Assembly: GCA_024508855.1 (NCBI GenBank)
Contig: JANINJ010000078.1
Coordinates: forward strand, 1 to 64,000
DNA from: Xanthobacteraceae bacterium
GTDB taxonomy: Bacteria > Pseudomonadota > Alphaproteobacteria > Rhizobiales > Xanthobacteraceae
Length of the DNA stretch: 64,000 bases
Direction of reading: 5' to 3'
Numbering within the stretch: the first letter of the stretch is position 1; each line of letters opens with the position of its first letter. Of this stretch, positions 1 to 64,000 are shown in pieces. The position numbers and the translations under genes were made by a program. The notes beneath the pieces were generated by a model. The model ran no database searches, had not been told where the DNA came from, and worked only from the letters and a program-made list of their open reading frames with translations.

Positions 1-22
1 GAGGCGGGATATCTAGGAATAT

Positions 23-40
23 AAACCCATATACGGGTTT
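23..40. promoter_or_regulatory. Palindrome AAACCC-N6-GGGTTT, possible operator
   Basis: Perfect 6-bp inverted arms AAACCC and GGGTTT with a 6-nt AT spacer, in an AT-rich stretch at the left edge of the window. The gene it would serve lies outside the window. The arms and the T-run after the right arm could also be a small transcription terminator. Seen directly; the function is a guess. Confidence 0.25.
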
Positions 41-93
41 TGTCAACGGCAATTCAGACAAGCGTGCGAGCGCACGCGCCCGACACCAACCTC

Positions 94-182
94 CGTCATG
101 GCCGGGTTCGTCCCGGCCATCCACGTCTTTTCGCAGTCGCATCGCAAGGACGTTGATGCCCGGCACAAGGCCGGGCATGACG
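94..182. repeat. Paired palindromic repeat (REP-like), two hairpins
   Basis: Two hairpins face each other: ATGGCCGGG with CCCGGCCAT at 98-120, and ATGCCCGGC with GCCGGGCAT at 156-178. The whole element is bounded by CGTCATG and CATGACG. The same elements recur near 57733, 62552 and, in shorter form, 6550 and 55131. It sits downstream of the hydrolase gene that ends at 218. Confidence 0.8.
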
Positions 183-217
183 GTGGGGCAGGAAAACTCC
201 CGCGGAATCTTCCAGCC

Positions 218-994
218 CTACAGCGCAGCCAATACCGCGTCGGGCTGCTCGATCATCATCATGTGGCCCGCGCCGGGCAACACGACCGTCTTTGCATTCG
301 GCAGCGCCGCGGCCAGTGCCTTGCCGGCCTTCAACGGCGTCATCATGTCCCGCTCGCCGAGGATCAGCGTGACCGGGATCGTCACCTTCGCTGCCGCGTC
401 GAGCGTGCCCTGATAGCTGTTGCAGGCGGCGAGATCGGTGAACAGCACGCCGGGCGGGGTGTTCTGCAGGACACGCTGGGCGCTGCCATGCATCCACAAC
501 CCCGGCATCGGGCAGCCGCCCAATTCGGCATGAAAGCCGAGGCCCCAGATCGACACCATGTCGATCGCGGCTTGGTCGTTGGCTTCCGCATTGCTCAGCA
601 GTTCGGGCCCGACCGCCATGGCTGCGGATGTGCCGAGCAGGCTGAGCTGCGTCACCTTTGCGGGATGCCGCGCGGCGGTTTCCAATGCGATCAGCGAACC
701 CATCGAATGGCCGATCAGCCATGCCTGCGATGCACCGGCGGCGTCGATCAGCGCCGCGGTCCAGTCCGCCAGCTCCGCGATACTGCCGAGCGCCTTGCCC
801 GCGGAATGGCCGTGCCCCGGCAGATCCGGCGCCAGCACGTTGTGGCCGCGATGCGCGAGCCAGCGGCTCTGCAAGCACCAGGTCGAACTGTCGAAGCCGG
901 CGCCATGAAGCATGACGACGGTCGGCAGCGATGCATCGAAATCGCGTCCGCCGGTCGCGATGAAGGTGTCGACACCATTTACCGATAGCTGCAT
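218..994 (-). CDS. Alpha/beta-fold hydrolase
   Basis: Predicted soluble serine hydrolase of the alpha/beta-hydrolase fold, 258 residues, with no signal peptide or membrane segment. The oxyanion-loop motif MLHGAG is at about residues 28-33. The nucleophile elbow GHSMG places Ser97, the acid is probably Asp216 in LGERD, and the base His244 in GAGH, so the triad looks complete. The start ATG is 3 nt after the metY stop on the same strand, so the two genes are probably cotranscribed. Substrate cannot be read from the sequence. Members of this family include esterases, lactonases and C-C hydrolases, and a link to sulfur metabolism is only suggested by position. Confidence 0.85.
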   Translation of the reverse strand: MQLSVNGVDTFIATGGRDFDASLPTVVMLHGAGFDSSTWCLQSRWLAHRGHNVLAPDLPGHGHSAGKALGSIAELADWTAALIDAAGASQAWLIGHSMGSLIALETAARHPAKVTQLSLLGTSAAMAVGPELLSNAEANDQAAIDMVSIWGLGFHAELGGCPMPGLWMHGSAQRVLQNTPPGVLFTDLAACNSYQGTLDAAAKVTIPVTLILGERDMMTPLKAGKALAAALPNAKTVVLPGAGHMMMIEQPDAVLAAL

Positions 995-997
995 CGT

Positions 998-2293
998 TCA
1001 AACCTTCTGCGACATACGGAGCGCCTGACCTAGATCGTCGACGATGTCCTGCGCGCTTTCGATCCCCACCGACAACCGCACCAGTTCTTCGCCGATGCCG
1101 GCGGCTTCGAGCTGCGCAGCGTCCATCTGCTGGTGCGTGGTGCTGGCCGGATGGATGACGAGCGTCTTGGCGTCGCCGACATTGGCGAGGTGACTGATCA
1201 TGCGCAGCGACTCGATGAATTTCTTTCCGGCGGCACGTCCGCCCTTGATGCCGAAGCTGATGATCGAGCCCGCGCCCTTCGGCAACAGTTGCTTGCCGAG
1301 TTCGTAATCGGGGTGGTTTTCCAGCGACGGATGCAGCACCCACGCGACCGCCTTGTTGGCGGTGAGAAACGACAGCACGGCCGCGGTGTTCTGGATGTGA
1401 CGATCCATGCGCGGCCCGAGCGTCTCGATGCCTTGCAGGATCTGGAACGCGTTGGTCGGCGACAGGCACGCGCCGAAATCGCGCAGGCCCTCGGTACGCG
1501 CGCGCATCATGAACGCGGTGGGGCCGAACTGTTCGTCGAAGACGATGCCGTGATAGCCGGCATAAGGTTCGGTCAGCACCGGAAACTTGCCGGACGCGCG
1601 CCAGTTGAAGCGGCCGCCGTCGACAATGACGCCGCCGATCGAAGTGCCGTGACCGCCGAGCCATTTGGTGGCGGAGTTCATCACGATGTCGGCGCCGAGT
1701 TCGATCGGCCGGCTGAGATACGGCGTCGCGAAGGTATTGTCGATCAGTAGCGGAATTTTTGCGTCGTGCGCGATTTGCGCGACCTTCGGGATGTCCAGTA
1801 CTTCGAGGCCGGGATTGCCGATGGTCTCGCCGATCACGAGGCGCGTGTTGGGCTGGATCGCGGCGCGGAAACCGTCAAGGTCGCGCGGCTTCACGAACGT
1901 CGTGGTGATGCCGAAGCGCGGCAGTGTGTGGGTGAGGATATTGATCGAGCCGCCATACAACGAAGACGACGCGACGATATGTTCGCCGGCGCTGACGAGC
2001 GTTGCGATGGCGAGATGCAGGGCGGCCATGCCGCTCGCCGTGCAGACCGCGCCGACGCCGCCTTCCAGCGCGGCGATCCGCTCTTCGAGCACCGCTACCG
2101 TCGGATTGGAAATCCGGGTGTAGATGTGGCCGGGACGCTCGAGATTGAACAGCGCCGCCGCGTGATCGGCGTCTTGAAACATGAACGAGGTGGTCTGGTA
2201 GATCGGCACCGCGCGCGAGCCGGTGAGCGGATCCGGATGCTGGCCGGCATAAAGGCTGAGCGTTTCGAAGGCGGGAGGCTTTGGCGCAGGCAT
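998..2293 (-). CDS. metY: O-acetylhomoserine aminocarboxypropyltransferase (sulfhydrylase)
   Basis: PLP enzyme of the Cys/Met metabolism fold type I family, 431 residues. It condenses O-acetylhomoserine with sulfide or methanethiol in methionine synthesis. The N-terminus reads straight into the family pattern FETLSLYAGQ and AVPIYQTTSF. The PLP lysine is Lys210 in NSATKWLGGHG, preceded by the DNTFATPYL strand that carries the cofactor-binding Asp. The ATG at 2293 was chosen because the longer upstream reading frame has no family resemblance and runs back into a repeat. Family relatives (cystathionine gamma-synthase, methionine gamma-lyase) are possible, but the 430-residue length and insert favour MetY. 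No SAM-II riboswitch was recognised in its leader. Confidence 0.9.
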   Translation of the reverse strand: MPAPKPPAFETLSLYAGQHPDPLTGSRAVPIYQTTSFMFQDADHAAALFNLERPGHIYTRISNPTVAVLEERIAALEGGVGAVCTASGMAALHLAIATLVSAGEHIVASSSLYGGSINILTHTLPRFGITTTFVKPRDLDGFRAAIQPNTRLVIGETIGNPGLEVLDIPKVAQIAHDAKIPLLIDNTFATPYLSRPIELGADIVMNSATKWLGGHGTSIGGVIVDGGRFNWRASGKFPVLTEPYAGYHGIVFDEQFGPTAFMMRARTEGLRDFGACLSPTNAFQILQGIETLGPRMDRHIQNTAAVLSFLTANKAVAWVLHPSLENHPDYELGKQLLPKGAGSIISFGIKGGRAAGKKFIESLRMISHLANVGDAKTLVIHPASTTHQQMDAAQLEAAGIGEELVRLSVGIESAQDIVDDLGQALRMSQKV

Positions 2294-2406
2294 GTGAACT
2301 CGTATGGTCGGAGGCGGTTCGACGTCGCTTCCGATATGCCATAGAACGCGGCCAGTTGTCAGGGAGTTTCTTGCTGGAGCAGCGCGCGTGACATTATGCA
2401 CTCAGC

Positions 2407-2543
2407 GTCGTCCCCGCGCAGGCGGGGACCCATATCCCAGAGCAAGAATGATTATAGCGCGGCGGCTCGGTGATGTTGTGGAATAAACGCCATCCGCATC
2501 ATGCGCGACACGGCGTATGGGTCCCCGCCTTCGCGGGGACGAC
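2407..2543. repeat. Inverted pair of GTCCCCGC/GCGGGGAC palindromes
   Basis: Two 28-nt copies in inverted orientation: 2407-2434 and 2516-2543. Each contains a hairpin of GTCCCCGC and GCGGGGAC arms. The second copy is the reverse complement of the first except for one loop base. They flank about 80 nt between the IclR gene and metY, both transcribed leftward. Repeats of this type are common between genes in Bradyrhizobium-like genomes and may act as attenuator or terminator. Confidence 0.75.
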
Positions 2544-2563
2544 TCTGAGGAGAGTTGCGCCCG

Positions 2564-3346
2564 TTATGCCTTTTTGAAACCGAGGCGCTCCGAAACCGCG
2601 CCCGCGCATTCCAGCAACGCCCTGGCGATCGGGCTGTCCCAGTTGGTATTGAATGTGCCGGAAGGCCCCATCGCGGTGATGGAAAGCACGACGGCGCCTG
2701 CGTGGTTGAACACCGGAGCCGCGAATGCATTGACGCCGGGCAGGGGATCGCCGACCGCGCGCGTCAGGCCGCGTTTGCGGACATCGGCCAGCAACGTCTC
2801 GACGTCGGGGACGCGTGTCGGGCGCTTGTCGTTGTAACCGACGCCGAGGCGGTCGAGCTTTTGTTCGAGCGCCGCCTTCATCACGTTCGGCGGGAGGAAG
2901 GCCGCGAACGCACGGCCGGTTGCGGTTTCCAGCATCGCCATCACCGAGCCGACGCGCATGACGATGTGAACAGGGTGGCTGGATTCTTCCAGCCGGACCA
3001 CCGTGGGGCCATACGTTCCCCATACTGCGAGCGAGACGGCTTGATCGATGTCGGCCGCCAATGCGGCGATCTTCGGCGTGGCGATGCGAACCGCGGAGAG
3101 GCGATGCAATCCCGTGAGGCCGAGTTCGAGCGCCAGCGGACCGAATTCATAACGCCCCGAGGTCTCGTCCTGTTCGATCAGGCCGATGCGGCAGAAGCTG
3201 ACCAGATAAGGATGGGCTTTCGCCGGCACCATGCCGGCCTCGCGGGCAAGATCGCGCAACATCATCGGCTCGGCGGAACGCGCCAGCGCGCGCAACAGCT
3301 GGCCGCCAACTTCAATCGATTGAATGCCCCGGCTTACTCGCTTCAT
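2564..3346 (-). CDS. IclR-family transcriptional regulator
   Basis: 260-residue regulator with the IclR layout. An N-terminal winged helix-turn-helix covers about residues 1-70 (start MKRVSRGIQSIEVGGQLL, then RSAEPMMLRDLAREAG as the recognition region). A C-terminal effector-binding domain follows. IclR proteins usually control nearby catabolic genes for aromatic or carboxylic acids. It lies next to, and on the same strand as, the FAD dehydrogenase and binding-protein genes (3408-6342), so these are the most likely targets, although the 61-nt gap could also hold its own promoter. Effector unknown. Confidence 0.88.
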   Translation of the reverse strand: MKRVSRGIQSIEVGGQLLRALARSAEPMMLRDLAREAGMVPAKAHPYLVSFCRIGLIEQDETSGRYEFGPLALELGLTGLHRLSAVRIATPKIAALAADIDQAVSLAVWGTYGPTVVRLEESSHPVHIVMRVGSVMAMLETATGRAFAAFLPPNVMKAALEQKLDRLGVGYNDKRPTRVPDVETLLADVRKRGLTRAVGDPLPGVNAFAAPVFNHAGAVVLSITAMGPSGTFNTNWDSPIARALLECAGAVSERLGFKKA

Positions 3347-3407
3347 CGTCCGTCCTTCGCGACCGGCTGCGATTAGACCGCGGGCAAGCCTCCGTCAACG
3401 CAGCTGC

Positions 3408-5129
3408 TCAAGCTCGAACCGACGAGATATGACGGCCCGCGATGTAGCCGAAAGTGAGTGCGGGTCCGAGCGTGATGCCGGCTCCCGGATAGTTCCCGCC
3501 CATGATGCTCGCCATGTCGTTGCCCGCGGCATAGAGGCCCTGGATCGGCTGGCCGTCGGCGTCGAGGGCGCGTGCATCCGCATCGGTCTTGATCCCCGCA
3601 TAGGTGCCGAGATCGCCGATCACCATCTTGATGGCGTAGAACGGGCCTTTCTGAATCGGCGCCACGCAGGGGTTGGGGCCGTGCAGCGCGTCGCCCTGAT
3701 AGCGATTGTAGGCGCGCGAGCCCTTGCCGAAATCGGGATCGGTGCCCTCGGCGGCGGTCGCGTTGAATTTCGCAACGGTGGCTTCGAAATTCCTGGCGTC
3801 GATGCCCGCCTGCGCAGCCAATTCGGCCAGCGTGTTTCCGCGCAGCAGGTAACCGGTCTTGAGATGATGGCCGAGCGGCATCGGGAATGGCGGCACGCAG
3901 CCGAGACCGTATTTGCGCAGCGTCGGATGATCGCAGATGAGAAAGGCCGCGATCTCCTCGCCGGGTTTCGCAGTCTTCATCATCTGCTGGACGAAGTCGT
4001 GGTACGAGTTGCCTTCGTTGGCGAAGCGCACGCCGTCGCGGGTCACAGCGATGACGCCGGGCTTTGCGCGATCGATGAAGTGAGGCATCACGCCGCTGGT
4101 GCCATCCTTGCGGCGCGTGACGGACACCGGCACCCAGGCAGCCGCGTTCGGCAGCGTATCCTCGACACGGCCGCCGACCGCTTCCGCCAGCCGCAAGCCG
4201 TCGCCGGTATTGCCGGTGGGGCCGGGCGAATAGTGTTCGGCGCCGGTCGGGGCATGCGGAAACATCGCCTTGCGCCGCGCGACATCATGGGGGAAGCCGC
4301 CGCAGGCGAGAACGACGCCGCGCCGCGCGCGCACGCGTACCATTCGGCCTTCGCGCTCGACGATTGCGCCGCAGACCGTGCCGTTCTCCACGATCAATTC
4401 GCGCACCGGCGACGACAGCCACAGCGGAATCTTCAGATCGAGTGCGGACTTGGCCAGCCGTCCCGCTAGCGCGTTGCCGTTGGTCAGGGTCATGCCGCGG
4501 CCGTAGCGCATCACGTCCCTGAAATGGCGCGACAGCCGCTTGGCCACATAGAATGCCGACGCCATGGATTTCGTCGCGCGCATGAAATGGATGATCTCCT
4601 TGCCGGAGCCTAGCATCATGCCGAACACGGTGAGTTCGGGCAGCGGCATGCCGAGATGCTTGATGAGATCGCCCAGCTCGCGGCCATCGAACGGCCGCGT
4701 CACCATCGAGCGGCCGCCCTGCGTGCCGCCCGGCGCTTCCGCGTGATAGTCGGGAAATACCAGCGGCATGTCGAAGCGTACCGCTGTCTTTGTCGTGAAG
4801 AAGTCGACCGCTTCGGGACCGGAGGTGAGGAAAGCGTCGACGCGCGCCGCATCGAAGCTGTTGCCGGCTTCGTGGCGCAGATAGGTGCGGGCCTGGTCCG
4901 GGCTTTCGACGATGCCCCAGGCGCGGGCCAGCGACGTGCCGGGAATCCACAGCCAGCCGCCGGAACGCGCCGTGGTGCCGCCGAAGCGCGGTTCCTTTTC
5001 GACGATCAGGATATCGAGGCCGCGATGACCGGCGGTGACCGCCGCGGCCATTCCTGCCGCGCCGGATCCGACGACAAGTGCATCGCATTCGTAGGTGTCG
5101 TTCGCCCCGGCATCCTTGTTCGCAACCAT
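3408..5129 (-). CDS. FAD-dependent oxidoreductase of the 3-ketosteroid dehydrogenase / fumarate reductase flavoprotein family
   Basis: 573 residues. The N-terminal dinucleotide-binding motif GSGAAGMAAAV and the following acid (VEKEPRFGGTTARSGG) are typical of FAD_binding_2 proteins. The C-terminal signature YAAGNDMASIMGGNYPGAGI closes the FAD site and matches the 3-ketosteroid-delta-1-dehydrogenase-like branch. The protein lacks a signal peptide. Its start is 10 nt downstream of the stop of the LivK-type gene, so the two are one transcription unit. Such enzymes desaturate or reduce cyclic or acyl substrates. The substrate cannot be assigned: steroid, cyclohexane carboxylate and tricarballylate-like acids are all possible. 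Confidence 0.85.
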   Translation of the reverse strand: MVANKDAGANDTYECDALVVGSGAAGMAAAVTAGHRGLDILIVEKEPRFGGTTARSGGWLWIPGTSLARAWGIVESPDQARTYLRHEAGNSFDAARVDAFLTSGPEAVDFFTTKTAVRFDMPLVFPDYHAEAPGGTQGGRSMVTRPFDGRELGDLIKHLGMPLPELTVFGMMLGSGKEIIHFMRATKSMASAFYVAKRLSRHFRDVMRYGRGMTLTNGNALAGRLAKSALDLKIPLWLSSPVRELIVENGTVCGAIVEREGRMVRVRARRGVVLACGGFPHDVARRKAMFPHAPTGAEHYSPGPTGNTGDGLRLAEAVGGRVEDTLPNAAAWVPVSVTRRKDGTSGVMPHFIDRAKPGVIAVTRDGVRFANEGNSYHDFVQQMMKTAKPGEEIAAFLICDHPTLRKYGLGCVPPFPMPLGHHLKTGYLLRGNTLAELAAQAGIDARNFEATVAKFNATAAEGTDPDFGKGSRAYNRYQGDALHGPNPCVAPIQKGPFYAIKMVIGDLGTYAGIKTDADARALDADGQPIQGLYAAGNDMASIMGGNYPGAGITLGPALTFGYIAGRHISSVRA

Positions 5130-5139
5130 CGATCCGTCC

Positions 5140-6342
5140 TTATTTCTTCAGCAGCGGGCACTTCGATTCCGACACGGGCCGGAACGCATCCTCACCCTTC
5201 ACCGTCTTCACGATATCGAGGTAATCCCACGGCTCCTTGGATTCCGACGGCTTCTTCACGCGCGCCAGATACATGTCGCGAATGACGCGGCCGTCGGCGC
5301 GTAGCTTGCCACCGTGGACGAAGACGTCCTCGATCGGCAGCTCGCGCATTTTCGCCATGACCTTTGCCGGATCGTCGGTGCCGGCCGCCTTGATGGCCTT
5401 GAGATAGTGCAGCACCGAACCGTAGACGCCGGTATGGATCATGGTGGGCATGACATTGGTCCGGGCGAAGAACTTCTTCGACCAGGCGCGCGTCTTGTCG
5501 TTCATGTTCCAGTAGGAGGCGGTGGTCATGTAGGTGCCCTGCGCGCCCTGCAGGCCGATGGCGTGGACGTCGGTGTCGAACATCAAGAGGCCGACCAGCT
5601 TCTGGCCGCCCTGAACCAGACCGAACTCGCCCGCCTGCTTGATGGCGTTGTCGGTGTCCTGACCCGCATTGGCGAACGCAACGACGTTGGCTTTCGAGTT
5701 CTGCGCCTGCAGCACGAAAGACGAAAAGTCCGCGGTGTTGGTGGGATGCCTGACGCCGCCAACGACCGTTCCGCCTAGCTGTTTGATGAATTCGGTGGCG
5801 TCCTTCTCGAGCTGATGGCCGAAGGCGTAATCGGCGGTGATGAAGTACCAGGACTTGCCGCCTTCCGCGAGAACCGCGGATGCGGTCACCTTGGACAGCG
5901 CATAAGTGTCGTAGGAAAAATGAACGGTATTGGGGCTGCAGAGTTCGTTGGTCAGCGAACTTGCGCCCGGTCCCGACAGCAGCGCGATCTTGTTGCGCTC
6001 TCGCGCCATGTTGTGAATGGCGATGGCGATGCCCGAATTGGGGATATCGGCGACGGCATCGACTTTGCCTTTGTCGAACCACTCGCGGGCGATCTGCACG
6101 CCGACATCGGTTTTCATCTGGTGGTCGGCACTGACGATTTCGATCGGCTTGCCGAGGACGGTCGGGCCGAATTCCTCGACCGCCATTTGCGCAGCGACCA
6201 CGGAACCCGGTCCGCTGTTGTCGCGTCCCCAGCTCGAAAGGTCGGTCAGCACGCCGATCCGCACGACGTCGTCGGAAATCTGTGCGGATGCCGCCGTCGT
6301 CATCGCGGCGAGCATGGCGCAAGCCAGTAACTGCCTCTTCAT
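5140..6342 (-). CDS. Branched-chain amino acid-type (LivK-like) ABC transporter substrate-binding protein
   Basis: 400-residue periplasmic binding protein with a clear Sec signal peptide (KR, then a hydrophobic core and ASAQ cleavage site near residue 22). The mature part opens with VVRIGVLTDLSSWG and contains the two-lobed Peripla_BP_6 pattern (LLSGPGASSLTNELCSPNTV, YGSVLHYLKAIKAAG). In alphaproteobacteria this family carries aromatic acids and other carboxylates as often as amino acids. No cognate permease or ATPase genes lie next to it, so it must use a transporter encoded elsewhere. First gene of the unit with the FAD oxidoreductase. Confidence 0.88.
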   Translation of the reverse strand: MKRQLLACAMLAAMTTAASAQISDDVVRIGVLTDLSSWGRDNSGPGSVVAAQMAVEEFGPTVLGKPIEIVSADHQMKTDVGVQIAREWFDKGKVDAVADIPNSGIAIAIHNMARERNKIALLSGPGASSLTNELCSPNTVHFSYDTYALSKVTASAVLAEGGKSWYFITADYAFGHQLEKDATEFIKQLGGTVVGGVRHPTNTADFSSFVLQAQNSKANVVAFANAGQDTDNAIKQAGEFGLVQGGQKLVGLLMFDTDVHAIGLQGAQGTYMTTASYWNMNDKTRAWSKKFFARTNVMPTMIHTGVYGSVLHYLKAIKAAGTDDPAKVMAKMRELPIEDVFVHGGKLRADGRVIRDMYLARVKKPSESKEPWDYLDIVKTVKGEDAFRPVSESKCPLLKK

Positions 6343-6415
6343 GCGTTAACTCCCTGTGGTCCGCTCTTTGGCGGCTTGGTGTTTTTTGAGGCCGCTCAGG
6401 CGGGCGGCACCTCCG

Positions 6416-6444
6416 ATTTAGATAATTGCTAATTCATTTGTCAA
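6416..6444 (-). promoter_or_regulatory. Candidate promoter of the LivK-type gene
   Basis: On the minus strand a consensus-like -35 TTGACA (complement of 6439-6444) is followed by AT-rich sequence containing TATCTAAAT and an AATT-N3-AATT dyad. This is one of the few AT-rich spots around here and lies 70-100 nt before the start codon. The -35/-10 spacing is not ideal, so the call is tentative. Confidence 0.3.
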
Positions 6445-6549
6445 TGTCGAATTCGGGAGGCAGCGCCATTACGATCGCGGTTCCACCACGCGGGAATCGG
6501 CGAGCAAACTCATGCGAGGTGGGGCGGGCTGTGCGATGAGTCCGTTTCT

Positions 6550-6578
6550 GTCATGGCCGGGCTTGTCCCGGCCATGAC
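6550..6578. repeat. Single REP-like palindrome
   Basis: Perfect 12-bp hairpin: GTCATGGCCGGG at 6550-6561 and CCCGGCCATGAC at 6567-6578 with loop CTTGT. Same family as the elements near 94, 55131, 57733 and 62552. It lies downstream of the ferredoxin gene and could act as a transcript end. Confidence 0.8.
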
Positions 6579-6638
6579 GAGCTGTTGCGAAAAGCGCCTG
6601 ACTTGCGGCCTATTGCTTGAGTGAAGCACTCACCGCCG

Positions 6639-6977
6639 TCAGTCGCCTTTGCCCGGCTTGGGCGAGAAGAACTGCGCAAGTTTGTTTTCAACGCCATCGA
6701 ATTCCCTGGCGTCGGCAGGCGGATCGCGCTTGATCGTGATATTGGGCCATTGCGCGGCATATTCCGCGTTCAGCGCCAGCCAGCTCTCCAGGCCCGGCAT
6801 CGTATCGGGATGAATGGCTTCTGCCGGACATTCCGGCTCGCAAACGCCGCAGTCGATGCATTCCTCGGGATGGATAACGAGCATGTTATCCCCTTCATAA
6901 AAGCAATCGACGGGGCACACCTCGACGCAATCCATGTACTTGCACTTGATGCAGTTGTCGGTGACGACAAAAGTCAT
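6639..6977 (-). CDS. fdxA: 7Fe ferredoxin (FdxA / Azotobacter FdI type)
   Basis: 112-residue low-potential electron carrier. Cysteines at 9, 12, 17, 21, 25, 40, 43, 46 and 50 follow the Azotobacter vinelandii FdI pattern exactly, offset by one for the initiator Met. Both a [3Fe-4S] and a [4Fe-4S] cluster are therefore expected. The sequence [20 protein letters not shown] is diagnostic. The C-terminal extension of about 55 residues is normal for this class. The start ATG at 6977 gives the family N-terminus. A 57-residue membrane protein gene lies 32 nt upstream on the same strand and probably shares its transcript. Its redox partners are not evident; korAB lies 30 kb away. Confidence 0.95.
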
Positions 6978-7009
6978 TCCTTGAAGTCCGCCTTTGCTTG
7001 AATGTCGTC

Positions 7010-7183
7010 TTATGCGGCGAGGGCGACGACGAATACGCCGATCACGGTCCACACCAGCGAATTGATCAACATGCGGATCAGGTCGCTGTATTCCGATTGA
7101 GGCAAACCGAGCGCGCCGCAAAACAGATTTCCGGGCAGCAGGAACGGCCACGCGAGCGCGGCACCGAGGGTGTTCGCTGACAT
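7010..7183 (-). CDS. Small membrane protein, 57 residues, unknown function
   Basis: A short gene from ATG 7183 to TAA 7010 with a good ribosome-binding site (AGGAGAA, 5-10 nt upstream). The product opens [18 protein letters not shown], has a short polar middle ([10 protein letters not shown]) and ends in one hydrophobic segment ([19 protein letters not shown]). This suggests one or two membrane passes. It is followed after 32 nt by fdxA on the same strand and lies directly behind the AT-rich palindrome shared with the divergent ThDP-enzyme gene. No family is recognised. It may be a membrane anchor or transporter accessory peptide; no function is claimed. Confidence 0.65.
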
Positions 7184-7232
7184 CGCTTTTCTCCTATTTC
7201 CGATCTTTGCCCAATCTAGGCGCGCTCGACCT

Positions 7233-7261
7233 TAAAAGCAATATTTATAATATATCTTTTA
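7233..7261. promoter_or_regulatory. AT-rich palindromic operator candidate overlapping a TATAAT
   Basis: 29-nt imperfect palindrome: half-sites TAAAAGCAATATT and AATATATCTTTTA around a TAT centre, 11 of 13 positions symmetric. A perfect -10 hexamer TATAAT for rightward transcription lies at 7246-7251 inside it. The site lies between the leftward small-protein/fdxA genes and the rightward ThDP-enzyme gene. A second dyad, CGAAGC-CCT-GCTTCG, follows at 7263-7277. This arrangement is typical of a repressor site covering divergent promoters. The regulator is unknown. Confidence 0.55.
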
Positions 7262-7406
7262 GCGAAGCCCTGCTTCGACCGCAGGTCATGTCTGACGAAC
7301 TTGCTGACGATGGTGCAGGGCTGCCATGAGCGAGGTTCCTTGCTCATGGATCGTGGCCGGGCATGATGCGGGCTGTCCGCCGACTCGCGCGGAGCTGGAG
7401 AATTTC

Positions 7407-9068
7407 ATGAATCGCATCACCGGTCGTTCGGCGTTCCTCGCTTTGCTCAAGGACGAAGGCATTACGCATCTGTTCGGCAATCCGGGCACGACCGAATTGC
7501 CGATCATGCACGCGCTGAAGGATCATCCCGATCTCACTTACGTGATGGCGATGCAGGAAAGCCTCGTTGTGGCCATCGCCGACGGGTTCAGCCGCGCGTC
7601 CGGCCGTCTGGTCGCCTGCAACGTCCACGTTGCGCCGGGTTTGGGCAACGCCATGGGCTCGCTTTACAACGCGCAGTTCACCGGGACGCCGATGATCCTC
7701 ACCGCCGGCCAGCAGGAGCAGGGGCATGGCCTGATGGAGCCGCTGCTCTACGGGCCGCTGGTTCGTATGGCGGAGCCGCTGGTGAAATGGGCCGTCGAAG
7801 TCACGAGGCTCGAGGATTTGCCGCGCATCGTTCATCGCGCCGCCAAGATCGCAACCACGCCGCCGACCGGGCCAGTCTTCATTTCGCTGCCCGGCGATAT
7901 CCTCAATTGCGAGGCGGGAATAGATCTCGGGCATTCGACGCGCGTCGATACACGGGTACGGCCTTCCGAGGAATCGCTGCAGGCTTTGGCGCGACGTATT
8001 CTCAAGGCCGAGCGTCCGGTCATCATTGTCGGTGACGAGATCGTCAAAAGCGATGCGTTGGAAGAGGCCGCGCTGCTGGCGGCCACGCTGGGATGTCCGG
8101 TGTTGCAGCAATCGGCGCCTTATGGGTCTCACTTCCTCTCCGAGAGCCCCTGTTTCGTGGGCACGATCCCGCGCGTGCAGACGCAGGTCCGCGACATGCT
8201 TTCTGCCTACGACCTCATGGTCGTGCTGGGTGCCGATCCGCTGCGGATGTCGGTGCATAGCGAGGTCGAGCCGTTGCCCGCCGGATTGCCGATCGTGCAG
8301 GTGGGGTTGGTCGATTGGGATCTGGCCAAGAACTTTCCGGTCGAGATTGCCCTCAAGGCCGACGTGCGCGAAACGCTGCGCGATCTGGTTCCTGCGCTTC
8401 GGTCCGCGGGCGGCGCTGCGCTGGATGCGCGGGCCAAGAATGGAATCGAAGCGCTTGCTTCGAAAAACTGGACGGCGCGGCGAAAGGCGCTCGTTGCCGA
8501 GATCGAGAAAAACAAGGATCGCGCGCCGATCGATCCCGATTGGCTGGCGCTGCAGGTCGTCGATGCGATGCCGCCGAATGCCATTCTCGTCGACGAGGCG
8601 CTGACCTCGTCACGCTACATCCCGGCCTTGCGCGCGCATCGGGACCGCTTCGGCTATCACGGCCTTGCGTCGGGCGGCATCGGCTGGGGATTGCCGGCGT
8701 CGGTCGGTGCCAGCCTGGCCAACCCGGATCGTCCGGTGGTCTGCTACACCGGCGACGGCAGCGCGATGTATTCGATCCAGGCGCTGTGGACGGCAGCGCA
8801 CAGCAAATTGCCGCTGACCGTCGTGATCGTGAACAACGGCGGCTATCGCATCATCAAGCAGCGGCTATTGGCCTTTCACAAGGACGACAATTTTATCGGC
8901 ATGGATTTTCAGGATCCGCCGGTCGATTTCGTCGGGCTGGCGCGGTCGCTCGGACTCGAGGCTGCGCGCGTGACCGAACCGGGCAAACTCAAGCAGACGC
9001 TGAAGGAGGCGTTCAATCGGCCCGGCACCAAGCTGATCGAGGTGATGGTGGACGGCTCGGTCAAATAG
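7407..9068 (+). CDS. ThDP-dependent decarboxylase, benzoylformate decarboxylase-like
   Basis: 553 residues with the three domains of the acetolactate synthase/decarboxylase superfamily: Pyr domain about 1-165, central domain 190-320, PP domain 365-545. The ThDP-binding motif GDGSAMYSIQALWTAAHSKL...NNGG is present. The activating glutamate lies in AMQESLVVAIADG. From memory of the Pseudomonas putida benzoylformate decarboxylase sequence, His70 aligns with NVHVAPG and is kept, Ser26 becomes Thr in GNPGTTELP, and His281 falls on Ser in FLSESPCF. Substrate may therefore differ from benzoylformate. The ATG at 7407 was chosen because GGAGCTGGAG precedes it and the family N-terminus begins there. 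An upstream in-frame start at 7326 exists but adds unrelated residues. Confidence 0.8.
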   Translation: MNRITGRSAFLALLKDEGITHLFGNPGTTELPIMHALKDHPDLTYVMAMQESLVVAIADGFSRASGRLVACNVHVAPGLGNAMGSLYNAQFTGTPMILTAGQQEQGHGLMEPLLYGPLVRMAEPLVKWAVEVTRLEDLPRIVHRAAKIATTPPTGPVFISLPGDILNCEAGIDLGHSTRVDTRVRPSEESLQALARRILKAERPVIIVGDEIVKSDALEEAALLAATLGCPVLQQSAPYGSHFLSESPCFVGTIPRVQTQVRDMLSAYDLMVVLGADPLRMSVHSEVEPLPAGLPIVQVGLVDWDLAKNFPVEIALKADVRETLRDLVPALRSAGGAALDARAKNGIEALASKNWTARRKALVAEIEKNKDRAPIDPDWLALQVVDAMPPNAILVDEALTSSRYIPALRAHRDRFGYHGLASGGIGWGLPASVGASLANPDRPVVCYTGDGSAMYSIQALWTAAHSKLPLTVVIVNNGGYRIIKQRLLAFHKDDNFIGMDFQDPPVDFVGLARSLGLEAARVTEPGKLKQTLKEAFNRPGTKLIEVMVDGSVK

Positions 9069-9645
9069 CGCTCCGTGAGTTCGGCGTTGATTCGGGAACG
9101 GGATCGGGGCCGTGCTGCGGATCGAGCGGCTGGGTCGTTTCCAATTGTGCATCTGCGTCTAAATGCGCATCGCAATGCAGCAAAATCCGATGCCGCTAAT
9201 CGGCCGTTCGATGCGGATTGTCGGCTTCTGGCGGGGGCTTCCTCAAATCCGGATCACGGCGGCGCATTTGCACCCGTCGCGAGAAAACGCTGCACTGCAA
9301 GAGAAGCGTCAGTCATTTGACGCTACCTTAGGAGTATCGACTCCCGATATTCTCTGTGCGTCAATTACGAAAGTGTGGGTGGGAGTGATTGCCGGAGCGG
9401 TTGGCTTCTGGGGCGGCGCGTTGCTCCGACTTTGCCAGATCCTGTTTGGCATCATCACTGCCGTCGGGACGATGCGGGACGTTCGATGGTTTCTCCCGCG
9501 TGTGCCTGAGGGGATGCGCTTCATGACCATGGCGCATTTCGAATTGGCGGCGGGGGCCGCTCACGAGGACCGCATCGATCGTGCGGCCGAGCAATCTTAA
9601 CGGCGGACATGACCATCAAGGACATGCCGTAAGGGGGAGGGATAT
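9069..9645. other. 577-nt gap with no secure gene
   Basis: No recognisable gene. A rightward open frame (9163-9600) encodes a possible hydrophobic stretch VWVGVIAGAVGFWGGALLRL near 9373-9432, with moderate GC at third codon positions, but it has no convincing start site and no recognised family. A dyad GGAGT-ATCG-ACTCC lies at 9331-9344, just after TTGACG at 9318-9323, and could belong to the promoter of the MFS gene. A possible ribosome-binding site GGGGGAGGG precedes the MFS start at 9646. Confidence 0.4.
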
Positions 9646-11049
9646 ATGGGACTCTTATCGTTTCTCGATCGCGAACATACGGTAGCCGGGCCCGGCTATA
9701 ACCGATGGCTGGTGCCGCCCGCTGCCTTGTGCGTGCATCTGTGCATCGGCCAAGCCTACGCCTACAGCGTTTTCAATCTGCCGATGACCAAGCTGATCGG
9801 CATCACGCAATCGGCGCCGGACGATTGGAAGCTGACCGAACTGGGATGGATCTTCTCGATCGCGATTTTCTTCCTCGGTGTTTCGTCCGCGATATTCGGC
9901 CGCTGGGTCGAAGAGGGCGGTCCGCGCAAGGCGATGTTCGCCGCGGCGCTGTGCTGGGCCGGCGGCTTCTTCATTTCCGCCATCGGCGTGCAGGTTCATA
10001 ATCTCTGGCTGATTTATCTGGGCTATGGCGTGCTCGGGGGCATCGCGCTCGGCATCGGCTACATCTCGCCGGTCTCGACGCTGATCAAGTGGTTCCCGGA
10101 TCGTCCCGGCATGGCCACCGGCATGGCCATCATGGGCTTCGGCGGCGGCGCTTTCATCGCCTCGCCGCTGTCGGTGTGGCTGATGAGCAAGTTCAGTTCG
10201 CCGACCCACATCGGCGTGATGGAGACGTTCGTCGTGCTCGGTGTCGTCTATCTGTTCTTCATGATGGTCGGCTCGGCGCTGGTTCGCGTCCCGGCTCCAG
10301 GTTGGAAGCCGGAAGGATTCGTTCCGCCCAGGGAAAACAAGCTGATCACCAAGAACGACGTCTACGTTTACGATGCGCTGAAGACCCCGCAGTTCTGGCT
10401 GATCTGGTGGGTACTCTGCCTGAACGTCACCGCCGGCATCGGCGTGCTCGGCCAGGCTTCCGCCATGAGTCAGGAAATGTTCCCGGGGCACATCACCCCG
10501 GTAGCGGCGGCGGGCTTCGTCGGCCTGATGAGCCTATTCAACATGGGCGGCCGCTTCGTCTGGGCCTCGACCTCGGATTATATCGGCCGCCGCAACACCT
10601 ATTTCGTGTTCATGGTGCTCGGTTTCATCCTCTACTGCACGGTCCCCTATACCGGATCGATCGGCAGTGTGGTCGGGTTCGTGTGCTGCTTCCTCGTCAT
10701 CATCAGCATGTATGGCGGCGGCTTCTCCACGGTGCCGGCCTATCTCAAGGACATGTTCGGCACGCGATATGTCGGCGCTATCCACGGTCTGCTGCTGACG
10801 GCCTGGTCGATGGCCGGCATCTTCGGGCCGGTGCTGGTGAACTACATTCGCGAGTATAACGTCACCCACGGCGTTCCGAAGGCTCAGGCCTATAATACGA
10901 CGATGTACATCATGGCCGGCCTGCTGGTGATCGGCTTCATCTGCAATCTGCTGGTGAAGGCGGTCGATGCGCGCTTCCACATGAAGGACAACGAGACGGA
11001 ACGGGCTGCGGCCGATGTCGCTGCAGTCGGCAAGCCGGCAGGCGCATAG
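9646..11049 (+). CDS. MFS transporter of the oxalate/formate antiporter (OFA, OxlT-like) family
   Basis: 467 residues with about twelve hydrophobic segments. Typical OFA features are visible: an early AYAYSVFNLPM helix, the GWIFSIAIFFLGVSSAIFGRW loop-helix, GGIALGIGYISPVSTLIKWFPDRPGMATG between the third and fifth helices, and GGRFVWASTSDYIGRRNTYF in the central loop. The predicted role is inner-membrane exchange or symport of a small carboxylate. Oxalate/formate is the characterised family example, but many relatives carry other acids. The gene is followed after 12 nt by a 41-residue membrane peptide and then a strong terminator, which together form a compact unit. The preceding ThDP decarboxylase may act on the imported acid or its product. 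Confidence 0.88.
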   Translation: MGLLSFLDREHTVAGPGYNRWLVPPAALCVHLCIGQAYAYSVFNLPMTKLIGITQSAPDDWKLTELGWIFSIAIFFLGVSSAIFGRWVEEGGPRKAMFAAALCWAGGFFISAIGVQVHNLWLIYLGYGVLGGIALGIGYISPVSTLIKWFPDRPGMATGMAIMGFGGGAFIASPLSVWLMSKFSSPTHIGVMETFVVLGVVYLFFMMVGSALVRVPAPGWKPEGFVPPRENKLITKNDVYVYDALKTPQFWLIWWVLCLNVTAGIGVLGQASAMSQEMFPGHITPVAAAGFVGLMSLFNMGGRFVWASTSDYIGRRNTYFVFMVLGFILYCTVPYTGSIGSVVGFVCCFLVIISMYGGGFSTVPAYLKDMFGTRYVGAIHGLLLTAWSMAGIFGPVLVNYIREYNVTHGVPKAQAYNTTMYIMAGLLVIGFICNLLVKAVDARFHMKDNETERAAADVAAVGKPAGA

Positions 11050-11061
11050 GAGGAGAGGATC

Positions 11062-11187
11062 ATGCAAAGCGCACAACAAAATGGATCGTCGACGTTGAAG
11101 CTGATCCTCGCCTGGGGGTTTGTTGGAATACCGCTGCTCTGGGGCGTGCTGCAGACACTCAGTAACGCCATGAAGCTGTTCCAGTAG
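11062..11187 (+). CDS. Small membrane subunit accompanying the OxlT-like carrier
   Basis: 41-residue gene directly after the MFS gene, with an excellent ribosome-binding site AGGAGAGG ending 5 nt before its ATG. The protein has a polar N-terminus (MQSAQQNGSSTLK) followed by one transmembrane segment (LILAWGFVGIPLLWGVLQTL) and a short basic tail. Very short proteins of this kind are found downstream of OFA-family carriers in related bacteria and are annotated as an MFS small subunit. Spacing and the shared terminator support a role in assembly or activity of the carrier. That role is inferred, not shown by the sequence. Confidence 0.8.
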   Translation: MQSAQQNGSSTLKLILAWGFVGIPLLWGVLQTLSNAMKLFQ

Positions 11188-11212
11188 ACCACGGCAAAGA
11201 ACTATCGATACG

Positions 11213-11250
11213 CGGCCCGGTCCATCGAGTTGGATCGGGCCGTTTTCTTT
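11213..11250 (+). terminator. Rho-independent terminator of the OxlT-like unit
   Basis: A 12-bp stem (CGGCCCGGTCCA at 11213-11224 with TGGATCGGGCCG at 11231-11242, one G-U pair), a 6-nt loop TCGAGT and a following TTTTCTTT. It begins 25 nt after the small-subunit stop codon. Confidence 0.9.
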
Positions 11251-11328
11251 CGGCTGTGCTTCAACGGGTCCAATCCGGGAACTATCGCGATGCGCTGGAT
11301 TTAACCTTCATTCATCGGAGATGAGATC

Positions 11329-11631
11329 ATGGCGCGAAAATACTCACGCAAGGCATCTGCAAAAGTCGGCCGGGCGATGCGCAAGCGCAAGGCCGGCACC
11401 TTGAAGAGCGGAAAGTCCGGCAAGACCGTGAAGAGCCGGAAACAGGCAATTGCGATCGGCTTGTCCGAGGCACGCAAGGAGGGCAAGAAAGTCCCGCCCA
11501 AAAAGAAAGCCGCCAAGAAGAAGACTACGAAGAAGAAAACCGCCAAGAAGAAATCAGCAAAGCGAACCGCAAAAAAGAAGACTTCACGTAAAGCGAAAAG
11601 CCGCAAGACGGCACGCAAGTCGCGCAGATAG
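11329..11631 (+). CDS. Lysine-rich histone-like protein (DUF6496-type)
   Basis: 100 residues. The first half (MARKYSRKASAKVGRAMRKR to about residue 55, including KSRKQAIAIGLSEARKEGKK) matches the short domain of DUF6496 proteins. The second half is almost pure Lys/Arg/Ala/Thr (for example KKKAAKKKTTKKKTAKKK), like a eukaryotic histone H1 tail or bacterial HU/Hc1 tails. Predicted pI is very high and nucleic-acid binding is likely, though the function of the family is not established. It has a ribosome-binding site GGAGATGAG and its own gap after the upstream terminator. It is convergent with ku, whose product also has a basic C-terminal tail, so a DNA-protection or end-joining role is worth considering. 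Confidence 0.8.
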   Translation: MARKYSRKASAKVGRAMRKRKAGTLKSGKSGKTVKSRKQAIAIGLSEARKEGKKVPPKKKAAKKKTTKKKTAKKKSAKRTAKKKTSRKAKSRKTARKSRR

Positions 11632-11668
11632 TCATCACGCAATAGCTTCGGCTGATCTTGGTGAGGCG

Positions 11669-11694
11669 AAGGGCCGGCGACCTAGCCGGCCTTT
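11669..11694. terminator. Hairpin between convergent DUF6496 and ku genes
   Basis: 7-bp GC stem GGCCGGC (11672-11678) and GCCGGCC (11685-11691), extended by AAG/CTT-type pairs, with a 6-nt loop that contains the ku stop codon. A short TTT follows on the plus side. It is placed correctly to end both convergent transcripts, but the T-run is weak. Confidence 0.45.
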
Positions 11695-12548
11695 CGGTGT
11701 CTGGCGGTGGAGCGCGCCGCCTTCTTCGCCGGATGGGACGATCGCGATCGTGTGCGGCGCTTCGCAGGCGCCTTGCCCTTGAGGCTTCCGCGCAGGGCAT
11801 CCATCAAGCTGACGACGTTATCCCGCTTCTCGGCGCGCTCCGGCGCCTTCATGGGCTTGCCGGCGGCCTTGCGCTTGACCATGGCTTTCAGGGCGTTCTC
11901 GTATTCGTCCTTGAATTTCGACGGGTCGAAATGCGATGCCTTGCTGTCGAGAATATGCGACGCCAGTTCGATCATGTCCTTCGATATCCGGGGACTCTTG
12001 ATGTTGTCGAAATAATCGTCCTCGTCGCGAAGTTCGTAAGGATATCGCAAAGTCGTCCCCAGCAATCCCTTGCCCAGCGGCTCGATCGCGATGATGTGTT
12101 CGCGGTTCGACAGGACGATGCGCGCGAGCGCCACGCGGTCCTTGTCCTTCATGGCGTCGCGGATGACGGCAAAGGCGTCGGCGCCTTCCTTGCCGCTCGG
12201 TGTGAGATAGTAGGGGTTATCGAGATAACGCTTGTCGATCTCGGTCGCCGGCACAAAGCTGTCGATATCGATCGTATGCGTACTCTCGACCTGGATCGCA
12301 TCCAGTTCATCCTTGTCGATCGCTACCGACTTGCCCTTGCTCAGTTCATAGCCGCGCCCCTTCTGATCACCTTCGACGACGTCGCCGGTTTCGCTGTCGA
12401 TCATCTGCTGTTTCAGCCGGTTTCCGGTCTCGGTGTTGATCATATGGAAGCGAATTTTCTCGACGGATGTCGTGGCCGGATAAAGCGCGATCGGACACGA
12501 GACGAGTGAGAGCTTGAGATAGCCCTTCCAATATGCGCGCGGGGGCAT
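11682..12548 (-). CDS. ku: Non-homologous end-joining protein Ku
   Basis: 288-residue bacterial Ku homologue. It opens MPPRAYWKGYLKLSLVSCPI and continues with the Ku core beta-barrel pattern (GRGYELSKGKSVAIDKDELDAI split over about residues 70-95, and a YYLTPSGKEG region). It would form a homodimeric ring that binds DNA double-strand ends and recruits LigD. The C-terminus is basic (KRRTRSRSSHPAKKAARST), a known feature of extended bacterial Ku tails that aid DNA sliding. The ATG at 12548 sits after AGGAG; a GTG one codon earlier is also possible. It is divergent from ligD with only about 135 nt between them, consistent with shared control. Confidence 0.95.
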   Translation of the reverse strand: MPPRAYWKGYLKLSLVSCPIALYPATTSVEKIRFHMINTETGNRLKQQMIDSETGDVVEGDQKGRGYELSKGKSVAIDKDELDAIQVESTHTIDIDSFVPATEIDKRYLDNPYYLTPSGKEGADAFAVIRDAMKDKDRVALARIVLSNREHIIAIEPLGKGLLGTTLRYPYELRDEDDYFDNIKSPRISKDMIELASHILDSKASHFDPSKFKDEYENALKAMVKRKAAGKPMKAPERAEKRDNVVSLMDALRGSLKGKAPAKRRTRSRSSHPAKKAARSTARHRKAG

Positions 12549-12684
12549 CACGATCTCCTAGAAGGCTGCGGGCTGATGAGCGAATGCCATGGACGGTCGA
12601 CTAACTGGAACTTCAATGGATATTATGAGTTTTTGTTCCAATGCGTTGGAGCGATCCGACGACGAAGTGGTTTGTGTTGCCTGA

Positions 12685-15363
12685 TTGGAAACCGCCGTGG
12701 ACGATCTCGCCAAGTATAAGAGCAAACGTGATTTCACCAAGACCGAAGAGCCGAGCGGGCGGGCGAAGGTGGCTCGGTCGCAGCGGCGGCGCTTCGTGAT
12801 CCAGAAGCACGATGCCACCCGGCTGCATTACGACCTGCGGCTGGAATTGGATGGCGTGTTCAAATCCTGGGCGGTGACGCGCGGACCGTCGCTCGATCCG
12901 CACGACAAGCGCCTCGCGGTGGAAGTCGAGGATCATCCGCTCGACTACGGCGACTTCGAAGGCACGATTCCGAAAGGCCAATACGGCGGCGGCACCGTTC
13001 AATTGTGGGACCGCGGCTTCTGGTATTCCGACGATCCGGAGAAGGGACTGAAGAAGGGCGATCTCAAGTTCACGCTCGATGGTCAGAGGTTGCATGGCAG
13101 CTGGGTGCTGGTCCGCATGCGCCACGATCGCAACGGTGGCAAGCGAACCAACTGGTTGCTGATCAAGCATCGCGACGAGTTTGCAAAGGAAGGCAAGGCG
13201 AACACGATCCTCGACAACGATGCCTCGGTTGCGTCGGGGCGGAGCATGAAACAGATCGCAACCGGAAAGGGTAAAGGGCCGAAGCCGTTCATGCTGGCCA
13301 AACAGGCGCGCGCCGATGCGGGTGCGGTCTGGGACTCGAGCGAGGGGCTCGCGGCCGAGAAAAGAGCCGACGGGAAGGCGGGTTCGTCGTCCGCAGCGAT
13401 TCCCAAATCGAAACGAAAGACATCGGTTGCCAAGGCGAGACGGGCCGCCATGCCTGATTTCGTTGCGCCTCAGCTTTGCCAATCGGTCGGCACTCCTCCA
13501 TCCGGGAGCGGATGGGGCCATGAAGTCAAGTTCGACGGTTATCGTGTTCAGCTTCGCGTATCCAACGGCGAGGTCACGCTGAAGACGCGGAAGGGACTCG
13601 ATTGGACGGACAAGTTCTCGGCGATCGCCAAGGAAGCCGCCAAACTTCCCGACGCGATGATCGACGGCGAGATCGTTGCGGTGGACAAGGATGGAAATCC
13701 CGATTTTTCCGCGCTTCAGGCCGCGCTTTCCGAGCAAAAGACCGATCGGCTCATCTTCTTCGCATTCGACCTGTTGTTTGCCGATGGGCTGGATCTGCGG
13801 CCGTTGCCGCTTGTCGAACGAAAGGAGCGCCTCCAGAGACTGCTGGAAGGACGACGTGCCAAGGCGCGCAGCCTGATCCGGTATGTCGGTCATCTCGAAG
13901 CCGATGGCCCCGCTGTATTGCAATCGGCCTGCGCCATGTCGTTGGAGGGCATTGTCTCGAAGCGGCTGGATGCGCCGTATCGCTCCGGCCGCTCGGATGA
14001 CTGGACCAAGGCGAAATGCCGGGCGGGCCACGAGGTTGTCCTCGGCGGCTGGAAAAGCAATGCCGGGAAATTCCGGTCCTTGATGGCCGGCGTGCCGCGC
14101 GGCGATCACCTGGCTTATGTCGGTGTGGTCGGCACTGGCTTTGGGCAAGCCACGGTGAAGCAGATTATGCCGGCGTTGAAAGCGCAGGCTGCGAACGAAA
14201 GTCCGTTTGGCGGCGAGGGCGCCCCGCGCAAGGAGCGCGGCATGCACTGGCTCAAGCCTACGCTGGTTGCGGAAATCGAATTTGCCGGATGGACGGGCGG
14301 CGGAATGGTGCGGCAAGCCGCGTTCAAAGGCTTGCGCGCAGACAAGTCGGCGGATGAAGTCAGGGTCGATGAACCGGTGGTAGCCGCCGTCGCCAAGCCA
14401 GACTCGCGGCGGCCCCACGGAGCAAAGGGTGGCCGTAAGATGTCTCCTCAGGCGTCGAATTCGTCGGTGGTGATGGGCCTCGCCATATCCAAGCCCGACA
14501 AGGAATTGTGGCCCGCGAACGACGACAGCAAGCCGGTCACCAAACTCGATCTCGCGCACTACCTGGAGCAGGTCGGTGACTGGATGATGCCTCACATCAA
14601 GGGGCGGCCCTGCTCGATCGTGCGTGCGCCGGATGGCATCGGAGGCGATACCTTCTTCCAGCGTCACGCCATGCCGGGCACATCCGACCTGCTCGAACTC
14701 GTGAAGGTCTCCGGCGATCGCAAGCCTTATCTGGAAATCGATCGCGTGGAAGGGCTGGCTGCGGTTGCCCAGATCGGCGGCCTCGAATTGCATCCCTGGA
14801 ATTGCGCGCCCGGAGAACCGGAGACACCTGGCCGGCTGGTATTCGATCTCGACCCGGCGCCGGACGTTGCATTCGCCGAGGTCGTCGGCGCGGCGCTGGA
14901 GATGCGGGATCGGCTCGCCGATGCCGGCCTCCATGCATTTTGCAAGACGACCGGCGGCAAGGGACTGCATGTGGTGACGCCGCTGGCGAACAGCAAGGGC
15001 GGCGTTACATGGAAGGAAGCAAAAGCCTTCGCCCAGCACATCTGCAAGCAGATGGTGGATGACGATCCGGAGCGTTATCTGCTCAACATGTCGAAGAAGC
15101 TGCGTCGCGGAAAGATATTCCTCGACTATCTGCGCAACGATCGGATGTCGACTGCGGTCGCAGTGCTCTCGCCGCGAGCACGCCAGGGCGCCCCGGTGTC
15201 GATGCCGTTGACGTGGGCTCAGGTAAGGAAAGATCTGGATCCGAAACGCTTCTCGATATGGACGGTGCCATCGTTGCTTAAAAAGACCCGCGCCTGGCGG
15301 GGATATGATGATGCAGCAGTACCGCTGAGAGCCGCGATGAAGAAAGCGGCCCTCAGCGGATGA
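12685..15363 (+). CDS. ligD: ATP-dependent DNA ligase D (phosphoesterase-ligase-polymerase)
   Basis: 892 residues with all three NHEJ domains in the order PE-LIG-POL. In the phosphoesterase domain His42, His48, Asp50, Arg52, His84 and Tyr88 fall on the same numbers as the catalytic residues of Pseudomonas aeruginosa LigD (from memory). This supports the TTG start at 12685 over the GTG four codons later. The ligase domain has the nucleotidyl lysine Lys282 in EVKFDGYR and the later motif [17 protein letters not shown]. The primase-like polymerase domain begins near residue 600 and has the metal-binding DLDP at about 721-724. It partners with Ku at DNA breaks. A hydrophilic linker (about 215-260) joins PE and LIG. 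Confidence 0.95.
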
Positions 15364-15369
15364 TTGTCG

Positions 15370-15534
15370 TTACAACTTGCCGAGCAGCAGCAGGATGAGC
15401 AGAATCACGATAATGACGCCGAGGCCGCCGCCGCCATAATAGCCGGTCCCGTAGAACGGTCCGCCGCCAATACCGCTAAAGCCGCCAAGCAAAGCGATGA
15501 CGAGAATGATCAGAATAATCGTGCCTATCGACAT
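15370..15534 (-). CDS. DUF3309 small glycine-rich membrane protein
   Basis: 54-residue gene from ATG 15534 to TAA 15370. Two hydrophobic segments (TIILIILVIALLGG and LGVIIVILLILLLLGKL) flank a glycine/tyrosine-rich loop (GGGPFYGTGYYGGGG). This is the standard layout of DUF3309 proteins, which are common in alphaproteobacteria and often stress-related, though their role is not known. It is convergent with ligD, the two stop codons being 6 nt apart. Confidence 0.8.
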   Translation of the reverse strand: MSIGTIILIILVIALLGGFSGIGGGPFYGTGYYGGGGLGVIIVILLILLLLGKL

Positions 15535-15678
15535 TGAAATCTCCTCAGCCGAGTTCGTACAAATCAGAACGTCGGAGAGAAAACTGTTATGCGACGGTAA
15601 TGTTCCAGGTTGCGGACTCGGGTGTCCGATAACAGTCGGAAATTGAGAAGCTCCAAGAGAGATGCGAAAGGCATTGCC

Positions 15679-15990
15679 ATGTCAGCGCCATTGATTGTTT
15701 CCATTCCGCATCGCCTCGGACGCGACGAAGCCATTCGTCGTCTCAAGTCCGGGCTTTCGCGCGCGGCGGCCAGTGTGCCGGTGCTGAACGTCGATGAGGA
15801 AAGCTGGGAAGGCGATCGCATGATGTTTCGCGTTCGTGCGCTTGGCCAGGCGGCCCACGGTCAGGTCGATGTGGCAGACGATCATGTGCGGCTGGAAGTC
15901 ACTCTGCCGTGGCTGTTGCAGCGCTTTGCAGAGGCTGCCCAGGCGGCGATCAAGCATCGTGGGCGCCTGCTGCTGGAGAAGCGTCCCTGA
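15679..15990 (+). CDS. Polyhydroxyalkanoic acid system family protein (PHA_gran_rgn)
   Basis: 103 residues. The N-terminus MSAPLIVSIPHRLGRDEAIR, the central DGDRMMFRVRALGQAAHGQVDV-like beta region and the C-terminal LPWLLQRFAEAAQAAIKHRG helix match the short polyhydroxyalkanoate-system family (PF09650). The family is thought to act at or near storage granules, but its biochemical role is not defined. The ATG at 15679 begins the family match; upstream codons in the same frame do not. Followed by a terminator, so it is probably a single-gene unit. Position beside glucan storage genes may be coincidence. Confidence 0.75.
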   Translation: MSAPLIVSIPHRLGRDEAIRRLKSGLSRAAASVPVLNVDEESWEGDRMMFRVRALGQAAHGQVDVADDHVRLEVTLPWLLQRFAEAAQAAIKHRGRLLLEKRP

Positions 15991-16135
15991 TGTCACCCAA
16001 ACATGCAGGCGTGCGGCGGAGAGCCTGCATTGCCTGTGAAAAAGCGGTGAAGGCAGCTTGTCGGTAACGAATTTCTGGAAATATCTTGAAGTGCGGGGGG
16101 AGGGAACCGAACTTTGAGTCGGCACGACGTCCGTG

Positions 16136-16175
16136 AGGCCGTCCGGCTGGTCGATCCCGGGCGGCCTTTTTGTTT
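16136..16175 (+). terminator. Rho-independent terminator
   Basis: Stem AGGCCG (16136-16141) with CGGCCT (16162-16167), an inner CCGG/CCGG pairing, and a run TTTTTGTTT. It is about 145 nt after the PHA-system gene and just before the convergent end of glgX. Confidence 0.65.
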
Positions 16176-16179
16176 GCCC

Positions 16180-18267
16180 CTATGCCTGATGCCCTGCGGA
16201 GCCGGCGAAGGCGAGAACCGAACGCGGAGGCGCTTCCGCATCGGCACCGGCCCCGAAATCCGCAGGCGCCTGTCGATCCTGCGCAGTGTTCAATAGCTGC
16301 CGCCAACTGGCGTATTCCGGCATCTTCGGCAGCTTGAATGCAATCGGCTCCGGTGCTGCGTTGAGAACGATGAAGATCGGCGCCTGTCCCGGTTGCGCAG
16401 GTCCCAGCACATAGGCGAGAAAGCGGCTTTCCGGAAAATTCCAGTCCTCCTCCTTCATATCCTCCGCCTGTGGCGTCAGCCACAGCACGCCGTAGGATCC
16501 GTCGGCGCGGCGGCCGTCGATCCAGCGCCGCGCGCGCAACTGGGGGAAGTCCTTTCGTATCGAGGTGAGGTGGCCGACAAAATCGGTCATGTCGTCCCCC
16601 TCGCGATTGAGGTTCTCCCAGCCGATCCAGCCGATCTCGTTATCCTGGCAATACGTGTTGTTGTTGCCATTCTGTGTGTTGCCGACTTCGTCGCCGGCCA
16701 GGATCAGCGGCACGCCTTGCGCCAACAATAGACAGGCAAGCTGGTTCTTGCGCAGTTGCCGGCGCAGGCTGACGATTCCCGCATCGTCGGTCGGACCTTC
16801 GTGGCCGCAGTTGTTGCTGAGATTGTCGTTCGATCCGTCGCGGTTGTCTTCGCCGTTGGCCTCGTTGTGCTTCTCATTGTAGCTGAACAGGTCCATCAGG
16901 GTGAAACCATCGTGCACCGTGATGTGATTGATGCTGGCGCGCGGCGCGCGGCCGTCATGATTGAACAGGTCGGACGAGCCGGTCATGCGCCCGCTCAGGT
17001 CGCCGATCAGATCGCCGGCACCCGACCAGTAGCGGCGTAGCGTGCTGCGATAGCGATCGTTCCATTCCGACCATTGCGAAGGAAATGCACCGACCTGATA
17101 CCCGCCGAGACCGACATCCCACGGCTCCGCGACAAGCTTGACCGCCGCCAGCGCCGGGTCTTGCCGTACGGCGGTGAGAAAGCCGGAATTGCGATCGAAG
17201 CCGCCGGGTTCGCGTGCCAGCGTAGTTGCGAGATCGAACCGGAAGCCGTCGACATGGCAGACTTCCACCCAGTATCGAAGCGAATCCATCACCATCTGCA
17301 GGACGCGCGGATGCGTGAGGTTGAGCGAATTCCCGGTGCCGGTGAAGTCGTCGTAGTAGCGGGCATTGTCCGGCTTCAGCCAGTAATAGGACGTGTTGTC
17401 GATGCCCCGGAACGACAAGGTCGGTCCAAGGTGGTTGCCTTCGGCGGTGTGGTTGTAGACGACGTCGAGCAGAACCTCGATCCCGGCATCGTGAAGTCTG
17501 GCAACCGTTGTGCGAAATGCATCGAGCGGATTGTCGGACCCGTAGCGCGCTTCGGGAGCGAAGAACGAGAGCGAGTTGTAGCCCCAATAGTTGCTGAGCT
17601 TCTGTTCGACCAGCCTGCGATCGTCGACGAATCCATGGATCGGGAGTAACTCGATCGTCGTCACGCCAAGCCGTTTGAAGTGATCGATCATGGCGGGCGA
17701 GGCGAGCCCGCGATAAGTGCCGCGCAGGCCCGGCGGAACGTCGTTGCGGGTTTGCGTCAAGCCTTTGACGTGGGCTTCGTAGATGATGGCATCTTCCCAC
17801 GGAATATGGGGTCGGCTTTCCCTGCGCCCCCAGTTGAACCCTTCGTCGACCACGACGGCTTTCGGCATGCCGCGCGCATTGTCTCGCCGATCGAACGAGA
17901 GGTCTTCGCGCGCGCTTCCGGTGCGATAGGCGAAGTGCGCGTCGCTCCAGACCAGCCTGCCGGCCAGCCGCTTGGCGTAAGGATCGAGCAACAGCTTGTT
18001 GGGGTTGAAGCGGTGGCCCTGTTCCGGCTCGTAGGGACCATAGACGCGATACCCATAGAGTTGCCCGGGCGAGACGTCGTTGAGATAGCCGTGCCAAACA
18101 TCCTCGGTGCGTTCAGGCAGTTCAATGCGTTCGAGTTCGCGCCGGCCCTGACTGTCGAACAGGCATAGCTCGATCTTTTGCGCCGTGGCCGAGAACAGCG
18201 CAAAATTCGTGCCTCTCCCATCCCACGTTGCGCCAAGAGGATGAGGCGTGCCAGCGGTCAGTCGCAT
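16180..18267 (-). CDS. glgX: Glycogen debranching enzyme (GlgX, isoamylase type)
   Basis: 695 residues, GH13 with an N-terminal CBM48-like domain (GTPHPLGATWDGRGTNFALF) and a catalytic barrel. The three acidic residues are visible: the nucleophile in VDGFRFDLATTLARE, the acid/base in KLVAEPWDVGLGGYQVG, and the third Asp in HITVHDGFTLMDL. It hydrolyses alpha-1,6 branches of phosphorylase-limited glucan. It begins 2 nt after the glgB stop, in the order glgE, treS, glgB, glgX on one strand. Placing a debranching enzyme in an otherwise synthetic operon suggests the cluster handles both building and turnover of the polymer, or trimming of its branches. Confidence 0.95.
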   Translation of the reverse strand: MRLTAGTPHPLGATWDGRGTNFALFSATAQKIELCLFDSQGRRELERIELPERTEDVWHGYLNDVSPGQLYGYRVYGPYEPEQGHRFNPNKLLLDPYAKRLAGRLVWSDAHFAYRTGSAREDLSFDRRDNARGMPKAVVVDEGFNWGRRESRPHIPWEDAIIYEAHVKGLTQTRNDVPPGLRGTYRGLASPAMIDHFKRLGVTTIELLPIHGFVDDRRLVEQKLSNYWGYNSLSFFAPEARYGSDNPLDAFRTTVARLHDAGIEVLLDVVYNHTAEGNHLGPTLSFRGIDNTSYYWLKPDNARYYDDFTGTGNSLNLTHPRVLQMVMDSLRYWVEVCHVDGFRFDLATTLAREPGGFDRNSGFLTAVRQDPALAAVKLVAEPWDVGLGGYQVGAFPSQWSEWNDRYRSTLRRYWSGAGDLIGDLSGRMTGSSDLFNHDGRAPRASINHITVHDGFTLMDLFSYNEKHNEANGEDNRDGSNDNLSNNCGHEGPTDDAGIVSLRRQLRKNQLACLLLAQGVPLILAGDEVGNTQNGNNNTYCQDNEIGWIGWENLNREGDDMTDFVGHLTSIRKDFPQLRARRWIDGRRADGSYGVLWLTPQAEDMKEEDWNFPESRFLAYVLGPAQPGQAPIFIVLNAAPEPIAFKLPKMPEYASWRQLLNTAQDRQAPADFGAGADAEAPPRSVLAFAGSAGHQA

Positions 18268-18269
18268 AT

Positions 18270-20417
18270 TCAGCTTTCAGGTACGAGGAAGATGGCCGCG
18301 AGCGGCGGAACGGTCAGGCTAAGCTCAGGTATCAGCGATTCCGACGTCTTGACGGCGCCGCTGTTGCCGGCGTTGCTGCCGCCGTAGTGAGCAGAGTCCG
18401 TGTTCAACACCTCGCGCCAGTGTCCGGGGAATGGCACCCGGATTTTGTAATCGTGATAAACGTTGGGCGAGAAATTGACGATCACCAGACAGCGCGCGCG
18501 CGCATCCTCGCCCTTTCGAATCCAGGCAAATAGGTTGCGGTCGGCGTCGTCGGTCACGATCCATTCAAATCCGGCAGCATCGCAGTCGAGCTGGTGCAAT
18601 GCCGGAATCGTGCGGTAGGCCTTGTTCAGGTCGCGGATCAAGTTCTGCAGGCCCGCATGTCGCGGCTGATCGAGCAAATGCCAATCCAGCGAGCGGTCAT
18701 GATTCCATTCGCGCTCCTGGCCGAATTCGCCACCCATGAACATCAGTTTCTTGCCGGGATGGCCGAACATGAAGGCGTAGTAAGCGCGCAAGTTGGCGAA
18801 CCGCTGCCACTCGTCGCCGGGCATGCGGCCGAGGATCGAACGTTTGCCGTGAACCACTTCGTCATGCGACAGCGGCAGAATGAAGTTCTCGGAGAACGCA
18901 TACTGCAGGCCGAACAGAATATCGCCGTGGTGATGTCTGCGATGGATGGGGTCCTTGCTGATGTAGTTCAGCGTGTCGTGCATCCAGCCCATATTCCATT
19001 TGTAGCCGAAGCCCAACCCACCGAATTCGACCGGGCGGGAAACCTGCGGCCACGCGGTCGATTCTTCTGCAGCGGTCGTTGCATGCGGAAAGCGTGCAAA
19101 CACCTCGGTGTTGAAACGGCGCAGGAATTCGATCGCTTCGAGGTTTTCGCGGCCGCCATATTTGTTGGGAATCCAGCCGCCGGCCGGCCGGCTATAATCG
19201 AGATACAGCATCGACGCGACCGCATCGACGCGCAGTCCGTCGACGCCGTATCGCTCGAGCCAAAACAGCGCGTTTGAAACGAGGAAGTTGACCACTTCGG
19301 TGCGGCCGTAGTTGTAGATCAGCGTGCCCCAGTCGAGGTGGCGGCCCTGCAGCGGGTTGGCATGTTCGTACAACGCAGTACCGTCGAACTGCCCGAGGCC
19401 GTGCGGATCGTCGGGAAAATGACCGGGCACCCAGTCGAGCAATACGCCGAGCCCTTCACGATGGCAGGCCTCGATCAGTGCACGGAAATCGTCCGGCGTT
19501 CCAAAGCGGCTGGTGGGCGCGTAAAGCCCGGTCGGCTGGTAGCCCCATGAACCATCGAACGGATGCTCGTTGACCGGAAGGAATTCGATGTGCGTAAAGC
19601 CCATGTCGCGGGCATAACGCGGCAGCATCTCGGCAAGCTCGCGATAGCTGAGCCATTGATTGCTGCCGCCTCGACGCCACGATCCGAGATGGACTTCGTA
19701 GATCGACATCGGGGCGTTCAGCGCGTTGATATTGGCCGGGCTCGGGCGCACCGGCGGCAATCCCGCTTCGTCAAAGACGATGGAAGCGGTGCTCGGCCGG
19801 ACCTCGGCGGCAAAGGCCATCGGATCGGACTTCAGCGCGAGGTGCTGGCCTTGCGGACCGATAATGTCGAACTTGTAGTGATCGCCCTGAATCGCACCGG
19901 GAATGAATATCTCCCAGTAGCCGCTGCCGCGAACCCGCATCGAATGGCGGCGGGGATCCCAAAAATTGAAGTCGCCGACGACGCTGACGCGGCGGGCATT
20001 GGGCGCAAGCACGACAAAGCCCACACCGTCGACGCCATCCAGCGTCATCGGATGCGCGCCCAGCTTGTCGTAAAGCCGTTGGTGCGTGCCTTCGCCCAGC
20101 AGATACAGATCGAAATCGGTCAGAAGCGGAGGAAATCGATAGGGATCGTCCAGGTCGACGACCTTGTCGCCGAAGCGTGCGCGCAACTGGTATTTGCTGG
20201 TCGCACCCGGGAGCGAGCCCGTGAACAGCCCAGCATCATGGACGCGCGTCAGGACGGCGGTCCGGCCATTCTCGTCGACCGCCGCCACTTCGGATGCCTG
20301 CGGCAGAAAGGCACGAACGATCGGCCGATCGTTTTCGGTGTGCGGGCCGAGATAGTGGAACGGATCCGAGTGACGTCCTTCGACGATGGCATAGGCTTCC
20401 GCAGACAATCTGGTCAT
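18270..20417 (-). CDS. glgB: 1,4-alpha-glucan branching enzyme
   Basis: 715 residues, normal for GlgB. N-terminal CBM48-type modules (HYLGPH..., then [25 protein letters not shown]) precede the GH13 barrel. Catalytic residues lie in [18 protein letters not shown] (nucleophile), [16 protein letters not shown] (acid/base) and [12 protein letters not shown]. It introduces alpha-1,6 branches into the linear maltodextrin made by GlgE. The ATG at 20417 overlaps the TGA of treS in an ATGA, so the two are translationally coupled. Upstream in-frame codons reach into treS and were not used. Confidence 0.96.
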
Positions 20418-23400
20418 GGCGTGCCTCCGGCGATCTGTGAAAGAATTTGCAGGACGCCCGTCAGCGGCACACGGATCCAATCGGGCCGATGCGCGATCTC
20501 GTACTCGATTTCGTAGAATGCTTTCTCGAGCAGGAAGAAATTCAGAATCCGGTCCGCAAAGGTCGGGTCTTCCGGCCACAGGCGATTATCGGTCATGTAT
20601 TCGCGATACGCTGCAAGGAAAGCCGCAATCGAACGATCCCGCCATGTCACGAGCGCCGCTGCCAGCTTGCCGTGTTCATCGGGAGCGACTTTCAGCGCCC
20701 GGTCGAGCGCTGCGATCGTCGAATAGTCAATCGAACGGATGAGGCCGGCGACGTCACGTGCCGCAGGCGCCTTGCTGCGGCGCGCGGCGAGCGGTCGGCG
20801 CGGCTCGCCCTCGAAATCGATGATGAAGATGTCGTCCTTGACGATCAGCATCTGGCCGAGATGGAAATCGCCGTGGTGGCGAATTTTCATACACGCGTGA
20901 TGCTCCGAGAGCAGGCTTCGCGCCATCTTGCCGATATCGTTGCGATGCGCGATCAATTGATCGACCAGCAAGCGGTCCTGGTCCTTCAATTTGATCGTTT
21001 CGAGCCGATCCATCGCGCGCTTGGCGCTGGACACGACGCCATTCACCCAGGCATCGATGTCCTTGGCGGTCGTCGCCTCCGGCTTGAAATCCGGGTATTT
21101 GTCGGTACTGGCGAGAGCCATGTGCATTTCGGCAAGGCGTCGACCGATCTGCGCCATGTGACGCATATAGGAGAGCTGGTCTTCGTTCTCGCCGGGGTGA
21201 TCGGTACCGGAGAGCAGACGGTCCTGTTCAACAAAACGGTCGAGATAGGCGGACGACACCGTCCACGCGTCGCCCTGGTTTTGCAGAAATTCATGAACGA
21301 TGGCGATGGCACTTCGCCGATGGCCTTCGATGAGTTCGATGCCGCCGAGCAGGGCGGGTGAATTGGCGAAGCCCGCGACCTCCGTCAGGAACCGGCCGAC
21401 TTCAAGCTCCGGATTGATGCCGCTTTCCAGCTTGCGATAGATTTTGACGACGTAGGCATTCTCGACCAGCGTCGTGCTGTTCGATTGCTCCGTTTCGACC
21501 GGGTGAACGTGCGCAATTTCAATCGCCGGCCGGTTGAGAAATTCACTGGTTGGCCGAAATTCCAGCTTCGTTCCTCCCTCTTCGACCGTTTCGGAGGAGC
21601 GAAGATTGTTGATGAGGACTTCGATGAAGTCGCGTTCGCTCGCAACGTCGAGCAGCGTTCCTTCGCGCGAGCCTTGACGTACGGCCGCAAGCGCGCGGGG
21701 ATTGTGCCTCTCACGCTCGAAACGATGCCAGCGGATGCGCAACGGGATCGTGTAACGGATCGCAGCGTCGCCTTGCGCCCATTCGAAGAACGCCAGCCAT
21801 GGACGATTGTCGCCCTCGTTTGCAAACGGAATCGCCGACGTCACGGTGGTCGAGATGGCCGCCGGCGAGCGTTCCGGGAACCAGCGCGTGCGCGACAGGT
21901 AGGGCGGCAGCACGTCGCGCTGGAATATTCCGCGGGTTCGGCCGAGCGTCACCCATGTTGCACCGAGCGGGACCACAAGCGTTTCGAATTCCGGCGATAT
22001 GTCCTGAGAGACGTGCTCCGAGAGCTCCTTTTCGCGGAGCTGGAACCAATAGAAGCCATAAGGGGCCAGCGTGATCAGGTAAGTCAGTTCGCCTATCGCG
22101 GGGAAAAGGGTGCGGCCCAACATCTCCAGCGGGACGCGATCCTTCCAGGCCGAAAGATCGAGTTCGGTCGCCTGCGCCGACCGCGACAGATTGGCAACGC
22201 AGAGGATCACTTCGTTGTTGTGCTCGCGGACATAGGACAGAACGGAGCGATTGCTCGATCGGATGAAGGTCATGGTTCCGCGGCCGAACGCCGGGGTCGA
22301 TTTGCGGACTGTGATCAACCGCTTCGTGGCGCTGAGAAGCGATGACAAGCTTCGCGACTGCGCTTCGACATTGACGGACTCATAGCCGTAGACCGGATCC
22401 ATGATTGTCGGTGCATAGAGCCGTGCCGGGTCGCTGCGCGAGAACCCGCCGTTGCGGTCCGGCGTCCACTGCATCGGCGTCCGGACGCCGTTGCGGTCGC
22501 CGAGATAGATGTTGTCGCCCATGCCGATTTCATCGCCGTAATAAATGATCGGCGTTCCGGGAAACGACATCAGCAAGGAATTCATCAGCTCGATCTTGCG
22601 CCGGTCGTTGTCCATCAGCGGCGCCAGCCTGCGGCGGATACCGACATTGATGCGCGCGCGCGGGTCGTTGGCATAGGTTGACCAAAGGTAATCGCGCTCG
22701 ACGTCTGTCACCATTTCGAGCGTCAGCTCGTCGTGGTTGCGCAAGAACATGGCCCATTGACAATTGGCCGGGATATCCGGCGTCTGTCGCAAGATATCGG
22801 TGATCGGGAAGCGGTCTTCCTGCGCGATGGCCATGTAGATGCGCGGCATCAGCGGGAAGTGATAGGCCATGTGGCATTCGTCGCCGTCGCCGAAATATTC
22901 CTGCACATCTTCCGGCCATTGATTGGCTTCCGCCAGCAGCACCTTTCCGGGCGCGTAAGCATCCATCTCGGCGCGCAGCCGCTTGATGATGGCGTGAGTC
23001 TCGGGAAGATTTTCGTTGTTGGTGCCGTCACGCTCGCAGATATAGGGGATCGCATCCAACCGGAAACCGTCGACGCCGGCATCGAGCCATCGCTTCATGA
23101 CTTGCACGACCGCGCTGACCACGCGCGGATTGTCGAAATTCAGATCCGGCTGATGCGAAAAGAAGCGGTGCCAGTAATAGGCCTTGGCCTCGTTATCCCA
23201 GGCCCAGTTCGACTTCTCGGTATCCGTGAAGATGATCCGGGTGCCTTGATATTTCTGGTCGGTATCGCTCCAGACGTACCAGTTACGTGCGCTCGAACCT
23301 GCCGGGCTGCGCCGCGCGCGCTTGAACCAATTGTGCTGGTCCGAGGTGTGGTTGACGACTAGCTCGGTAATGACACGCAGGCCGCGTCGTTTTGCTTCCG

Positions 23401-23710
23401 CGATGAAGCGGCGGAAGTCCTTCATGGTGCCGTAGTCGGGACTGATCGAACCGTAATCGGCGATGTCGTATCCGTCATCCCGGCCGGGCGACGGATAGAA
23501 CGGCATCAGCCAGAGCACGGTGACGCCGAGCTCTTGCAGATAGTCCAGCTTTTCGGTCAGTCCGGCAAAATCACCGATGCCGTCGTTGTTGCTGTCGGAA
23601 AACGCCTTGACGTGCAACTGGTAAATGATCGCGTCCTTATACCAGAGCTCGTCGTTGTTGATCGTTTTCGTTTCGGACTTGGTAGCGCCGACCGGTCGCA
23701 TGACATTCAT
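20414..23710 (-). CDS. treS: Bifunctional trehalose synthase (maltose glucosyltransferase) - maltokinase fusion
   Basis: About 1098 residues. The first half is GH13 Tre[21 protein letters not shown], nucleophile in [12 protein letters not shown], acid/base in [13 protein letters not shown] and the third Asp in [12 protein letters not shown]. From about residue 590 a second module follows ([10 protein letters not shown], then [11 protein letters not shown] and FIIDFEGEP). It has the kinase-like fold and catalytic motifs of maltokinase (Pep2/Mak). Together the fusion would convert trehalose to maltose and then to maltose-1-phosphate, the donor for GlgE. Two start codons are possible, 23710 and 23701; the first follows GAGGGG. 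It lies 11 nt after glgE. Confidence 0.93.
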
Positions 23711-23721
23711 GAGCGGACCCC

Positions 23722-25677
23722 TCAAGCCATGCAACGAAACAACAAGGCGGGATCCCGCACTGGATCGATGCGCAGGCGAATGCCGCCCCACTCGACGGGG
23801 AGACGTTCGCCGGTGATGATATTCTCGACGGCAAGGACCTGTCGGCGCTCGTTACCGACGTTCACCTGAATATCCGAAAGCGGAAACCAGAATTCGTGCG
23901 GCTCGCGCGACAATGCGATCGCGACGGCGACCGTGTTGGTGCCATCGACGGATTCTTTCACGAAACCGGTCACATTGGCATCGTCGATCTGCACGAAGCG
24001 CAGATTACTGGTCTGCAGCAGCGCGGGATTGGTACGCCGGGCAAGATTGAGGTCGCGGATATAGGGTTTGATGTTGCCGGGTTGATCCCAGTTTCGTACC
24101 TTGATCTCGTATTTTTCGGAGTTGAGATATTCTTCTTTTCCCGGAATGGCCTCATGCTCCAGCAGTTCGAAGCCGTTGTAGATGCCGTAATTGCCCGACA
24201 ATGCTGCAGCCAGGACCAGGCGGGATTTGAACATCCACGGCTCGCCGCTTTGTAGATGATAGGGCAGGATATCCGGCGTGCTGACGAAGAAATTCGGGCG
24301 ATAGAAATCGCGCTCCGGATAGCCGGTGAGTTCGCGCAGATATTCCTCCATCTCCCATTTTCCCGTGCGCCAGGTGAAATAAGTGTAGGATTGCGTGAAG
24401 CCGAGCTTGGCGAGGCCTTTCATCACCTTCGGCCGGGTGAATGCTTCGGCCAGGAAGATCACGCGGGGATCGCGGCTTTGAACCTCGCGGATCGCCCATT
24501 CCCAGAATGGCAGCGGTTTGGTGTGCGGATTGTCGATTCGAAAAATGCGAACGCCCTGGTCGACCCAGAACAGCAGTACATCGCGCAACGCGTTCCATAG
24601 CGATCCAACATCGGCGCCGTTGAAATCCGGATTGACGATGTCCTCGTATTTCTTCGGAGGATTTTCGGCGTACTTCATGGACCCGTCGGGCCGCCGCTTG
24701 AACCAGTCCGGATGCTGCTGCAGCCACGGGTGGTCCGGCGAACATTGAACCGCGATATCGAGTGCGACCTCGATATCGAGCTTCTGTGCAGCCGCGACGA
24801 AGGCGCGGAAATCCTCGAGCGACCCAAGTTCGGGATGCACGGCGTCGTGCCCACCCTCTGCAGCCCCAATCGCGTAAGGGCTGCCCGGATCGCCTGCGAC
24901 GGAGGTCAGCGAGTTATTGCGGCCCTTGCGATTGGTCTGGCCGATGGGATGGATCGGCGTGAAATAGACCACGTCGAACCCCATCGCGGCGATATCGGGC
25001 AATCGCGCGATGCAATCCTGGAAGGTGCCATGCTTTGCCGGGTCCTTTCCTTGGCTGCGCGGCACCATTTCATACCAGGCACCGGCGCGCGCCAGATGCC
25101 GGTCGACGACGAGAGGAAAAATCTGCGATCGGGTAAGATCGGGGCGATGCTGGCTTTCCGCCATCGCAGGTTGCAGCTCGGGCGATAGCAGGGGCGCGAT
25201 GTCCCCGGTTTGCAGATACTGTTCGCATTGCCGCAGGATGACGGTCGCAGCTTCCGATCCGCCGGCCTGCGCCTTGGTCATCAGTGCGGCGCCCTCGAGC
25301 GCATCGAGGGTGAGGTCCTGTCCGGCCTTCTGCTTCAATTCGGTGCCGTGTCGCCACGTGGCGAATTCATCCGTCCACGCCTCGATGGCGTAGTAGTGGC
25401 GTCCCAATTGCTGCGGCACAAAGGAGGCGGTCCAGCGGTCGTTGCCGTGATGACGCATGGGCGTGCGTTGCCATTCGCTGTCCTGCTCGCGGCGCCAGAT
25501 CAGCGCCGCGGCGATCACATCGTGGCCGTCTCGGAAGATGTCGGCCCACACGTCGATGGGTTCGCCCACGATTCGCTTGATGGGAAAGCGTCCGTCGTTG
25601 AGCGACGGATAGATGTCCTCGATGTGAAAGGTTCCGCTGGCGGCAATGTTTCCAACGGATCTGGCTGATTTGTTCAC
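23722..25677 (-). CDS. glgE: Alpha-1,4-glucan:maltose-1-phosphate maltosyltransferase
   Basis: About 651 residues from a GTG at 25677. A TTG at 25782 would add 35 residues that do not resemble the family, while the GTG gives the short leader before FHIEDIYP that GlgE proteins usually have. The GH13 barrel includes DIAVQCSPDHPWL, the nucleophile in VRIFRIDNPHTKPLPFW and the acid/base in VIFLAEAFTRPKVM, all characteristic of GlgE rather than amylases. It extends alpha-1,4-glucan from maltose-1-phosphate, a route that does not need ADP-glucose. First gene of the glgE-treS-glgB-glgX unit and divergent from malQ. Confidence 0.94.
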   Translation of the reverse strand: MNKSARSVGNIAASGTFHIEDIYPSLNDGRFPIKRIVGEPIDVWADIFRDGHDVIAAALIWRREQDSEWQRTPMRHHGNDRWTASFVPQQLGRHYYAIEAWTDEFATWRHGTELKQKAGQDLTLDALEGAALMTKAQAGGSEAATVILRQCEQYLQTGDIAPLLSPELQPAMAESQHRPDLTRSQIFPLVVDRHLARAGAWYEMVPRSQGKDPAKHGTFQDCIARLPDIAAMGFDVVYFTPIHPIGQTNRKGRNNSLTSVAGDPGSPYAIGAAEGGHDAVHPELGSLEDFRAFVAAAQKLDIEVALDIAVQCSPDHPWLQQHPDWFKRRPDGSMKYAENPPKKYEDIVNPDFNGADVGSLWNALRDVLLFWVDQGVRIFRIDNPHTKPLPFWEWAIREVQSRDPRVIFLAEAFTRPKVMKGLAKLGFTQSYTYFTWRTGKWEMEEYLRELTGYPERDFYRPNFFVSTPDILPYHLQSGEPWMFKSRLVLAAALSGNYGIYNGFELLEHEAIPGKEEYLNSEKYEIKVRNWDQPGNIKPYIRDLNLARRTNPALLQTSNLRFVQIDDANVTGFVKESVDGTNTVAVAIALSREPHEFWFPLSDIQVNVGNERRQVLAVENIITGERLPVEWGGIRLRIDPVRDPALLFRCMA

Positions 25678-25881
25678 TACGGCAACGCTCGGATAGGAGG
25701 AGGCCCCACGGTCCAAGACCGAGGCCCGGACGCTCCATCGTACGGGCGCTATATCAAGCCCTTGCGACTGCAAAAGTTCCAATGGAACCCGATCGCGGTC
25801 TGTTCGTTAATGTCCGCTATCCCGTTATTTGACTTGAGAAATTTCGCGGCAAGCGCATGTTGCGAGCAAGCGGCACTTGAG

Positions 25882-27846
25882 ATGGATCTTGTTGCGAAAG
25901 CTGCGGAACTTGGAATCGACGTCGGCTTTTTTGACGGCCAGGGCCGGAAACACGACATCGATCCAGTCGCTCTCGCAAACCTGATTGCCGCCATTCCGCA
26001 AGCCGCCACCGGCAGGCTGGTGGAACAGCCGGTTATCGTCCGGATTGGTGAGCCCACGGCAACGAAGTTGGCTCCGACTGCTGCACCACCCATTCAATGG
26101 AAAATCCTCGATGGCGAGGCGATCGTGGCCGAAGGCGCGGCGGACGAGCGACTGGTGAGGTGGCCGGCTGATCTTCCGACCGGCGTCTATCAGTTGCAAC
26201 TCACCGAGCTTTCGTCATTGCATCGTGAGCACGTGCCGTTGATTGTGGCTCCCGCCAAGGCCTTTCAAGGTCATTTCGAGCGGTCGTGGATTCTGGCGGT
26301 CCAGCTCTACGGCATCAGGTCCGCCCGCAACTGGGGAATCGGCGACTTCACCGACCTCATGCAGTTGATTGAACTGACCGCGAGTTGGGGCGGCGACGGT
26401 GTCGGCCTCAATCCGTTGCATGCATTGTTTCCGGAGCGCCCCGCCGACTGCAGTCCTTATTCGCCGAACAGCCGGTTGTTTCTCAATCCGCTTTACATCG
26501 ATATCGACAGGATTCCGGAATTTTCAGGCGGTCTGAGTGCGGACGATCAGGAAGCGCTCGCCCGTGCGCGGCGCAGCCCTCTGGTCGACTACGTCACGGT
26601 TGCGGACCTGAAGTGGCGCGCGCTCCGCGTTGCCTTTGATCGGTTCAAATCCGCTCCGGATGCGGCGCGTCGTGTGGCATTCGATGCATTTCGGGCCGAG
26701 CGCGGGGAGTTGCTATCGCGATTTGCGTGTTTCGAAGTTCTTCGCTGTCAATTCAAGGTGCCGTGGTGGCAGTGGCCGGGGCAATGGCAGAAGCCGGACG
26801 ATGCTTCGTGCGAGGAACTTCGTGCCGGAGATGCTGTCAACGAAATCGAGTTTGTCGAATTCGTGCAATGGGTGGCCGATGCGCAGTTGAGCGAATGTCG
26901 GGCGCGCGCGATTCAGCTCGGGATGAAGATCGGGCTCTATCTCGACGTTGCGGTTGGCGTTCAGGCTGACGGTTTCGATGCGTGGAATGAACAGGTCGCG
27001 ATCTCGCGGACGCTTTCGGTCGGTGCGCCGCCGGATCAATTGAATACGGCAGGGCAGAACTGGGGGCTGGCTGGCTTCAACGCCGCGGGCCTGGAAGCAC
27101 GGTCCTTCACCCCGTTTCGCGAGATGTTACGCGCGGCGATGCGCCACGCGGGCGCGGTCCGGTTGGATCACATCCTCGGCTTCAAGCGGCTTTATCTGGT
27201 GCCGCACGGCTTTGGCGCGAGGGACGGTGCGTATGTGCGGATGCCGTTTCAGTCGCTGCTGGCCATCACCGCGTTGGAGAGCGTGGCTCAGGATTGCGTG
27301 GTGATCGGAGAGGACCTTGGCACGGTGCCCGAGCGTTTTCGCGAAGAGATCGCGGAATGGGGGATCTGGTCGTATCGCGTGATGATGTTCGAGCGGGACC
27401 ATCACGGCAATTTTTGCACCAGCGACCACTATGCGGCGAACGCGCTGGTGACGTTCAATACCCATGACCTTGCGACGTTTGCCGGATGGCGTAGCGCCGG
27501 CGATCTGAACCTGAAACGCTCGCTTGGCCTCGATCCGGGCGAGAGCGATGACGCCCGGCACCATGCGTGGCGGATGTTGGCCGACGTATTGCGTCATAAT
27601 GCCATCGAGCGCGATGATTTTTTCGCGGTCCTGGCGTTCCTTGCTCGAACCAGATCGCGGCTGCTGGCGATTTCGCTGGAGGATCTGCTGGGCGTTGCGG
27701 ACCAGCCCAACATTCCCGGGACGGTCAACGAGCACCCGAACTGGCGCCGGCGGTTCGACGTGGAGGTTTCGCGACTCGCGGAGGCGTTCGATGTTGCCGC
27801 ACTGAAGAATGCCGTCAGCGAGCATCGGGGAGGGCATATGGCCTGA
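25882..27846 (+). CDS. malQ: 4-alpha-glucanotransferase (amylomaltase)
   Basis: GH77 disproportionating enzyme, about 654 residues from ATG 25882. Earlier in-frame starts at 25810 (ATG) and 25762 (TTG) exist, but the family match begins at MDLVAKAAELGIDVGFFDGQ, and the later start leaves room for the divergent promoter. Catalytic residues are visible: AVRLDHILGFKRL (nucleophile), VIGEDLGTVPERFREEI (acid/base) and FNTHDLATFAG. It transfers glucan segments between maltodextrins and releases glucose, so it recycles the short chains produced by GlgX. The GH15 gene follows 65 nt downstream on the same strand. Confidence 0.93.
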   Translation: MDLVAKAAELGIDVGFFDGQGRKHDIDPVALANLIAAIPQAATGRLVEQPVIVRIGEPTATKLAPTAAPPIQWKILDGEAIVAEGAADERLVRWPADLPTGVYQLQLTELSSLHREHVPLIVAPAKAFQGHFERSWILAVQLYGIRSARNWGIGDFTDLMQLIELTASWGGDGVGLNPLHALFPERPADCSPYSPNSRLFLNPLYIDIDRIPEFSGGLSADDQEALARARRSPLVDYVTVADLKWRALRVAFDRFKSAPDAARRVAFDAFRAERGELLSRFACFEVLRCQFKVPWWQWPGQWQKPDDASCEELRAGDAVNEIEFVEFVQWVADAQLSECRARAIQLGMKIGLYLDVAVGVQADGFDAWNEQVAISRTLSVGAPPDQLNTAGQNWGLAGFNAAGLEARSFTPFREMLRAAMRHAGAVRLDHILGFKRLYLVPHGFGARDGAYVRMPFQSLLAITALESVAQDCVVIGEDLGTVPERFREEIAEWGIWSYRVMMFERDHHGNFCTSDHYAANALVTFNTHDLATFAGWRSAGDLNLKRSLGLDPGESDDARHHAWRMLADVLRHNAIERDDFFAVLAFLARTRSRLLAISLEDLLGVADQPNIPGTVNEHPNWRRRFDVEVSRLAEAFDVAALKNAVSEHRGGHMA

Positions 27847-27911
27847 TTTTATTGAGCGAGCGGGGACATCGATAGCGGTACAAGTCATCAAGGCTGAAAA
27901 GAGAGAATACA

Positions 27912-29711
27912 TTGTCGAGCAAGATTGAAGATTACGGCCTCATTGGGGATTGCGAAACAGCCGCGCTGGTGGGACGGGACGGGTCGATTGACTGGATGTG
28001 CTGGCCGGCGTTCGATTCCGAAGCCTGCTTTGCCGCACTGCTCGGCGACGAGAAACATGGCCGTTGGAAAATCGCCCCGTCGTCCGAGGCAAAGATAACG
28101 CGACGATACCGCGGCGATACGTTGATTCTGGAAACGCAATTCGAGACGGCGGACGGAACCGTTACCGTCATCGACTTCATGCCGCCTCGCGGCAATGCAT
28201 CCGATATCGTGAGGCTTGTGCGTGGCGATCGTGGGCGTGTCGCCATGCGGATGGAGTTGATCCTCCGCTTCGGATTCGGTGCCGATATCCCGTGGGTCAA
28301 GCGCGCACCTAACGGCGATTTGCTCGCGATCGCCGGGCCGGACATGACGGTGCTGCGTACGCCGGTCAAGCTTCGCGGCGAAGACATGACGACGGTCGCG
28401 GATTTCGATGTAAGCGCCGGTGAAACGATCCCATTCGTATTGACCTACGGCCGGTCCCATTTGGAAATTCCTGCTCCCATCGATCCGGAGCGAGCGTTGT
28501 TGGATACCGAAACGTTCTGGGGCGAATGGGTCAGCCGCTGTACGTATGACGGCGTTCATCGCGATATCGTGATACGGTCGCTGGTCACATTGAAGGCGCT
28601 AACCTATGCCCCGACCGGCGGCATCGTCGCTGCTCCCACCACATCGCTTCCGGAAAAGCTCGGAGGCAGCCGCAACTGGGACTACCGCTTCTGTTGGCTG
28701 CGGGATGCGACCTTTACGCTGCTCGCACTGATGAACAGCGGTTATCACGAAGAAGCATTGGCGTGGCACAACTGGCTGCTGCGCTCCGTGGCTGGCGCGC
28801 CGGCCAACATGCAGATCATGTACGGAATTCTCGGCCAGCGGCGGCTGATCGAATGGGAGGCGGACTGGCTGCCGGGTTACGAAGGCGCGCAACCGGTCCG
28901 AATTGGCAACGCCGCGCACGCGCAACTCCAGCTCGACGTTTACGGCGAACTGCTGGACGTCTTTCATCAATCGAGGGTGGCCAAACTCAAGCTGGATGAC
29001 GGAAGCTGGGCAATGGAATGCCAGTTTCTGAAACATCTCGCCAAGATCTGGAATAAGCCGGACAGCGGCATCTGGGAGGTCCGCGGCCCAGGCAAGCACT
29101 ACGTCTCATCGAAGGTCATGACGTGGGTTGCGTTCGATCGAGCCATCAAGAGCGCCGAGAAATTTAAACTGAAGGCGCCGCTCGATCATTGGAAGGCGCT
29201 GCGCGAGACCATACATCGCGACATTTGCGAAAAAGGCTTCGACAAGAAACAAAATGCATTTGTGGAGTCGTACGGTGCCGATGTGCTGGACGCCAGTATT
29301 CTTCTGCTGCCGTCTGTCGGGTTCCTGCCGCCATCCGACCCGCGCGTTGAAGGCACTATCGCGGCCGTCGAAAAATATCTGATGCGCGATGGTTTCGTCC
29401 TGCGGCATGACCCTCGCCGGATCACCGAAGAGAAGGAGCCGATTGAGGGGGCGTTTCTGGCATGCACATTGTGGCTTGCGGATGCTCATGTGCTGGCCGG
29501 CAAGATTGAAAAGGCCGAGCGGCTGTTCGATCGAGTGGCTGCCGTGGCCAACGATCTCGGTTTGCTGGCGGAAGAATACGACTCCGGTGCGCGACGCCAG
29601 ACCGGTAACTTTCCGCAGGCGCTCACCCATATCGCGTTGATCAACACCGCCCATAACCTGAGCAGCGCCAAGGCACCTGCCGAAAAGCCCGCGGTTCAGC
29701 GAGCGAAATGA
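27912..29711 (+). CDS. Glycoside hydrolase family 15 protein (glucoamylase/trehalase-like)
   Basis: 599 residues from a TTG start that follows AAGAGAGAA and gives the family N-terminus SSKIEDYGLIGDCETAALV. An N-terminal beta-sandwich (to about residue 230) precedes the (alpha/alpha)6 barrel: GGSRNWDYRFCWLRDATFTL, then the C-terminal general-base region LLAEEYDSGARRQTGNFPQA. Bacterial GH15 members include glucan 1,4-alpha-glucosidases and, in actinobacteria, trehalases. With treS beside it, either substrate is plausible and the sequence alone does not decide. It lacks a signal peptide, so it acts in the cytoplasm on intracellular sugar. Confidence 0.88.
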   Translation: MSSKIEDYGLIGDCETAALVGRDGSIDWMCWPAFDSEACFAALLGDEKHGRWKIAPSSEAKITRRYRGDTLILETQFETADGTVTVIDFMPPRGNASDIVRLVRGDRGRVAMRMELILRFGFGADIPWVKRAPNGDLLAIAGPDMTVLRTPVKLRGEDMTTVADFDVSAGETIPFVLTYGRSHLEIPAPIDPERALLDTETFWGEWVSRCTYDGVHRDIVIRSLVTLKALTYAPTGGIVAAPTTSLPEKLGGSRNWDYRFCWLRDATFTLLALMNSGYHEEALAWHNWLLRSVAGAPANMQIMYGILGQRRLIEWEADWLPGYEGAQPVRIGNAAHAQLQLDVYGELLDVFHQSRVAKLKLDDGSWAMECQFLKHLAKIWNKPDSGIWEVRGPGKHYVSSKVMTWVAFDRAIKSAEKFKLKAPLDHWKALRETIHRDICEKGFDKKQNAFVESYGADVLDASILLLPSVGFLPPSDPRVEGTIAAVEKYLMRDGFVLRHDPRRITEEKEPIEGAFLACTLWLADAHVLAGKIEKAERLFDRVAAVANDLGLLAEEYDSGARRQTGNFPQALTHIALINTAHNLSSAKAPAEKPAVQRAK

Positions 29712-29736
29712 TTTTGGAGTTGGCGCGGTAACTGGC

Positions 29737-30549
29737 CTAGCTGCCGCCATTCATATCGAGAATCATTTCCACCGCTTTGGCGAATCCGTCCTGCTCGTTT
29801 GAGGCAGTGACGTGCGTGGCCTGAGCCTTGACCTCCGGCGTCGCATTGCCCATGGCGATGGATAGGCCGCTTGTCTTGAACATCGGAACATCGTTGGTCA
29901 TGTCGCCGATGGTTGCGATGGCGGACTGTGGTACTCCGCATCGCTTCGCCATCAGGTCGACAAAGACGCCCTTGTTCTGACCGGGCGGCGTGATGTCGAG
30001 ATAATAACCTTGGGATCGTGCGACCGAGGCCTGCTGGCCGAGCTTAGCCTGCATCGCCGTTTCGCATTGCTTCAGCCGGTCGAAATCGGCGCTGGCACCG
30101 ACAATCTTGCACCCGCTTGAAAGATACTCTTCAAAATCTGAAACGACGGTCGGGCTGAACCTGATGGTGGATTGCTCGTGCGGGACGTACTTTCCATCGT
30201 CCCTCGTGATCAGCCATTGCTCGTTTGTGAAGAACCATATGTCGACGCCGAATTCCGAAAGCAGTGCAATTGCCTGCCTGGCTGCTTCGGCTGGAATGGT
30301 ATGCTGCGTGATGACGTGAAGGTGAGGATCCACGACCGAACTGCCGTTGAAGGGGCCGATCGGCAGGGCAATTGCGAGCGGCTCCAACAGCATGGCCATG
30401 CCGAATGGCGGCCGGCTGCTGGTGATTGTGAAGCCGATGCCCGCGGTATGAAGCCGGGCAACCGCGCACCGGGCGGCATCCGTCAGTTGCTTGTCGGGCG
30501 TGACAAGCGTGCCATCGACATCCGAGACCACCATCGCGATACGGCTCAT
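29737..30549 (-). CDS. HAD-IIB (Cof-type) phosphatase
   Basis: 270 residues. Motif I is VSDVDGTLVTP with the two catalytic aspartates. Motif II is in TITSSRPPFGM and motif IV is ATIGDMTNDVPMFKTSG. A large type-IIB cap lies between motifs II and III. Such enzymes dephosphorylate sugar phosphates or related metabolites. The start ATG overlaps the gntK stop in an ATGA, making it the last gene of the pentose-phosphate operon. A sugar-phosphate substrate (for example a 6-phosphogluconate-type or damaged sugar phosphate) is an inference from that position only. Confidence 0.88.
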   Translation of the reverse strand: MSRIAMVVSDVDGTLVTPDKQLTDAARCAVARLHTAGIGFTITSSRPPFGMAMLLEPLAIALPIGPFNGSSVVDPHLHVITQHTIPAEAARQAIALLSEFGVDIWFFTNEQWLITRDDGKYVPHEQSTIRFSPTVVSDFEEYLSSGCKIVGASADFDRLKQCETAMQAKLGQQASVARSQGYYLDITPPGQNKGVFVDLMAKRCGVPQSAIATIGDMTNDVPMFKTSGLSIAMGNATPEVKAQATHVTASNEQDGFAKAVEMILDMNGGS

Positions 30550-31097
30550 GATCCGGTGTTCCCCAGTTTGCGACGGACATCGAGTTTGGTGACGATATCG
30601 TCGACGATTGCGGCGACCGGTGCGTCGATGGAGACTACGATGGCATTCTCCTCCGTGGTTGGGATTTCCAGGGTCTTGAACTGACTGTCCAGCAATCCGG
30701 GCGGCATGAAGTGCCCTTTTCGCTGCCCCAGACGTTCGGCGATCAGTTCGTGTGTGCCGTCAAGATAGATGAATGCCACGTCGTTACGGCCGTGGATCAG
30801 GATGTTCCGATAGGAGCGTTTGAGTGCGGAGCAGGCGACGACGATGTGGCCGCTGGCGCGCGCAACCCGATCGATCTCGTCGGCGATCGCCTGAAGCCAG
30901 GGGCGGCGATCGTCGTCGGTGAGAGGCTGGCCGGCGCTCATCTTCTCGACGTTGCTGCGGGGATGGAACATGTCGCCGTCCTTGTATTGCCAATCCAGCC
31001 GCTCGGCGAGCGATGCAGCGATCGTGCTTTTACCTGAGCCGGATACGCCCATCACGACCAGGGCTGAGAGCATGCGGTCGAATCGATTGTCAGGCAT
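30546..31097 (-). CDS. gntK: Gluconokinase
   Basis: 183 residues, the usual length of GntK/IdnK enzymes. The P-loop VMGVSGSGKSTIAASLAERL is followed by the family motif YKDGDMFHPRSNVEKMSAGQPLTD (read in two parts) and the ACSALKRSYRNILI region. The phosphorylated product of gluconate is 6-phosphogluconate, which enters directly at Gnd. The ATG at 31097 overlaps the last eight nucleotides of pgl; longer frames upstream do not fit the family. It allows gluconate, for example formed by a PQQ-linked glucose dehydrogenase, to enter the same pathway as Zwf and Pgl. Confidence 0.94.
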   Translation of the reverse strand: MPDNRFDRMLSALVVMGVSGSGKSTIAASLAERLDWQYKDGDMFHPRSNVEKMSAGQPLTDDDRRPWLQAIADEIDRVARASGHIVVACSALKRSYRNILIHGRNDVAFIYLDGTHELIAERLGQRKGHFMPPGLLDSQFKTLEIPTTEENAIVVSIDAPVAAIVDDIVTKLDVRRKLGNTGS

Positions 31098-31830
31098 GCT
31101 TTCGCTCTGGCATGGCGGCGGCGTCGACCAGGAACGTGGTTTTGTTCCGCGAACGTGCCCGGGCCGCCGGCAGCGTCGGATCTTCCAGTACCCGCGTGAG
31201 GATCGCACGCTTGTCGTGGCCGCTGACGAGGAACAGCATTTCGTCGCAAGCCGCGAGGGTGGGCAATGTCAGCGTGATGCGTGGCACAAACGGAGCGACG
31301 TGAGCCTGTTCGACGCCGACGACCCAGCGGCTGGTTTCCTCGATCGCCGGATAGCCGGGAAATAGCGACGCCGTATGGCCGTCAGGACCGATGCCCATCA
31401 ACACGAGATCGAATAGCGGTTTCGCGGGATTAAGATGGTCCGCGCCATAGAACGTCTTGAGCGCCGCCGCATAACGCTCTGCGCCGGCCTCCGGCGTGGC
31501 AGCGTCGACAGGCATGGGATGGACGCGGTCGGGCGGCGCGCAGCGGTCGAGAAAGGCGCGCTTCGCCATCCCCATGTTGCTGAGTGGATCGTCCAGCGAA
31601 ACGAATCGGTCGTCGCCGATGAACCAATGCACCCGCGGCCAGGGAATCCGGCCACGGTAAGGTTCCTCGGCAAGCAGCTGGTATAGCCGCTTCGGACTCG
31701 ATCCGCCGGTCAGGCAAATCGCCGTGCGGTCTGGTTGTGCCTCGATGCAGGCAAGCAGACGTTGCGCGGCGGCGTCCGCGAGGGCTTCGGCATCGGAGAC
31801 TTCAACGATGTCGCGCTTGTCGCCCATCAT
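31090..31830 (-). CDS. pgl: 6-phosphogluconolactonase
   Basis: 246 residues of the NagB/DevB-type Pgl family. The phosphate-binding AICLTGGSSPKRLYQLL near residue 35, HWFIGDDRFVSLDDPLSN in the middle and DLVLMGIGPDGHTASLFPG near residue 135 are diagnostic; the last contains the proposed catalytic His. It hydrolyses 6-phosphogluconolactone produced by Zwf. It lies 3 nt after zwf and overlaps gntK, so the three are closely coupled. Two adjacent ATG codons begin the gene and either may be used. Confidence 0.95.
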   Translation of the reverse strand: MMGDKRDIVEVSDAEALADAAAQRLLACIEAQPDRTAICLTGGSSPKRLYQLLAEEPYRGRIPWPRVHWFIGDDRFVSLDDPLSNMGMAKRAFLDRCAPPDRVHPMPVDAATPEAGAERYAAALKTFYGADHLNPAKPLFDLVLMGIGPDGHTASLFPGYPAIEETSRWVVGVEQAHVAPFVPRITLTLPTLAACDEMLFLVSGHDKRAILTRVLEDPTLPAARARSRNKTTFLVDAAAMPERKHA

Positions 31831-31833
31831 CGA

Positions 31834-33351
31834 TCAACTCGGCTTGCGCCAGTTGCGGCCGTCCCGAATCAGCAGTGCAGCGCTGCCTTCGGGCCCGTCG
31901 CTGCCGGCTTGATAATATTCCAGGCCTTCGGCGCCGAGATTTTTCCAGACGTCGAGGAACGGCTGCACGGCTTGCCAGCCGGCTTCCACACTGTCGGCAC
32001 GCTGAAACAGAATATTGTCGCCGATCATGCAGTCGTAAATCAGCGTCTCGTAGCCGGTGCTGGGCTCGACCTTGAAGTAATCCTTGTAAAGGAATTTCAT
32101 CTCGACGCCGTCGATGGCAATGGCGGGGCCGGGGACCTTGGTGTTGAATTGCAGCGTAATGCCCTCGGCGGGCTCGATGCCGATGACGAAATAATTCTGC
32201 GACAATCGGTCGACCGGCGTGTCGCGGAACATCGCGAACGGCGCCTGCTTGAACTTGATCGCCACCTCTGTCCGCTTGGCGGCGAGGGCCTTGCCGGTGC
32301 GAAGATAAAACGGCACGCCGGCCCAGCGCCAGTTGTCGATCGTCAGCTTCAGGGCGGCATAGGTCTCGATCGGGCTTTCCGGCCTGACATCCTTGGTCTT
32401 GCGATAGTCCTCGATGTCGGTATCGCCGATGCGCCCGGCGAGATACTGGCCGCGCACGGAATTGCGCAAGGCCTCTTCCTCGCTCTGGGTTTGTATCGCC
32501 GCGAGGACTTCGGCTTTTTCGGAGCGCACGGCATGCGCATCGAAACGGGCAGGCGGCTCCATCGCCACCAGCGACAAGAGCTGGAATAGGTGGTTGGGCA
32601 CCATGTCGCGCAACGCGCCGGTCGCGTCGTAAAAGCTGCCGCGATGGCCGACGCCGAGCTTTTCATCCACGGTGATCTGCACGTGGTCGATATGGTTGCG
32701 ATTCCAGATCGGCTCGAACATGCCGTTGGCAAATCGCAGCACCAGAATGTTCTGCACCGTTTCTTTGCCGAGGTAATGATCGATGCGATAAAGCTGATGC
32801 TCGTCGGCGACCTTGAGCAGTTCGTGATTGAGGGCCCTTGCGGAGGCGAGATCGGTCCCGAACGGTTTCTCGATCACCAGCCGGCGCCAATACCCATTGT
32901 CTTCGCGCAACAAGCCGACGCGGCCCAGTTGCTGGCTGATCGGCGCAAATGCCGACGGCGGCGTTGCCATGTAGAAGAGACGATTGCCCGCGGTTTTCCT
33001 GCTCTTTTCCAGGGCTTCGAGCTGTGTCGCCATGCGATCGAACGAGCCGGGATCGGATGGATCGGCATCGATGCAACTCAGACAGCCGAGCAGGCGATTG
33101 GCGATCGCCTCGTCGACCGGACGGGTCGCGAACTTTCGCAAGCCCTTCATCAGGCTTTCGCGCAACTCGGTGTCGGCCATCTTGTGCCGGGTAATGCCGA
33201 CGATGCAGAATTCATCCGGCAACAATTTCGACTGCGCGAGGTTGTAAAGCGCCGGAATCACCAGGCGATGGGCCAGATCGCCGGTTACGCCGAAGATGAT
33301 GAAGCTGCAGGGATCCGGTTTGATCTGCCGCGAGGCACCGTTGGACGTCAT
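31834..33351 (-). CDS. zwf: Glucose-6-phosphate 1-dehydrogenase
   Basis: 505 residues. The N-terminal cofactor-binding motif FIIFGVTGDLAHRLVIPALY and the active-site motif RIDHYLGKETVQNILVLRFAN (catalytic His-Lys region, at about residues 180-200) identify G6PDH. It oxidises glucose-6-phosphate with NADP (or NAD) and supplies NADPH. The ATG at 33351 follows AAGGAAAAC; this nine-base sequence occurs twice in tandem in the 11-nt gap after gnd, so the ribosome-binding site is duplicated. Middle gene of the tal-pgi/gnd/zwf/pgl/gntK operon. Confidence 0.96.
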   Translation of the reverse strand: MTSNGASRQIKPDPCSFIIFGVTGDLAHRLVIPALYNLAQSKLLPDEFCIVGITRHKMADTELRESLMKGLRKFATRPVDEAIANRLLGCLSCIDADPSDPGSFDRMATQLEALEKSRKTAGNRLFYMATPPSAFAPISQQLGRVGLLREDNGYWRRLVIEKPFGTDLASARALNHELLKVADEHQLYRIDHYLGKETVQNILVLRFANGMFEPIWNRNHIDHVQITVDEKLGVGHRGSFYDATGALRDMVPNHLFQLLSLVAMEPPARFDAHAVRSEKAEVLAAIQTQSEEEALRNSVRGQYLAGRIGDTDIEDYRKTKDVRPESPIETYAALKLTIDNWRWAGVPFYLRTGKALAAKRTEVAIKFKQAPFAMFRDTPVDRLSQNYFVIGIEPAEGITLQFNTKVPGPAIAIDGVEMKFLYKDYFKVEPSTGYETLIYDCMIGDNILFQRADSVEAGWQAVQPFLDVWKNLGAEGLEYYQAGSDGPEGSAALLIRDGRNWRKPS

Positions 33352-33362
33352 CAATGTTTTCC

Positions 33363-34349
33363 TTAACGTTTTCCTTGCGGCTCTTTGTGCCCTCCAAAGC
33401 CGGCGCGCATGGCTGACAGGATCTTCTCCGCGAAAGTATGATCCTTGCGGGATCGAAACCGCGCGAACAGTGCCGCGGTGAGGACCTCCGCCGGCACCGC
33501 TTCGTTGATCGCGGCGTTGATCGTCCAGCGGCCTTCGCCGGAATCCTCGACAAAACCCGAATATTGATCGAGCGTGTGATTACCGGCCAGCGCCGATGCC
33601 GTGAGATCGAGCAGCCAGGATGGAATGACGCTGCCGCGCCGCCAGACTTCGGCGATGTCGGCAATGTCGAGATCGAAGCGATGATCCGCCGGCAACGCGT
33701 CGGTATTGGCATTTTTCAGGATGTCGAAACCTTCGGCATAGGCCTGCATCAGTCCGTATTCGATGCCGTTGTGGACCATCTTGACGAAATGACCGGAGCC
33801 GATGGGGCCGGTGTGAATGTAGCCCTGCTCGACGCGCGGGTTGCGGCCCTCGCGTCCCGGCGTGCGCGGAATGTCGCCCAACCCCGGCGCCATGGTCGCG
33901 AAGATGGGATCGAGCCGTTCGACCACGGCGTTGTCGCCGCCGATCATCATGCAGTAGCCGCGCTCGAGTCCCCACACGCCGCCGCTGGTGCCGACATCGA
34001 CATAGTCGATTTTCCTGGCCGCGAGGGTTTTGCCGCGGCGTACGTCGTCCTGCCAGAAGGTGTTGCCGCCATCGATGATGACATCGCCGGGGGCGAGCAG
34101 CGTCGCCAGCGTTTCGATGGTGGATTCGGTGATTGCGCCGGCCGGCAACATTATCCAGACCGCACGCGGCGCTTTGAGTTTCTTGACGAGGTCCTCGAGT
34201 GAGGTTGCTCCTGTTGCACCTTCGCCGGCCAACTCGGCGACGGCCTTGTGATTTTTGTCGTAGACGACGGCCTGATGGCCACCATCCTTCATCAACCGGC
34301 GGACGATATTTGCGCCCATGCGGCCAAGGCCGACCATCCCAATCTGCAT
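33363..34349 (-). CDS. gnd: 6-phosphogluconate dehydrogenase, decarboxylating (short type)
   Basis: 328 residues, the short GndA/YqeC-like form rather than the 470-residue classical type. The Rossmann motif is [19 protein letters not shown]. The substrate signature [17 protein letters not shown] and catalytic [21 protein letters not shown] follow. It converts 6-phosphogluconate to ribulose-5-phosphate and CO2; short forms often prefer NAD. The ATG at 34349 was chosen because it begins the Rossmann fold, and the longer frame upstream belongs to another reading phase of tal-pgi. It starts 11 nt after tal-pgi. Confidence 0.94.
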
Positions 34350-34360
34350 TGACAGTTCCT

Positions 34361-37213
34361 TCAGTTCAGGGCGGCAACGATGGCGGCGTCCAGCTTGGCC
34401 AATCCAGCCTTGATATCCCCCTTGAGATGAATGCGCAGCGCCCGGCGGCCTCGTTCGGTCAACACGTCGAAATCGCCACGGGCCTGTGCAGCCTTGATGA
34501 TGCCAAAGCTTGCGGTTTGCCCGGGAATCGGCAGGTCCTTGGCGTCGTCGGCGGTGATCTGCAGAAACACCCCGCTGTCCGGGCCGCCTTTGTAGGCTTG
34601 CCCGGTGGAGTGCAGGAATCTCGGCCCAAACTCGGCACAGGTGGCAACGCGTCGTCGGTCGCGAATGGCAAGTCGCGCATGCTGAAGCGTATCGATATGC
34701 GCTTCGTTGTGGTCGATGTAGGCCAGCAGTGCGACATAGTCGTGCGGCTTGATGCGGGAGAAGTGCGCCTTCAGCCACGATCCCAGATCGCCGTTGGCGC
34801 CGGCCTTGCGCAGCGCCTCGCTGTTGTGGCTATCGGTGTAGATCGCGACGTCGCCGGTGGATACGACCGGCTTCTCGTCGGGCAACTTGCCCGACTTCTC
34901 GAACGCGCCGGTCAGTTCTCGCGTCTTGATCTTGGCAGCCTCGACGTCGGGCTGATCGAACGGATTGATCCCAAGGATCGCGCCCGCAACGGCGGTCGCC
35001 ATTTCGAACCGGAAGAATTCCTGCCCGATGTGATCGGCAGCCTTCAATACGATACGCGCGACCGGATGCCCGGCTTTTTCGAGCGCCGCCAGCTTGTCAT
35101 CGTGCGCCTTGTCGGTCTCGGCCTCGGTTCGCAGCTCGATAAACACGCGATCGTTGCCGTATACGGCGGGCACGCTGAGCGGTTCGCCGTCGATGGGGAT
35201 CAGGCCTTTGCCGTCCTTGCCGGTGGACTCTGCAATCAATTGCTCCGCCCACGCGCCGAAGTCAGCGACCGCTTTCGATGACAGGATCGTCACCTTGTCC
35301 CGTCCTTCGCGACCTGCGAAGCCGAGCATCAGGCCGAGTTGCACGCCCGGATTTTCCTGCGGCGGGACATCGGGCCCGCACGAGCGGACCATTGCCAGCG
35401 TCAGATCAAGCAGGTGGGCAATGTTGAGGCCTGCCGCGGCGGCCGGTACCAGACCGAACGGCGACAGTACCGAATAGCGGCCGCCGATCGATGGATCGCC
35501 GTAGAAGATACGCGCAAAGTTCTGGGCTTTCGCCACCTTCTCCAGCGACGATCCCGGATCGGTGACTGCAACGAAGTGGTTGCCGGCCTTGTCCTGCCCG
35601 ATCTTGTCCTGCACACGGCCGAAGAAATAATCCTTCAAGGCGTTCGGTTCGGTCGTGCCTCCGGATTTGCTGGAGACGATGAAAAGCGTTTTCGCAATAT
35701 CGACGGTATGTTCCATCCCGGCGACCTGCGCAGGGTCCGTGGAATCCAGCACATGCAGTTTCGGAAATCCGGGGCGCTTGCGGAAGGTCTTCGCCAGCAC
35801 CTCGGGACCGAGGCTGGAGCCGCCCATGCCGAGCACGACGGCGTCCGTGAAGCCCTGGCCTTTCACCCACGACGAGAAGTCGGTGTAGTCGGCGAGCTTC
35901 TTTCGTTCGGCCTCGGCGCTATGGAGCCAGCCGAGCCATTTGTCTTCGTCGCTGTTGGTCCACACCGACTTGTCGTGCTGCCAGAGCCGGCGAATGGTGC
36001 CGGCGGATCGCCACTCTTCGGTGGCGTCCTTCACCGCCTTGGCGAGCTTGTCGCCGGGAATCAATTTCTGCTGATCGATCTCAGCGCCCAGGATCGCGGC
36101 GCGCTTATGCGCCACGGCGCCAAGCAGCTTGTCGAAGGCATCGGCGAACAACTGCACGCCTTCTTTGACGAGTTGGGTGGTGATCTTGTCGAGCGAGATT
36201 CCGGCCTTGCCGAGATCGGCAAGCACGTGCTGTGCGCCTGAAACATCCTCCTCCAGACTGTCACGCAGCTTGCCGTGATCGCGGAAGGCATCGAGCGTCG
36301 CGGGCGGCACGGTGTTGACCGTATCCGGTCCGATCAACTCCTCGACATACAGCACGTCGCTGTAGTCCTTGTTTTTCGTTCCGGTCGAGGCCCACAACAA
36401 CCGCTGCGGCCGTGCACCCTTGGCGGCGAGCTTCTTCCAGCGTTCATCCGCGAAGGCTTTCCTGTAGTGCTGATAGGCCATCTTGGCATTGGCGATCGCG
36501 ATCTTGCCTTTCAGCCCTTGCAACCGGGCCTTCTCGGCCGGATCGTTAGCCTTCGCGATCCTGTCGTCGAGCTCCTTGTCGACGGCACTGTCGATGCGGC
36601 TGACGAAAAAGCTGGCGACGCTGGCGACATGCGAAGGATCGCCGCCCTTGCCGACGTATTCCTCCAGGCCCGCGATGTAGGCCTCGGCGACTTCCTCGTA
36701 GACCTTTTGCGAAAAGAGCAACGTGATGTTGACGCTGATCCCCTGCGCAGTCAGATGCCGGATCGCGGGCAGGCCTTCCGGCGTCGCGGGCACCTTGATC
36801 ATCAAATTCTTGCGGTCGACTTCATGCCACAGCCGTTCGGCCTCGGCGATCGTGCCTTTGGTATCCGTCGCCAGATAGGGCGAGACTTCGAGGCTGACGA
36901 AGCCGTCGGCGCCCTTCAGTTCGTTATAGACCGGACGCAGCACGTCGGCGGCGTGCTGGATGTCCTCCACCGCGAGCGATTCAAACAGGGCCGTGACCGG
37001 CCGATCTGCCTGCTTCAGCGCCTTGGCGATGGCGCCGTCATATTCGTCGGAACTGCCGATGGCCTTTTCGAAGATCGCGGGGTTCGACGTGACGCCGCGC
37101 ACCCCATCCTCATCGATCAGTTTTTTCAGATCGCCCTTTGCAACGAAACCGCGGGCGAGAAAGTCGAGCCAGACGGCCTGACCGTGCTTTTGCAATGCTT
37201 TGACGGGGTTCAT
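34361..37213 (-). CDS. tal-pgi: Bifunctional transaldolase / glucose-6-phosphate isomerase fusion
   Basis: 950 residues. The N-terminal part (about 1-370) is transaldolase: [20 protein letters not shown], and the Schiff-base lysine in [15 protein letters not shown]. The C-terminal part (about 400-950) is phosphoglucose isomerase: [36 protein letters not shown] and [11 protein letters not shown]-like sequence near the end. It joins the non-oxidative pentose-phosphate step to the fructose-6-phosphate/glucose-6-phosphate interconversion, so both products can be fed back into Zwf. This fusion is known in some alphaproteobacteria and other lineages. First gene of the operon that continues into gnd and zwf. 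Confidence 0.95.
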
Positions 37214-37517
37214 GATGCCTTGTTCGGTTCAGAGGAGGAGGGCGGGTTCCATCATTGGTTCCGCGTAAGGCCGAAGTTTGTCAACCGTCCTGTGTCGGTC
37301 CGGCGAGGCCCGGGCAGGCAAACTCGCGGGGACATCGTCCCGGACAGGTCAACATGATGACTTGTGAGGTGTTTACGTGCGGGAAGCTAAAGGGTTCCCG
37401 CTACGATGAGCGACTTTGCATCGCAAAATCGTGTAGTCGCCATTGCGCTCGGCAATTGACAATAGATGACTGCCGCGTTCGGGGAACGCAGTTGAGCTTC
37501 AAACCCGCGGCCTGCGG
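37214..37517. other. 304-nt intergenic region upstream of the pentose-phosphate operon
   Basis: No gene seen. On the minus strand it holds the leader of tal-pgi (ribosome-binding site within CTCCTCCTC complement, just before the start) and a TTGACA (complement of about 37278-37283) without a convincing -10. A hairpin at the korB stop codon marks its other end. Regulation cannot be read further. Confidence 0.5.
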
Positions 37518-37528
37518 TTACCGCAGGC
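37510..37528 (-). terminator. Hairpin across the korB stop codon
   Basis: Perfect 8-bp stem GCCTGCGG (37510-37517) and CCGCAGGC (37521-37528), with the TAA stop of korB as the loop. It could end the korA-korB transcript, but there is no real T-run after it. Confidence 0.4.
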
Positions 37529-38573
37529 TGGCATTCAGCTTGTGGAGCGCCGCGGAGCCGGGGCACAGCGCAGCTTCGTCGAGCTGATTGAGCGGCAACT
37601 CGACGGTGTCGAAATGGCCGTGCAGGTCGTCGGCCTCCGGATCGACATACAGCAGGCCGGTGACGATCTGTCCGAGCGACGCATGCTTTTGCAAAAATGT
37701 CATCGCTGCCAGCCGGTCACTGGGATCATAATCGTTGTTCAGCTTGCGCAGGTTGAGCACCGTGCCGTCGTGCTGGGTCACCGCAACCACCTTGCCCGGC
37801 TCGTAGTCCACGGTGATCGGCGCGCGGCCAAGCATGACATCGAGCGAATTGACCGCTTCATTGTGTTCGCGGACGTAATCGAGGCTCTTGGTCGACCCGG
37901 CGTGATTGTTGAACGCGATGCAGGGCGAGATCACGTCAATGAAGGCCGCGCCGCGATGCGCGATGGCGGCCTTGATGATGGGCACGAGCTGGGCCTTGTC
38001 GCCCGAGAAGCTGCGCGCGACGAAGGTCGCGCCGAGTTGCAGCGCCATGGCCACTAGATCGATGGCATTGTCGGTGTTGACGGCGCCTTTCTTGGATTTC
38101 GATCCGCGGTCGGCCGTCGCCGAGAACTGACCCTTGGTCAGGCCGTAAACACCATTGTTCTCGACGATATAGACCATGTTGACGCCGCGGCGCAGCGCGT
38201 GAGCGAACTGGCCGAAGCCGATCGAGGCGGAATCCCCGTCGCCGGAAATGCCGAGATAGATCAGCTCGCGGTTGGCGAGGTTAGCCCCGGTCAGCACCGA
38301 TGGCATGCGGCCGTGAACTGAATTGAAGCCGTGCGAGGCGCCGAGGAAATAGGTCGGCGTTTTCGACGAGCAGCCGATGCCGGAAATCTTGGCGACGCGA
38401 TGCGGCTCGATCGCCATTTCGAACGACGCTTCGATGATCGCCGCCGAAATCGAATCGTGGCCGCAGCCGGCGCACAATGTCGACGTCGCCGCCTCGTAAT
38501 CGCGCCGGGTGAAGCCGAGTTCGTTCTTCGGCAGCGAGGGGTGATGGAATTTCGGCTTGGTCAGATAGGTCAT
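37518..38573 (-). CDS. korB: 2-oxoacid:ferredoxin oxidoreductase, beta subunit
   Basis: 351 residues. The thiamine-diphosphate motif is in ISGDGDSASIGFGQFAHAL with NN at the end of the fold. Cysteines in STLCAGCGHDSIS, SGIGCSSKTP and PCIAFNN (Cys of DVISPC) would hold the [4Fe-4S] cluster. Together with KorA it oxidatively decarboxylates 2-oxoglutarate (or another 2-oxoacid) to the acyl-CoA while reducing ferredoxin, or runs in reverse. The start overlaps the korA stop in an ATGA. Confidence 0.93.
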   Translation of the reverse strand: MTYLTKPKFHHPSLPKNELGFTRRDYEAATSTLCAGCGHDSISAAIIEASFEMAIEPHRVAKISGIGCSSKTPTYFLGASHGFNSVHGRMPSVLTGANLANRELIYLGISGDGDSASIGFGQFAHALRRGVNMVYIVENNGVYGLTKGQFSATADRGSKSKKGAVNTDNAIDLVAMALQLGATFVARSFSGDKAQLVPIIKAAIAHRGAAFIDVISPCIAFNNHAGSTKSLDYVREHNEAVNSLDVMLGRAPITVDYEPGKVVAVTQHDGTVLNLRKLNNDYDPSDRLAAMTFLQKHASLGQIVTGLLYVDPEADDLHGHFDTVELPLNQLDEAALCPGSAALHKLNASLR

Positions 38574-40405
38574 GACATCGCCTTTCGCAGCGGCGTGACT
38601 TTCAATGCGTCGAGACGGTCGCCGATGGCGCCCGAGATGAAGCGGGCGGTAATCGACGTACCGTCGTAATGCAGGATCGGCACCAGCCGAACCGGATCGA
38701 TGTCGAGTTCGTTGACGATCAGCGAACGCATCTGCGCATCGCGGTTCTGTTCGACGACGAACACGAAGTCGTGGTCGGAGATGAAGCTCGCGACATCCTG
38801 ATGGAACGGGAAGGCACGCACCCGCATCAGGTCCAGTATGTGACCGCGCGCGGTGAGGATTTCCGCCGCCTCGTGCATCGCAGGCGCGGTCGAGCCGTAA
38901 TAGATGACGCCGAACCGGGTCGGCTTCTCGGCGTTGTCGCGCAAAGGTTTCGGCAGAATGTTCTTGGCGGTTTCCTGCTTGCGCAGCAGCCGCTGCATGC
39001 CCTCGACGTAGTCGACGCCTTCCTCGGAATACCGCGCCCGCGCGTCATGCGAGGTGCCGCGCGTGAAATAGTTGCCCTTGCTGGGGTGAGTGCCGGGATA
39101 GGTACGGTAGGGGATCGCGTCGCCATCGACATCGGTATAGCGGCCGAAATCCTTGCCGGCTTCGAGTTCGGCTGCGGTGATCACTTTGCCGCGGTCGTAT
39201 TGCTTCGAGTCGTCCCATTGCAGCGGGCGGCACAGGCGGTGGTTCATGCCGATATCGAGGTCGAGCATGACGAACACCGGTGTTTGCAGCCGGTCGGCGT
39301 AGTCGAAGGCGCTGGCGCCGAATTCGAACGACTCGGTGGCGTCTTCCGGCAGCAGCAGAATATGCTTGGTGTCGCCGTGCGAGGCATAGGCGCAGTTGAT
39401 CAGGTCGCATTGCTGGGTGCGGGTCGGCATTCCGGTCGAAGGACCGGCGCGTTGCACGTCGAAGATCACCGCGGGGATTTCGGCAAAGTAGGCGAAGCCG
39501 AAGAACTCCTGCATCAGCGAGATGCCGGGGCCGGATGTCGCGGTGAAGGCACGCGCGCCGTTCCACGCGGCGCCGATCACCATGCCGATCGAGGCGATTT
39601 CGTCCTCGGCCTGCACGATGGCATAACGCGCCTGTTTGGTCTCCGGATCGTGGCGGAACTTGGCGCAGTAACGGGTAAAGCCCTCCGCGAGCGACGAGGA
39701 TGGCGTGATTGGATACCAGGCGCAGACCGTCGCACCGCCATAGACTGCGCCGAGTGCCGCAGCAGCGTTGCCCTCGATCAAAATCCGGTCGCCGACCTTG
39801 TCGGTACGCTTCAGGCGCAGCCCGATCGGGCACTTGAAATTGGCTTCGGCGTAAGCGCGGCCGAGATGCAGCGCGTGAAGGTTCGGCTTAATCAGCTTTT
39901 CCTTGGTGCGATACTGCTCGCCCACCAGCTTTTCGAGCTCGGTAATATCCATATCGAGCAGCGCCGACAGCGCGCCGATGCAGATGATGTTCTTGAACAA
40001 CTGGCGCTGGCGCGGATCGGTGTATTCCTTGTTGCAGATCGCCGTCAGCGGAATGCCGATCAGGTGAATATCGGTGCGCGGCTTGCCGGGCGGCATCGCA
40101 CGGGTCGAGTCGTACACCAGATAGCCATCCGGTTCGACCGAGGCGACGTCGGCATTATAGGTCTGCGGATTCATCGCCACCATGATGTCGGTGCCGCCAC
40201 GCGCGCCGAGATGGCCTGCTTCGGTGACGCGGACTTCGTACCAGGTCGGCAGGCCCTGTATGTTCGACGGGAATACGTTGCGCGGCGACATCGGGATGCC
40301 CATCCGCATGATGGCGCGGGCGAACATCTCGTTTGCACTGGCAGAGCCGGAGCCGTTGACGTTGGCAAAGCGGATGACGAAATCGTTGACGGCGGTTAGC
40401 GGCAT
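38570..40405 (-). CDS. korA: 2-oxoacid:ferredoxin oxidoreductase, gamma-alpha fused subunit
   Basis: 611 residues. The N-terminal gamma domain (about 1-190) has FANVNGSGSASANEMFARA. The alpha domain follows with EGNAAAALGAVYGGATVCAWYPITP (read in parts), the substrate-binding YPITPSSSLAEG and the TSGPGISLMQEF motif. The gamma-alpha fusion is typical of KOR-type enzymes. Substrate specificity for 2-oxoglutarate is likely but not proven; pyruvate or branched 2-oxoacids are alternatives. It overlaps the preceding GltD-like gene by 10 nt and korB by 4 nt, so the three are coupled. Confidence 0.92.
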   Translation of the reverse strand: MPLTAVNDFVIRFANVNGSGSASANEMFARAIMRMGIPMSPRNVFPSNIQGLPTWYEVRVTEAGHLGARGGTDIMVAMNPQTYNADVASVEPDGYLVYDSTRAMPPGKPRTDIHLIGIPLTAICNKEYTDPRQRQLFKNIICIGALSALLDMDITELEKLVGEQYRTKEKLIKPNLHALHLGRAYAEANFKCPIGLRLKRTDKVGDRILIEGNAAAALGAVYGGATVCAWYPITPSSSLAEGFTRYCAKFRHDPETKQARYAIVQAEDEIASIGMVIGAAWNGARAFTATSGPGISLMQEFFGFAYFAEIPAVIFDVQRAGPSTGMPTRTQQCDLINCAYASHGDTKHILLLPEDATESFEFGASAFDYADRLQTPVFVMLDLDIGMNHRLCRPLQWDDSKQYDRGKVITAAELEAGKDFGRYTDVDGDAIPYRTYPGTHPSKGNYFTRGTSHDARARYSEEGVDYVEGMQRLLRKQETAKNILPKPLRDNAEKPTRFGVIYYGSTAPAMHEAAEILTARGHILDLMRVRAFPFHQDVASFISDHDFVFVVEQNRDAQMRSLIVNELDIDPVRLVPILHYDGTSITARFISGAIGDRLDALKVTPLRKAMS

Positions 40406-42222
40406 GCTGGGCCTGCGTGGGTCATTTCAAGATAGAACTTGTTCATGTCCCACGCGCCGGTGGGGCAACGCTCGGCGCACAGCCCGCAATGCAGGCAGAC
40501 GTCCTCGTCCTTGGCCATGATGCGTCCGGTTTTCAGGCCATCCGCGACATAGATTGCCTGGTGATGATTGAGCGCGGGCGCGCGCAGCCGCTCCCGCAAC
40601 TCGTCTTCCTCGCCGTTGCTGGTGAATGTGATGCAGTCCATCGGGCAGATGTCGACGCAGGCATCGCATTCGATGCACAATGGCGCCGAGAACACCGTCT
40701 CGACATCGCAGTTCAGGCAGCGCCCGGCTTCGGCCAGTGCGAGTTTGGCATCGAAGCCGAGTTCGACTTCGGCCTTGATGCTGCTGAGCGCGGTGGCGTT
40801 ATCACGGTGCGGCACCGCGTAACGCTCGTCGTTCATGATCTCGTTTTTATAGCTCCACTCGTGAATGCCCATTTTCTGATTCACGACGGTGACCGCCGGC
40901 AGCGGACGCTGCGCGATATCTTCGCCGCTGAGCATCTTGTCGATCGAGACCGCAACCTCGTGGCCATGAGCGACTGCCCAGATGATGTTCTTGGGGCCGA
41001 ACGCGGCATCGCCACCGAAGAAGACTTTAGGATTGCTCGACTGGAACGTGACCTTGTCGACCACCGGCATGCCCCATTCGTCAAACGCAATGCCTGAGTC
41101 GCGCTCGATCCACGGGAAGGCATTCTCCTGGCCGACGGCCACCAGCACGTCGTCGCATTCGAAGGTAACGTCGGGTTCGCCGGCGGGCACCAGCTTGCGG
41201 CGGCCCTTGGCGTCGTATTCCGCCTTGACCTTTTCGAACGTGACGCCCGTCAGCTTGCCGTTTGCGTGCAGAAATTCCTTCGGCACGAGGAAATTGTGGA
41301 TCGGAATGCCTTCGCGCGCCGCGTCTTCCTTTTCCCAGGGCGACGCTTTCATTTCATCGAAGCCGGACCGCACCACTACCTTGACGTCCTCGCCGCCGAG
41401 GCGGCGCGCGGAGCGGCAGCAGTCCATTGCGGTATTGCCGCCGCCGAGCACGATGACGCGCTTGCCGATCGTGTGGATGTGGTCGAACGAGACGCTGGAG
41501 AGCCAATCGATGCCGATGTGGATGTTCGCAGCCGCTTCCTTGCGGCCGGGAATGTCGAGATCGCGTCCGCGCGGGGCACCGGAGCCGACGACGATGGCGT
41601 CGTAATTCTCGGCCAGCAGCGCCTTCATGCTGTCGATGCGGGTGCCGCCCCTGAACTCGACGCCGAGATCGAGAATGTAGTTGGTCTCTTCGTCGATCAC
41701 GCTGTCCGGCAGGCGGAATTTCGGAATCTGCGTGCGCATCATGCCGCCGGCGCGCTTGTCGCCGTCGAACACGGTGCAGGTGTAACCCAGCGGTGCGAGA
41801 TCGCGCGCGACGGTCAGCGAAGCCGGGCCGGCGCCCACCAGCGCGATGCGCTTGCCGTTCTTCGCCACCGCGGGTTGCGGCATGCGGCTCTTGACGTCGT
41901 CCTTGTAATCGGCGGCGACGCGTTTGAGCCGGCAAATCGCAACCGGCTCTTCTTCGACGCGGACGCGTCGGCAAGCCGGTTCGCAGGGGCGGTCACAGGT
42001 ACGGCCCAGGATTCCGGGAAAGACGTTGGATTTCCAGTTGATCATGTAGGCGTCGCTGTACCGGCCAGCGGCGATCAACCTGATGTATTCGGGAACCGGC
42101 GTATGCGCCGGGCAGGCCCATTGGCAGTCGACCACTTTATGAAAGTAGTCGGGCGCCGAAATATCGGTCGGTTTCATTCCCATCCCAATCCGCGCGGAGA
42201 CTTTTTTAAGTTGGTCCCTCAC
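40396..42222 (-). CDS. GltD-like FAD/NAD(P) oxidoreductase with ferredoxin domain, partner of KorAB
   Basis: 608 residues from a GTG; ATG codons at 42183 or 42177 are also reasonable. The N-terminal cysteine-rich helical domain (CQWACPAHTPVPEY, CDRPCEPACRR) is that of glutamate synthase small subunits. FAD binds at ALVGAGPASLTVA, NAD(P) at VIVLGGGNTAMDCCRSA. The C-terminus adds two [4Fe-4S] motifs, CIECDACVDICPMDC and CLHCGLCAERCP. No glutamate synthase large subunit is present, and the gene runs directly into korA. The likely role is to pass electrons between reduced ferredoxin/KOR and NAD(P)H. This is an inference from order and domain content. Confidence 0.88.
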   Translation of the reverse strand: MRDQLKKVSARIGMGMKPTDISAPDYFHKVVDCQWACPAHTPVPEYIRLIAAGRYSDAYMINWKSNVFPGILGRTCDRPCEPACRRVRVEEEPVAICRLKRVAADYKDDVKSRMPQPAVAKNGKRIALVGAGPASLTVARDLAPLGYTCTVFDGDKRAGGMMRTQIPKFRLPDSVIDEETNYILDLGVEFRGGTRIDSMKALLAENYDAIVVGSGAPRGRDLDIPGRKEAAANIHIGIDWLSSVSFDHIHTIGKRVIVLGGGNTAMDCCRSARRLGGEDVKVVVRSGFDEMKASPWEKEDAAREGIPIHNFLVPKEFLHANGKLTGVTFEKVKAEYDAKGRRKLVPAGEPDVTFECDDVLVAVGQENAFPWIERDSGIAFDEWGMPVVDKVTFQSSNPKVFFGGDAAFGPKNIIWAVAHGHEVAVSIDKMLSGEDIAQRPLPAVTVVNQKMGIHEWSYKNEIMNDERYAVPHRDNATALSSIKAEVELGFDAKLALAEAGRCLNCDVETVFSAPLCIECDACVDICPMDCITFTSNGEEDELRERLRAPALNHHQAIYVADGLKTGRIMAKDEDVCLHCGLCAERCPTGAWDMNKFYLEMTHAGPACR

Positions 42223-42426
42223 ACGGTCTTTCTCTGCCGAACGCTGGCTGCGTTCTTGTTCTATCTGAGCCAGATCATGGACTTAGAATAGGAACAATTC
42301 AACATAACCCGGTCGGGGAGAAAAGGCATTTTTAGGTGATCGCACTGGACATTTAGTCTCAGTGTTAAGGCCGGAAGTGCCTGCGGCAGTGCAGCATAAA
42401 GCATTCGTGATGCTGCGGTGCAGTTT

Positions 42427-43095
42427 CTAAAGGTCGGACTTTGCGAGATCCCACATCAACCGGTAGATGCCCGAAGAAACGGCTTGTCCGGCAGTCAGGT
42501 AATCTTGCGGATCGAACCGCAATGACATGGCCGCAGAGACCGGGCCGACATCGGTGCCGTCGATCAATACAAACCAGTCGCTGGCGCCTGGATTGGGACG
42601 ATCCGGTGGCTCCGTGAGCGACCGCGACAACACGGGATCGCTCTCGAGCAAATGCATGGAGATCATGCCGTCAAGTTCTCCTGGATCGAGGCGCGGTACC
42701 AGTGTTCGATGTAGCGCGTCGATTTGCTCTAGCTTCGGACGGATGCGGATGATGCCGAGCGCGGCACCGCGGCCCTGACCGTGGCTCTCGGTGATCCGGG
42801 CGACCGCGCGGATCATGTTGCGAAAGCGGGCGATGTTCTGTTGCGACCATGCAGTCTGGCCGGCGAGGGCGGTACGGTAGGCCGGACTATCGAGCACATC
42901 GAACGTCGCGGTCGAATAGAGGCTCAGATACTTGGGAGTGCCTGTGTGGGCAATGTAACGTCGGGCTTCGAGGAAGCCGTCGATGGCAACGCGTTCGGCA
43001 ATGTGCTCGCGATCGTACCAGCGGTTGAAGTCCGCTTCGTCCGCGGCGTCGACGTCCATCGAGGTCAGCAGCATGCCCTGTCCGGCCATCGGCAT
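42427..43095 (-). CDS. Unrecognised protein with dimeric alpha/beta-barrel-like repeats, pqq operon end
   Basis: 222 residues, no signal peptide. The N-terminal half carries DFNRWYDREHIAERVAIDGF and YLSLYSTATFDVLDSPAY, the pattern of small ferredoxin-like barrel domains (EthD/NIPSNAP-like). The second half repeats a similar barrel-like region (GMISMHLLESDP ... WFVLIDGTDV). It lies 16 nt downstream of the aminopeptidase gene on the same strand, so it is probably transcribed with pqqABCDE. No function is known for it here. A role in binding or detoxifying a small molecule is only a possibility. Confidence 0.7.
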   Translation of the reverse strand: MPMAGQGMLLTSMDVDAADEADFNRWYDREHIAERVAIDGFLEARRYIAHTGTPKYLSLYSTATFDVLDSPAYRTALAGQTAWSQQNIARFRNMIRAVARITESHGQGRGAALGIIRIRPKLEQIDALHRTLVPRLDPGELDGMISMHLLESDPVLSRSLTEPPDRPNPGASDWFVLIDGTDVGPVSAAMSLRFDPQDYLTAGQAVSSGIYRLMWDLAKSDL

Positions 43096-43111
43096 GATCG
43101 CGTCTCCCTGA

Positions 43112-44095
43112 CTAGTTTTTGGCGGCGAGATCGGCGATTGCCAAGGCTACGGCATCCCGCACGCCCGGATCGTAAAGCGAATGGCCGCCGCTCTCAACGG
43201 TTCGCAGTTCGGCGGTCGGCCATGCTGCTGCAAGCGCGTGTGCTGTCGACGGCGGGCAGAGCAGATCGTAGCGGCCCTGCACGATGATGCTCGAAATTCC
43301 CGCGAGTTTGTCGGCGTCGTGCATCAGTTGATCAGACTTCAGAAAGCAGCCGTTCCGGAAATAATGCGCTTCCATGAACGGCGTCGAGGGCAGGGGGCGG
43401 GTCGAGCGCAGCGACGCAAGGTCGAGCCGCGTTTGCTTGGGCGCGTGCTCGGACAGAATTCGTTCGGTGTCGTGCCATGCCCGCGCGGCAGGCCCATGGA
43501 TCGCCGGATCGGGATCGAGGATCAGCCGCCAGTATTCGTCCAACGGGTGTTTCCGCGCGTCCGGAGAGAGAATACTGAGAAAGTCGTCGTTCAATGCCGG
43601 GTAGAACCGCGGCAACGTTTCGAGGAACGCGGCTTCCAGCTCAGTGCGCGTGCCGAGAAACGTCGCGCGCAGGACGATGCCACTGACGCGTTGCGGATGC
43701 TGTTCGGCATAGGCCAATGCCAGCGTCGCGCCCCACGACCCGCCGACGACCATCCAGTGCTCGAAGCCGAGGCGTTCGCGGATCGCCTCCATATCGGCAA
43801 CCAGATGCGCGGTGGTGTTGGCGTCGCGATTGCCTTTAGGTCGACTGCGGCCGCAGCCGCGTTGATCGAACAGCACCGCATGGAATCGTTGCGGGTCGAA
43901 CAGCTTGCGATGATCGGGCTGGCAGCCGCTGCCGGGTCCGCCATGCAGATAGACCGCTGGAAATCCGCCGTCGCGGCCGACGGTTTCGACATAGAGTTCG
44001 TGGCCGTCGCCGACAGCCATCATTTGCGACGTCAATGGCGCGAAGGGATCGTGACGTTCGCCGGACGTCGTGCCGCTTCCGGCGTCAGGCGTCAT
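43112..44095 (-). CDS. pip: Prolyl aminopeptidase (proline iminopeptidase)
   Basis: 327 residues of peptidase family S33. The oxyanion motif is VYLHGGPGSGCQP, followed by FDQRGCGRSRPKGN. The nucleophile elbow is GGSWGATLALAY, and the acid and base lie in VQGRYDLLCPP and ESGGHSLYDPG. These identify a prolyl aminopeptidase rather than a generic alpha/beta hydrolase. The start ATG at 44095 lies inside the end of pqqE (11-nt overlap), so it is expressed with the pqq genes. The enzyme removes N-terminal proline from peptides. Whether this helps process PqqA, which has prolines at positions 6 and 12, is an inference. Confidence 0.9.
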   Translation of the reverse strand: MTPDAGSGTTSGERHDPFAPLTSQMMAVGDGHELYVETVGRDGGFPAVYLHGGPGSGCQPDHRKLFDPQRFHAVLFDQRGCGRSRPKGNRDANTTAHLVADMEAIRERLGFEHWMVVGGSWGATLALAYAEQHPQRVSGIVLRATFLGTRTELEAAFLETLPRFYPALNDDFLSILSPDARKHPLDEYWRLILDPDPAIHGPAARAWHDTERILSEHAPKQTRLDLASLRSTRPLPSTPFMEAHYFRNGCFLKSDQLMHDADKLAGISSIIVQGRYDLLCPPSTAHALAAAWPTAELRTVESGGHSLYDPGVRDAVALAIADLAAKN

Positions 44096-45293
44096 GATCG
44101 GCATCCGTTTCCAGGGTGCCACCCTTGAAATTGCGATAGACGAAGCGATTGACGTCGCCGGATGCCTCGGTTTCGGCCATCTTGAAAATCTGCTCATGCA
44201 TCGGCGACAGCGTACAGGCCGGGTCTGTATTGCCGGCGTCGCCCGTCAGTGCGAAGGCCTGACAGCGGCAGCCGCCGAAATCGACTTCCTTGAACTCGCA
44301 ACTCCGGCAAGGCTCCGGCATCCAGCCAGTGCCGCGATAGCGGTTGAACGCGTCGGAGTTCTGCCAGATCCAGGCAATCGAATGATTGCTGCGCACCGAT
44401 TCGAAGTCGAGCCCGGTGATCGTTTCCGCCGCATGGCACGGCAGGATTTTGCCGGTGGGCGAGATATTGAAGAACTGCCGCCCCCAGCCGCCCATGCACT
44501 TCTTCGGCCGCAGTGCATAGTAGTCCGGTACGACGTAGTCGATGGCGAGAATGCCTTTCAGCCGTGCTTCGGCTTCTTCGACGATCCGACTGGTTTCTTC
44601 GATCTGCTCTAGTGTCGGCATCAGCGCGGCGCGGTTCTTCAGTGCCCAGCCATAGTACTGCACGTTGGCGACTTCGAGCCGGTCGGCGTCGAAATCGACC
44701 GCCATCTGGATGATGTCCGGCAATTGATGCAGGTTCTGCCGGTGCATTACCGCGTTGACGGTGAGGGGCAGATCCATCTCGCGCGCCCAGCCGGCCACTT
44801 CGATCTTCTTCGCGTGCGCATTCTTCATGCCGGCAACGCGATCGGCGACAACCGGTTCGTTACCCTGGAAGCTGATCTGGATATGGCACAGCCCGGCATC
44901 TGCCAGAGCCTGGAGCTTGTCGCGCGTCAGCAGCACGGCAGAGGTAATCAGATTGGAATAGAGTCCAACGTCGGTCGCGTGCTGGATCAGCTCGGTCAGA
45001 TCTTTGCGCGCCGTCGGCTCGCCGCCAGAGAAGTGAATCTGCAGCACGCCGATTTGCGCCAGTTCGGTGAGAACCTTCTTCCACTCGTCGGTGGTAAGTT
45101 CGTTGCTGGCGCGTTCGAGTTCGACCGGATTGGAGCAGTAGGGACATTGCAGCGGACAGCGGTGTGTCAGTTCCGCCAGCACCGCGAGCGGAATGCCGAA
45201 CGTCTCCGCGGTCGAGCCGCGCTGTTCGAGAATGGCCAGTCCGTCATTCGGATCGACGGCGATAGGCGTTGCATCGGTGAGCGTCGGACTCAT
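44085..45293 (-). CDS. pqqE: PQQ biosynthesis radical SAM enzyme PqqE
   Basis: 402 residues. The radical-SAM cluster motif is ELTHRCPLQCPYCSNP. The C-terminal SPASM domain carries further cysteines (KCMGGWG, PCRSCEFKEVDFGGCRCQAF). It makes the C-C bond between Glu16 and Tyr20 of the PqqA peptide, with PqqD as chaperone. The ATG overlaps the pqqD stop by 4 nt. Confidence 0.97.
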   Translation of the reverse strand: MSPTLTDATPIAVDPNDGLAILEQRGSTAETFGIPLAVLAELTHRCPLQCPYCSNPVELERASNELTTDEWKKVLTELAQIGVLQIHFSGGEPTARKDLTELIQHATDVGLYSNLITSAVLLTRDKLQALADAGLCHIQISFQGNEPVVADRVAGMKNAHAKKIEVAGWAREMDLPLTVNAVMHRQNLHQLPDIIQMAVDFDADRLEVANVQYYGWALKNRAALMPTLEQIEETSRIVEEAEARLKGILAIDYVVPDYYALRPKKCMGGWGRQFFNISPTGKILPCHAAETITGLDFESVRSNHSIAWIWQNSDAFNRYRGTGWMPEPCRSCEFKEVDFGGCRCQAFALTGDAGNTDPACTLSPMHEQIFKMAETEASGDVNRFVYRNFKGGTLETDADHDA

Positions 45294-45604
45294 GCATCCT
45301 TCTCCCGCGCTTCAACCAGAAATCCCTTGTCGGCAAGATCCTGCAGCATGGCGATGACATCGGCACCGATGGCGTCCCGCGGCGCCGCATATTTGCCGGC
45401 CAGTTCGTCGATCATCTGCGCCACACTGCGCTGGCTGTCGCATAGCTGCAGAATCTCGACCGCGATATCGTCAGGAGCCAGCACGCGTTCCGGCGCGAGG
45501 ATCACCCAGCGCTGCCGGGTCTCGTCGAACTTGAGTTTGGCGTGCCGCGGCAGCATCGGACGGCTGGTCTCGCTCACACTGATATGCCGGCTTCGCAACG
45601 CCAT
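45290..45604 (-). CDS. pqqD: PQQ biosynthesis peptide chaperone PqqD
   Basis: 104 residues with a winged-helix peptide-binding fold. The sequence RLKF-like HAKLKFDETRQRWVILAPER followed by LDDIAVEIL-like DDIAVEILQLCDSQRS is typical. It binds PqqA and delivers it to PqqE. Separate gene here, not fused to pqqC. It starts 24 nt after pqqC and overlaps pqqE by 4 nt. Confidence 0.95.
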   Translation of the reverse strand: MALRSRHISVSETSRPMLPRHAKLKFDETRQRWVILAPERVLAPDDIAVEILQLCDSQRSVAQMIDELAGKYAAPRDAIGADVIAMLQDLADKGFLVEAREKDA

Positions 45605-45628
45605 CGATCTGCCTTCAGGTCTTGTTTT

Positions 45629-46393
45629 TCAAGTCTTGCCGGGTACGAATGCTCCAGGCGGAACATGTCCCTCGACGTAAGCATGATACAGCGCATCGAG
45701 CTGCACCCAAAGCACATTGGTCTTGAAGATCAGCGCATTGCAGACCGCTTCGCGTTCGCTCGGCGTGTTGGCATGTGCCTTGACGTAATCGAGCGCGAAA
45801 TTGGCATCGCGCGGCGCTTGTTCCAGACGACGCTTGAAATAGCTCATGATGTTTGGGTTCACGAAATCGTAATGCGCCAGCATGCCGGAGATGCGTTCTT
45901 CGTGCAGGTTTGGCGCAAACAGTTCCGTGAGCGAGGATGCGATGGCTTCGAGCGGCGTGCGATCGCGGACGAAGTGCACATAGGCGTCCACGGCAAAGCG
46001 GGTGGCGGGAAGGATGCCTTCGGCGGATTCGACGTAAGCGCTGTCAAGGCCAAGCCCTTCCGTCAGTTTCAGCCAGCGCTCGATGCCGCCTTCGCTGCCG
46101 ACGTCGCCGTCATGATCCTCGATGCGATGCCGCCATTCAAGGCGCGTCTCACGGTCGCGGAAGCGCGAGATCACCACCGCGTCCTTGATCGGAATCGTGC
46201 TCTGATAATAGTAACGGTTCAGCGCCCACGCCTGTACCTGGCCCTTGTTGAGCTTTCCGCCGTGCAGCAGGCCGTGAAACGGATGCAGGTTGTGATAGCG
46301 CGTCGCGCCGATATGGCGTAGCGCCGCTTCCAGTTCGTCGGCGTTTTGCAGTGGCTTGTCGGCCACGAGCGAGAAAGCGGTCGTCTTGATCAA
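45629..46393 (-). CDS. pqqC: Pyrroloquinoline-quinone synthase PqqC
   Basis: 254 residues of the cofactor-less oxidase that catalyses the last ring closure and eight-electron oxidation to PQQ. Helical family sequence is clear: YHNLHPFHGLLHGGKLNKGQ, NRYYYQSTIPIKDAVVISR and RDRETRLEWRHRIEDHDGDV (His and Arg residues of the active site). The start codon is TTG, overlapping the pqqB stop (TTGA). This non-ATG start could lower PqqC output. Confidence 0.96.
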   Translation of the reverse strand: MIKTTAFSLVADKPLQNADELEAALRHIGATRYHNLHPFHGLLHGGKLNKGQVQAWALNRYYYQSTIPIKDAVVISRFRDRETRLEWRHRIEDHDGDVGSEGGIERWLKLTEGLGLDSAYVESAEGILPATRFAVDAYVHFVRDRTPLEAIASSLTELFAPNLHEERISGMLAHYDFVNPNIMSYFKRRLEQAPRDANFALDYVKAHANTPSEREAVCNALIFKTNVLWVQLDALYHAYVEGHVPPGAFVPGKT

Positions 46394-47319
46394 AGCGTGA
46401 TCTCCATTCCGTCGTGCGGGATCTGCCAGCCCGCTTGCTCCGCCGCTTTGCGTTCCGCGGAATCGTGCAGCAGCGCCGGATTCGAATTGTTGATATGCAG
46501 GAAGACCTTGCGTCCGATGCCGAGGCTGGATAGCGCGGCGATGGCGCCGTCGTCGCCGGACATCGCGATGTGCCCCATGGCCTGACCGGTCTTGGCGCCG
46601 AGTCCGGCCGCGATCAGTTCATCGTCGCGCCACACGGTGCCGTCGAAGAACACCAGCGACGCGCCGTTGATGCGCCGGGCGAGGTCAGGGGTCATTCGAG
46701 CGCACGCTGCCAGATAGTAGAAATGCTTTCCGGTCGCCTTGTCGGCAATCCGCAGCCCGAGCGTATCCCCTTCGGTGTCTTCGCCTGCCGGATGTTGCTT
46801 GCCCTCGAGATACCAGGCGCGCTTGCCTGCAACGATGAACGGCAAAATCTCGATTCCGGAGGGGGAGCCGTCCGGCAATCGCGGCTCGAACGGCTGGTCC
46901 ACCAGGATCGGCGTTCGCTGCACGTATTTCTCGTTCAGCACGTTGAAGATGCTGTTTGCCGCAAGGATCGCCAGCACGTCGCGGTGCGCGTAGATCGTGA
47001 ACGGCGAGCTCTCGCGGAGGGTCAGCAACCCGGCGACCGCATCGACCTCGCTATTGGTGAGAATGACACCCGCAATCGGACTGTGTCGCAACTCGCCATG
47101 CTTCGGATGAAGCTGCGGTGTCGAAATCACCTGCTGCCGCAAATCGGGCGAAGCGTTGACGAGAAACCAATGTGCGCCGTCGGCGCTGATAGCGATCGAC
47201 GACTGGGTGCTTTTCAGTTCGGGATGTGTGCTGCGCGCCGCATTGCAGACGCTGCAACCACAATTCCACTGGGGAACGCCGCCGCCTGCCGCGGCTCCAA
47301 GAACGACAACACGAAGCAT
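46390..47319 (-). CDS. pqqB: PQQ biosynthesis protein PqqB
   Basis: 309 residues, metallo-beta-lactamase fold. It opens with LRVVVLGAAAGGGVPQWNCG and has CSVCNAAR (Cys-X2-Cys) shortly after, features of PqqB. Instead of a full HxHxDH, the motif region reads ILTNSEVDAVAGLL, as is normal for PqqB. The family is reported to act as a hydroxylase/oxygenase on the Glu-Tyr intermediate. The ATG at 47319 starts the family sequence; the longer frame upstream runs through pqqA. Confidence 0.96.
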   Translation of the reverse strand: MLRVVVLGAAAGGGVPQWNCGCSVCNAARSTHPELKSTQSSIAISADGAHWFLVNASPDLRQQVISTPQLHPKHGELRHSPIAGVILTNSEVDAVAGLLTLRESSPFTIYAHRDVLAILAANSIFNVLNEKYVQRTPILVDQPFEPRLPDGSPSGIEILPFIVAGKRAWYLEGKQHPAGEDTEGDTLGLRIADKATGKHFYYLAACARMTPDLARRINGASLVFFDGTVWRDDELIAAGLGAKTGQAMGHIAMSGDDGAIAALSSLGIGRKVFLHINNSNPALLHDSAERKAAEQAGWQIPHDGMEITL

Positions 47320-47359
47320 GACATCGCTCCTGGACCCGGACAGGTCGTCGCGAAGCTGC

Positions 47360-47440
47360 TTATTTGCGGGCCGCGCAGGCGTACATGTTGATTTCCATGC
47401 CAACCGGCACTTCAACAATCTTAGGGGTCTTCCAGGCCAT
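47360..47440 (-). CDS. pqqA: PQQ precursor peptide PqqA
   Basis: 26-residue peptide. It begins MAWKTPKIVEVPVGMEIN and ends MYACAARK. Glu16 and Tyr20, the two residues that become PQQ, are in the required E-X3-Y spacing. The ATG at 47440 follows the ribosome-binding site GGGAGATGG. It lies 40 nt before pqqB. Confidence 0.97.
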   Translation of the reverse strand: MAWKTPKIVEVPVGMEINMYACAARK

Positions 47441-47458
47441 TTCCATCTCCCAGACAGA

Positions 47459-47476
47459 TGCGGCACGATTGCCGCA
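47459..47476 (-). promoter_or_regulatory. Hairpin in the pqqA leader
   Basis: Perfect 6-bp inverted repeat TGCGGC-ACGATT-GCCGCA, ending 18 nt before the pqqA start codon. If transcription begins near 47477, the hairpin would be the 5' end of the mRNA and could affect stability or translation of the abundant PqqA message. Confidence 0.4.
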
Positions 47477-47522
47477 CGAACTAAATCTACGCAGTGCCGG
47501 AAAGTTCGCTACCTATGGCGTG

Positions 47523-47539
47523 GATAGGAATTGCCTATC
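47523..47539. promoter_or_regulatory. LysR-type binding box upstream of pqqA
   Basis: Palindrome GATAGG-AATTG-CCTATC contains T-N11-A (47525 to 47537), the classic LysR-type recognition pattern. A further CCTAT half lies 7 nt to the left (47512-47516). The centre is about 54 nt before a likely start site that follows a TAGATT -10 (complement of 47484-47489), the usual distance for LysR activation. The lysR gene ends at 47582. Confidence 0.5.
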
Positions 47540-47581
47540 GCTCGCAATACCATCGCTATATCGCAGCGCAGCATGGAAACG

Positions 47582-48646
47582 TCAGCGCTTGCCTGGCTTT
47601 TTGAGAAAAGCCGGCGAGGCGAGGGTTTTCGGCATGTGGAAGTGGTCTCCCGCTTGCTGCAGCGCATCTAAAAACGTCGAATAAGGCTCGATGCGCCGAT
47701 ATTGCGAGGGCAGCAGCGCCACAATCTGCCGCGCCGGCATGGCGACCTGATACAGCTTCACGCCGTCGAGCGGTTGTGTCCCGACGATGGCCGATAGCGC
47801 AGGTGCAAGGCACACGCCCAGTTCGGCGCGGACCAGCCTGATCGCGACCTCGAAGCTGCGGCATTGGGCGATCACGCGATGGTCGGGCAGCATCTCGTCG
47901 AACCAGCTCGTGGTGTGTTTGGTATGAGGGCTGCCGAATACGAATTGCACCACCTGATTGAGGATGGCGTGTTCGTCTGCGCGGAGATCCCGCTCGGGAT
48001 TCCTGACCTTGCCCAGGTCGAGGCGTTCCGGCACCACCAGGACATAGGGATCGTCAACGATCGGAATGCGCAGGAAGCCTTCATTCGATTGAGGGATCGA
48101 GCTTGCCGCGACCAGACCGATATTGACTCGCCGCGTGTTCAGCAATTCCAGAACGTCGGCGGGCGCATTCTCATGAATGTCGAAGTCGACATCGGGAAAT
48201 TTCGCGTGAAGCTTTTGCATCGCCGCCGGCAGAATGACGCTGAGGATCGAATTGACACCGGCCAGGCGGATGGTTGCGCGCGTGCCGCCGAGTTGTTCGC
48301 TCAGGCTGTCCTCGAATTCGCCCATGCTGCGCAGCACGAGTTCGACCTTTGGCATCAGATGCGCGCCTGCCTCGGTCAGCTTGAGCTGGTTCGAGCGCCG
48401 ATCGAACAGGCGCGTGCCGGAAATCGTTTCGAGTTTCGAGAGCTGCTGCGAGAGCGAGGGCTGTGCGAGGCCGAGTTGCTTGGCGGCCTTGGTCAGCGTT
48501 TCCGAGTGCGCAACGGTCCAGAACACGCGGAGTTGATGCAGCGTAATTTCCGAGCGACGCGTCGTCGCCGCCGCCGAGTGCAGGTCGATCGGCACCACAA
48601 TATCGTCGGCCAGGCGCGCGGATCGGGGGTTATCGTGTTTTATCAT
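47582..48646 (-). CDS. LysR-family transcriptional regulator
   Basis: 354 residues. The winged helix-turn-helix begins after an N-terminal extension of about 30 residues: ITLHQLRVFWTVAHSETLTKAA, then LGLAQPSLSQQLSKLE. The C-terminal effector domain follows (RLAGVNSILSVILPAAMQKL...). It lies 141 nt upstream of pqqA on the same strand, and a LysR-type box is present in that gap. It is therefore a candidate activator of pqq expression, in response to an unknown co-inducer. Confidence 0.9.
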   Translation of the reverse strand: MIKHDNPRSARLADDIVVPIDLHSAAATTRRSEITLHQLRVFWTVAHSETLTKAAKQLGLAQPSLSQQLSKLETISGTRLFDRRSNQLKLTEAGAHLMPKVELVLRSMGEFEDSLSEQLGGTRATIRLAGVNSILSVILPAAMQKLHAKFPDVDFDIHENAPADVLELLNTRRVNIGLVAASSIPQSNEGFLRIPIVDDPYVLVVPERLDLGKVRNPERDLRADEHAILNQVVQFVFGSPHTKHTTSWFDEMLPDHRVIAQCRSFEVAIRLVRAELGVCLAPALSAIVGTQPLDGVKLYQVAMPARQIVALLPSQYRRIEPYSTFLDALQQAGDHFHMPKTLASPAFLKKPGKR

Positions 48647-48791
48647 GCGCTACTCTCGGAGAGCGGTTTCCTCTCCCTCTCAATACAATGAATAAGCGGT
48701 CGTCGCGAGGGGCCGTTCGGAGTAGGCGGTTTCCTGTTGCGAAATCAGCGGGCCGCCATCACATTGCAGGCCACGAACGTGGGGTGGCATC

Positions 48792-49052
48792 ATGCCCAGG
48801 TACTTTTTCAATACCCGTATCGGCACAGAACTGTTGCTCGATCCGGAAGGAGAAGAGTTGCGCGACCCGGATCATGCCTGGGAAGTTGCCCGCATCACGA
48901 TTCGAGAGCTTTTGAGCAATGAAGCCGCTTCGCCGGACCTGCTCAAGGCGATTCTCGAAGTCAGCGACGAAGCCGGCGAGATCGTGCTGGAGCTGCCGTT
49001 TTCCGAGGCGATAATCGATTCGTCCGACGTTCCCCCAACCGCCCTTCATTAG
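48792..49052 (+). CDS. DUF6894 family protein
   Basis: 86 residues. The sequence MPRYFFNTRIGTELLLDPEG followed by EELRDPDHAWEVARITIREL is typical of the short DUF6894 proteins common in Bradyrhizobium relatives. No function is known. It has no clear ribosome-binding site (GGGGTGGCATC precedes it) and lies alone between lysR and the amidase gene. Confidence 0.75.
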   Translation: MPRYFFNTRIGTELLLDPEGEELRDPDHAWEVARITIRELLSNEAASPDLLKAILEVSDEAGEIVLELPFSEAIIDSSDVPPTALH

Positions 49053-49170
49053 TTCGTCACTGCCTGACGCTTGCCGAACGGGCAAATCACGCGGTCCGCG
49101 CATTTGCGCCGGCCGTAGTTGTGGCTAGGATGCGTCGAGACAAACGAAACTGCGGATCAAGGAACGATTC

Positions 49171-50571
49171 ATGGAGGCTCTCTGGCGTCTTTCGGCAACC
49201 GAACTCGCAGCACGGGTGCGGTCGCGGCAAGTCACTGCTGTGCAAGCCGCAACGGCGGCGCTGGAGCGCCTTGAAGCCGTCAATGCGAAGATCAATGCCG
49301 TCGTCGATCACAGGCCCGAGGAGACGCTGGCGCAGGCGGCAGCCATCGACAAGGCGATCGCGCGTGGCGACGATCCCGGGGTGCTTGCCGGCGTGCCGAT
49401 CACGACCAAGGTCAATGTCGATCAGCAAGGCTTTGCCACCACCAACGGCATTCGCCTGCAGCGGGATCATGTCGCGAAGGAGGATAACCCTGTTGTTGCG
49501 AATTTGCGGCGCGCGGGTGCTGTCATCGTCGGCCGCACCAACACGCCGGCATTCTCCTATCGCTGGTTCACCAACAATCAGTTGCACGGCCATACCAAAA
49601 ATCCGCGCGATCCCGGCCGCACGCCTGGAGGTTCTTCGGGCGGCGCCGGAGCTGCGACCGCCGCAGGAATCGGCCATATCGGTCATGGCACCGACATCGC
49701 CGGGTCGGTGCGTTATCCGGCCTATGCCTGCGGCATTCATGGATTGCGGCCGACGCTCGGGCGTATTGCCGCTCATAACCTGTCGCTGCCGGAGCGGCCG
49801 CTGTGTCCGCAGATCTCGGCCGTTTCCGGTCCGCTGGCGCGAACCATCGGCGACCTGCGCATTGCGCTCGCGGCGATGTCGCAGCAGGACCTGCGCGATC
49901 CGTGGTGGGTGCCGGCGCCGCTCGAAGGGCCGCCGATGCCGCGCCGTGCCGCATTGTGCCTGCGGCCCGATGGACTGGAGACCGTGCCGGAAGTGATCGA
50001 TGCGCTGAAAGACGCCGGACATCGTCTGCAGAGCGCGGGCTGGACCGTCGAGGAGATTGAGAACACGCCGCCGCTGAACGAGGCTGCCGAGCTGCAGCGA
50101 ACGTTCTGGCTGGGCGATGGCTATGAGGCGGCGCTGGCGACGGCCGAGCGCGAAGGCGATCCCGGCGCATTGGCATGTCTGCGCGGCAGCCGTGACAAGG
50201 TTTATCCGCTCGACGCTGCGGGATTGTCGGCGATCGTACAGCGGCGCGCCGCGTTGACGCGTGCATGGCAACTGTTTCTCCAGGAATATCCCGTGCTGGT
50301 GATGCCGGTCTCCGGCGAATTGCCGTTTCCCGATCAGCTCGATCTCAAGGACGATGCGTCGTTCGCGCGGGTATGGCGCGCGCAGGTGACACAGGTTGGG
50401 ATTCCCTTCATGGGATTGCCGGGGTTGACGGTTTCGACGGGATTGGTGGGCCGCGTGCCGGTGGGCGTTCAGGTCGTTGCCGGGCGCTATCGCGAGGACC
50501 TGTGTCTGCTGGCAGGCGAAGCCATCGAGGCCGGCGGCACGCCATCGTCACCGATCGATCCTGTTACCTGA
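49171..50571 (+). CDS. Amidase (amidase signature family)
   Basis: 466 residues with the amidase-signature core: GVPITTKVNVDQQGF contains the catalytic lysine, GRTPGGSSGGAGAATAAG the serine-rich loop with the cis-serine, and GHGTDIAGSVRYPAYACG the nucleophile serine. Relatives include GatA, fatty-acid amide hydrolase and aryl amidases. No gatB/gatC is nearby and it lacks GatA-specific features, so it is probably a catabolic amidase of unknown substrate. AAGGAA precedes its ATG. The peroxidase gene follows 32 nt later. Confidence 0.9.
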   Translation: MEALWRLSATELAARVRSRQVTAVQAATAALERLEAVNAKINAVVDHRPEETLAQAAAIDKAIARGDDPGVLAGVPITTKVNVDQQGFATTNGIRLQRDHVAKEDNPVVANLRRAGAVIVGRTNTPAFSYRWFTNNQLHGHTKNPRDPGRTPGGSSGGAGAATAAGIGHIGHGTDIAGSVRYPAYACGIHGLRPTLGRIAAHNLSLPERPLCPQISAVSGPLARTIGDLRIALAAMSQQDLRDPWWVPAPLEGPPMPRRAALCLRPDGLETVPEVIDALKDAGHRLQSAGWTVEEIENTPPLNEAAELQRTFWLGDGYEAALATAEREGDPGALACLRGSRDKVYPLDAAGLSAIVQRRAALTRAWQLFLQEYPVLVMPVSGELPFPDQLDLKDDASFARVWRAQVTQVGIPFMGLPGLTVSTGLVGRVPVGVQVVAGRYREDLCLLAGEAIEAGGTPSSPIDPVT

Positions 50572-50603
50572 CGGTTTGAGCACATTTTGAAAGACGGTAT
50601 CCG

Positions 50604-51080
50604 ATGACAACGGCATTCGACTTTTCGGCGCGGAGTCTCGACGGCCGCGATGTGCCCTTGAAGCAGTTCGAAGGACAGGCGCTGTTGATCGTTAACACTG
50701 CGAGCGCGTGCGGGTTCACGCCGCAATATCAGGGATTGGAGGCGCTTCACCGGCAATTCGGGCCGCGCGGTTTCTCGGTGCTCGGTTTCCCCTGCAATCA
50801 GTTCGGAAACCAGGAATCGGGCAGTTCCGCGGACATTGAAGCGTTCTGCTCCAAGAACTATGCGGTGACGTTTCCGATGTTCGAGAAGATCGATGTCAAC
50901 GGCAGCGATGCTCACCCGTTGTATAAATTCCTGAAAAGTGAGAAATCAGGCCTGCTCGGATCGTCGATCAAATGGAATTTCACCAAGTTTCTGGTCGATC
51001 GCTCGGGCAAGGTCGTTGCGCGGCATGCATCCACGACCCGACCTGAAACATTGACCAAAGAAATCGAGGCGTTGCTTTGA
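50604..51080 (+). CDS. Glutathione peroxidase (thiol-type)
   Basis: 158 residues. The peroxidatic cysteine is in NTASACGFTPQYQGLE, where animal enzymes carry selenocysteine. The Gln of GFPCNQFGNQE and the Trp/Asn of KWNFTKFLVDR complete the catalytic tetrad. Bacterial members usually take electrons from thioredoxin rather than glutathione. The stop overlaps the TTG start of the DUF3297 gene. Confidence 0.94.
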   Translation: MTTAFDFSARSLDGRDVPLKQFEGQALLIVNTASACGFTPQYQGLEALHRQFGPRGFSVLGFPCNQFGNQESGSSADIEAFCSKNYAVTFPMFEKIDVNGSDAHPLYKFLKSEKSGLLGSSIKWNFTKFLVDRSGKVVARHASTTRPETLTKEIEALL

Positions 51081-51343
51081 GCGAGAAAACCAGTCCGGGA
51101 TCCGGCGATTTGCCCGATCGTCTTTCGACCGATCCGCGCAGTCCTTATTACAACGCGGACCTTCTGGCGCGCGATATCGGCATCCGCTTCAAGGGCGTCG
51201 AGAAGACCAATGTCGAGGAGTATTGCGTCAGCGAGGGTTGGGTCCGTGTGACCGCCGGCAACGCAAAGGACCGTCACGGCAATCCGCTGACGATCAAGGT
51301 CAGCGGGTCGGTCGAGCCGTATTTCCGCGATAGCGAGAATTGA
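51077..51343 (+). CDS. DUF3297 family protein
   Basis: 88 residues from a TTG that overlaps the peroxidase stop (TTGA). The sequence PDRLSTDPRSPYYNADLLARD followed by FKGVEKTNVEEYCVSEGW is the standard pattern of this short family, widespread in proteobacteria with unknown role. Cotranslation with the peroxidase suggests it is made at the same time; no function is claimed. Confidence 0.85.
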   Translation: MSEKTSPGSGDLPDRLSTDPRSPYYNADLLARDIGIRFKGVEKTNVEEYCVSEGWVRVTAGNAKDRHGNPLTIKVSGSVEPYFRDSEN

Positions 51344-51350
51344 TCTCACC

Positions 51351-52520
51351 ATGCCCGTTCGCATCGTCGACGTACGCGAGATCACGAAGCCGATATCGTC
51401 ACCGATCCGTAATGCCTACATCGATTTCACGAAGATGACGACCAGCCTTGTTGCTGTCGTCACCAATGTCGTTCGCGATGGCAAGCCGGTGGTCGGTTAT
51501 GGCTTCAATTCGAATGGCCGTTACGGGCAGGGCGGCCTGATCCGCGAGCGTTTCGCGGATCGGCTGACCGAAGCCGATCCGCAGGCGTTGCTCGACGACC
51601 CCGGCGACAATCTCGACCCCGACAAGGTGTGGGCGACGTTGATGTCGAACGAGAAGCCCGGTGGCCACGGCGAGCGTTCGGTGGCCGTCGGCACGATCGA
51701 CATGGCGATCTGGGATGCGGTGGCGAAGATCGCGGGACAGCCGCTGTTTCGATTGCTCGCCGAGCGCCACGGTAAGACCGCCAACCCGCGCGTGTTCGTT
51801 TATGCCGCCGGTGGCTATTACTATCCGGGCAAGGATCTGGCGATGCTGCGCAACGAGATGCGCGGCTATCTCGATCGCGGCTACAATGTCGTCAAGATGA
51901 AGATCGGCGGCGCCTCGATCGATGAAGATCGTCAGCGTATCGAAGCGGTGCTGAAGGAGATCGGCACGCAGGCGCAACTGGCCGTCGATGCCAATGGCCG
52001 TTTCGATCTGGAGACTGCGATCGCCTACGCCAAAATGCTGCGGGACTATCCGCTGTTCTGGTACGAGGAAGCTGGCGATCCGCTGGATTATCAGCTGCAG
52101 GCGGCGCTGGCAGAATTCTATCCCGGTCCCATGGCGACCGGCGAAAATCTCTTCAGCCATCAGGATGCGCGCAACCTGATCCGCTATGGCGGCATGCGGC
52201 CGGATCGCGACTGGCTGCAATTCGATTGCGCGCTGTCGTATGGGCTTTGCGAGTATCAGCGCACGCTCAAGATGCTGGAAGCGCACGGCTGGTCGCCGAG
52301 CCGCTGCATTCCGCATGGTGGCCACCAGATGTCGCTGAACATTGCGGCCGGGTTGGGACTCGGCGGCAACGAAAGCTATCCGGACCTGTTCCAGCCTTAC
52401 GGCGGATTCCCGGATGGCGTTCGGGTCGAGGCTGGCCACATCACGATGCCCGATCTTCCGGGGATCGGCTTCGAGGGCAAGGCGGATCTTTATGCCGAGA
52501 TGAAGGCCTTGGCGGCTTGA
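51351..52520 (+). CDS. tarD: D-tartrate dehydratase
   Basis: 389 residues of the enolase superfamily (mandelate racemase/muconate lactonizing group). Lys184 in NVVKMK and His322 in CIPHGGHQM are at the same positions as the catalytic pair of the characterised Bradyrhizobium D-tartrate dehydratase (recalled; structure 1TZZ). The Mg ligands Asp213, Glu239 and Glu265 also agree in number. The rest reads as a close relative of that protein. It dehydrates D-tartrate to oxaloacetate. It follows DUF3297 after 7 nt. No tartrate transporter is obvious nearby. Confidence 0.9.
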   Translation: MPVRIVDVREITKPISSPIRNAYIDFTKMTTSLVAVVTNVVRDGKPVVGYGFNSNGRYGQGGLIRERFADRLTEADPQALLDDPGDNLDPDKVWATLMSNEKPGGHGERSVAVGTIDMAIWDAVAKIAGQPLFRLLAERHGKTANPRVFVYAAGGYYYPGKDLAMLRNEMRGYLDRGYNVVKMKIGGASIDEDRQRIEAVLKEIGTQAQLAVDANGRFDLETAIAYAKMLRDYPLFWYEEAGDPLDYQLQAALAEFYPGPMATGENLFSHQDARNLIRYGGMRPDRDWLQFDCALSYGLCEYQRTLKMLEAHGWSPSRCIPHGGHQMSLNIAAGLGLGGNESYPDLFQPYGGFPDGVRVEAGHITMPDLPGIGFEGKADLYAEMKALAA

Positions 52521-52582
52521 GATTTCGTTGCGGCAAACAGGTGGCGCGATTGTGGCGCGGAATCCGGCTGCGAACGGGGCGA

Positions 52583-52612
52583 TTGCACAAATTTCAATCT
52601 TAAAATAATTTG
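52583..52612 (+). promoter_or_regulatory. Candidate promoter/operator of the NitT/TauT-type ABC operon
   Basis: AT-rich patch in GC-rich DNA, with TTGCAC (-35-like, 52583-52588) and TAAAATAATTT to the right. The arms CAAATT (52588-52593) and AATTTG (52607-52612) form an inverted repeat over the same bases. About 90 nt before the ATPase start. Tentative. Confidence 0.3.
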
Positions 52613-52700
52613 CGGAACGCGCGGCTCCGAGGATTGCAATGCGGGGTAAAGTCCGCAAACTGTCCGCCGCCGTCAGAATGAAAATCAAAGAGGGGGACGG

Positions 52701-53549
52701 ATGCAGGTGCCGTTGCGGCCGGAGATCGAAACCGGGGCTGGAGCTACGTCCGGTCGACCGCGCGCGCCTGCGATGATCGAGATCGACTCCGTTTCGCAGC
52801 GCTTCGAAATCTCCGGGCGCAAGAGTCACCTTGCGCTCTCGGACATCAACCTGACGGTCGAGGATGGCGCGTTCGTTTCGATCCTCGGCCCATCCGGTTG
52901 CGGCAAGTCGACCTTGCTTTACATCGTCGGCGGTTTCGTCAATCCGACGCAAGGTGCCGCGAAGGTCAAGGGCAATGTCATCAAGGGGCCGGGGCCGGAT
53001 CGCGGACCGGTGTTCCAGGAGTTCGCGCTGTTTCCCTGGAAGACCGTGATCGGCAACGTGATGTACGGCCTGCGGCAGCAAGGCGTGAAACGCGCCGAGG
53101 CCGAAACGCAGAGCCGCCGGTTGATCGAGATGGTCGGCCTCAAGGGTTACGAGAATTTCTATCCGAAGGAATTGTCCGGCGGCATGAAGCAGCGCGTCGC
53201 GATCGCGCGCACGCTGGCCTATCATCCCTCGGTGCTGCTGATGGACGAGCCGTTCGGCGCGCTGGATGCGCATACGCGCACACGCTTGCAGAACGATCTG
53301 CTCGAGATCTGGGAGCGCGACCGCAAGACGGTGCTGTTCGTCACGCATTCGGTCGAGGAGGCGGTGTTCCTCTCCGACAAGGTCGTGGTGATGACGCGCT
53401 CGCCCGGCCGTATCAAGCAGATCGTCGATATCGATCTGCCGCGTCCGCGCCGCCGCGCCGAACTGCTGCTCGATCCGCATTACCAGAAGTATGTCGTCGA
53501 CATCGAGAAGCTGATCGACGACGGCCGCGACGACGTGGTGCAGCCGTGA
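52701..53549 (+). CDS. ABC transporter ATP-binding protein (NitT/TauT family)
   Basis: 282 residues. Walker [13 protein letters not shown], signature [13 protein letters not shown], Walker [13 protein letters not shown] and switch His in [13 protein letters not shown] are all intact. The subfamily (SsuB/TauB/NrtD-like) energises uptake of nitrate, sulfonates, taurine or pyrimidine-type compounds. A good ribosome-binding site GAGGGGG precedes the ATG at 52701. The last bases GTGA overlap the GTG start of the first permease. No clue to substrate in this subunit. Confidence 0.93.
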
Positions 53550-54331
53550 CGCCGATGCGCGTCGCGGCATCCCGCATTTCGCCGCTGCTGGCGTGCCTCG
53601 GTTTACTGGCGGCGTGGCAGATCGCGGCCCTGTGGCTCAATACCGACAGTTTTCCAACCGCATGGCAGGCGATCAAGACCGTTCCCGACATTCTCGGCGA
53701 TCGTGAATCGCTGCTGAACATTCTCGATTCCGTTCGGCGGATGGCGATCGGCCTGACGCTCGCCGTGCTGATCTCGATTCCGCTGGGGCTGGCGATGGGC
53801 CGCAGCTCGCGCGTCGCGGCATTCTTCAATCCGCTCCTGATGATGGTCTATCCGGTACCGAAGGCGGCGCTGATGCCGGTGATCATGCTGTGGCTCGGGG
53901 TCGGGGACGCATCGAAGACGTTGGTGATCTTCCTCGGCGTCAGCCTGCCGGTGATCTATCACAGCTTTCAGGGCGCCAGGGCCGTCGAGGAAAAGATGCT
54001 GTGGTCCGGTGCGGCGATGGGATTGAGCTGCATGCAGCGCATGTTCCGCATCGTGCTGCCGGCGGCGCTGCCGGAAATTCTCACCGGCTGCCGCACCGGG
54101 TTGGTGCTGGCGCTGATCACCATGGTGACCAGCGAAATGATCGCGCGGCAGTCCGGCGCGGGCAACATCCTGTTCAATGCCATGGACATGGCGCAGTACG
54201 ACACCGTGTTCGCCATGATCATCATCCTCGGCGCGCTCGGCATTATTCTTGACGCCGCATTCGACAAATTGCGCTGGCGGCTGGTGCGGTGGGCGGAGCC
54301 GCGTCAGGAAATTCTGTTGGGTGCTGCCTGA
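53546..54331 (+). CDS. ABC transporter permease (NitT/TauT family), first
   Basis: 261 residues from a GTG that overlaps the ATPase stop; an ATG three codons later is also possible. Hydrophobic segments begin with [18 protein letters not shown]. The cytoplasmic EAA-like loop, [20 protein letters not shown] preceded by [16 protein letters not shown], is typical of this permease family. The stop overlaps the start of the second permease (TGATG), so the two form a heterodimer by tight coupling. Confidence 0.9.
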
Positions 54332-55092
54332 TGACGCGCCATTTCAACGCGATCCTGATGGGGCTGGTGCCGATCGTGCTGGTGCTCGCGCTGTGGCAGG
54401 CGCTGTGCAGCTTCGGCACTGCGCCCCCGTCGCTGCTGCCGCCGCCGGGCAAGGTGTTTTTGCGGCTCGTGCAACAGCTCGGCAATACCGGATTCCTCGA
54501 TGACATCCTCGCGACGTTGTGGCGGCTGTTCGCGGGCTTCTTCATCGCGGTGGTGCTTGGCGTCGGCATCGGCCTTGCCGCGGCGGTCAGCCCTGCCGTC
54601 AACGCGGTAGTGCGCCCCCTGGTGCAGGTGCTGGCGCCGCTGCCGAAGGTCGCGCTGTATCCGGCGCTGATCATCCTGTTCGGCTTCGATCATGCGTCGA
54701 AGATCACGCTGGTGACGCTGGATGCGCTGTTTCCGATCCTGCTGTCGACCTACTACGGCGCGTCGATGGTCGAACAGAAACTGGTGTGGTCGGCGCTCGC
54801 GGCCGGCACGCCGCGTCGCCAGATCCTGTTCAAGGTGATTTTGCCGGCCGCGCTGCCGTCGATCCTCACCGGCTGCCGCATCGGCCTCGTCATTTCCTGT
54901 ATCGTGGTATTTCTCGCCGAGATGATCACGTCGACCGATGGTCTCGGCCATCTGCTGGTCGGCGCGGCGCGCACGTTCCAGACCGTCGACATGTTCGTGC
55001 CGCTGATCACGATCTCGTTGCTCGGATTGATGCTCAACGGCTTGCTGTTCGGCCTGCGGAAGTATTTGCTGCGTGGATTTCCGGAGGTGTGA
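54331..55092 (+). CDS. ABC transporter permease (NitT/TauT family), second
   Basis: 253 residues. Similar to the upstream permease: an N-terminal segment AILMGLVPIVLVLALWQAL, about six membrane passes, and the EAA loop in LAAGTPRRQILFKVILPAAL. The pair would build the channel. The gene ends near the mcd gene, which runs in the opposite direction, with a REP-like palindrome between them. The matching binding protein is probably the one at 56690-57679. Confidence 0.9.
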   Translation: MTRHFNAILMGLVPIVLVLALWQALCSFGTAPPSLLPPPGKVFLRLVQQLGNTGFLDDILATLWRLFAGFFIAVVLGVGIGLAAAVSPAVNAVVRPLVQVLAPLPKVALYPALIILFGFDHASKITLVTLDALFPILLSTYYGASMVEQKLVWSALAAGTPRRQILFKVILPAALPSILTGCRIGLVISCIVVFLAEMITSTDGLGHLLVGAARTFQTVDMFVPLITISLLGLMLNGLLFGLRKYLLRGFPEV

Positions 55093-55130
55093 GGGGGCCA
55101 GGATGCCGGATATTGGTATGGCCTCTCCGC

Positions 55131-55157
55131 GTCATGGCCGGGCTTGTCCCGGCCATC
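55131..55157. repeat. REP-like palindrome between convergent genes
   Basis: Hairpin ATGGCCGGG (55134-55142) and CCCGGCCAT (55148-55156), with flanking GTC and CCACGTTC. A member of the family seen at 94, 6550, 57733 and 62552. The second half of the paired element is degenerate here. Confidence 0.75.
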
Positions 55158-55203
55158 CACGTTCTCGCGGGTTTGAGGCGAGGAATGACGCCGCTCTCGA
55201 TTC

Positions 55204-56556
55204 CTACGACAGCCTCAAATCCAGCAGTCTCCGCCCCTCGGTCTTGAGCAGTTTCTTCACGGCGCTGGAGGCGACGACTTCGTCGTCGTTGGCGTAGGCT
55301 TCGTGGTTCTTCTCGATGTCGTCGAGGCGGTACAGGTAGTTCACCATGATGCCGGCGGATTCGCGCAGGCCTTTGGACGAGACATCGCCGAGCCAGTTGA
55401 TTTGCTCCAGCCGTGCGCCGTTGCCGAGATGGAAGCGCGCCACCGGGTCCACCGGCTTGTCGCGCGGGGTCTTCGCCTTGAGGAAATAATAGGCGGCCAG
55501 CGGCTCCAGCACTGCGCGCAGTCTTGCCGCCAGGTCGGGATCGTCGATCCAGCTGTCGTCGTCGAGGTGCGCGAGCAGGGCGCGATCGTCTTCGTTGAGC
55601 GGCAGTTCCGCCTCGCGCTTGATCCAGCGCATGAAGCCCGGCACCGGTGACAGCGTCACGAACGTATCGAGCTTCGGCAGTTCGCGGCGCAGTTCCTCCA
55701 CCACCTGCTTGATGAGGAAGTTGCCGAACGAAATGCCGGCAAGACCGCGCTGCGTGTTCGAGATCGAATAGAATACCGCGGTGCGTGCTCGCTCGATCGG
55801 CACCGGCTGGCGATCGACGGCGAGCAGCGGCGCGATCGCGCCGGGAATACTTTCGGTCAGCGCCACCTCGACGAAGATCAGCGGCTCGTCCGGCAGCGCC
55901 GGATGGAAGAAGGCGTAGCAGCGCCGATCCACCGGATCGATACGGCGGCGCAGGTCGTCCCAGTCGTGGATCTCGTGCACGGCCTCATAGCGGATGACCT
56001 TCTCGAGAATGTTTGCAGGGCTCGACCAGTCGATACGGCGCAGCACGAGAAACCCCCGATTGAACCACGAGACGAACAGGTGCGCGAGATCGCGATCCAC
56101 GGTGTCGAGATCCTTGCGATCCCTGGCCGCGCCCAGAAGATCGGCGCGCATGCCGACCAGTTCGCCGGTGCCGCCCGGCGCGCGGTTGAGGCGGCGAAAC
56201 AATTCCTGCCGCCGCGGTTCGGTGGCGAAGTGAAGTCCGCCGCCGGCGCCGCCGACGCCGCTGCGCCACAGGTCGATGGCTTTTTCGACCTGCTCGCGGT
56301 CGGGGCCGAAGGAACGGGCCAGCGCCTCGAAGAATTCCACGCGTCCCTGATCGTCGAGGGTGCGATAGCTGTCCAGCACATCGCGCGCCAGCACGGTGCC
56401 GGAAGCTTCGCCACGGCCCGACAGCAATCCTTCGCACAGCGCCACCACGCCGGTTGCATCGAGCGGCGTTGCATTCGACCAGCCGCCGCGCCGAAGCAGG
56501 TTGCGGCCGCGCTCGGAGATCGATGCCATCAGATCGGAAAAGAAATCGTTGCTCAT
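55204..56556 (-). CDS. Malonyl-CoA decarboxylase
   Basis: 450 residues. The N-terminal helical domain is followed by a C-terminal acetyltransferase-like catalytic domain. In the latter, TLSPVPGFMRWI carries the candidate Ser, and VARFHLGNGARLEQINWLGD with the following SSKGLRESAGIMVNYLYRL carries the His/Asn region. It converts malonyl-CoA to acetyl-CoA. The ATG at 56556 begins the family N-terminus. It is antisense to the flanking ABC genes and shares a 133-nt divergent region with the binding-protein gene, which hints at joint control. A separate malonate pathway is not visible. Confidence 0.92.
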   Translation of the reverse strand: MSNDFFSDLMASISERGRNLLRRGGWSNATPLDATGVVALCEGLLSGRGEASGTVLARDVLDSYRTLDDQGRVEFFEALARSFGPDREQVEKAIDLWRSGVGGAGGGLHFATEPRRQELFRRLNRAPGGTGELVGMRADLLGAARDRKDLDTVDRDLAHLFVSWFNRGFLVLRRIDWSSPANILEKVIRYEAVHEIHDWDDLRRRIDPVDRRCYAFFHPALPDEPLIFVEVALTESIPGAIAPLLAVDRQPVPIERARTAVFYSISNTQRGLAGISFGNFLIKQVVEELRRELPKLDTFVTLSPVPGFMRWIKREAELPLNEDDRALLAHLDDDSWIDDPDLAARLRAVLEPLAAYYFLKAKTPRDKPVDPVARFHLGNGARLEQINWLGDVSSKGLRESAGIMVNYLYRLDDIEKNHEAYANDDEVVASSAVKKLLKTEGRRLLDLRLS

Positions 56557-56689
56557 GAACGAGGCACTTTCGCAGCAGGGAGCGTTAACGGCATCATACA
56601 CCGCAATGAAGCAACTTGCCTGATCATTTGAAGCATGAAAGGATTGCGTTCAAGGGACGATGCGCAAATTCAAACGGAGGAATTTCACG

Positions 56690-57679
56690 ATGCGGGGCAA
56701 TGCAATCAGGCATCTCGTCGCAGCCGGCTGCGCCTTGGGCGCGCTGCTGAGCGCGACCTCGGCTTACGCGCAGCAGACCATCCGCGTCGGCTGGACCATT
56801 CCGGCCGAGGAAGCCAAATACTGGATGATGCGGCGGCCGGCGGAATTCCCCGACATCGGCAAGACCTACAAGATCGAGTGGGTGCAGTTTCAGGGCACGG
56901 CTCCGATGACGCAGGCGCTCGCCGCCGGCGCGCTGGATTGCGCGACGCAGGGAGTATTGTCGCTGGCGCAGGGTGCGGTGTCGGGCAATCTGAAAGCCTA
57001 TATCGTTGCGCAGCACGTCTATGAAAAGCCGGGCGGCTTCTCGGTGTACTGGGCGGTGAAGGATGACTCGCCGATCAAGACCATCGCCGACCTCAAGGGC
57101 AAAACCATGGCGATCAACGTGCTCGGCTCCGGCATCTACGGACCGATGGCGTTGCTCCTGAAACAGAACGGCGTCGATCCGGAAAAGGATATCAAGCTCG
57201 TCGAACTCGGCTTCTCACTGTCGGAAGATGCCGTGCGATCGGGGCGCGTCGATGCCGCGCCGATGAACCAGCCGTTTGCGGCGCGCTCGGAAGCCAAGGG
57301 CGGTCTGCGCAAGCTGTTCTCGCTGTCCGAGCAGCAGAAGAACATTGTGCACATCCTCGATGCCTGCCGCGCCGATTTCGTCGACAAGAATCCGGAACTC
57401 GCCAAGGCCTATATCCGCGACCTGACGCTCGGCATGAAAAAGGCGCTGGCCAATCGCGACGAGACGCTGAAGGTCGTCAACGAGGTGATGAAAGCGCCGA
57501 TCCCGGTGCTCGATACGTATCTATTGAAGGACAACGATTTCGGCCGCGATCCCGGCGCTGCACCGAATTTCCCGGCGATCCAGCAGATGCTCGATACCTA
57601 TGCCGCGACCGGCATGCTGTCGAAGAAGCTCGACGTCAACCAGTTCAGGAAAGAAGGTTTCGTCGCGCCGCTGCAGTAG
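56690..57679 (+). CDS. ABC transporter substrate-binding protein (NitT/TauT family)
   Basis: 329 residues from ATG 56690, preceded by GGAGG. A signal peptide of about 28 residues ends in TSAYAQQ. The mature protein has IRVGWTIPAEEAKYWMMRRP and the NMT1/SsuA-like DLKGKTMAINVLGSGIYGPM signature. It probably delivers ligand to the permeases at 53.5-55.1 kb, although the mcd gene is placed between them on the other strand. Ligand unknown: an amine, sulfonate or aromatic acid is possible. Confidence 0.9.
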   Translation: MRGNAIRHLVAAGCALGALLSATSAYAQQTIRVGWTIPAEEAKYWMMRRPAEFPDIGKTYKIEWVQFQGTAPMTQALAAGALDCATQGVLSLAQGAVSGNLKAYIVAQHVYEKPGGFSVYWAVKDDSPIKTIADLKGKTMAINVLGSGIYGPMALLLKQNGVDPEKDIKLVELGFSLSEDAVRSGRVDAAPMNQPFAARSEAKGGLRKLFSLSEQQKNIVHILDACRADFVDKNPELAKAYIRDLTLGMKKALANRDETLKVVNEVMKAPIPVLDTYLLKDNDFGRDPGAAPNFPAIQQMLDTYAATGMLSKKLDVNQFRKEGFVAPLQ

Positions 57680-57732
57680 GGGTGCGGGCGTGGAGTCTTT
57701 CTGCACGCCCTCGGGACAAGCCATTTGTGTTT

Positions 57733-57822
57733 CGTCATGCCCGGCCTTGTGCCGGGCATCCACGTCTTGGCAGCGGCTCTACAAGCAAGACGTGGATGGC
57801 CGGGATAAATCCGGCCATGACG
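57733..57822. repeat. Paired palindromic repeat (REP-like)
   Basis: Two hairpins: ATGCCCGGC with GCCGGGCAT (57737-57759), and ATGGCCGG with CCGGCCAT (57796-57818). A further pair CCACGTCTTG (57760-57769) and CAAGACGTGG (57786-57795) joins them into one long symmetric element. It lies between two convergent genes. Confidence 0.85.
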
Positions 57823-57849
57823 GCGGGCTGGTGGTCGTCCGAATTCCGC

Positions 57850-58824
57850 TCACCCCTCCGGCGTCTGCCGATCGATCAGCAGGTCCAGCGCATACTTGAT
57901 CGTCGCGCGTTCTTCGTCGGTGAATTGCTTCAGCACTTCGGCTTCATGCGCCTTGGCGGCGCGCTGCACCGGCTCGACGCGGGCGCGGCCCTTGGCGGTG
58001 AGGTGGATCGTCACCCGGCGGCGGTCGCCGCTTGTTGCGCGGCGCTGTAACAATCCGTCGCGCTCCATACGATCCAGCACCTTGGTGAGCCGCGGCTGCT
58101 TCATCAGCGCCATCGCCGCGAGTTCGCCGACCGACAGGCCTTCGACATCCATCAGGCAGGCCAGCACGCGCCACTCCGGCACCGTAAGGTCCCAGTCGCC
58201 GAGCCGCGCATGGAATTCGTTGGAGACGATGAAACTCGCACGCGCGAATAGATAAGCGAGGTAGTTGCGCGCAAAACTGTTGCTCGCCAGCGGCGGCGCG
58301 CGGCGCTGTGAGCCCGGCGCATCGATGCGGCGCAGTTCGCCGGAATGAAACAGCAGCGGATCGTGCTGGCGCTCCACCATGCGCACCACTTCGCCGACCA
58401 AAATGGTGTGGTCGCCGCCGGGATAGCGCGCCCACACCTTGCACTCGAAGATCGGCGCCAGTCCCTCCAGCAGCGGCGCGCCGGTTTCGCCGGGCGCGTG
58501 CGCCATGTCGGCGAACTTGTCGACGCCGCTGGTGCCGAAACGCAATGCGAGATCGCGGTGATCGGCGCCGAGAAAATGCACCGCGAAGGCGTCGGCGGCG
58601 ACGAAGGCGTCATGGCTCGGCGAGGATTTGGCGACGCTCCATGACACCAGTGGCGGATCGAGCGACACGGAAGAGAACGAATTGGCCGTCATGCCGACGA
58701 CGTGTCCGCCGTGGGTGGCGGTGACCACCGCGACGCCGGTCGGAAATTGCCCGAGCGCCTGCCGGAACGAGCGCGGATCGAGGGCGGTTTTGCTTCCGAT
58801 CGTCCTTGCGTTGTTGTCGGCCAT
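57850..58824 (-). CDS. Flavin reductase fused to a MarR-type domain
   Basis: 324 residues. The N-terminal part (about 17-165) is a flavin reductase of the HpaC/NADH:FMN type: FPTGVAVVTATHGGHVVGMTANSFSS in parts, and the FHSGELRRID end. The C-terminal part (about 195-315) is a MarR winged helix (LGDWDLTVPEWRVLACLMD, RLTKVLDRMERDGLLQRR). The same order is found in the C1 reductase of p-hydroxyphenylacetate hydroxylase from Acinetobacter, where substrate binding to the MarR domain raises reductase activity. It would supply reduced flavin to a monooxygenase that is not encoded in the window. It is divergent from the NicX-like gene. Confidence 0.9.
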   Translation of the reverse strand: MADNNARTIGSKTALDPRSFRQALGQFPTGVAVVTATHGGHVVGMTANSFSSVSLDPPLVSWSVAKSSPSHDAFVAADAFAVHFLGADHRDLALRFGTSGVDKFADMAHAPGETGAPLLEGLAPIFECKVWARYPGGDHTILVGEVVRMVERQHDPLLFHSGELRRIDAPGSQRRAPPLASNSFARNYLAYLFARASFIVSNEFHARLGDWDLTVPEWRVLACLMDVEGLSVGELAAMALMKQPRLTKVLDRMERDGLLQRRATSGDRRRVTIHLTAKGRARVEPVQRAAKAHEAEVLKQFTDEERATIKYALDLLIDRQTPEG

Positions 58825-58857
58825 GGCGCGGTCCCGCAGGGCGTAGTCCTTTAACTC

Positions 58858-58873
58858 TAAAAATATTCCTTTT
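58858..58873. promoter_or_regulatory. AT-rich motif shared with the 7233-7261 site
   Basis: On the complement the bases read AAAAGGAATATTTTTA, which matches AAAAGCAATATTTATA at 7234-7249 in 14 of 16 positions. It lies between the start of the flavin reductase-MarR gene and the NicX-like gene and could be an operator. Function not shown. Confidence 0.35.
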
Positions 58874-58930
58874 CATGTAACACGGCCGCGCCTATCATCC
58901 AACGATAATCGGAAGATGAGGAGAGGCGGC

Positions 58931-59977
58931 ATGCAGGCGGATCGCATCGAGGCGAAATGGATCGACGCGTTCTGTGAGATATTCGAGCGTTGCGCCGTGA
59001 AGCCGGGCGACACCGCCGCCATTCTCTCCGAGACCCAGTCGCGTGCGCTCAACGTCCACATCGCCGAGCTGGCGTTGCTGCGCATGGGGGCGAAGCCGTT
59101 CCACATTGTGATTCCGACGCCGCGTAACAAGCAGGTGGTACCGGTGCGCTCCACCGGCGCCAGCGAGGCGATCCAGCGGCTCGGCCCGGTGGTCAGCGCA
59201 TTGCAGCAAGCCGGCTTCGTGGTGGACTGCACCATCGAAGGCCTGATGCATGCGCCGGAGACGCCGGACATCCTGAAAGCCGGTTCGCGCATCCTCGTGA
59301 TCTCCAACGAACACCCGGAAGCGCTGGAGCGCATGGTGCCGGATAGCGCATTGGAAAAGCGTGTGCGCGCGGCGGCGAAGATGTTGCGCGGCACGAAACG
59401 CATGAAGGTGACATCGAAGGCCGGCACCGATCTCGACGTCAACATGGAAGGCGCGCCGACGGTCGGCGTCTGGGGCTGGACCGACAAGCCCGGCACGCTG
59501 GCGCATTGGCCGGGCGGTATCGTCGTCTCGTTCCCGAAAAGCGGCGGCGTCAACGGCAGGCTGGTGATGGCGGCGGGCGACATCAATCTCACCTTCAAGC
59601 GCTATCTCACCTCCGCGGTGAACATGACGATCAAGGACGATTACGTCGTGGAACTGACGGGCGAGGGCGCCGACGCCGAGATGATGAAGCGCTATCTCGC
59701 TGCGTGGGGCGATCGCGAGGCCTATGCGGTGTCGCATGTCGGCTGGGGCATGAATCCGAACGCGCGCTACGAGGCGCTGACGATGTACGATCTCAACGAC
59801 ACCAACGGCACCGAAATCCGCGCCGTCGCCGGCAATTTCCTGTTTTCAACCGGCGCGAATGAGTTCGCGGGCCGCTACACCGCCGGCCATTTCGACCTGC
59901 CGATGTTCGGCACCACCATCGAACTCGACGGCACCACCGTGATCCGCGACGGCGAAGTGCTCGACGTGTTCGGGTAA
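58931..59977 (+). CDS. NicX-like ring-cleavage dioxygenase (2,5-dihydroxypyridine 5,6-dioxygenase family)
   Basis: 348 residues from ATG 58931 after GAGGAGAGG. It resembles Pseudomonas putida NicX along its length: the AAGDINLTFKRYL region, AVSHVGWGMNPNARYEAL and VAGNFLFSTGANEF. His269, His320 and Asp322 lie almost at the numbers of the NicX iron ligands (265, 318, 320, recalled), in SHVGWG and AGHFDLPMF. NicX opens the ring of 2,5-dihydroxypyridine with O2. The same fold relates to M29 aminopeptidases, so peptidase activity is an alternative. The usual nicotinate neighbours (nicD, nicF, nicE) are not in the window, so the real substrate is open. Confidence 0.78.
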   Translation: MQADRIEAKWIDAFCEIFERCAVKPGDTAAILSETQSRALNVHIAELALLRMGAKPFHIVIPTPRNKQVVPVRSTGASEAIQRLGPVVSALQQAGFVVDCTIEGLMHAPETPDILKAGSRILVISNEHPEALERMVPDSALEKRVRAAAKMLRGTKRMKVTSKAGTDLDVNMEGAPTVGVWGWTDKPGTLAHWPGGIVVSFPKSGGVNGRLVMAAGDINLTFKRYLTSAVNMTIKDDYVVELTGEGADAEMMKRYLAAWGDREAYAVSHVGWGMNPNARYEALTMYDLNDTNGTEIRAVAGNFLFSTGANEFAGRYTAGHFDLPMFGTTIELDGTTVIRDGEVLDVFG

Positions 59978-60068
59978 AGCATCCTCGCGCTTCGACCTAT
60001 TCCAGACTGGAACGGTTGAGACGCGCCGCCCTGCGCGCTACCCCATGCGTCATGCAGCAGGATGCGCG

Positions 60069-60455
60069 ATGGATGTGGCGATGAAGTTCTTCAAGTCGAT
60101 CGAACCCGGAATCTACGCCGGAACGTCCGCGCCGCTGGCCAGCGAAGACGACGGCGCGCAGTGGACGCGGGAATACGACGCCATCCTCGGCGAAGAGCAG
60201 CCGTTCGCCGTGATCGTCAATGCCGCGCAACGGCCGCAGCCGCCGGCCGGCAAGCCGATGGCGCTGTGGATGAAATCGCGCAAGGCGCAGCTTGGCGCCT
60301 GGGTCTGCGCCACGGTCTATATCGTCGAAGACGATGCGTTGCGTGCCGATTTCGAGCGCTCGTCGGACAAGCGGCAGAAGGCGTCGCCGTATCCGATGGC
60401 GTTCGTCGCGACCGAGGCCGAGGCACTCGCCGCGGCGCGCGCCGCGCTGGTGTGA
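60069..60455 (+). CDS. Hypothetical protein, 128 residues
   Basis: No family recognised. Start at 60069 is preceded by AGGA at 60059-60062; a longer start at 60045 is possible. The sequence DVAMKFFKSIEPGIYAGTSA opens a compact alpha/beta pattern with PFAVIVNAAQRPQ, AWVCATVYIVEDD and a C-terminal helix. It is probably soluble. It lies after the NicX-like gene (91-nt gap) on the same strand and is convergent with the HAD-type dehydrogenase, so it may be part of the same pathway. Confidence 0.6.
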   Translation: MDVAMKFFKSIEPGIYAGTSAPLASEDDGAQWTREYDAILGEEQPFAVIVNAAQRPQPPAGKPMALWMKSRKAQLGAWVCATVYIVEDDALRADFERSSDKRQKASPYPMAFVATEAEALAAARAALV

Positions 60456-60456
60456 A

Positions 60457-61443
60457 TCAGTCGCGCGCCGGTGGCCGCGCAAGCTCGAAGTGCTTCAGTA
60501 ATTCGACGAAGGCTTTCAAACGCAACTCGCGATACGCATCGACGTCCATGCCCGCATAGTCGAGAAATCCCTGCTGCGTCGACAGCCCGATCCGGCCTTG
60601 CTCCATGTTGCGGCCGATGATGTCGGGCGCGGCGTAGCGCTCGCTGTTCAATGCGCCAGTGAGATAGCGGCTGGCGTAATGCAGGATATCGCCGCCGCCC
60701 CAGTCGATGAACTCCAGCATGCCGAGCACGGCGAAGCGGAAACCGAAGCCGTATTTGATCGCCTTATCGATCTCGCCGGCCGAGGCGACGCCTTCCTCCA
60801 CCATGCGCGCGGCTTCGTTCATGGCGAGCGCCTGGATGCGCGGCACGATGTAGCCTGGCGTCGCCGCGCAGATCACCGGCACCTTGCCGATGGATTCCAG
60901 CACCGCCTTCAGCCGCGCGGTGATGGCTGGATCGGTGGCTTTGCCGGGCGAGACTTCCACCAGCGGCACCAGATAAGCGGGGTTGAGCCAGTGCGCATTG
61001 AGAAAGCGTTCCGGATGCGCGACGGTTCTGGACAGATCGTCGACGAGGATCGTCGAGGTGGTGGAGGCGATGATCGTTTCGGAAGCGGCCATTGCTGATG
61101 CCCGCGCCAGCGCCTCGCGCTTGAGATCGACCACTTCCGGTACGCCTTCGAAGACAATCGTAGCGTCGCGCAACGCCGCGGCGGCATCCGCCTCCGGCAC
61201 GATGCGCACGCGCGCCAGGATCGGCTCGATCCGGTCGGAAGCGAACATGCCGACGCGCGCCAGCATCGCCAACGTCCGGCGGATGTCGTCCCGCGCATCG
61301 GTCGCAAGCTTGTCGAAGGCGGCGTTATCGCGTGGCTTGAAATCGATCACCGCGACGTCGTGGCCGGCATAAGCGAACGCCACCGCGATGCCGCGTCCCA
61401 TGCGTCCGGCGCCGAGCGCGGCGATGTTGTCGCGCGACATCAA
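60457..61443 (-). CDS. 3-hydroxyacyl-CoA dehydrogenase family protein
   Basis: 328 residues. The NAD-binding motif is LGAGRMGRGIAVAFAYAGHDV, and the C-terminal domain reads GFGFRFAVLGMLEFIDWGGGD. NAHWLNPAYLVPLVEVSPG is the active-site region. It resembles short-chain 3-hydroxyacyl-CoA dehydrogenases and L-carnitine/other beta-hydroxyacid dehydrogenases, so the substrate could be a CoA ester or a free acid. The start ATGA overlaps the end of the opine-type dehydrogenase gene. Confidence 0.88.
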   Translation of the reverse strand: MMSRDNIAALGAGRMGRGIAVAFAYAGHDVAVIDFKPRDNAAFDKLATDARDDIRRTLAMLARVGMFASDRIEPILARVRIVPEADAAAALRDATIVFEGVPEVVDLKREALARASAMAASETIIASTTSTILVDDLSRTVAHPERFLNAHWLNPAYLVPLVEVSPGKATDPAITARLKAVLESIGKVPVICAATPGYIVPRIQALAMNEAARMVEEGVASAGEIDKAIKYGFGFRFAVLGMLEFIDWGGGDILHYASRYLTGALNSERYAAPDIIGRNMEQGRIGLSTQQGFLDYAGMDVDAYRELRLKAFVELLKHFELARPPARD

Positions 61444-62531
61444 TGGAATCCTTCGCGCAATAATTTCTGCAGCGCGGCCTTGTCGAGGTCGCCGAAGCCG
61501 AGGCTTGCCAGTGTGCGGCCGCCTTGCGCAAAATCCTCGCCGCAGATCGCGCCGCCGATTGACAGGAACGCCTTCGCCAGCGGCGTTTCGACGCCAGCGA
61601 GTTGTGCAACCGAAACGAGGAATGACAGTCCGACACGCAGATCTTCGCGCATGTAACGATGCTCGCGCAGCACCAGTTGTTCGCGCCAGTCGCCCGAGTC
61701 GGTGAGGCGGTCATGCGAGCCGCGGCCGTACATCCATTCCTCGCCATCCTTGGCGTAATGATGTGCCAGCGGGAAATGCGGCGCGCCGTAACCCAGCGCC
61801 TCGCGTATCTTGATGCGCTCGGCATCGAGTGCATCGGTGACGCGGCGGATCGCGGCCTGCGTGCCTTCCTTGTGGATGTCCCAGCGCTCGAAGTGCTCGA
61901 TCGGCCCGGCATTCATCACGATCAGCGGTGGATGGATGATCGGCCCCGCATTCATCAGCGCGCCGGACAGCGCATCGCCGCACGGTTCGATCACGTCGGG
62001 AAACGCCCGGTTGATCACTGTGTAGGCATGAAAGGCGTTGGTCAGCGGAAACACGCCGGTCGGCAACCGCTTGGCGCGGATGGTGATGGCGACTTCGAAC
62101 GGACCATGCTTGCGCGTCAGCCAGGGCAACGTGCCGGTCTCGGCGAAGGAGACATCGGCGCGGTTGCCGGCATCGTGCGCGGCGCGCGCAAAGATCATTG
62201 AGCCGAAGGTGGCCGGCGGCAGATAGACCACCTGGCCATCGACGAGATGCGGCGCCAGCGCGCGGGCGATATCGGCTTGCGCGAAGGCGGGAGCGGGGCA
62301 GAGGATCAGCGCCGCATCGCGGACGGCTTCCGCCATGTCGGTGGTGACGAGCACAAGCTGGGGTTCGTGTCGGCCTTTGGAGTCCTTCACGACGATGCGT
62401 AAGCCCTCGGCGCGATGCTGCGCGGCGGCTTCAGCGTCGCGCCGCCACAGCCGCACCTCGTGGCTCTGCAGCGCGAAATCCCCTGCCGCCGCGAACGAGC
62501 CGTTGCCGCCGCCGAGTACGGTGATGATCAT
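61440..62531 (-). CDS. NAD/NADP octopine/nopaline dehydrogenase family protein
   Basis: 363 residues. The N-terminal Rossmann motif is MIITVLGGGNGSFAAAGDFA and the C-terminal helical domain includes the HHYAKDGEEWMYGRG-like region. Members join or cleave amino acids and 2-oxoacids as opines, or act on beta-hydroxyacids. In a catabolic group with an acyl-CoA ligase, cleavage of an imported opine-like or secondary-amine substrate is plausible but not shown. It is followed directly by the hydroxyacyl-CoA dehydrogenase gene. Confidence 0.85.
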   Translation of the reverse strand: MIITVLGGGNGSFAAAGDFALQSHEVRLWRRDAEAAAQHRAEGLRIVVKDSKGRHEPQLVLVTTDMAEAVRDAALILCPAPAFAQADIARALAPHLVDGQVVYLPPATFGSMIFARAAHDAGNRADVSFAETGTLPWLTRKHGPFEVAITIRAKRLPTGVFPLTNAFHAYTVINRAFPDVIEPCGDALSGALMNAGPIIHPPLIVMNAGPIEHFERWDIHKEGTQAAIRRVTDALDAERIKIREALGYGAPHFPLAHHYAKDGEEWMYGRGSHDRLTDSGDWREQLVLREHRYMREDLRVGLSFLVSVAQLAGVETPLAKAFLSIGGAICGEDFAQGGRTLASLGFGDLDKAALQKLLREGFH

Positions 62532-62551
62532 GATGTCGTCTCGCTCTCAAT

Positions 62552-62640
62552 CGTCATGGCCGGGCTTGTCCCGGCCATCCACGTCTTAAAAATTCGCAAA
62601 AGGAAGAACGTGGATGCCCGGCACAAGGCCGGGCATGACG
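62552..62640. repeat. Paired palindromic repeat (REP-like)
   Basis: Two hairpins: ATGGCCGGG with CCCGGCCAT (62556-62578), and ATGCCCGGC with GCCGGGCAT (62614-62636), bounded by CGTCATG and CATGACG. It lies between the acyl-CoA ligase gene and the opine-type dehydrogenase gene, both leftward, and so could attenuate a shared transcript. Confidence 0.85.
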
Positions 62641-62664
62641 GGCAATTTTGGAGGTGATATTGCC

Positions 62665-64000
62665 TCAAGATTTTTCCGCCATCTGCTTCAGCCTGAAATG
62701 CTGCACCTTGCCGAGCGCGGTGCGCGGCAGGTCGTCGACGAAGATGAAGTCGCGCGGCACCTTGAAGCGGGCGAGCTGCGCCAGCATATGCGCGGCGAGA
62801 TCTTCTGCGCGGGGCGTGCAACCGGCGCGGCGGATGATGTAGGCCACCGGCACCTCGTCCCATTTCGGATCGGGCCGGCCGATCACGCCGCAGTCGGCGA
62901 CGTCGGGATGCTCCAGCAGCACGCGCTCGATCTCGGCCGCGTAGATGTTCTCGCCGCCGGAGATGATCATGTTCTTCTTGCGGTCGTGCACGTAGAAATA
63001 GCCGTCGGCGTCGCGCGCGGCGATGTCGCCGGTGCGAAACCAGCCGTCATGCAGTGCATCGCGTGTTGCGGACTCGTTGCCCCAGTATTCGAAGAACACA
63101 TTCGGCCCGCGTACCACGATTTCGCCCGGCGTGCCGACGGGCACCTCGACGCCGTCGGCATCGATCACCTTTGCCTCGCACCACAGCCCGGGCAGGCCGG
63201 TCGAGCCGTCGCGCGTGAGGTCGCCGCCGAGCCGCGTATAGACCGCAACCGGGCAGGTTTCGGTCGAACCATAGACCTGCAGCACCGGCACGCCGCGCGT
63301 GGAGATGCGGTCGATCAGGTCCTGCGGCACGATCTGCGAGCCGGTGGAAATCGCCTTCAGCGACGAGAGATCGGCATTCGCCCATGCCGGATGCGACGTC
63401 ACCGCGAGGATGGTAGCGGGCACCAGTACGGTCAGCGTCGGACGATCCTTGGCGAAGGCGTCGAGTGTGGTATGGGGCGCGAAGCGCGGATGGATCGTCA
63501 CGGTGGCGCCGTGATGCAGCGCCGGCGTGGTCTGGATGTTGAGGCCGCCGACATGGAAGAACGGCAGCACGGTCAGCACGTGATCGTCGGAGGTGAGCCC
63601 GTGCATGTGCTGGCTCATCACGCCGTTCCACAGCAGGGCTTCCTGCCGCAGCACTGCGCCCTTGGGACGTCCGGTGGTGCCGGAGGTGTAGACGATCAGC
63701 AGCGGCGCTTCGAGATCGACATGCGGATTGCGGCCATCGCCATCGGCGCGCGTAAGCAGTGCATCGAACGACGATCCATCTTCGGGTGTAAAGTCGAGGC
63801 CGACGATGTGCGCCTCGGGCAATTGCGCGCGCAACGGCGCGATCACGTCGGCAAAGGCCTGCTCGACGAACAGCGCCTTGATCGCCGCGTCGGAAAGGAT
63901 GAACAGTTGCTCAGCGACGGCGAGCCGGAAATTCAGCGGCACCATCATCGCGCCCAGCCGCGCACAGGCATAGAGCAGCACCAGATAATCCGGCCGATTG
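62665..64000 (-). CDS. Acyl-CoA synthetase (AMP-binding), 5' end outside the window
   Basis: About 445 residues are visible; the frame stays open to the right edge, so the N-terminal part is missing. The AMP-binding motif is LIVYTSGTTGRPKGAVLRQ. GWFRTGDIAARDADGYFYVHDRKKNMIISGGENIYAAEIE (in parts) is the A8 hinge region, and the final lysine lies in RTALGKVQHFR. It activates a carboxylic acid to its CoA ester. Relatives include medium-chain, malonyl and aryl-CoA ligases. A link to the dehydrogenases and malonyl-CoA decarboxylase downstream is possible. Confidence 0.92.
   Translation of the reverse strand, partial: NRPDYLVLLYACARLGAMMVPLNFRLAVAEQLFILSDAAIKALFVEQAFADVIAPLRAQLPEAHIVGLDFTPEDGSSFDALLTRADGDGRNPHVDLEAPLLIVYTSGTTGRPKGAVLRQEALLWNGVMSQHMHGLTSDDHVLTVLPFFHVGGLNIQTTPALHHGATVTIHPRFAPHTTLDAFAKDRPTLTVLVPATILAVTSHPAWANADLSSLKAISTGSQIVPQDLIDRISTRGVPVLQVYGSTETCPVAVYTRLGGDLTRDGSTGLPGLWCEAKVIDADGVEVPVGTPGEIVVRGPNVFFEYWGNESATRDALHDGWFRTGDIAARDADGYFYVHDRKKNMIISGGENIYAAEIERVLLEHPDVADCGVIGRPDPKWDEVPVAYIIRRAGCTPRAEDLAAHMLAQLARFKVPRDFIFVDDLPRTALGKVQHFRLKQMAEKS

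Follow-up and report, generated by a model that had tools for sequence, protein, structure and literature searches.

The window analyzed here is a 64,000-nt stretch from a Xanthobacteraceae bacterium (contig JANINJ010000078.1, positions 1-64,000), and its right-hand part carries a group of genes that continues past the window edge. Genes were called by picking ORFs on length, codon-position GC or homology rather than with a trained gene finder, and re-annotation confirmed the positions and families that an earlier note, made from the sequence alone, had given for the flavin reductase-MarR fusion, the NicX-like protein, the hydroxyacyl-CoA and opine-type dehydrogenases, the ligase and the transporter. 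A NitT/TauT-type ABC transporter is encoded on the forward strand by an ATPase gene (52701..53549; SaoA/NtrCD/TauB-type models), permease 1 (53546..54331, start approximate, inside an ORF at 52898-54331) and permease 2 (54289..55092; Pfam BPD_transp_1, TauC-like), the first permease being 36% like the second. These are followed by a malonyl-CoA decarboxylase gene on the reverse strand (55204..56601; Pfam MCD, 365 bits) and a forward-strand gene for a substrate-binding protein of the NMT1/SsuA type (SBP; 56660..57679). An amidase-like ORF at 49171-50571 was identified by eye only. For comparison within the family we used the best 80 of 338 named loci, mostly from Bradyrhizobium, 64 of them full-length; among these, SBP was found in 76/80 and an ATPase homologue of at least 45% identity in 59/64 full-length loci, while linkage to malonyl-CoA decarboxylase was a minority trait (14/80).

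To the right of SBP lie RED, the reverse-strand flavin reductase-MarR fusion (57850..58824; Flavin_Reduct and MarR domains), and, on the forward strand, NICX, a predicted NicX-like Fe(II) ring-cleaving dioxygenase (58916..59977; 7cn3 match, E 4e-53) whose likely start is Met6 of the listed frame, at position 58931. P136 (60045..60455, forward) had no Pfam or NCBIfam match and was found only within its own genus (3 of the best 80 named loci), and its Ka of ~0.08 and Ks of ~0.6-0.8 against three relatives (Ka/Ks ~0.1) identify it as a real gene. Then follow, all on the reverse strand, HAD, a 3-hydroxyacyl-CoA dehydrogenase of the PRK08269 family (60457..61443; 522 bits, cutoff 427), ODH, an opine/nopaline-type dehydrogenase that overlaps HAD by 4 bases (61440..62531; Octopine_DH; 1bg6, E 7e-29), and ACS1, an AMP-forming acyl/aryl-CoA ligase that begins at 62665 and runs past the window end at 64000 to contig position 64179. 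Beyond the window are ACAD, an acyl-CoA-dehydrogenase-fold protein (contig 64481-65776, reverse), ABH, an alpha/beta hydrolase (contig 65781-66617, reverse), and a forward-strand set of 2-aminobenzoyl-CoA (anthranilate)-like genes, here called module B (contig 66895-71462).

NICX showed 33% identity to NicX, the 2,5-dihydroxypyridine 5,6-dioxygenase of Pseudomonas putida KT2440 (7cn3), with a fold match across its full length. The NICX model (pLDDT 90.5) gave Z 44.4 against 7cn3 (rmsd 2.2, 341 aligned) vs. Z 20-22 against the M29 peptidases AmpT and PepS, so by fold it is not a peptidase. The earlier note had proposed His269, His320 and Asp322 as retained iron ligands, and these residues (counted from Met6; His274, His325 and Asp327 in 353-residue numbering) indeed align with His265, His318 and Asp320 of NicX, while the fourth ligand, Ser302, is kept as Ser311. 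All four are invariant in 33/33 aligned members of the NICX clade; the equivalent of NicX His105 is likewise invariant and that of His189 is present in 30/31 rows. However, the clade is monophyletic and stands apart from NicX proper (tree support 100/99), has other operon partners, carries a two-residue insertion ahead of the His105 equivalent and an RSTG/KSTG motif, and has lost Glu177, which was found in 0/31 clade rows vs. 11/11 rows on the NicX-proper side. According to PMC7910607, Glu177 contacts 2,5-dihydroxypyridine and binds the pyridone N/O. We would not expect 2,5-dihydroxypyridine to be a substrate of NICX. A NicX-family match (E<=1e-20) was present in 94/296 sampled genomes of the family, and in 64 of those 94 the best match belonged to the new clade (at least 75% identity). 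Several genomes also carry a second NicX-family member, at 33-39%.

RED matched 5zc2, the reductase C1 of Acinetobacter p-hydroxyphenylacetate 3-hydroxylase, along nearly its full length (E 8e-39), and its MarR part resembled 3cdh and 7kki/7kfo. The analogy drawn previously with the Acinetobacter reductase holds for architecture, a flavin reductase with a C-terminal MarR-type domain, but not for the ligand pocket, since in the alignment MarR_73 positions 28, 32 and 45 are Ser, His and Trp in RED and Gln, Gln and Ala in C1. The MarR_73 ligand residues Tyr15, Ser28, His32, Trp45 and Arg46 are all present in RED, and all five recur in 11/15 cluster-linked MarR domains among the matches listed, which leave out close relatives above 72% identity. 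RED thus has the carboxylate-binding residues of the Variovorax auxin sensor MarR_73/IadR (7kfo) but differs from it in its fusion to a reductase and at positions 18 and 65, where Tyr and Met replace Ala18 and Val65, so that it may bind something less bulky than indole acetate. From the shared ligand residues, the MarR half of RED is probably a sensor for an aromatic acid. A RED homologue of at least 45% was present in only 7/64 full-length loci (from the best 80 of 338), many other named loci having a 40-45% reductase nearby, and RED was detected at E<=1e-8 in 8/20 distant loci outside the family.

The earlier note had advised searching for a two-component monooxygenase to the right of the window, and ACAD is a candidate for this role as the oxygenase partner of RED, which it adjoins in part of the loci. 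It would then count among the group D (ACAD-fold) flavin monooxygenases, a class that lacks the catalytic Glu of acyl-CoA dehydrogenases and works with a flavin reductase. Its closest solved relatives by sequence are 5gj7/5z8t; its profile alignment to human SCAD ends before the catalytic loop, whereas 5gj7 aligned through it, and the motif RDSRCG-LMLP is conserved. In structure comparison, acyl-CoA dehydrogenases made up most of the top 30 matches of the ACAD model (Z 39-42), and the monooxygenase 5z8t came 31st (Z 39.1). ABH has an alpha/beta hydrolase fold, as does NicD. A Pfam scan of 18 neighboring proteins found no maleamate amidase or maleate isomerase but did find an alpha/beta hydrolase near NICX; the claim that standard nicotinate-pathway partners are missing stands within the window but needs correcting for the sequence just beyond it, where ABH lies. 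A NicX-type enzyme near an alpha/beta hydrolase recalls the lower nicotinate (nic) and nicotine (ndp) pathways, from which this cluster differs in having a CoA ligase, an ACAD-fold protein and a NitT importer.

The earlier note also held that the pathway idea would fail if these genes did not occur together in other genomes. They do: HAD, ODH, ACS1 and ACAD accompanied NICX in 59/64 full-length named loci (from the best 80 of 338), counts that are not independent because the loci are mostly from Bradyrhizobium. Outside the family there were 36 clade matches, and among the 20 loci taken with wide flanks ACAD was present in 19/20, ABH in 20/20 and ACS1 next door in 13/20. On plasmids, six records with NICX of at least 49% (three of them near-identical Ensifer) all have ACAD adjacent, and one further record has ACAD at E<=1e-60. 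Thus NICX-ABH-ACAD, usually with ACS1, recurs across many families, while HAD and ODH, which the note had counted as part of the cluster, belong to it in the family but are family-level additions outside the wider core. Gene order also varies. In a Tardiphaga-type genus ACAD was kept in 9/9 genomes but lay distant from NICX in 7/9; in two genomes (G155 and G066) NICX sits with RED and SBP, and ABH-ACAD-ACS1-ODH-HAD lie elsewhere with permeases and an ATPase; and in Rhizobium-type versions a gene of the glutamine-synthetase family is present, whereas ACS1 is not adjacent.

Module B comprises genes for an SDR, a PRK08258 hydratase, a MarR protein, an aryl-CoA ligase and RidA. It lies within ~21 kb of the cluster in four families, and within the family many loci hold both modules. 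In this genome the PRK08255-family enzyme is not encoded next to module B, a copy being found on another contig (C17:17046-19355; 1361 bits), but it was present in 47/64 full-length related loci (from the best 80 of 338). The locus resembles a 2-aminobenzoyl-CoA cluster, with which it shares the module B genes and, in relatives, the PRK08255-family enzyme; in two annotated clusters of that type, however, no NICX, ABH or close ACAD homologue lay within 8 kb of the PRK08255-type enzyme. Anthranilate clusters of Azoarcus were reportedly described by Schuhle and colleagues in 2001. Genome-wide, the PRK08255-family enzyme was present in 20/27 NICX genomes vs. 51/358 others, with G452 and G631 (39-40% identity) excluded from the NICX group and the G422 fragment kept. 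Since boxB, an unrelated control, behaved alike (22/27 vs. 59/358), this co-occurrence is largely non-specific, and we largely rejected it as evidence; within boxB strata the association had an odds ratio of 6-7 (p 0.002 and 0.07). The anthranilate link rests on physical linkage, not on genome-wide co-occurrence.

The genes make up a genuine catabolic cluster that acts on an aromatic carboxylate, and it is probably not a 2,5-dihydroxypyridine route, because of the NICX clade without Glu177, the recurrence of the gene set and the carboxylate residues of the MarR domain. Our preferred scheme, to which we give somewhat less than an even chance, is that the supercluster oxygenates, cleaves by a NicX-type reaction and hydrolyzes an aromatic, probably N-heteroaromatic, acid and feeds an anthranilate-type lower pathway. 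Judging from its family, the NitT-type importer would take up the acid, and the MarR half of RED may repress the cluster until the acid is bound, as its ligand residues suggest. With reduced flavin from RED, ACAD would oxygenate the substrate, which ACS1 may first have turned into a CoA ester; NICX, given its fold and ligands, would cleave the ring next to the hydroxylated carbon with Fe(II) and O2, like NicX; ABH would hydrolyze the cleavage product, as a deformylase does on the NicX product; and the remaining aromatic amine or acid would pass to the linked 2-aminobenzoyl-CoA-type module. A ring with N-CH=C(OH), e.g., indoxyl or a 3-hydroxyquinolone, would yield a product of the N-formylanthranilate type and suit most of the parts, although the evidence does not name the substrate; an indole-type compound is no more than a plausible candidate. 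The glutamine-synthetase gene and missing ACS1 of the Rhizobium-type versions are unexplained by this scheme and count against it, as do the boxB control, the absence of the PRK08255-family enzyme from module B here, Tyr and Met at MarR positions 18 and 65, the small share of loci with a close RED and the structural ranking of ACAD.

The note's own suggestion, a substituted pyridine, is now less likely because of the absence of Glu177 and the 2-aminobenzoyl-CoA type of the neighboring module. On this account hydroxylation of a substituted pyridine acid precedes cleavage of the hydroxypyridine by NICX, whose NicX pocket would be altered for the substituent, and ABH is the deformylase; the identity and fold match to NicX, the retained His105 and His189 equivalents, and the position of ABH near NICX, paralleled by the deformylase gene next to NicX homologues on annotated Sphingobium plasmids (ndpE/ndpF), speak for it, yet the loss of Glu177, the linkage to module B, the lack of maleamate amidase and maleate isomerase among the scanned neighbors and the second NicX-family member in several genomes leave it unlikely, if still deserving of weight. 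The loss of Glu177, the residue reading the ring nitrogen, could instead mean that the substrate of NICX is a carbocyclic aromatic acid with para-dihydroxy substitution, similar to gentisate or homogentisate; ABH would then hydrolyze a C-C bond or a lactone, and module B would be a salicylyl-CoA/gentisyl-CoA route. The curation of the module B enzyme family as salicylyl-CoA 5-hydroxylase agrees with this, as do a cupin gene and a fumarylacetoacetate-hydrolase-family gene near NICX in Aminobacter, but the RidA-family proteins and benzoate-CoA-type ligases of module B better suit an amino substrate, and the characterized NicX relatives act on N-rings; we consider it improbable.

Because the two modules are co-located, and a review passage describes the later pathway steps only as beta-oxidation, NICX, ABH, ACAD and ACS1 might supply the missing lower steps of the 2-aminobenzoyl-CoA pathway itself. 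However, the PRK08255-type enzyme (E<=1e-150) was found in 94 plasmid records and ACAD (E<=1e-60) in 7, and 7/27 NICX genomes are without that enzyme at E<=1e-200, making this quite improbable. That NICX is an M29-type aminopeptidase among unrelated neighbors, as the 'peptidase M29' annotation of plasmid homologues would have it, is scarcely credible given its fold, the complete NicX iron site and the conserved gene neighborhood. As to named pathways, the iad auxin pathway was rejected as an identity, having a Rieske pair and other genes unlike this set in passages of PMC12633357, PMC9613470 and PMC11630574. Among the scanned neighbors of the cluster there was no iad-type Rieske gene. The iif/GS indole clusters were rejected too, since passages on them describe a StyA-type oxygenase and, in the GS cluster, a cyclase-type formamidase.

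A description of the cluster was not found in the literature searched, which covered few subscription papers, and in the plasmid records examined NICX and ACAD are annotated as peptidase and acyl-CoA dehydrogenase; it is apparently a widely conserved, undescribed cluster. A more specific form of our preferred scheme, in which an undescribed subfamily of NicX-fold dioxygenases opens the N-ring (five- or six-membered) of an acid of the indole or quinolone type at the C2-C3 bond, leaving a product of the N-formylanthranilate type, so that alphaproteobacteria, including many Bradyrhizobium, would have a third route from such compounds to anthranilate besides iac and iad, we regard as rather unlikely. 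The residue differences make the substrate question directly testable. If the scheme is true, Bradyrhizobium and other rhizosphere bacteria would have an aromatic-acid pathway that has gone unrecognized and a NicX-type enzyme of new specificity; in some of them the reductase would double as the substrate sensor.

The genes that the earlier note had assigned to a catabolic cluster at 57850-62531, perhaps degrading a substituted pyridine or another ring compound, were borne out by gene calls and family searches. The draft genome is 5.16 Mb, its nearest named matches being Rhizobiales MAGs, Tardiphaga, and Bradyrhizobium, and contig JANINJ010000078.1 runs on past the window, to 151 kb. To the right of the window, the remaining part of the acyl/aryl-CoA ligase ACS1 ends at contig position 64179, followed by ACAD, a protein with an acyl-CoA-dehydrogenase fold (64481-65776), and ABH, an alpha/beta hydrolase (65781-66617). 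On the strand opposite to these two lies module B (66895-71462), comprising an SDR, an enoyl-CoA hydratase (ECH), a MarR, a ligase of the benzoate-CoA-ligase family, and a RidA-family protein.

The NicX-like Fe(II) dioxygenase NICX (58916-59977, plus strand) has the NicX fold and belongs to a clade of its own. Its sequence matched the NicX structure 7cn3 across nearly its full length (E 4e-53), and its AlphaFold2 model (pLDDT 90.5) superposed on 7cn3 over 341 residues (Z 44.4, rmsd 2.2), as compared with Z scores of only 20-22 against M29 peptidases. In a tree of 46 sequences, the 33 clade members fell together on one side of a branch (support 100/99), and the iron ligands His, Ser, His, and Asp were unchanged in all 33 aligned members. 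NicX holds its substrate by Glu177 and His189 (PMC7910607). The His189 equivalent was kept in 30/31 NICX-clade rows of our alignment, while Glu177, its column located by counting back from His189, was missing in 31/31 (Val, Ile, Gly, Asn, or Thr instead) and kept in 11/11 NicX-side rows. Another NicX-family branch (L166 and L168; 38-40% to NICX) has an equivalent of neither residue.

Conservation was assessed in the best 80 named loci, 64 of them full length, with at least 45% identity defining a homologue. Among the full-length loci, the substrate-binding protein SBP had a homologue in 64/64; the 3-hydroxyacyl-CoA dehydrogenase HAD, the opine-type dehydrogenase ODH, ACS1, ACAD, and the transporter ATPase each in 59/64; ABH in 58/64; SDR and ECH each in 57/64; and the PRK08255-family enzyme in 47/64. 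RED, the flavin reductase-MarR fusion (57850-58824, minus strand), had one in only 7/64, many others carrying a 40-45% reductase close by. By their record titles, the five full-length loci without ACAD (L044-L047, L050) belong to Tardiphaga in three cases, to Bradyrhizobium sp. NFR13, and to a MAG of the Bradyrhizobiaceae. In the Tardiphaga-type genus, an ACAD orthologue (82-87%) was present in 9/9 genomes, ~5 kb from NICX in two (G169, G140) and distant in seven. Four of these ACAD loci were examined. In G169, module B, ABH-ACAD-ACS1-ODH-HAD, NICX, RED, and SBP lie together in a single stretch, which does not include the permeases. In G155, G066, and G179, ABH-ACAD-ACS1-ODH-HAD is accompanied by some of the module B genes, the permeases, and the ATPase, and NICX is absent from the locus; in G155 and G066, NICX itself has malonyl-CoA decarboxylase, SBP, and RED as neighbors. 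The transporter is thus divided between the NICX and ACAD places, which argues that both are needed together.

Several other features of the window were recorded. P136 (60045-60455), a small protein without a family, is under purifying selection (Ka/Ks ~0.1) and was found only in three close relatives (3/80 best named loci). An enolase-superfamily (MR_MLE) gene (51351-52520) adjoins the transporter and holds the same place only in the nearest relatives (6/80 loci, L037-L042). Read by eye were an amidase-like ORF 8 kb left of NICX (49171-50571), a 950-codon transaldolase and glucose-6-phosphate isomerase fusion (34361-37213), and two 2-oxoacid:acceptor oxidoreductase subunits beside a glutamate-synthase-small-chain-like protein with a ferredoxin-type C-terminus (37518-42222). 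A PQQ-type row on the minus strand (44085-47466), named from translations, comprises a radical-SAM PqqE-like protein, a PqqD-size ORF, and PqqC-like and PqqB-like proteins.

Across the class, the NICX clade occurred in 27 of 385 genomes, a sample that includes the genome's own family; 29 matches reached E<=1e-70, of which two with 39-40% identity were excluded. A further search added 11 matches to the clade. Of 36 clade loci outside the own family, 20 were retrieved with wide flanks; these held ACAD in 19/20, ABH in 20/20, an adjacent ACS1 in 13/20, and RED (at E<=1e-8) in 8/20, and neither HAD nor ODH adjoined NICX in any of them. Some of these loci encode reductase and MarR in two adjacent genes rather than as one fusion. 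Six plasmid records (Aminobacter, Sinorhizobium, Shinella, and three near-identical Ensifer) carried a clade member, each with ACAD adjoining; one plasmid record beyond those had ACAD at E<=1e-60. The annotated Ensifer and Aminobacter plasmids show NICX-ACAD-hydrolase-TetR-glutamine synthetase family, an APC permease, and a flavin reductase. On Aminobacter plasmid pAA02 (L219 8263-18879), the genes around the clade member encode a cupin, a carbon-nitrogen hydrolase, and members of the fumarylacetoacetate-hydrolase and glutamine-synthetase families; these neighbors suggest that the lower route is gentisate-like or that the substrate is an amine. A cyanobacterial plasmid MAG, Dolichospermum DET69 (L235 9995-11242), carries a lone ACAD homologue (58% identity) amid mobile genes, with no NICX inside the 21-kb stretch.

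By profile, the closest solved relatives of ACAD were 5gj7 and 5z8t (E 7e-47); the title of the 5z8t entry calls it a flavin-containing monooxygenase. The profile alignment to human SCAD ends short of the loop bearing Glu368, the dehydrogenase base, and at that loop the motif RDSRCG-LMLP is conserved in the ACAD clade. In structural comparison, dehydrogenases led (Z 39-42) and 5z8t ranked 31 (Z 39.1). Given the profile relatives, the end of the SCAD alignment, and the precedent of IacA, an ACAD-like indole oxygenase (PMC6221969), it is plausible that ACAD is a monooxygenase partnered with RED. The MarR part of RED aligned best to 3cdh and next to the auxin sensor MarR_73 (7kki/7kfo), whose contacts to indole acetate are known from PMC9613470. 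Of these contacts, RED shares Tyr15, Ser28, His32, Trp45, and Arg46 and has Tyr and Met in place of Ala18 and Val65. All five were kept in 11 of the 15 cluster-linked MarR domains listed, the other four deviating at 28, 32, or 45; the Acinetobacter reductase C1 (5zc2) differs from RED at these three aligned positions. From this residue comparison, the effector of RED is probably an aromatic carboxylate, possibly one smaller than indole acetate.

The curated name of the PRK08255-family enzyme is salicylyl-CoA 5-hydroxylase. NICX is physically linked to it within the genome's own family, in two congeneric genomes of family f88, and in family f24 (G1020), as well as in Shinella at ~21 kb. Annotated PRK08255 clusters in Roseivivax and Phyllobacterium (8 kb each side) include SDR and RidA, without NICX, ABH, or a close ACAD homologue; that of Phyllobacterium additionally has a hydratase, a ligase, and a different acyl-CoA dehydrogenase. 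With genome size and phylogeny uncontrolled throughout, the PRK08255 family was present in 20/27 NICX genomes vs. 51/358 others (P = 6e-11) and boxB, an unrelated aromatic gene used as control, in 22/27 vs. 59/358 (P = 4e-12), while the NICX-PRK08255 association persisted among boxB-positive genomes (18/22 vs. 25/59, P = 0.002) and was weak among boxB-negative ones (2/5 vs. 26/299, P = 0.07). The boxB control therefore weakens the co-occurrence argument for an anthranilate link and, since boxB was equally enriched and genome size and phylogeny were uncontrolled, the link rested mainly on gene order.

In the mechanism we propose, the substrate would be imported and an aromatic acid would lift repression; ACAD would then oxygenate with flavin from RED, and ACS1 would form a CoA ester earlier or later than this step. 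NICX would cleave the ring, ABH would hydrolyze, and the product would enter a 2-aminobenzoyl-CoA-type module. The main rival is the pyridine route of the earlier note. NicX itself opens 2,5-dihydroxypyridine between C5 and C6 to N-formylmaleamate (PMC7910607). The parts of the cluster are members of known families; no description of the NICX clade, its pocket change, or the gene set was found in the literature searched. The local motif of 2,5-dihydroxypyridine, N-CH=C(OH), is also found in indoxyl and 3-hydroxy-4-quinolone, where cleavage would yield N-formylanthranilate-type products. Leaving out HAD, ODH, and the relatives' glutamine-synthetase-family gene, a candidate substrate of the indoxyl or 3-hydroxy-4-quinolone type would unite most parts of the cluster.
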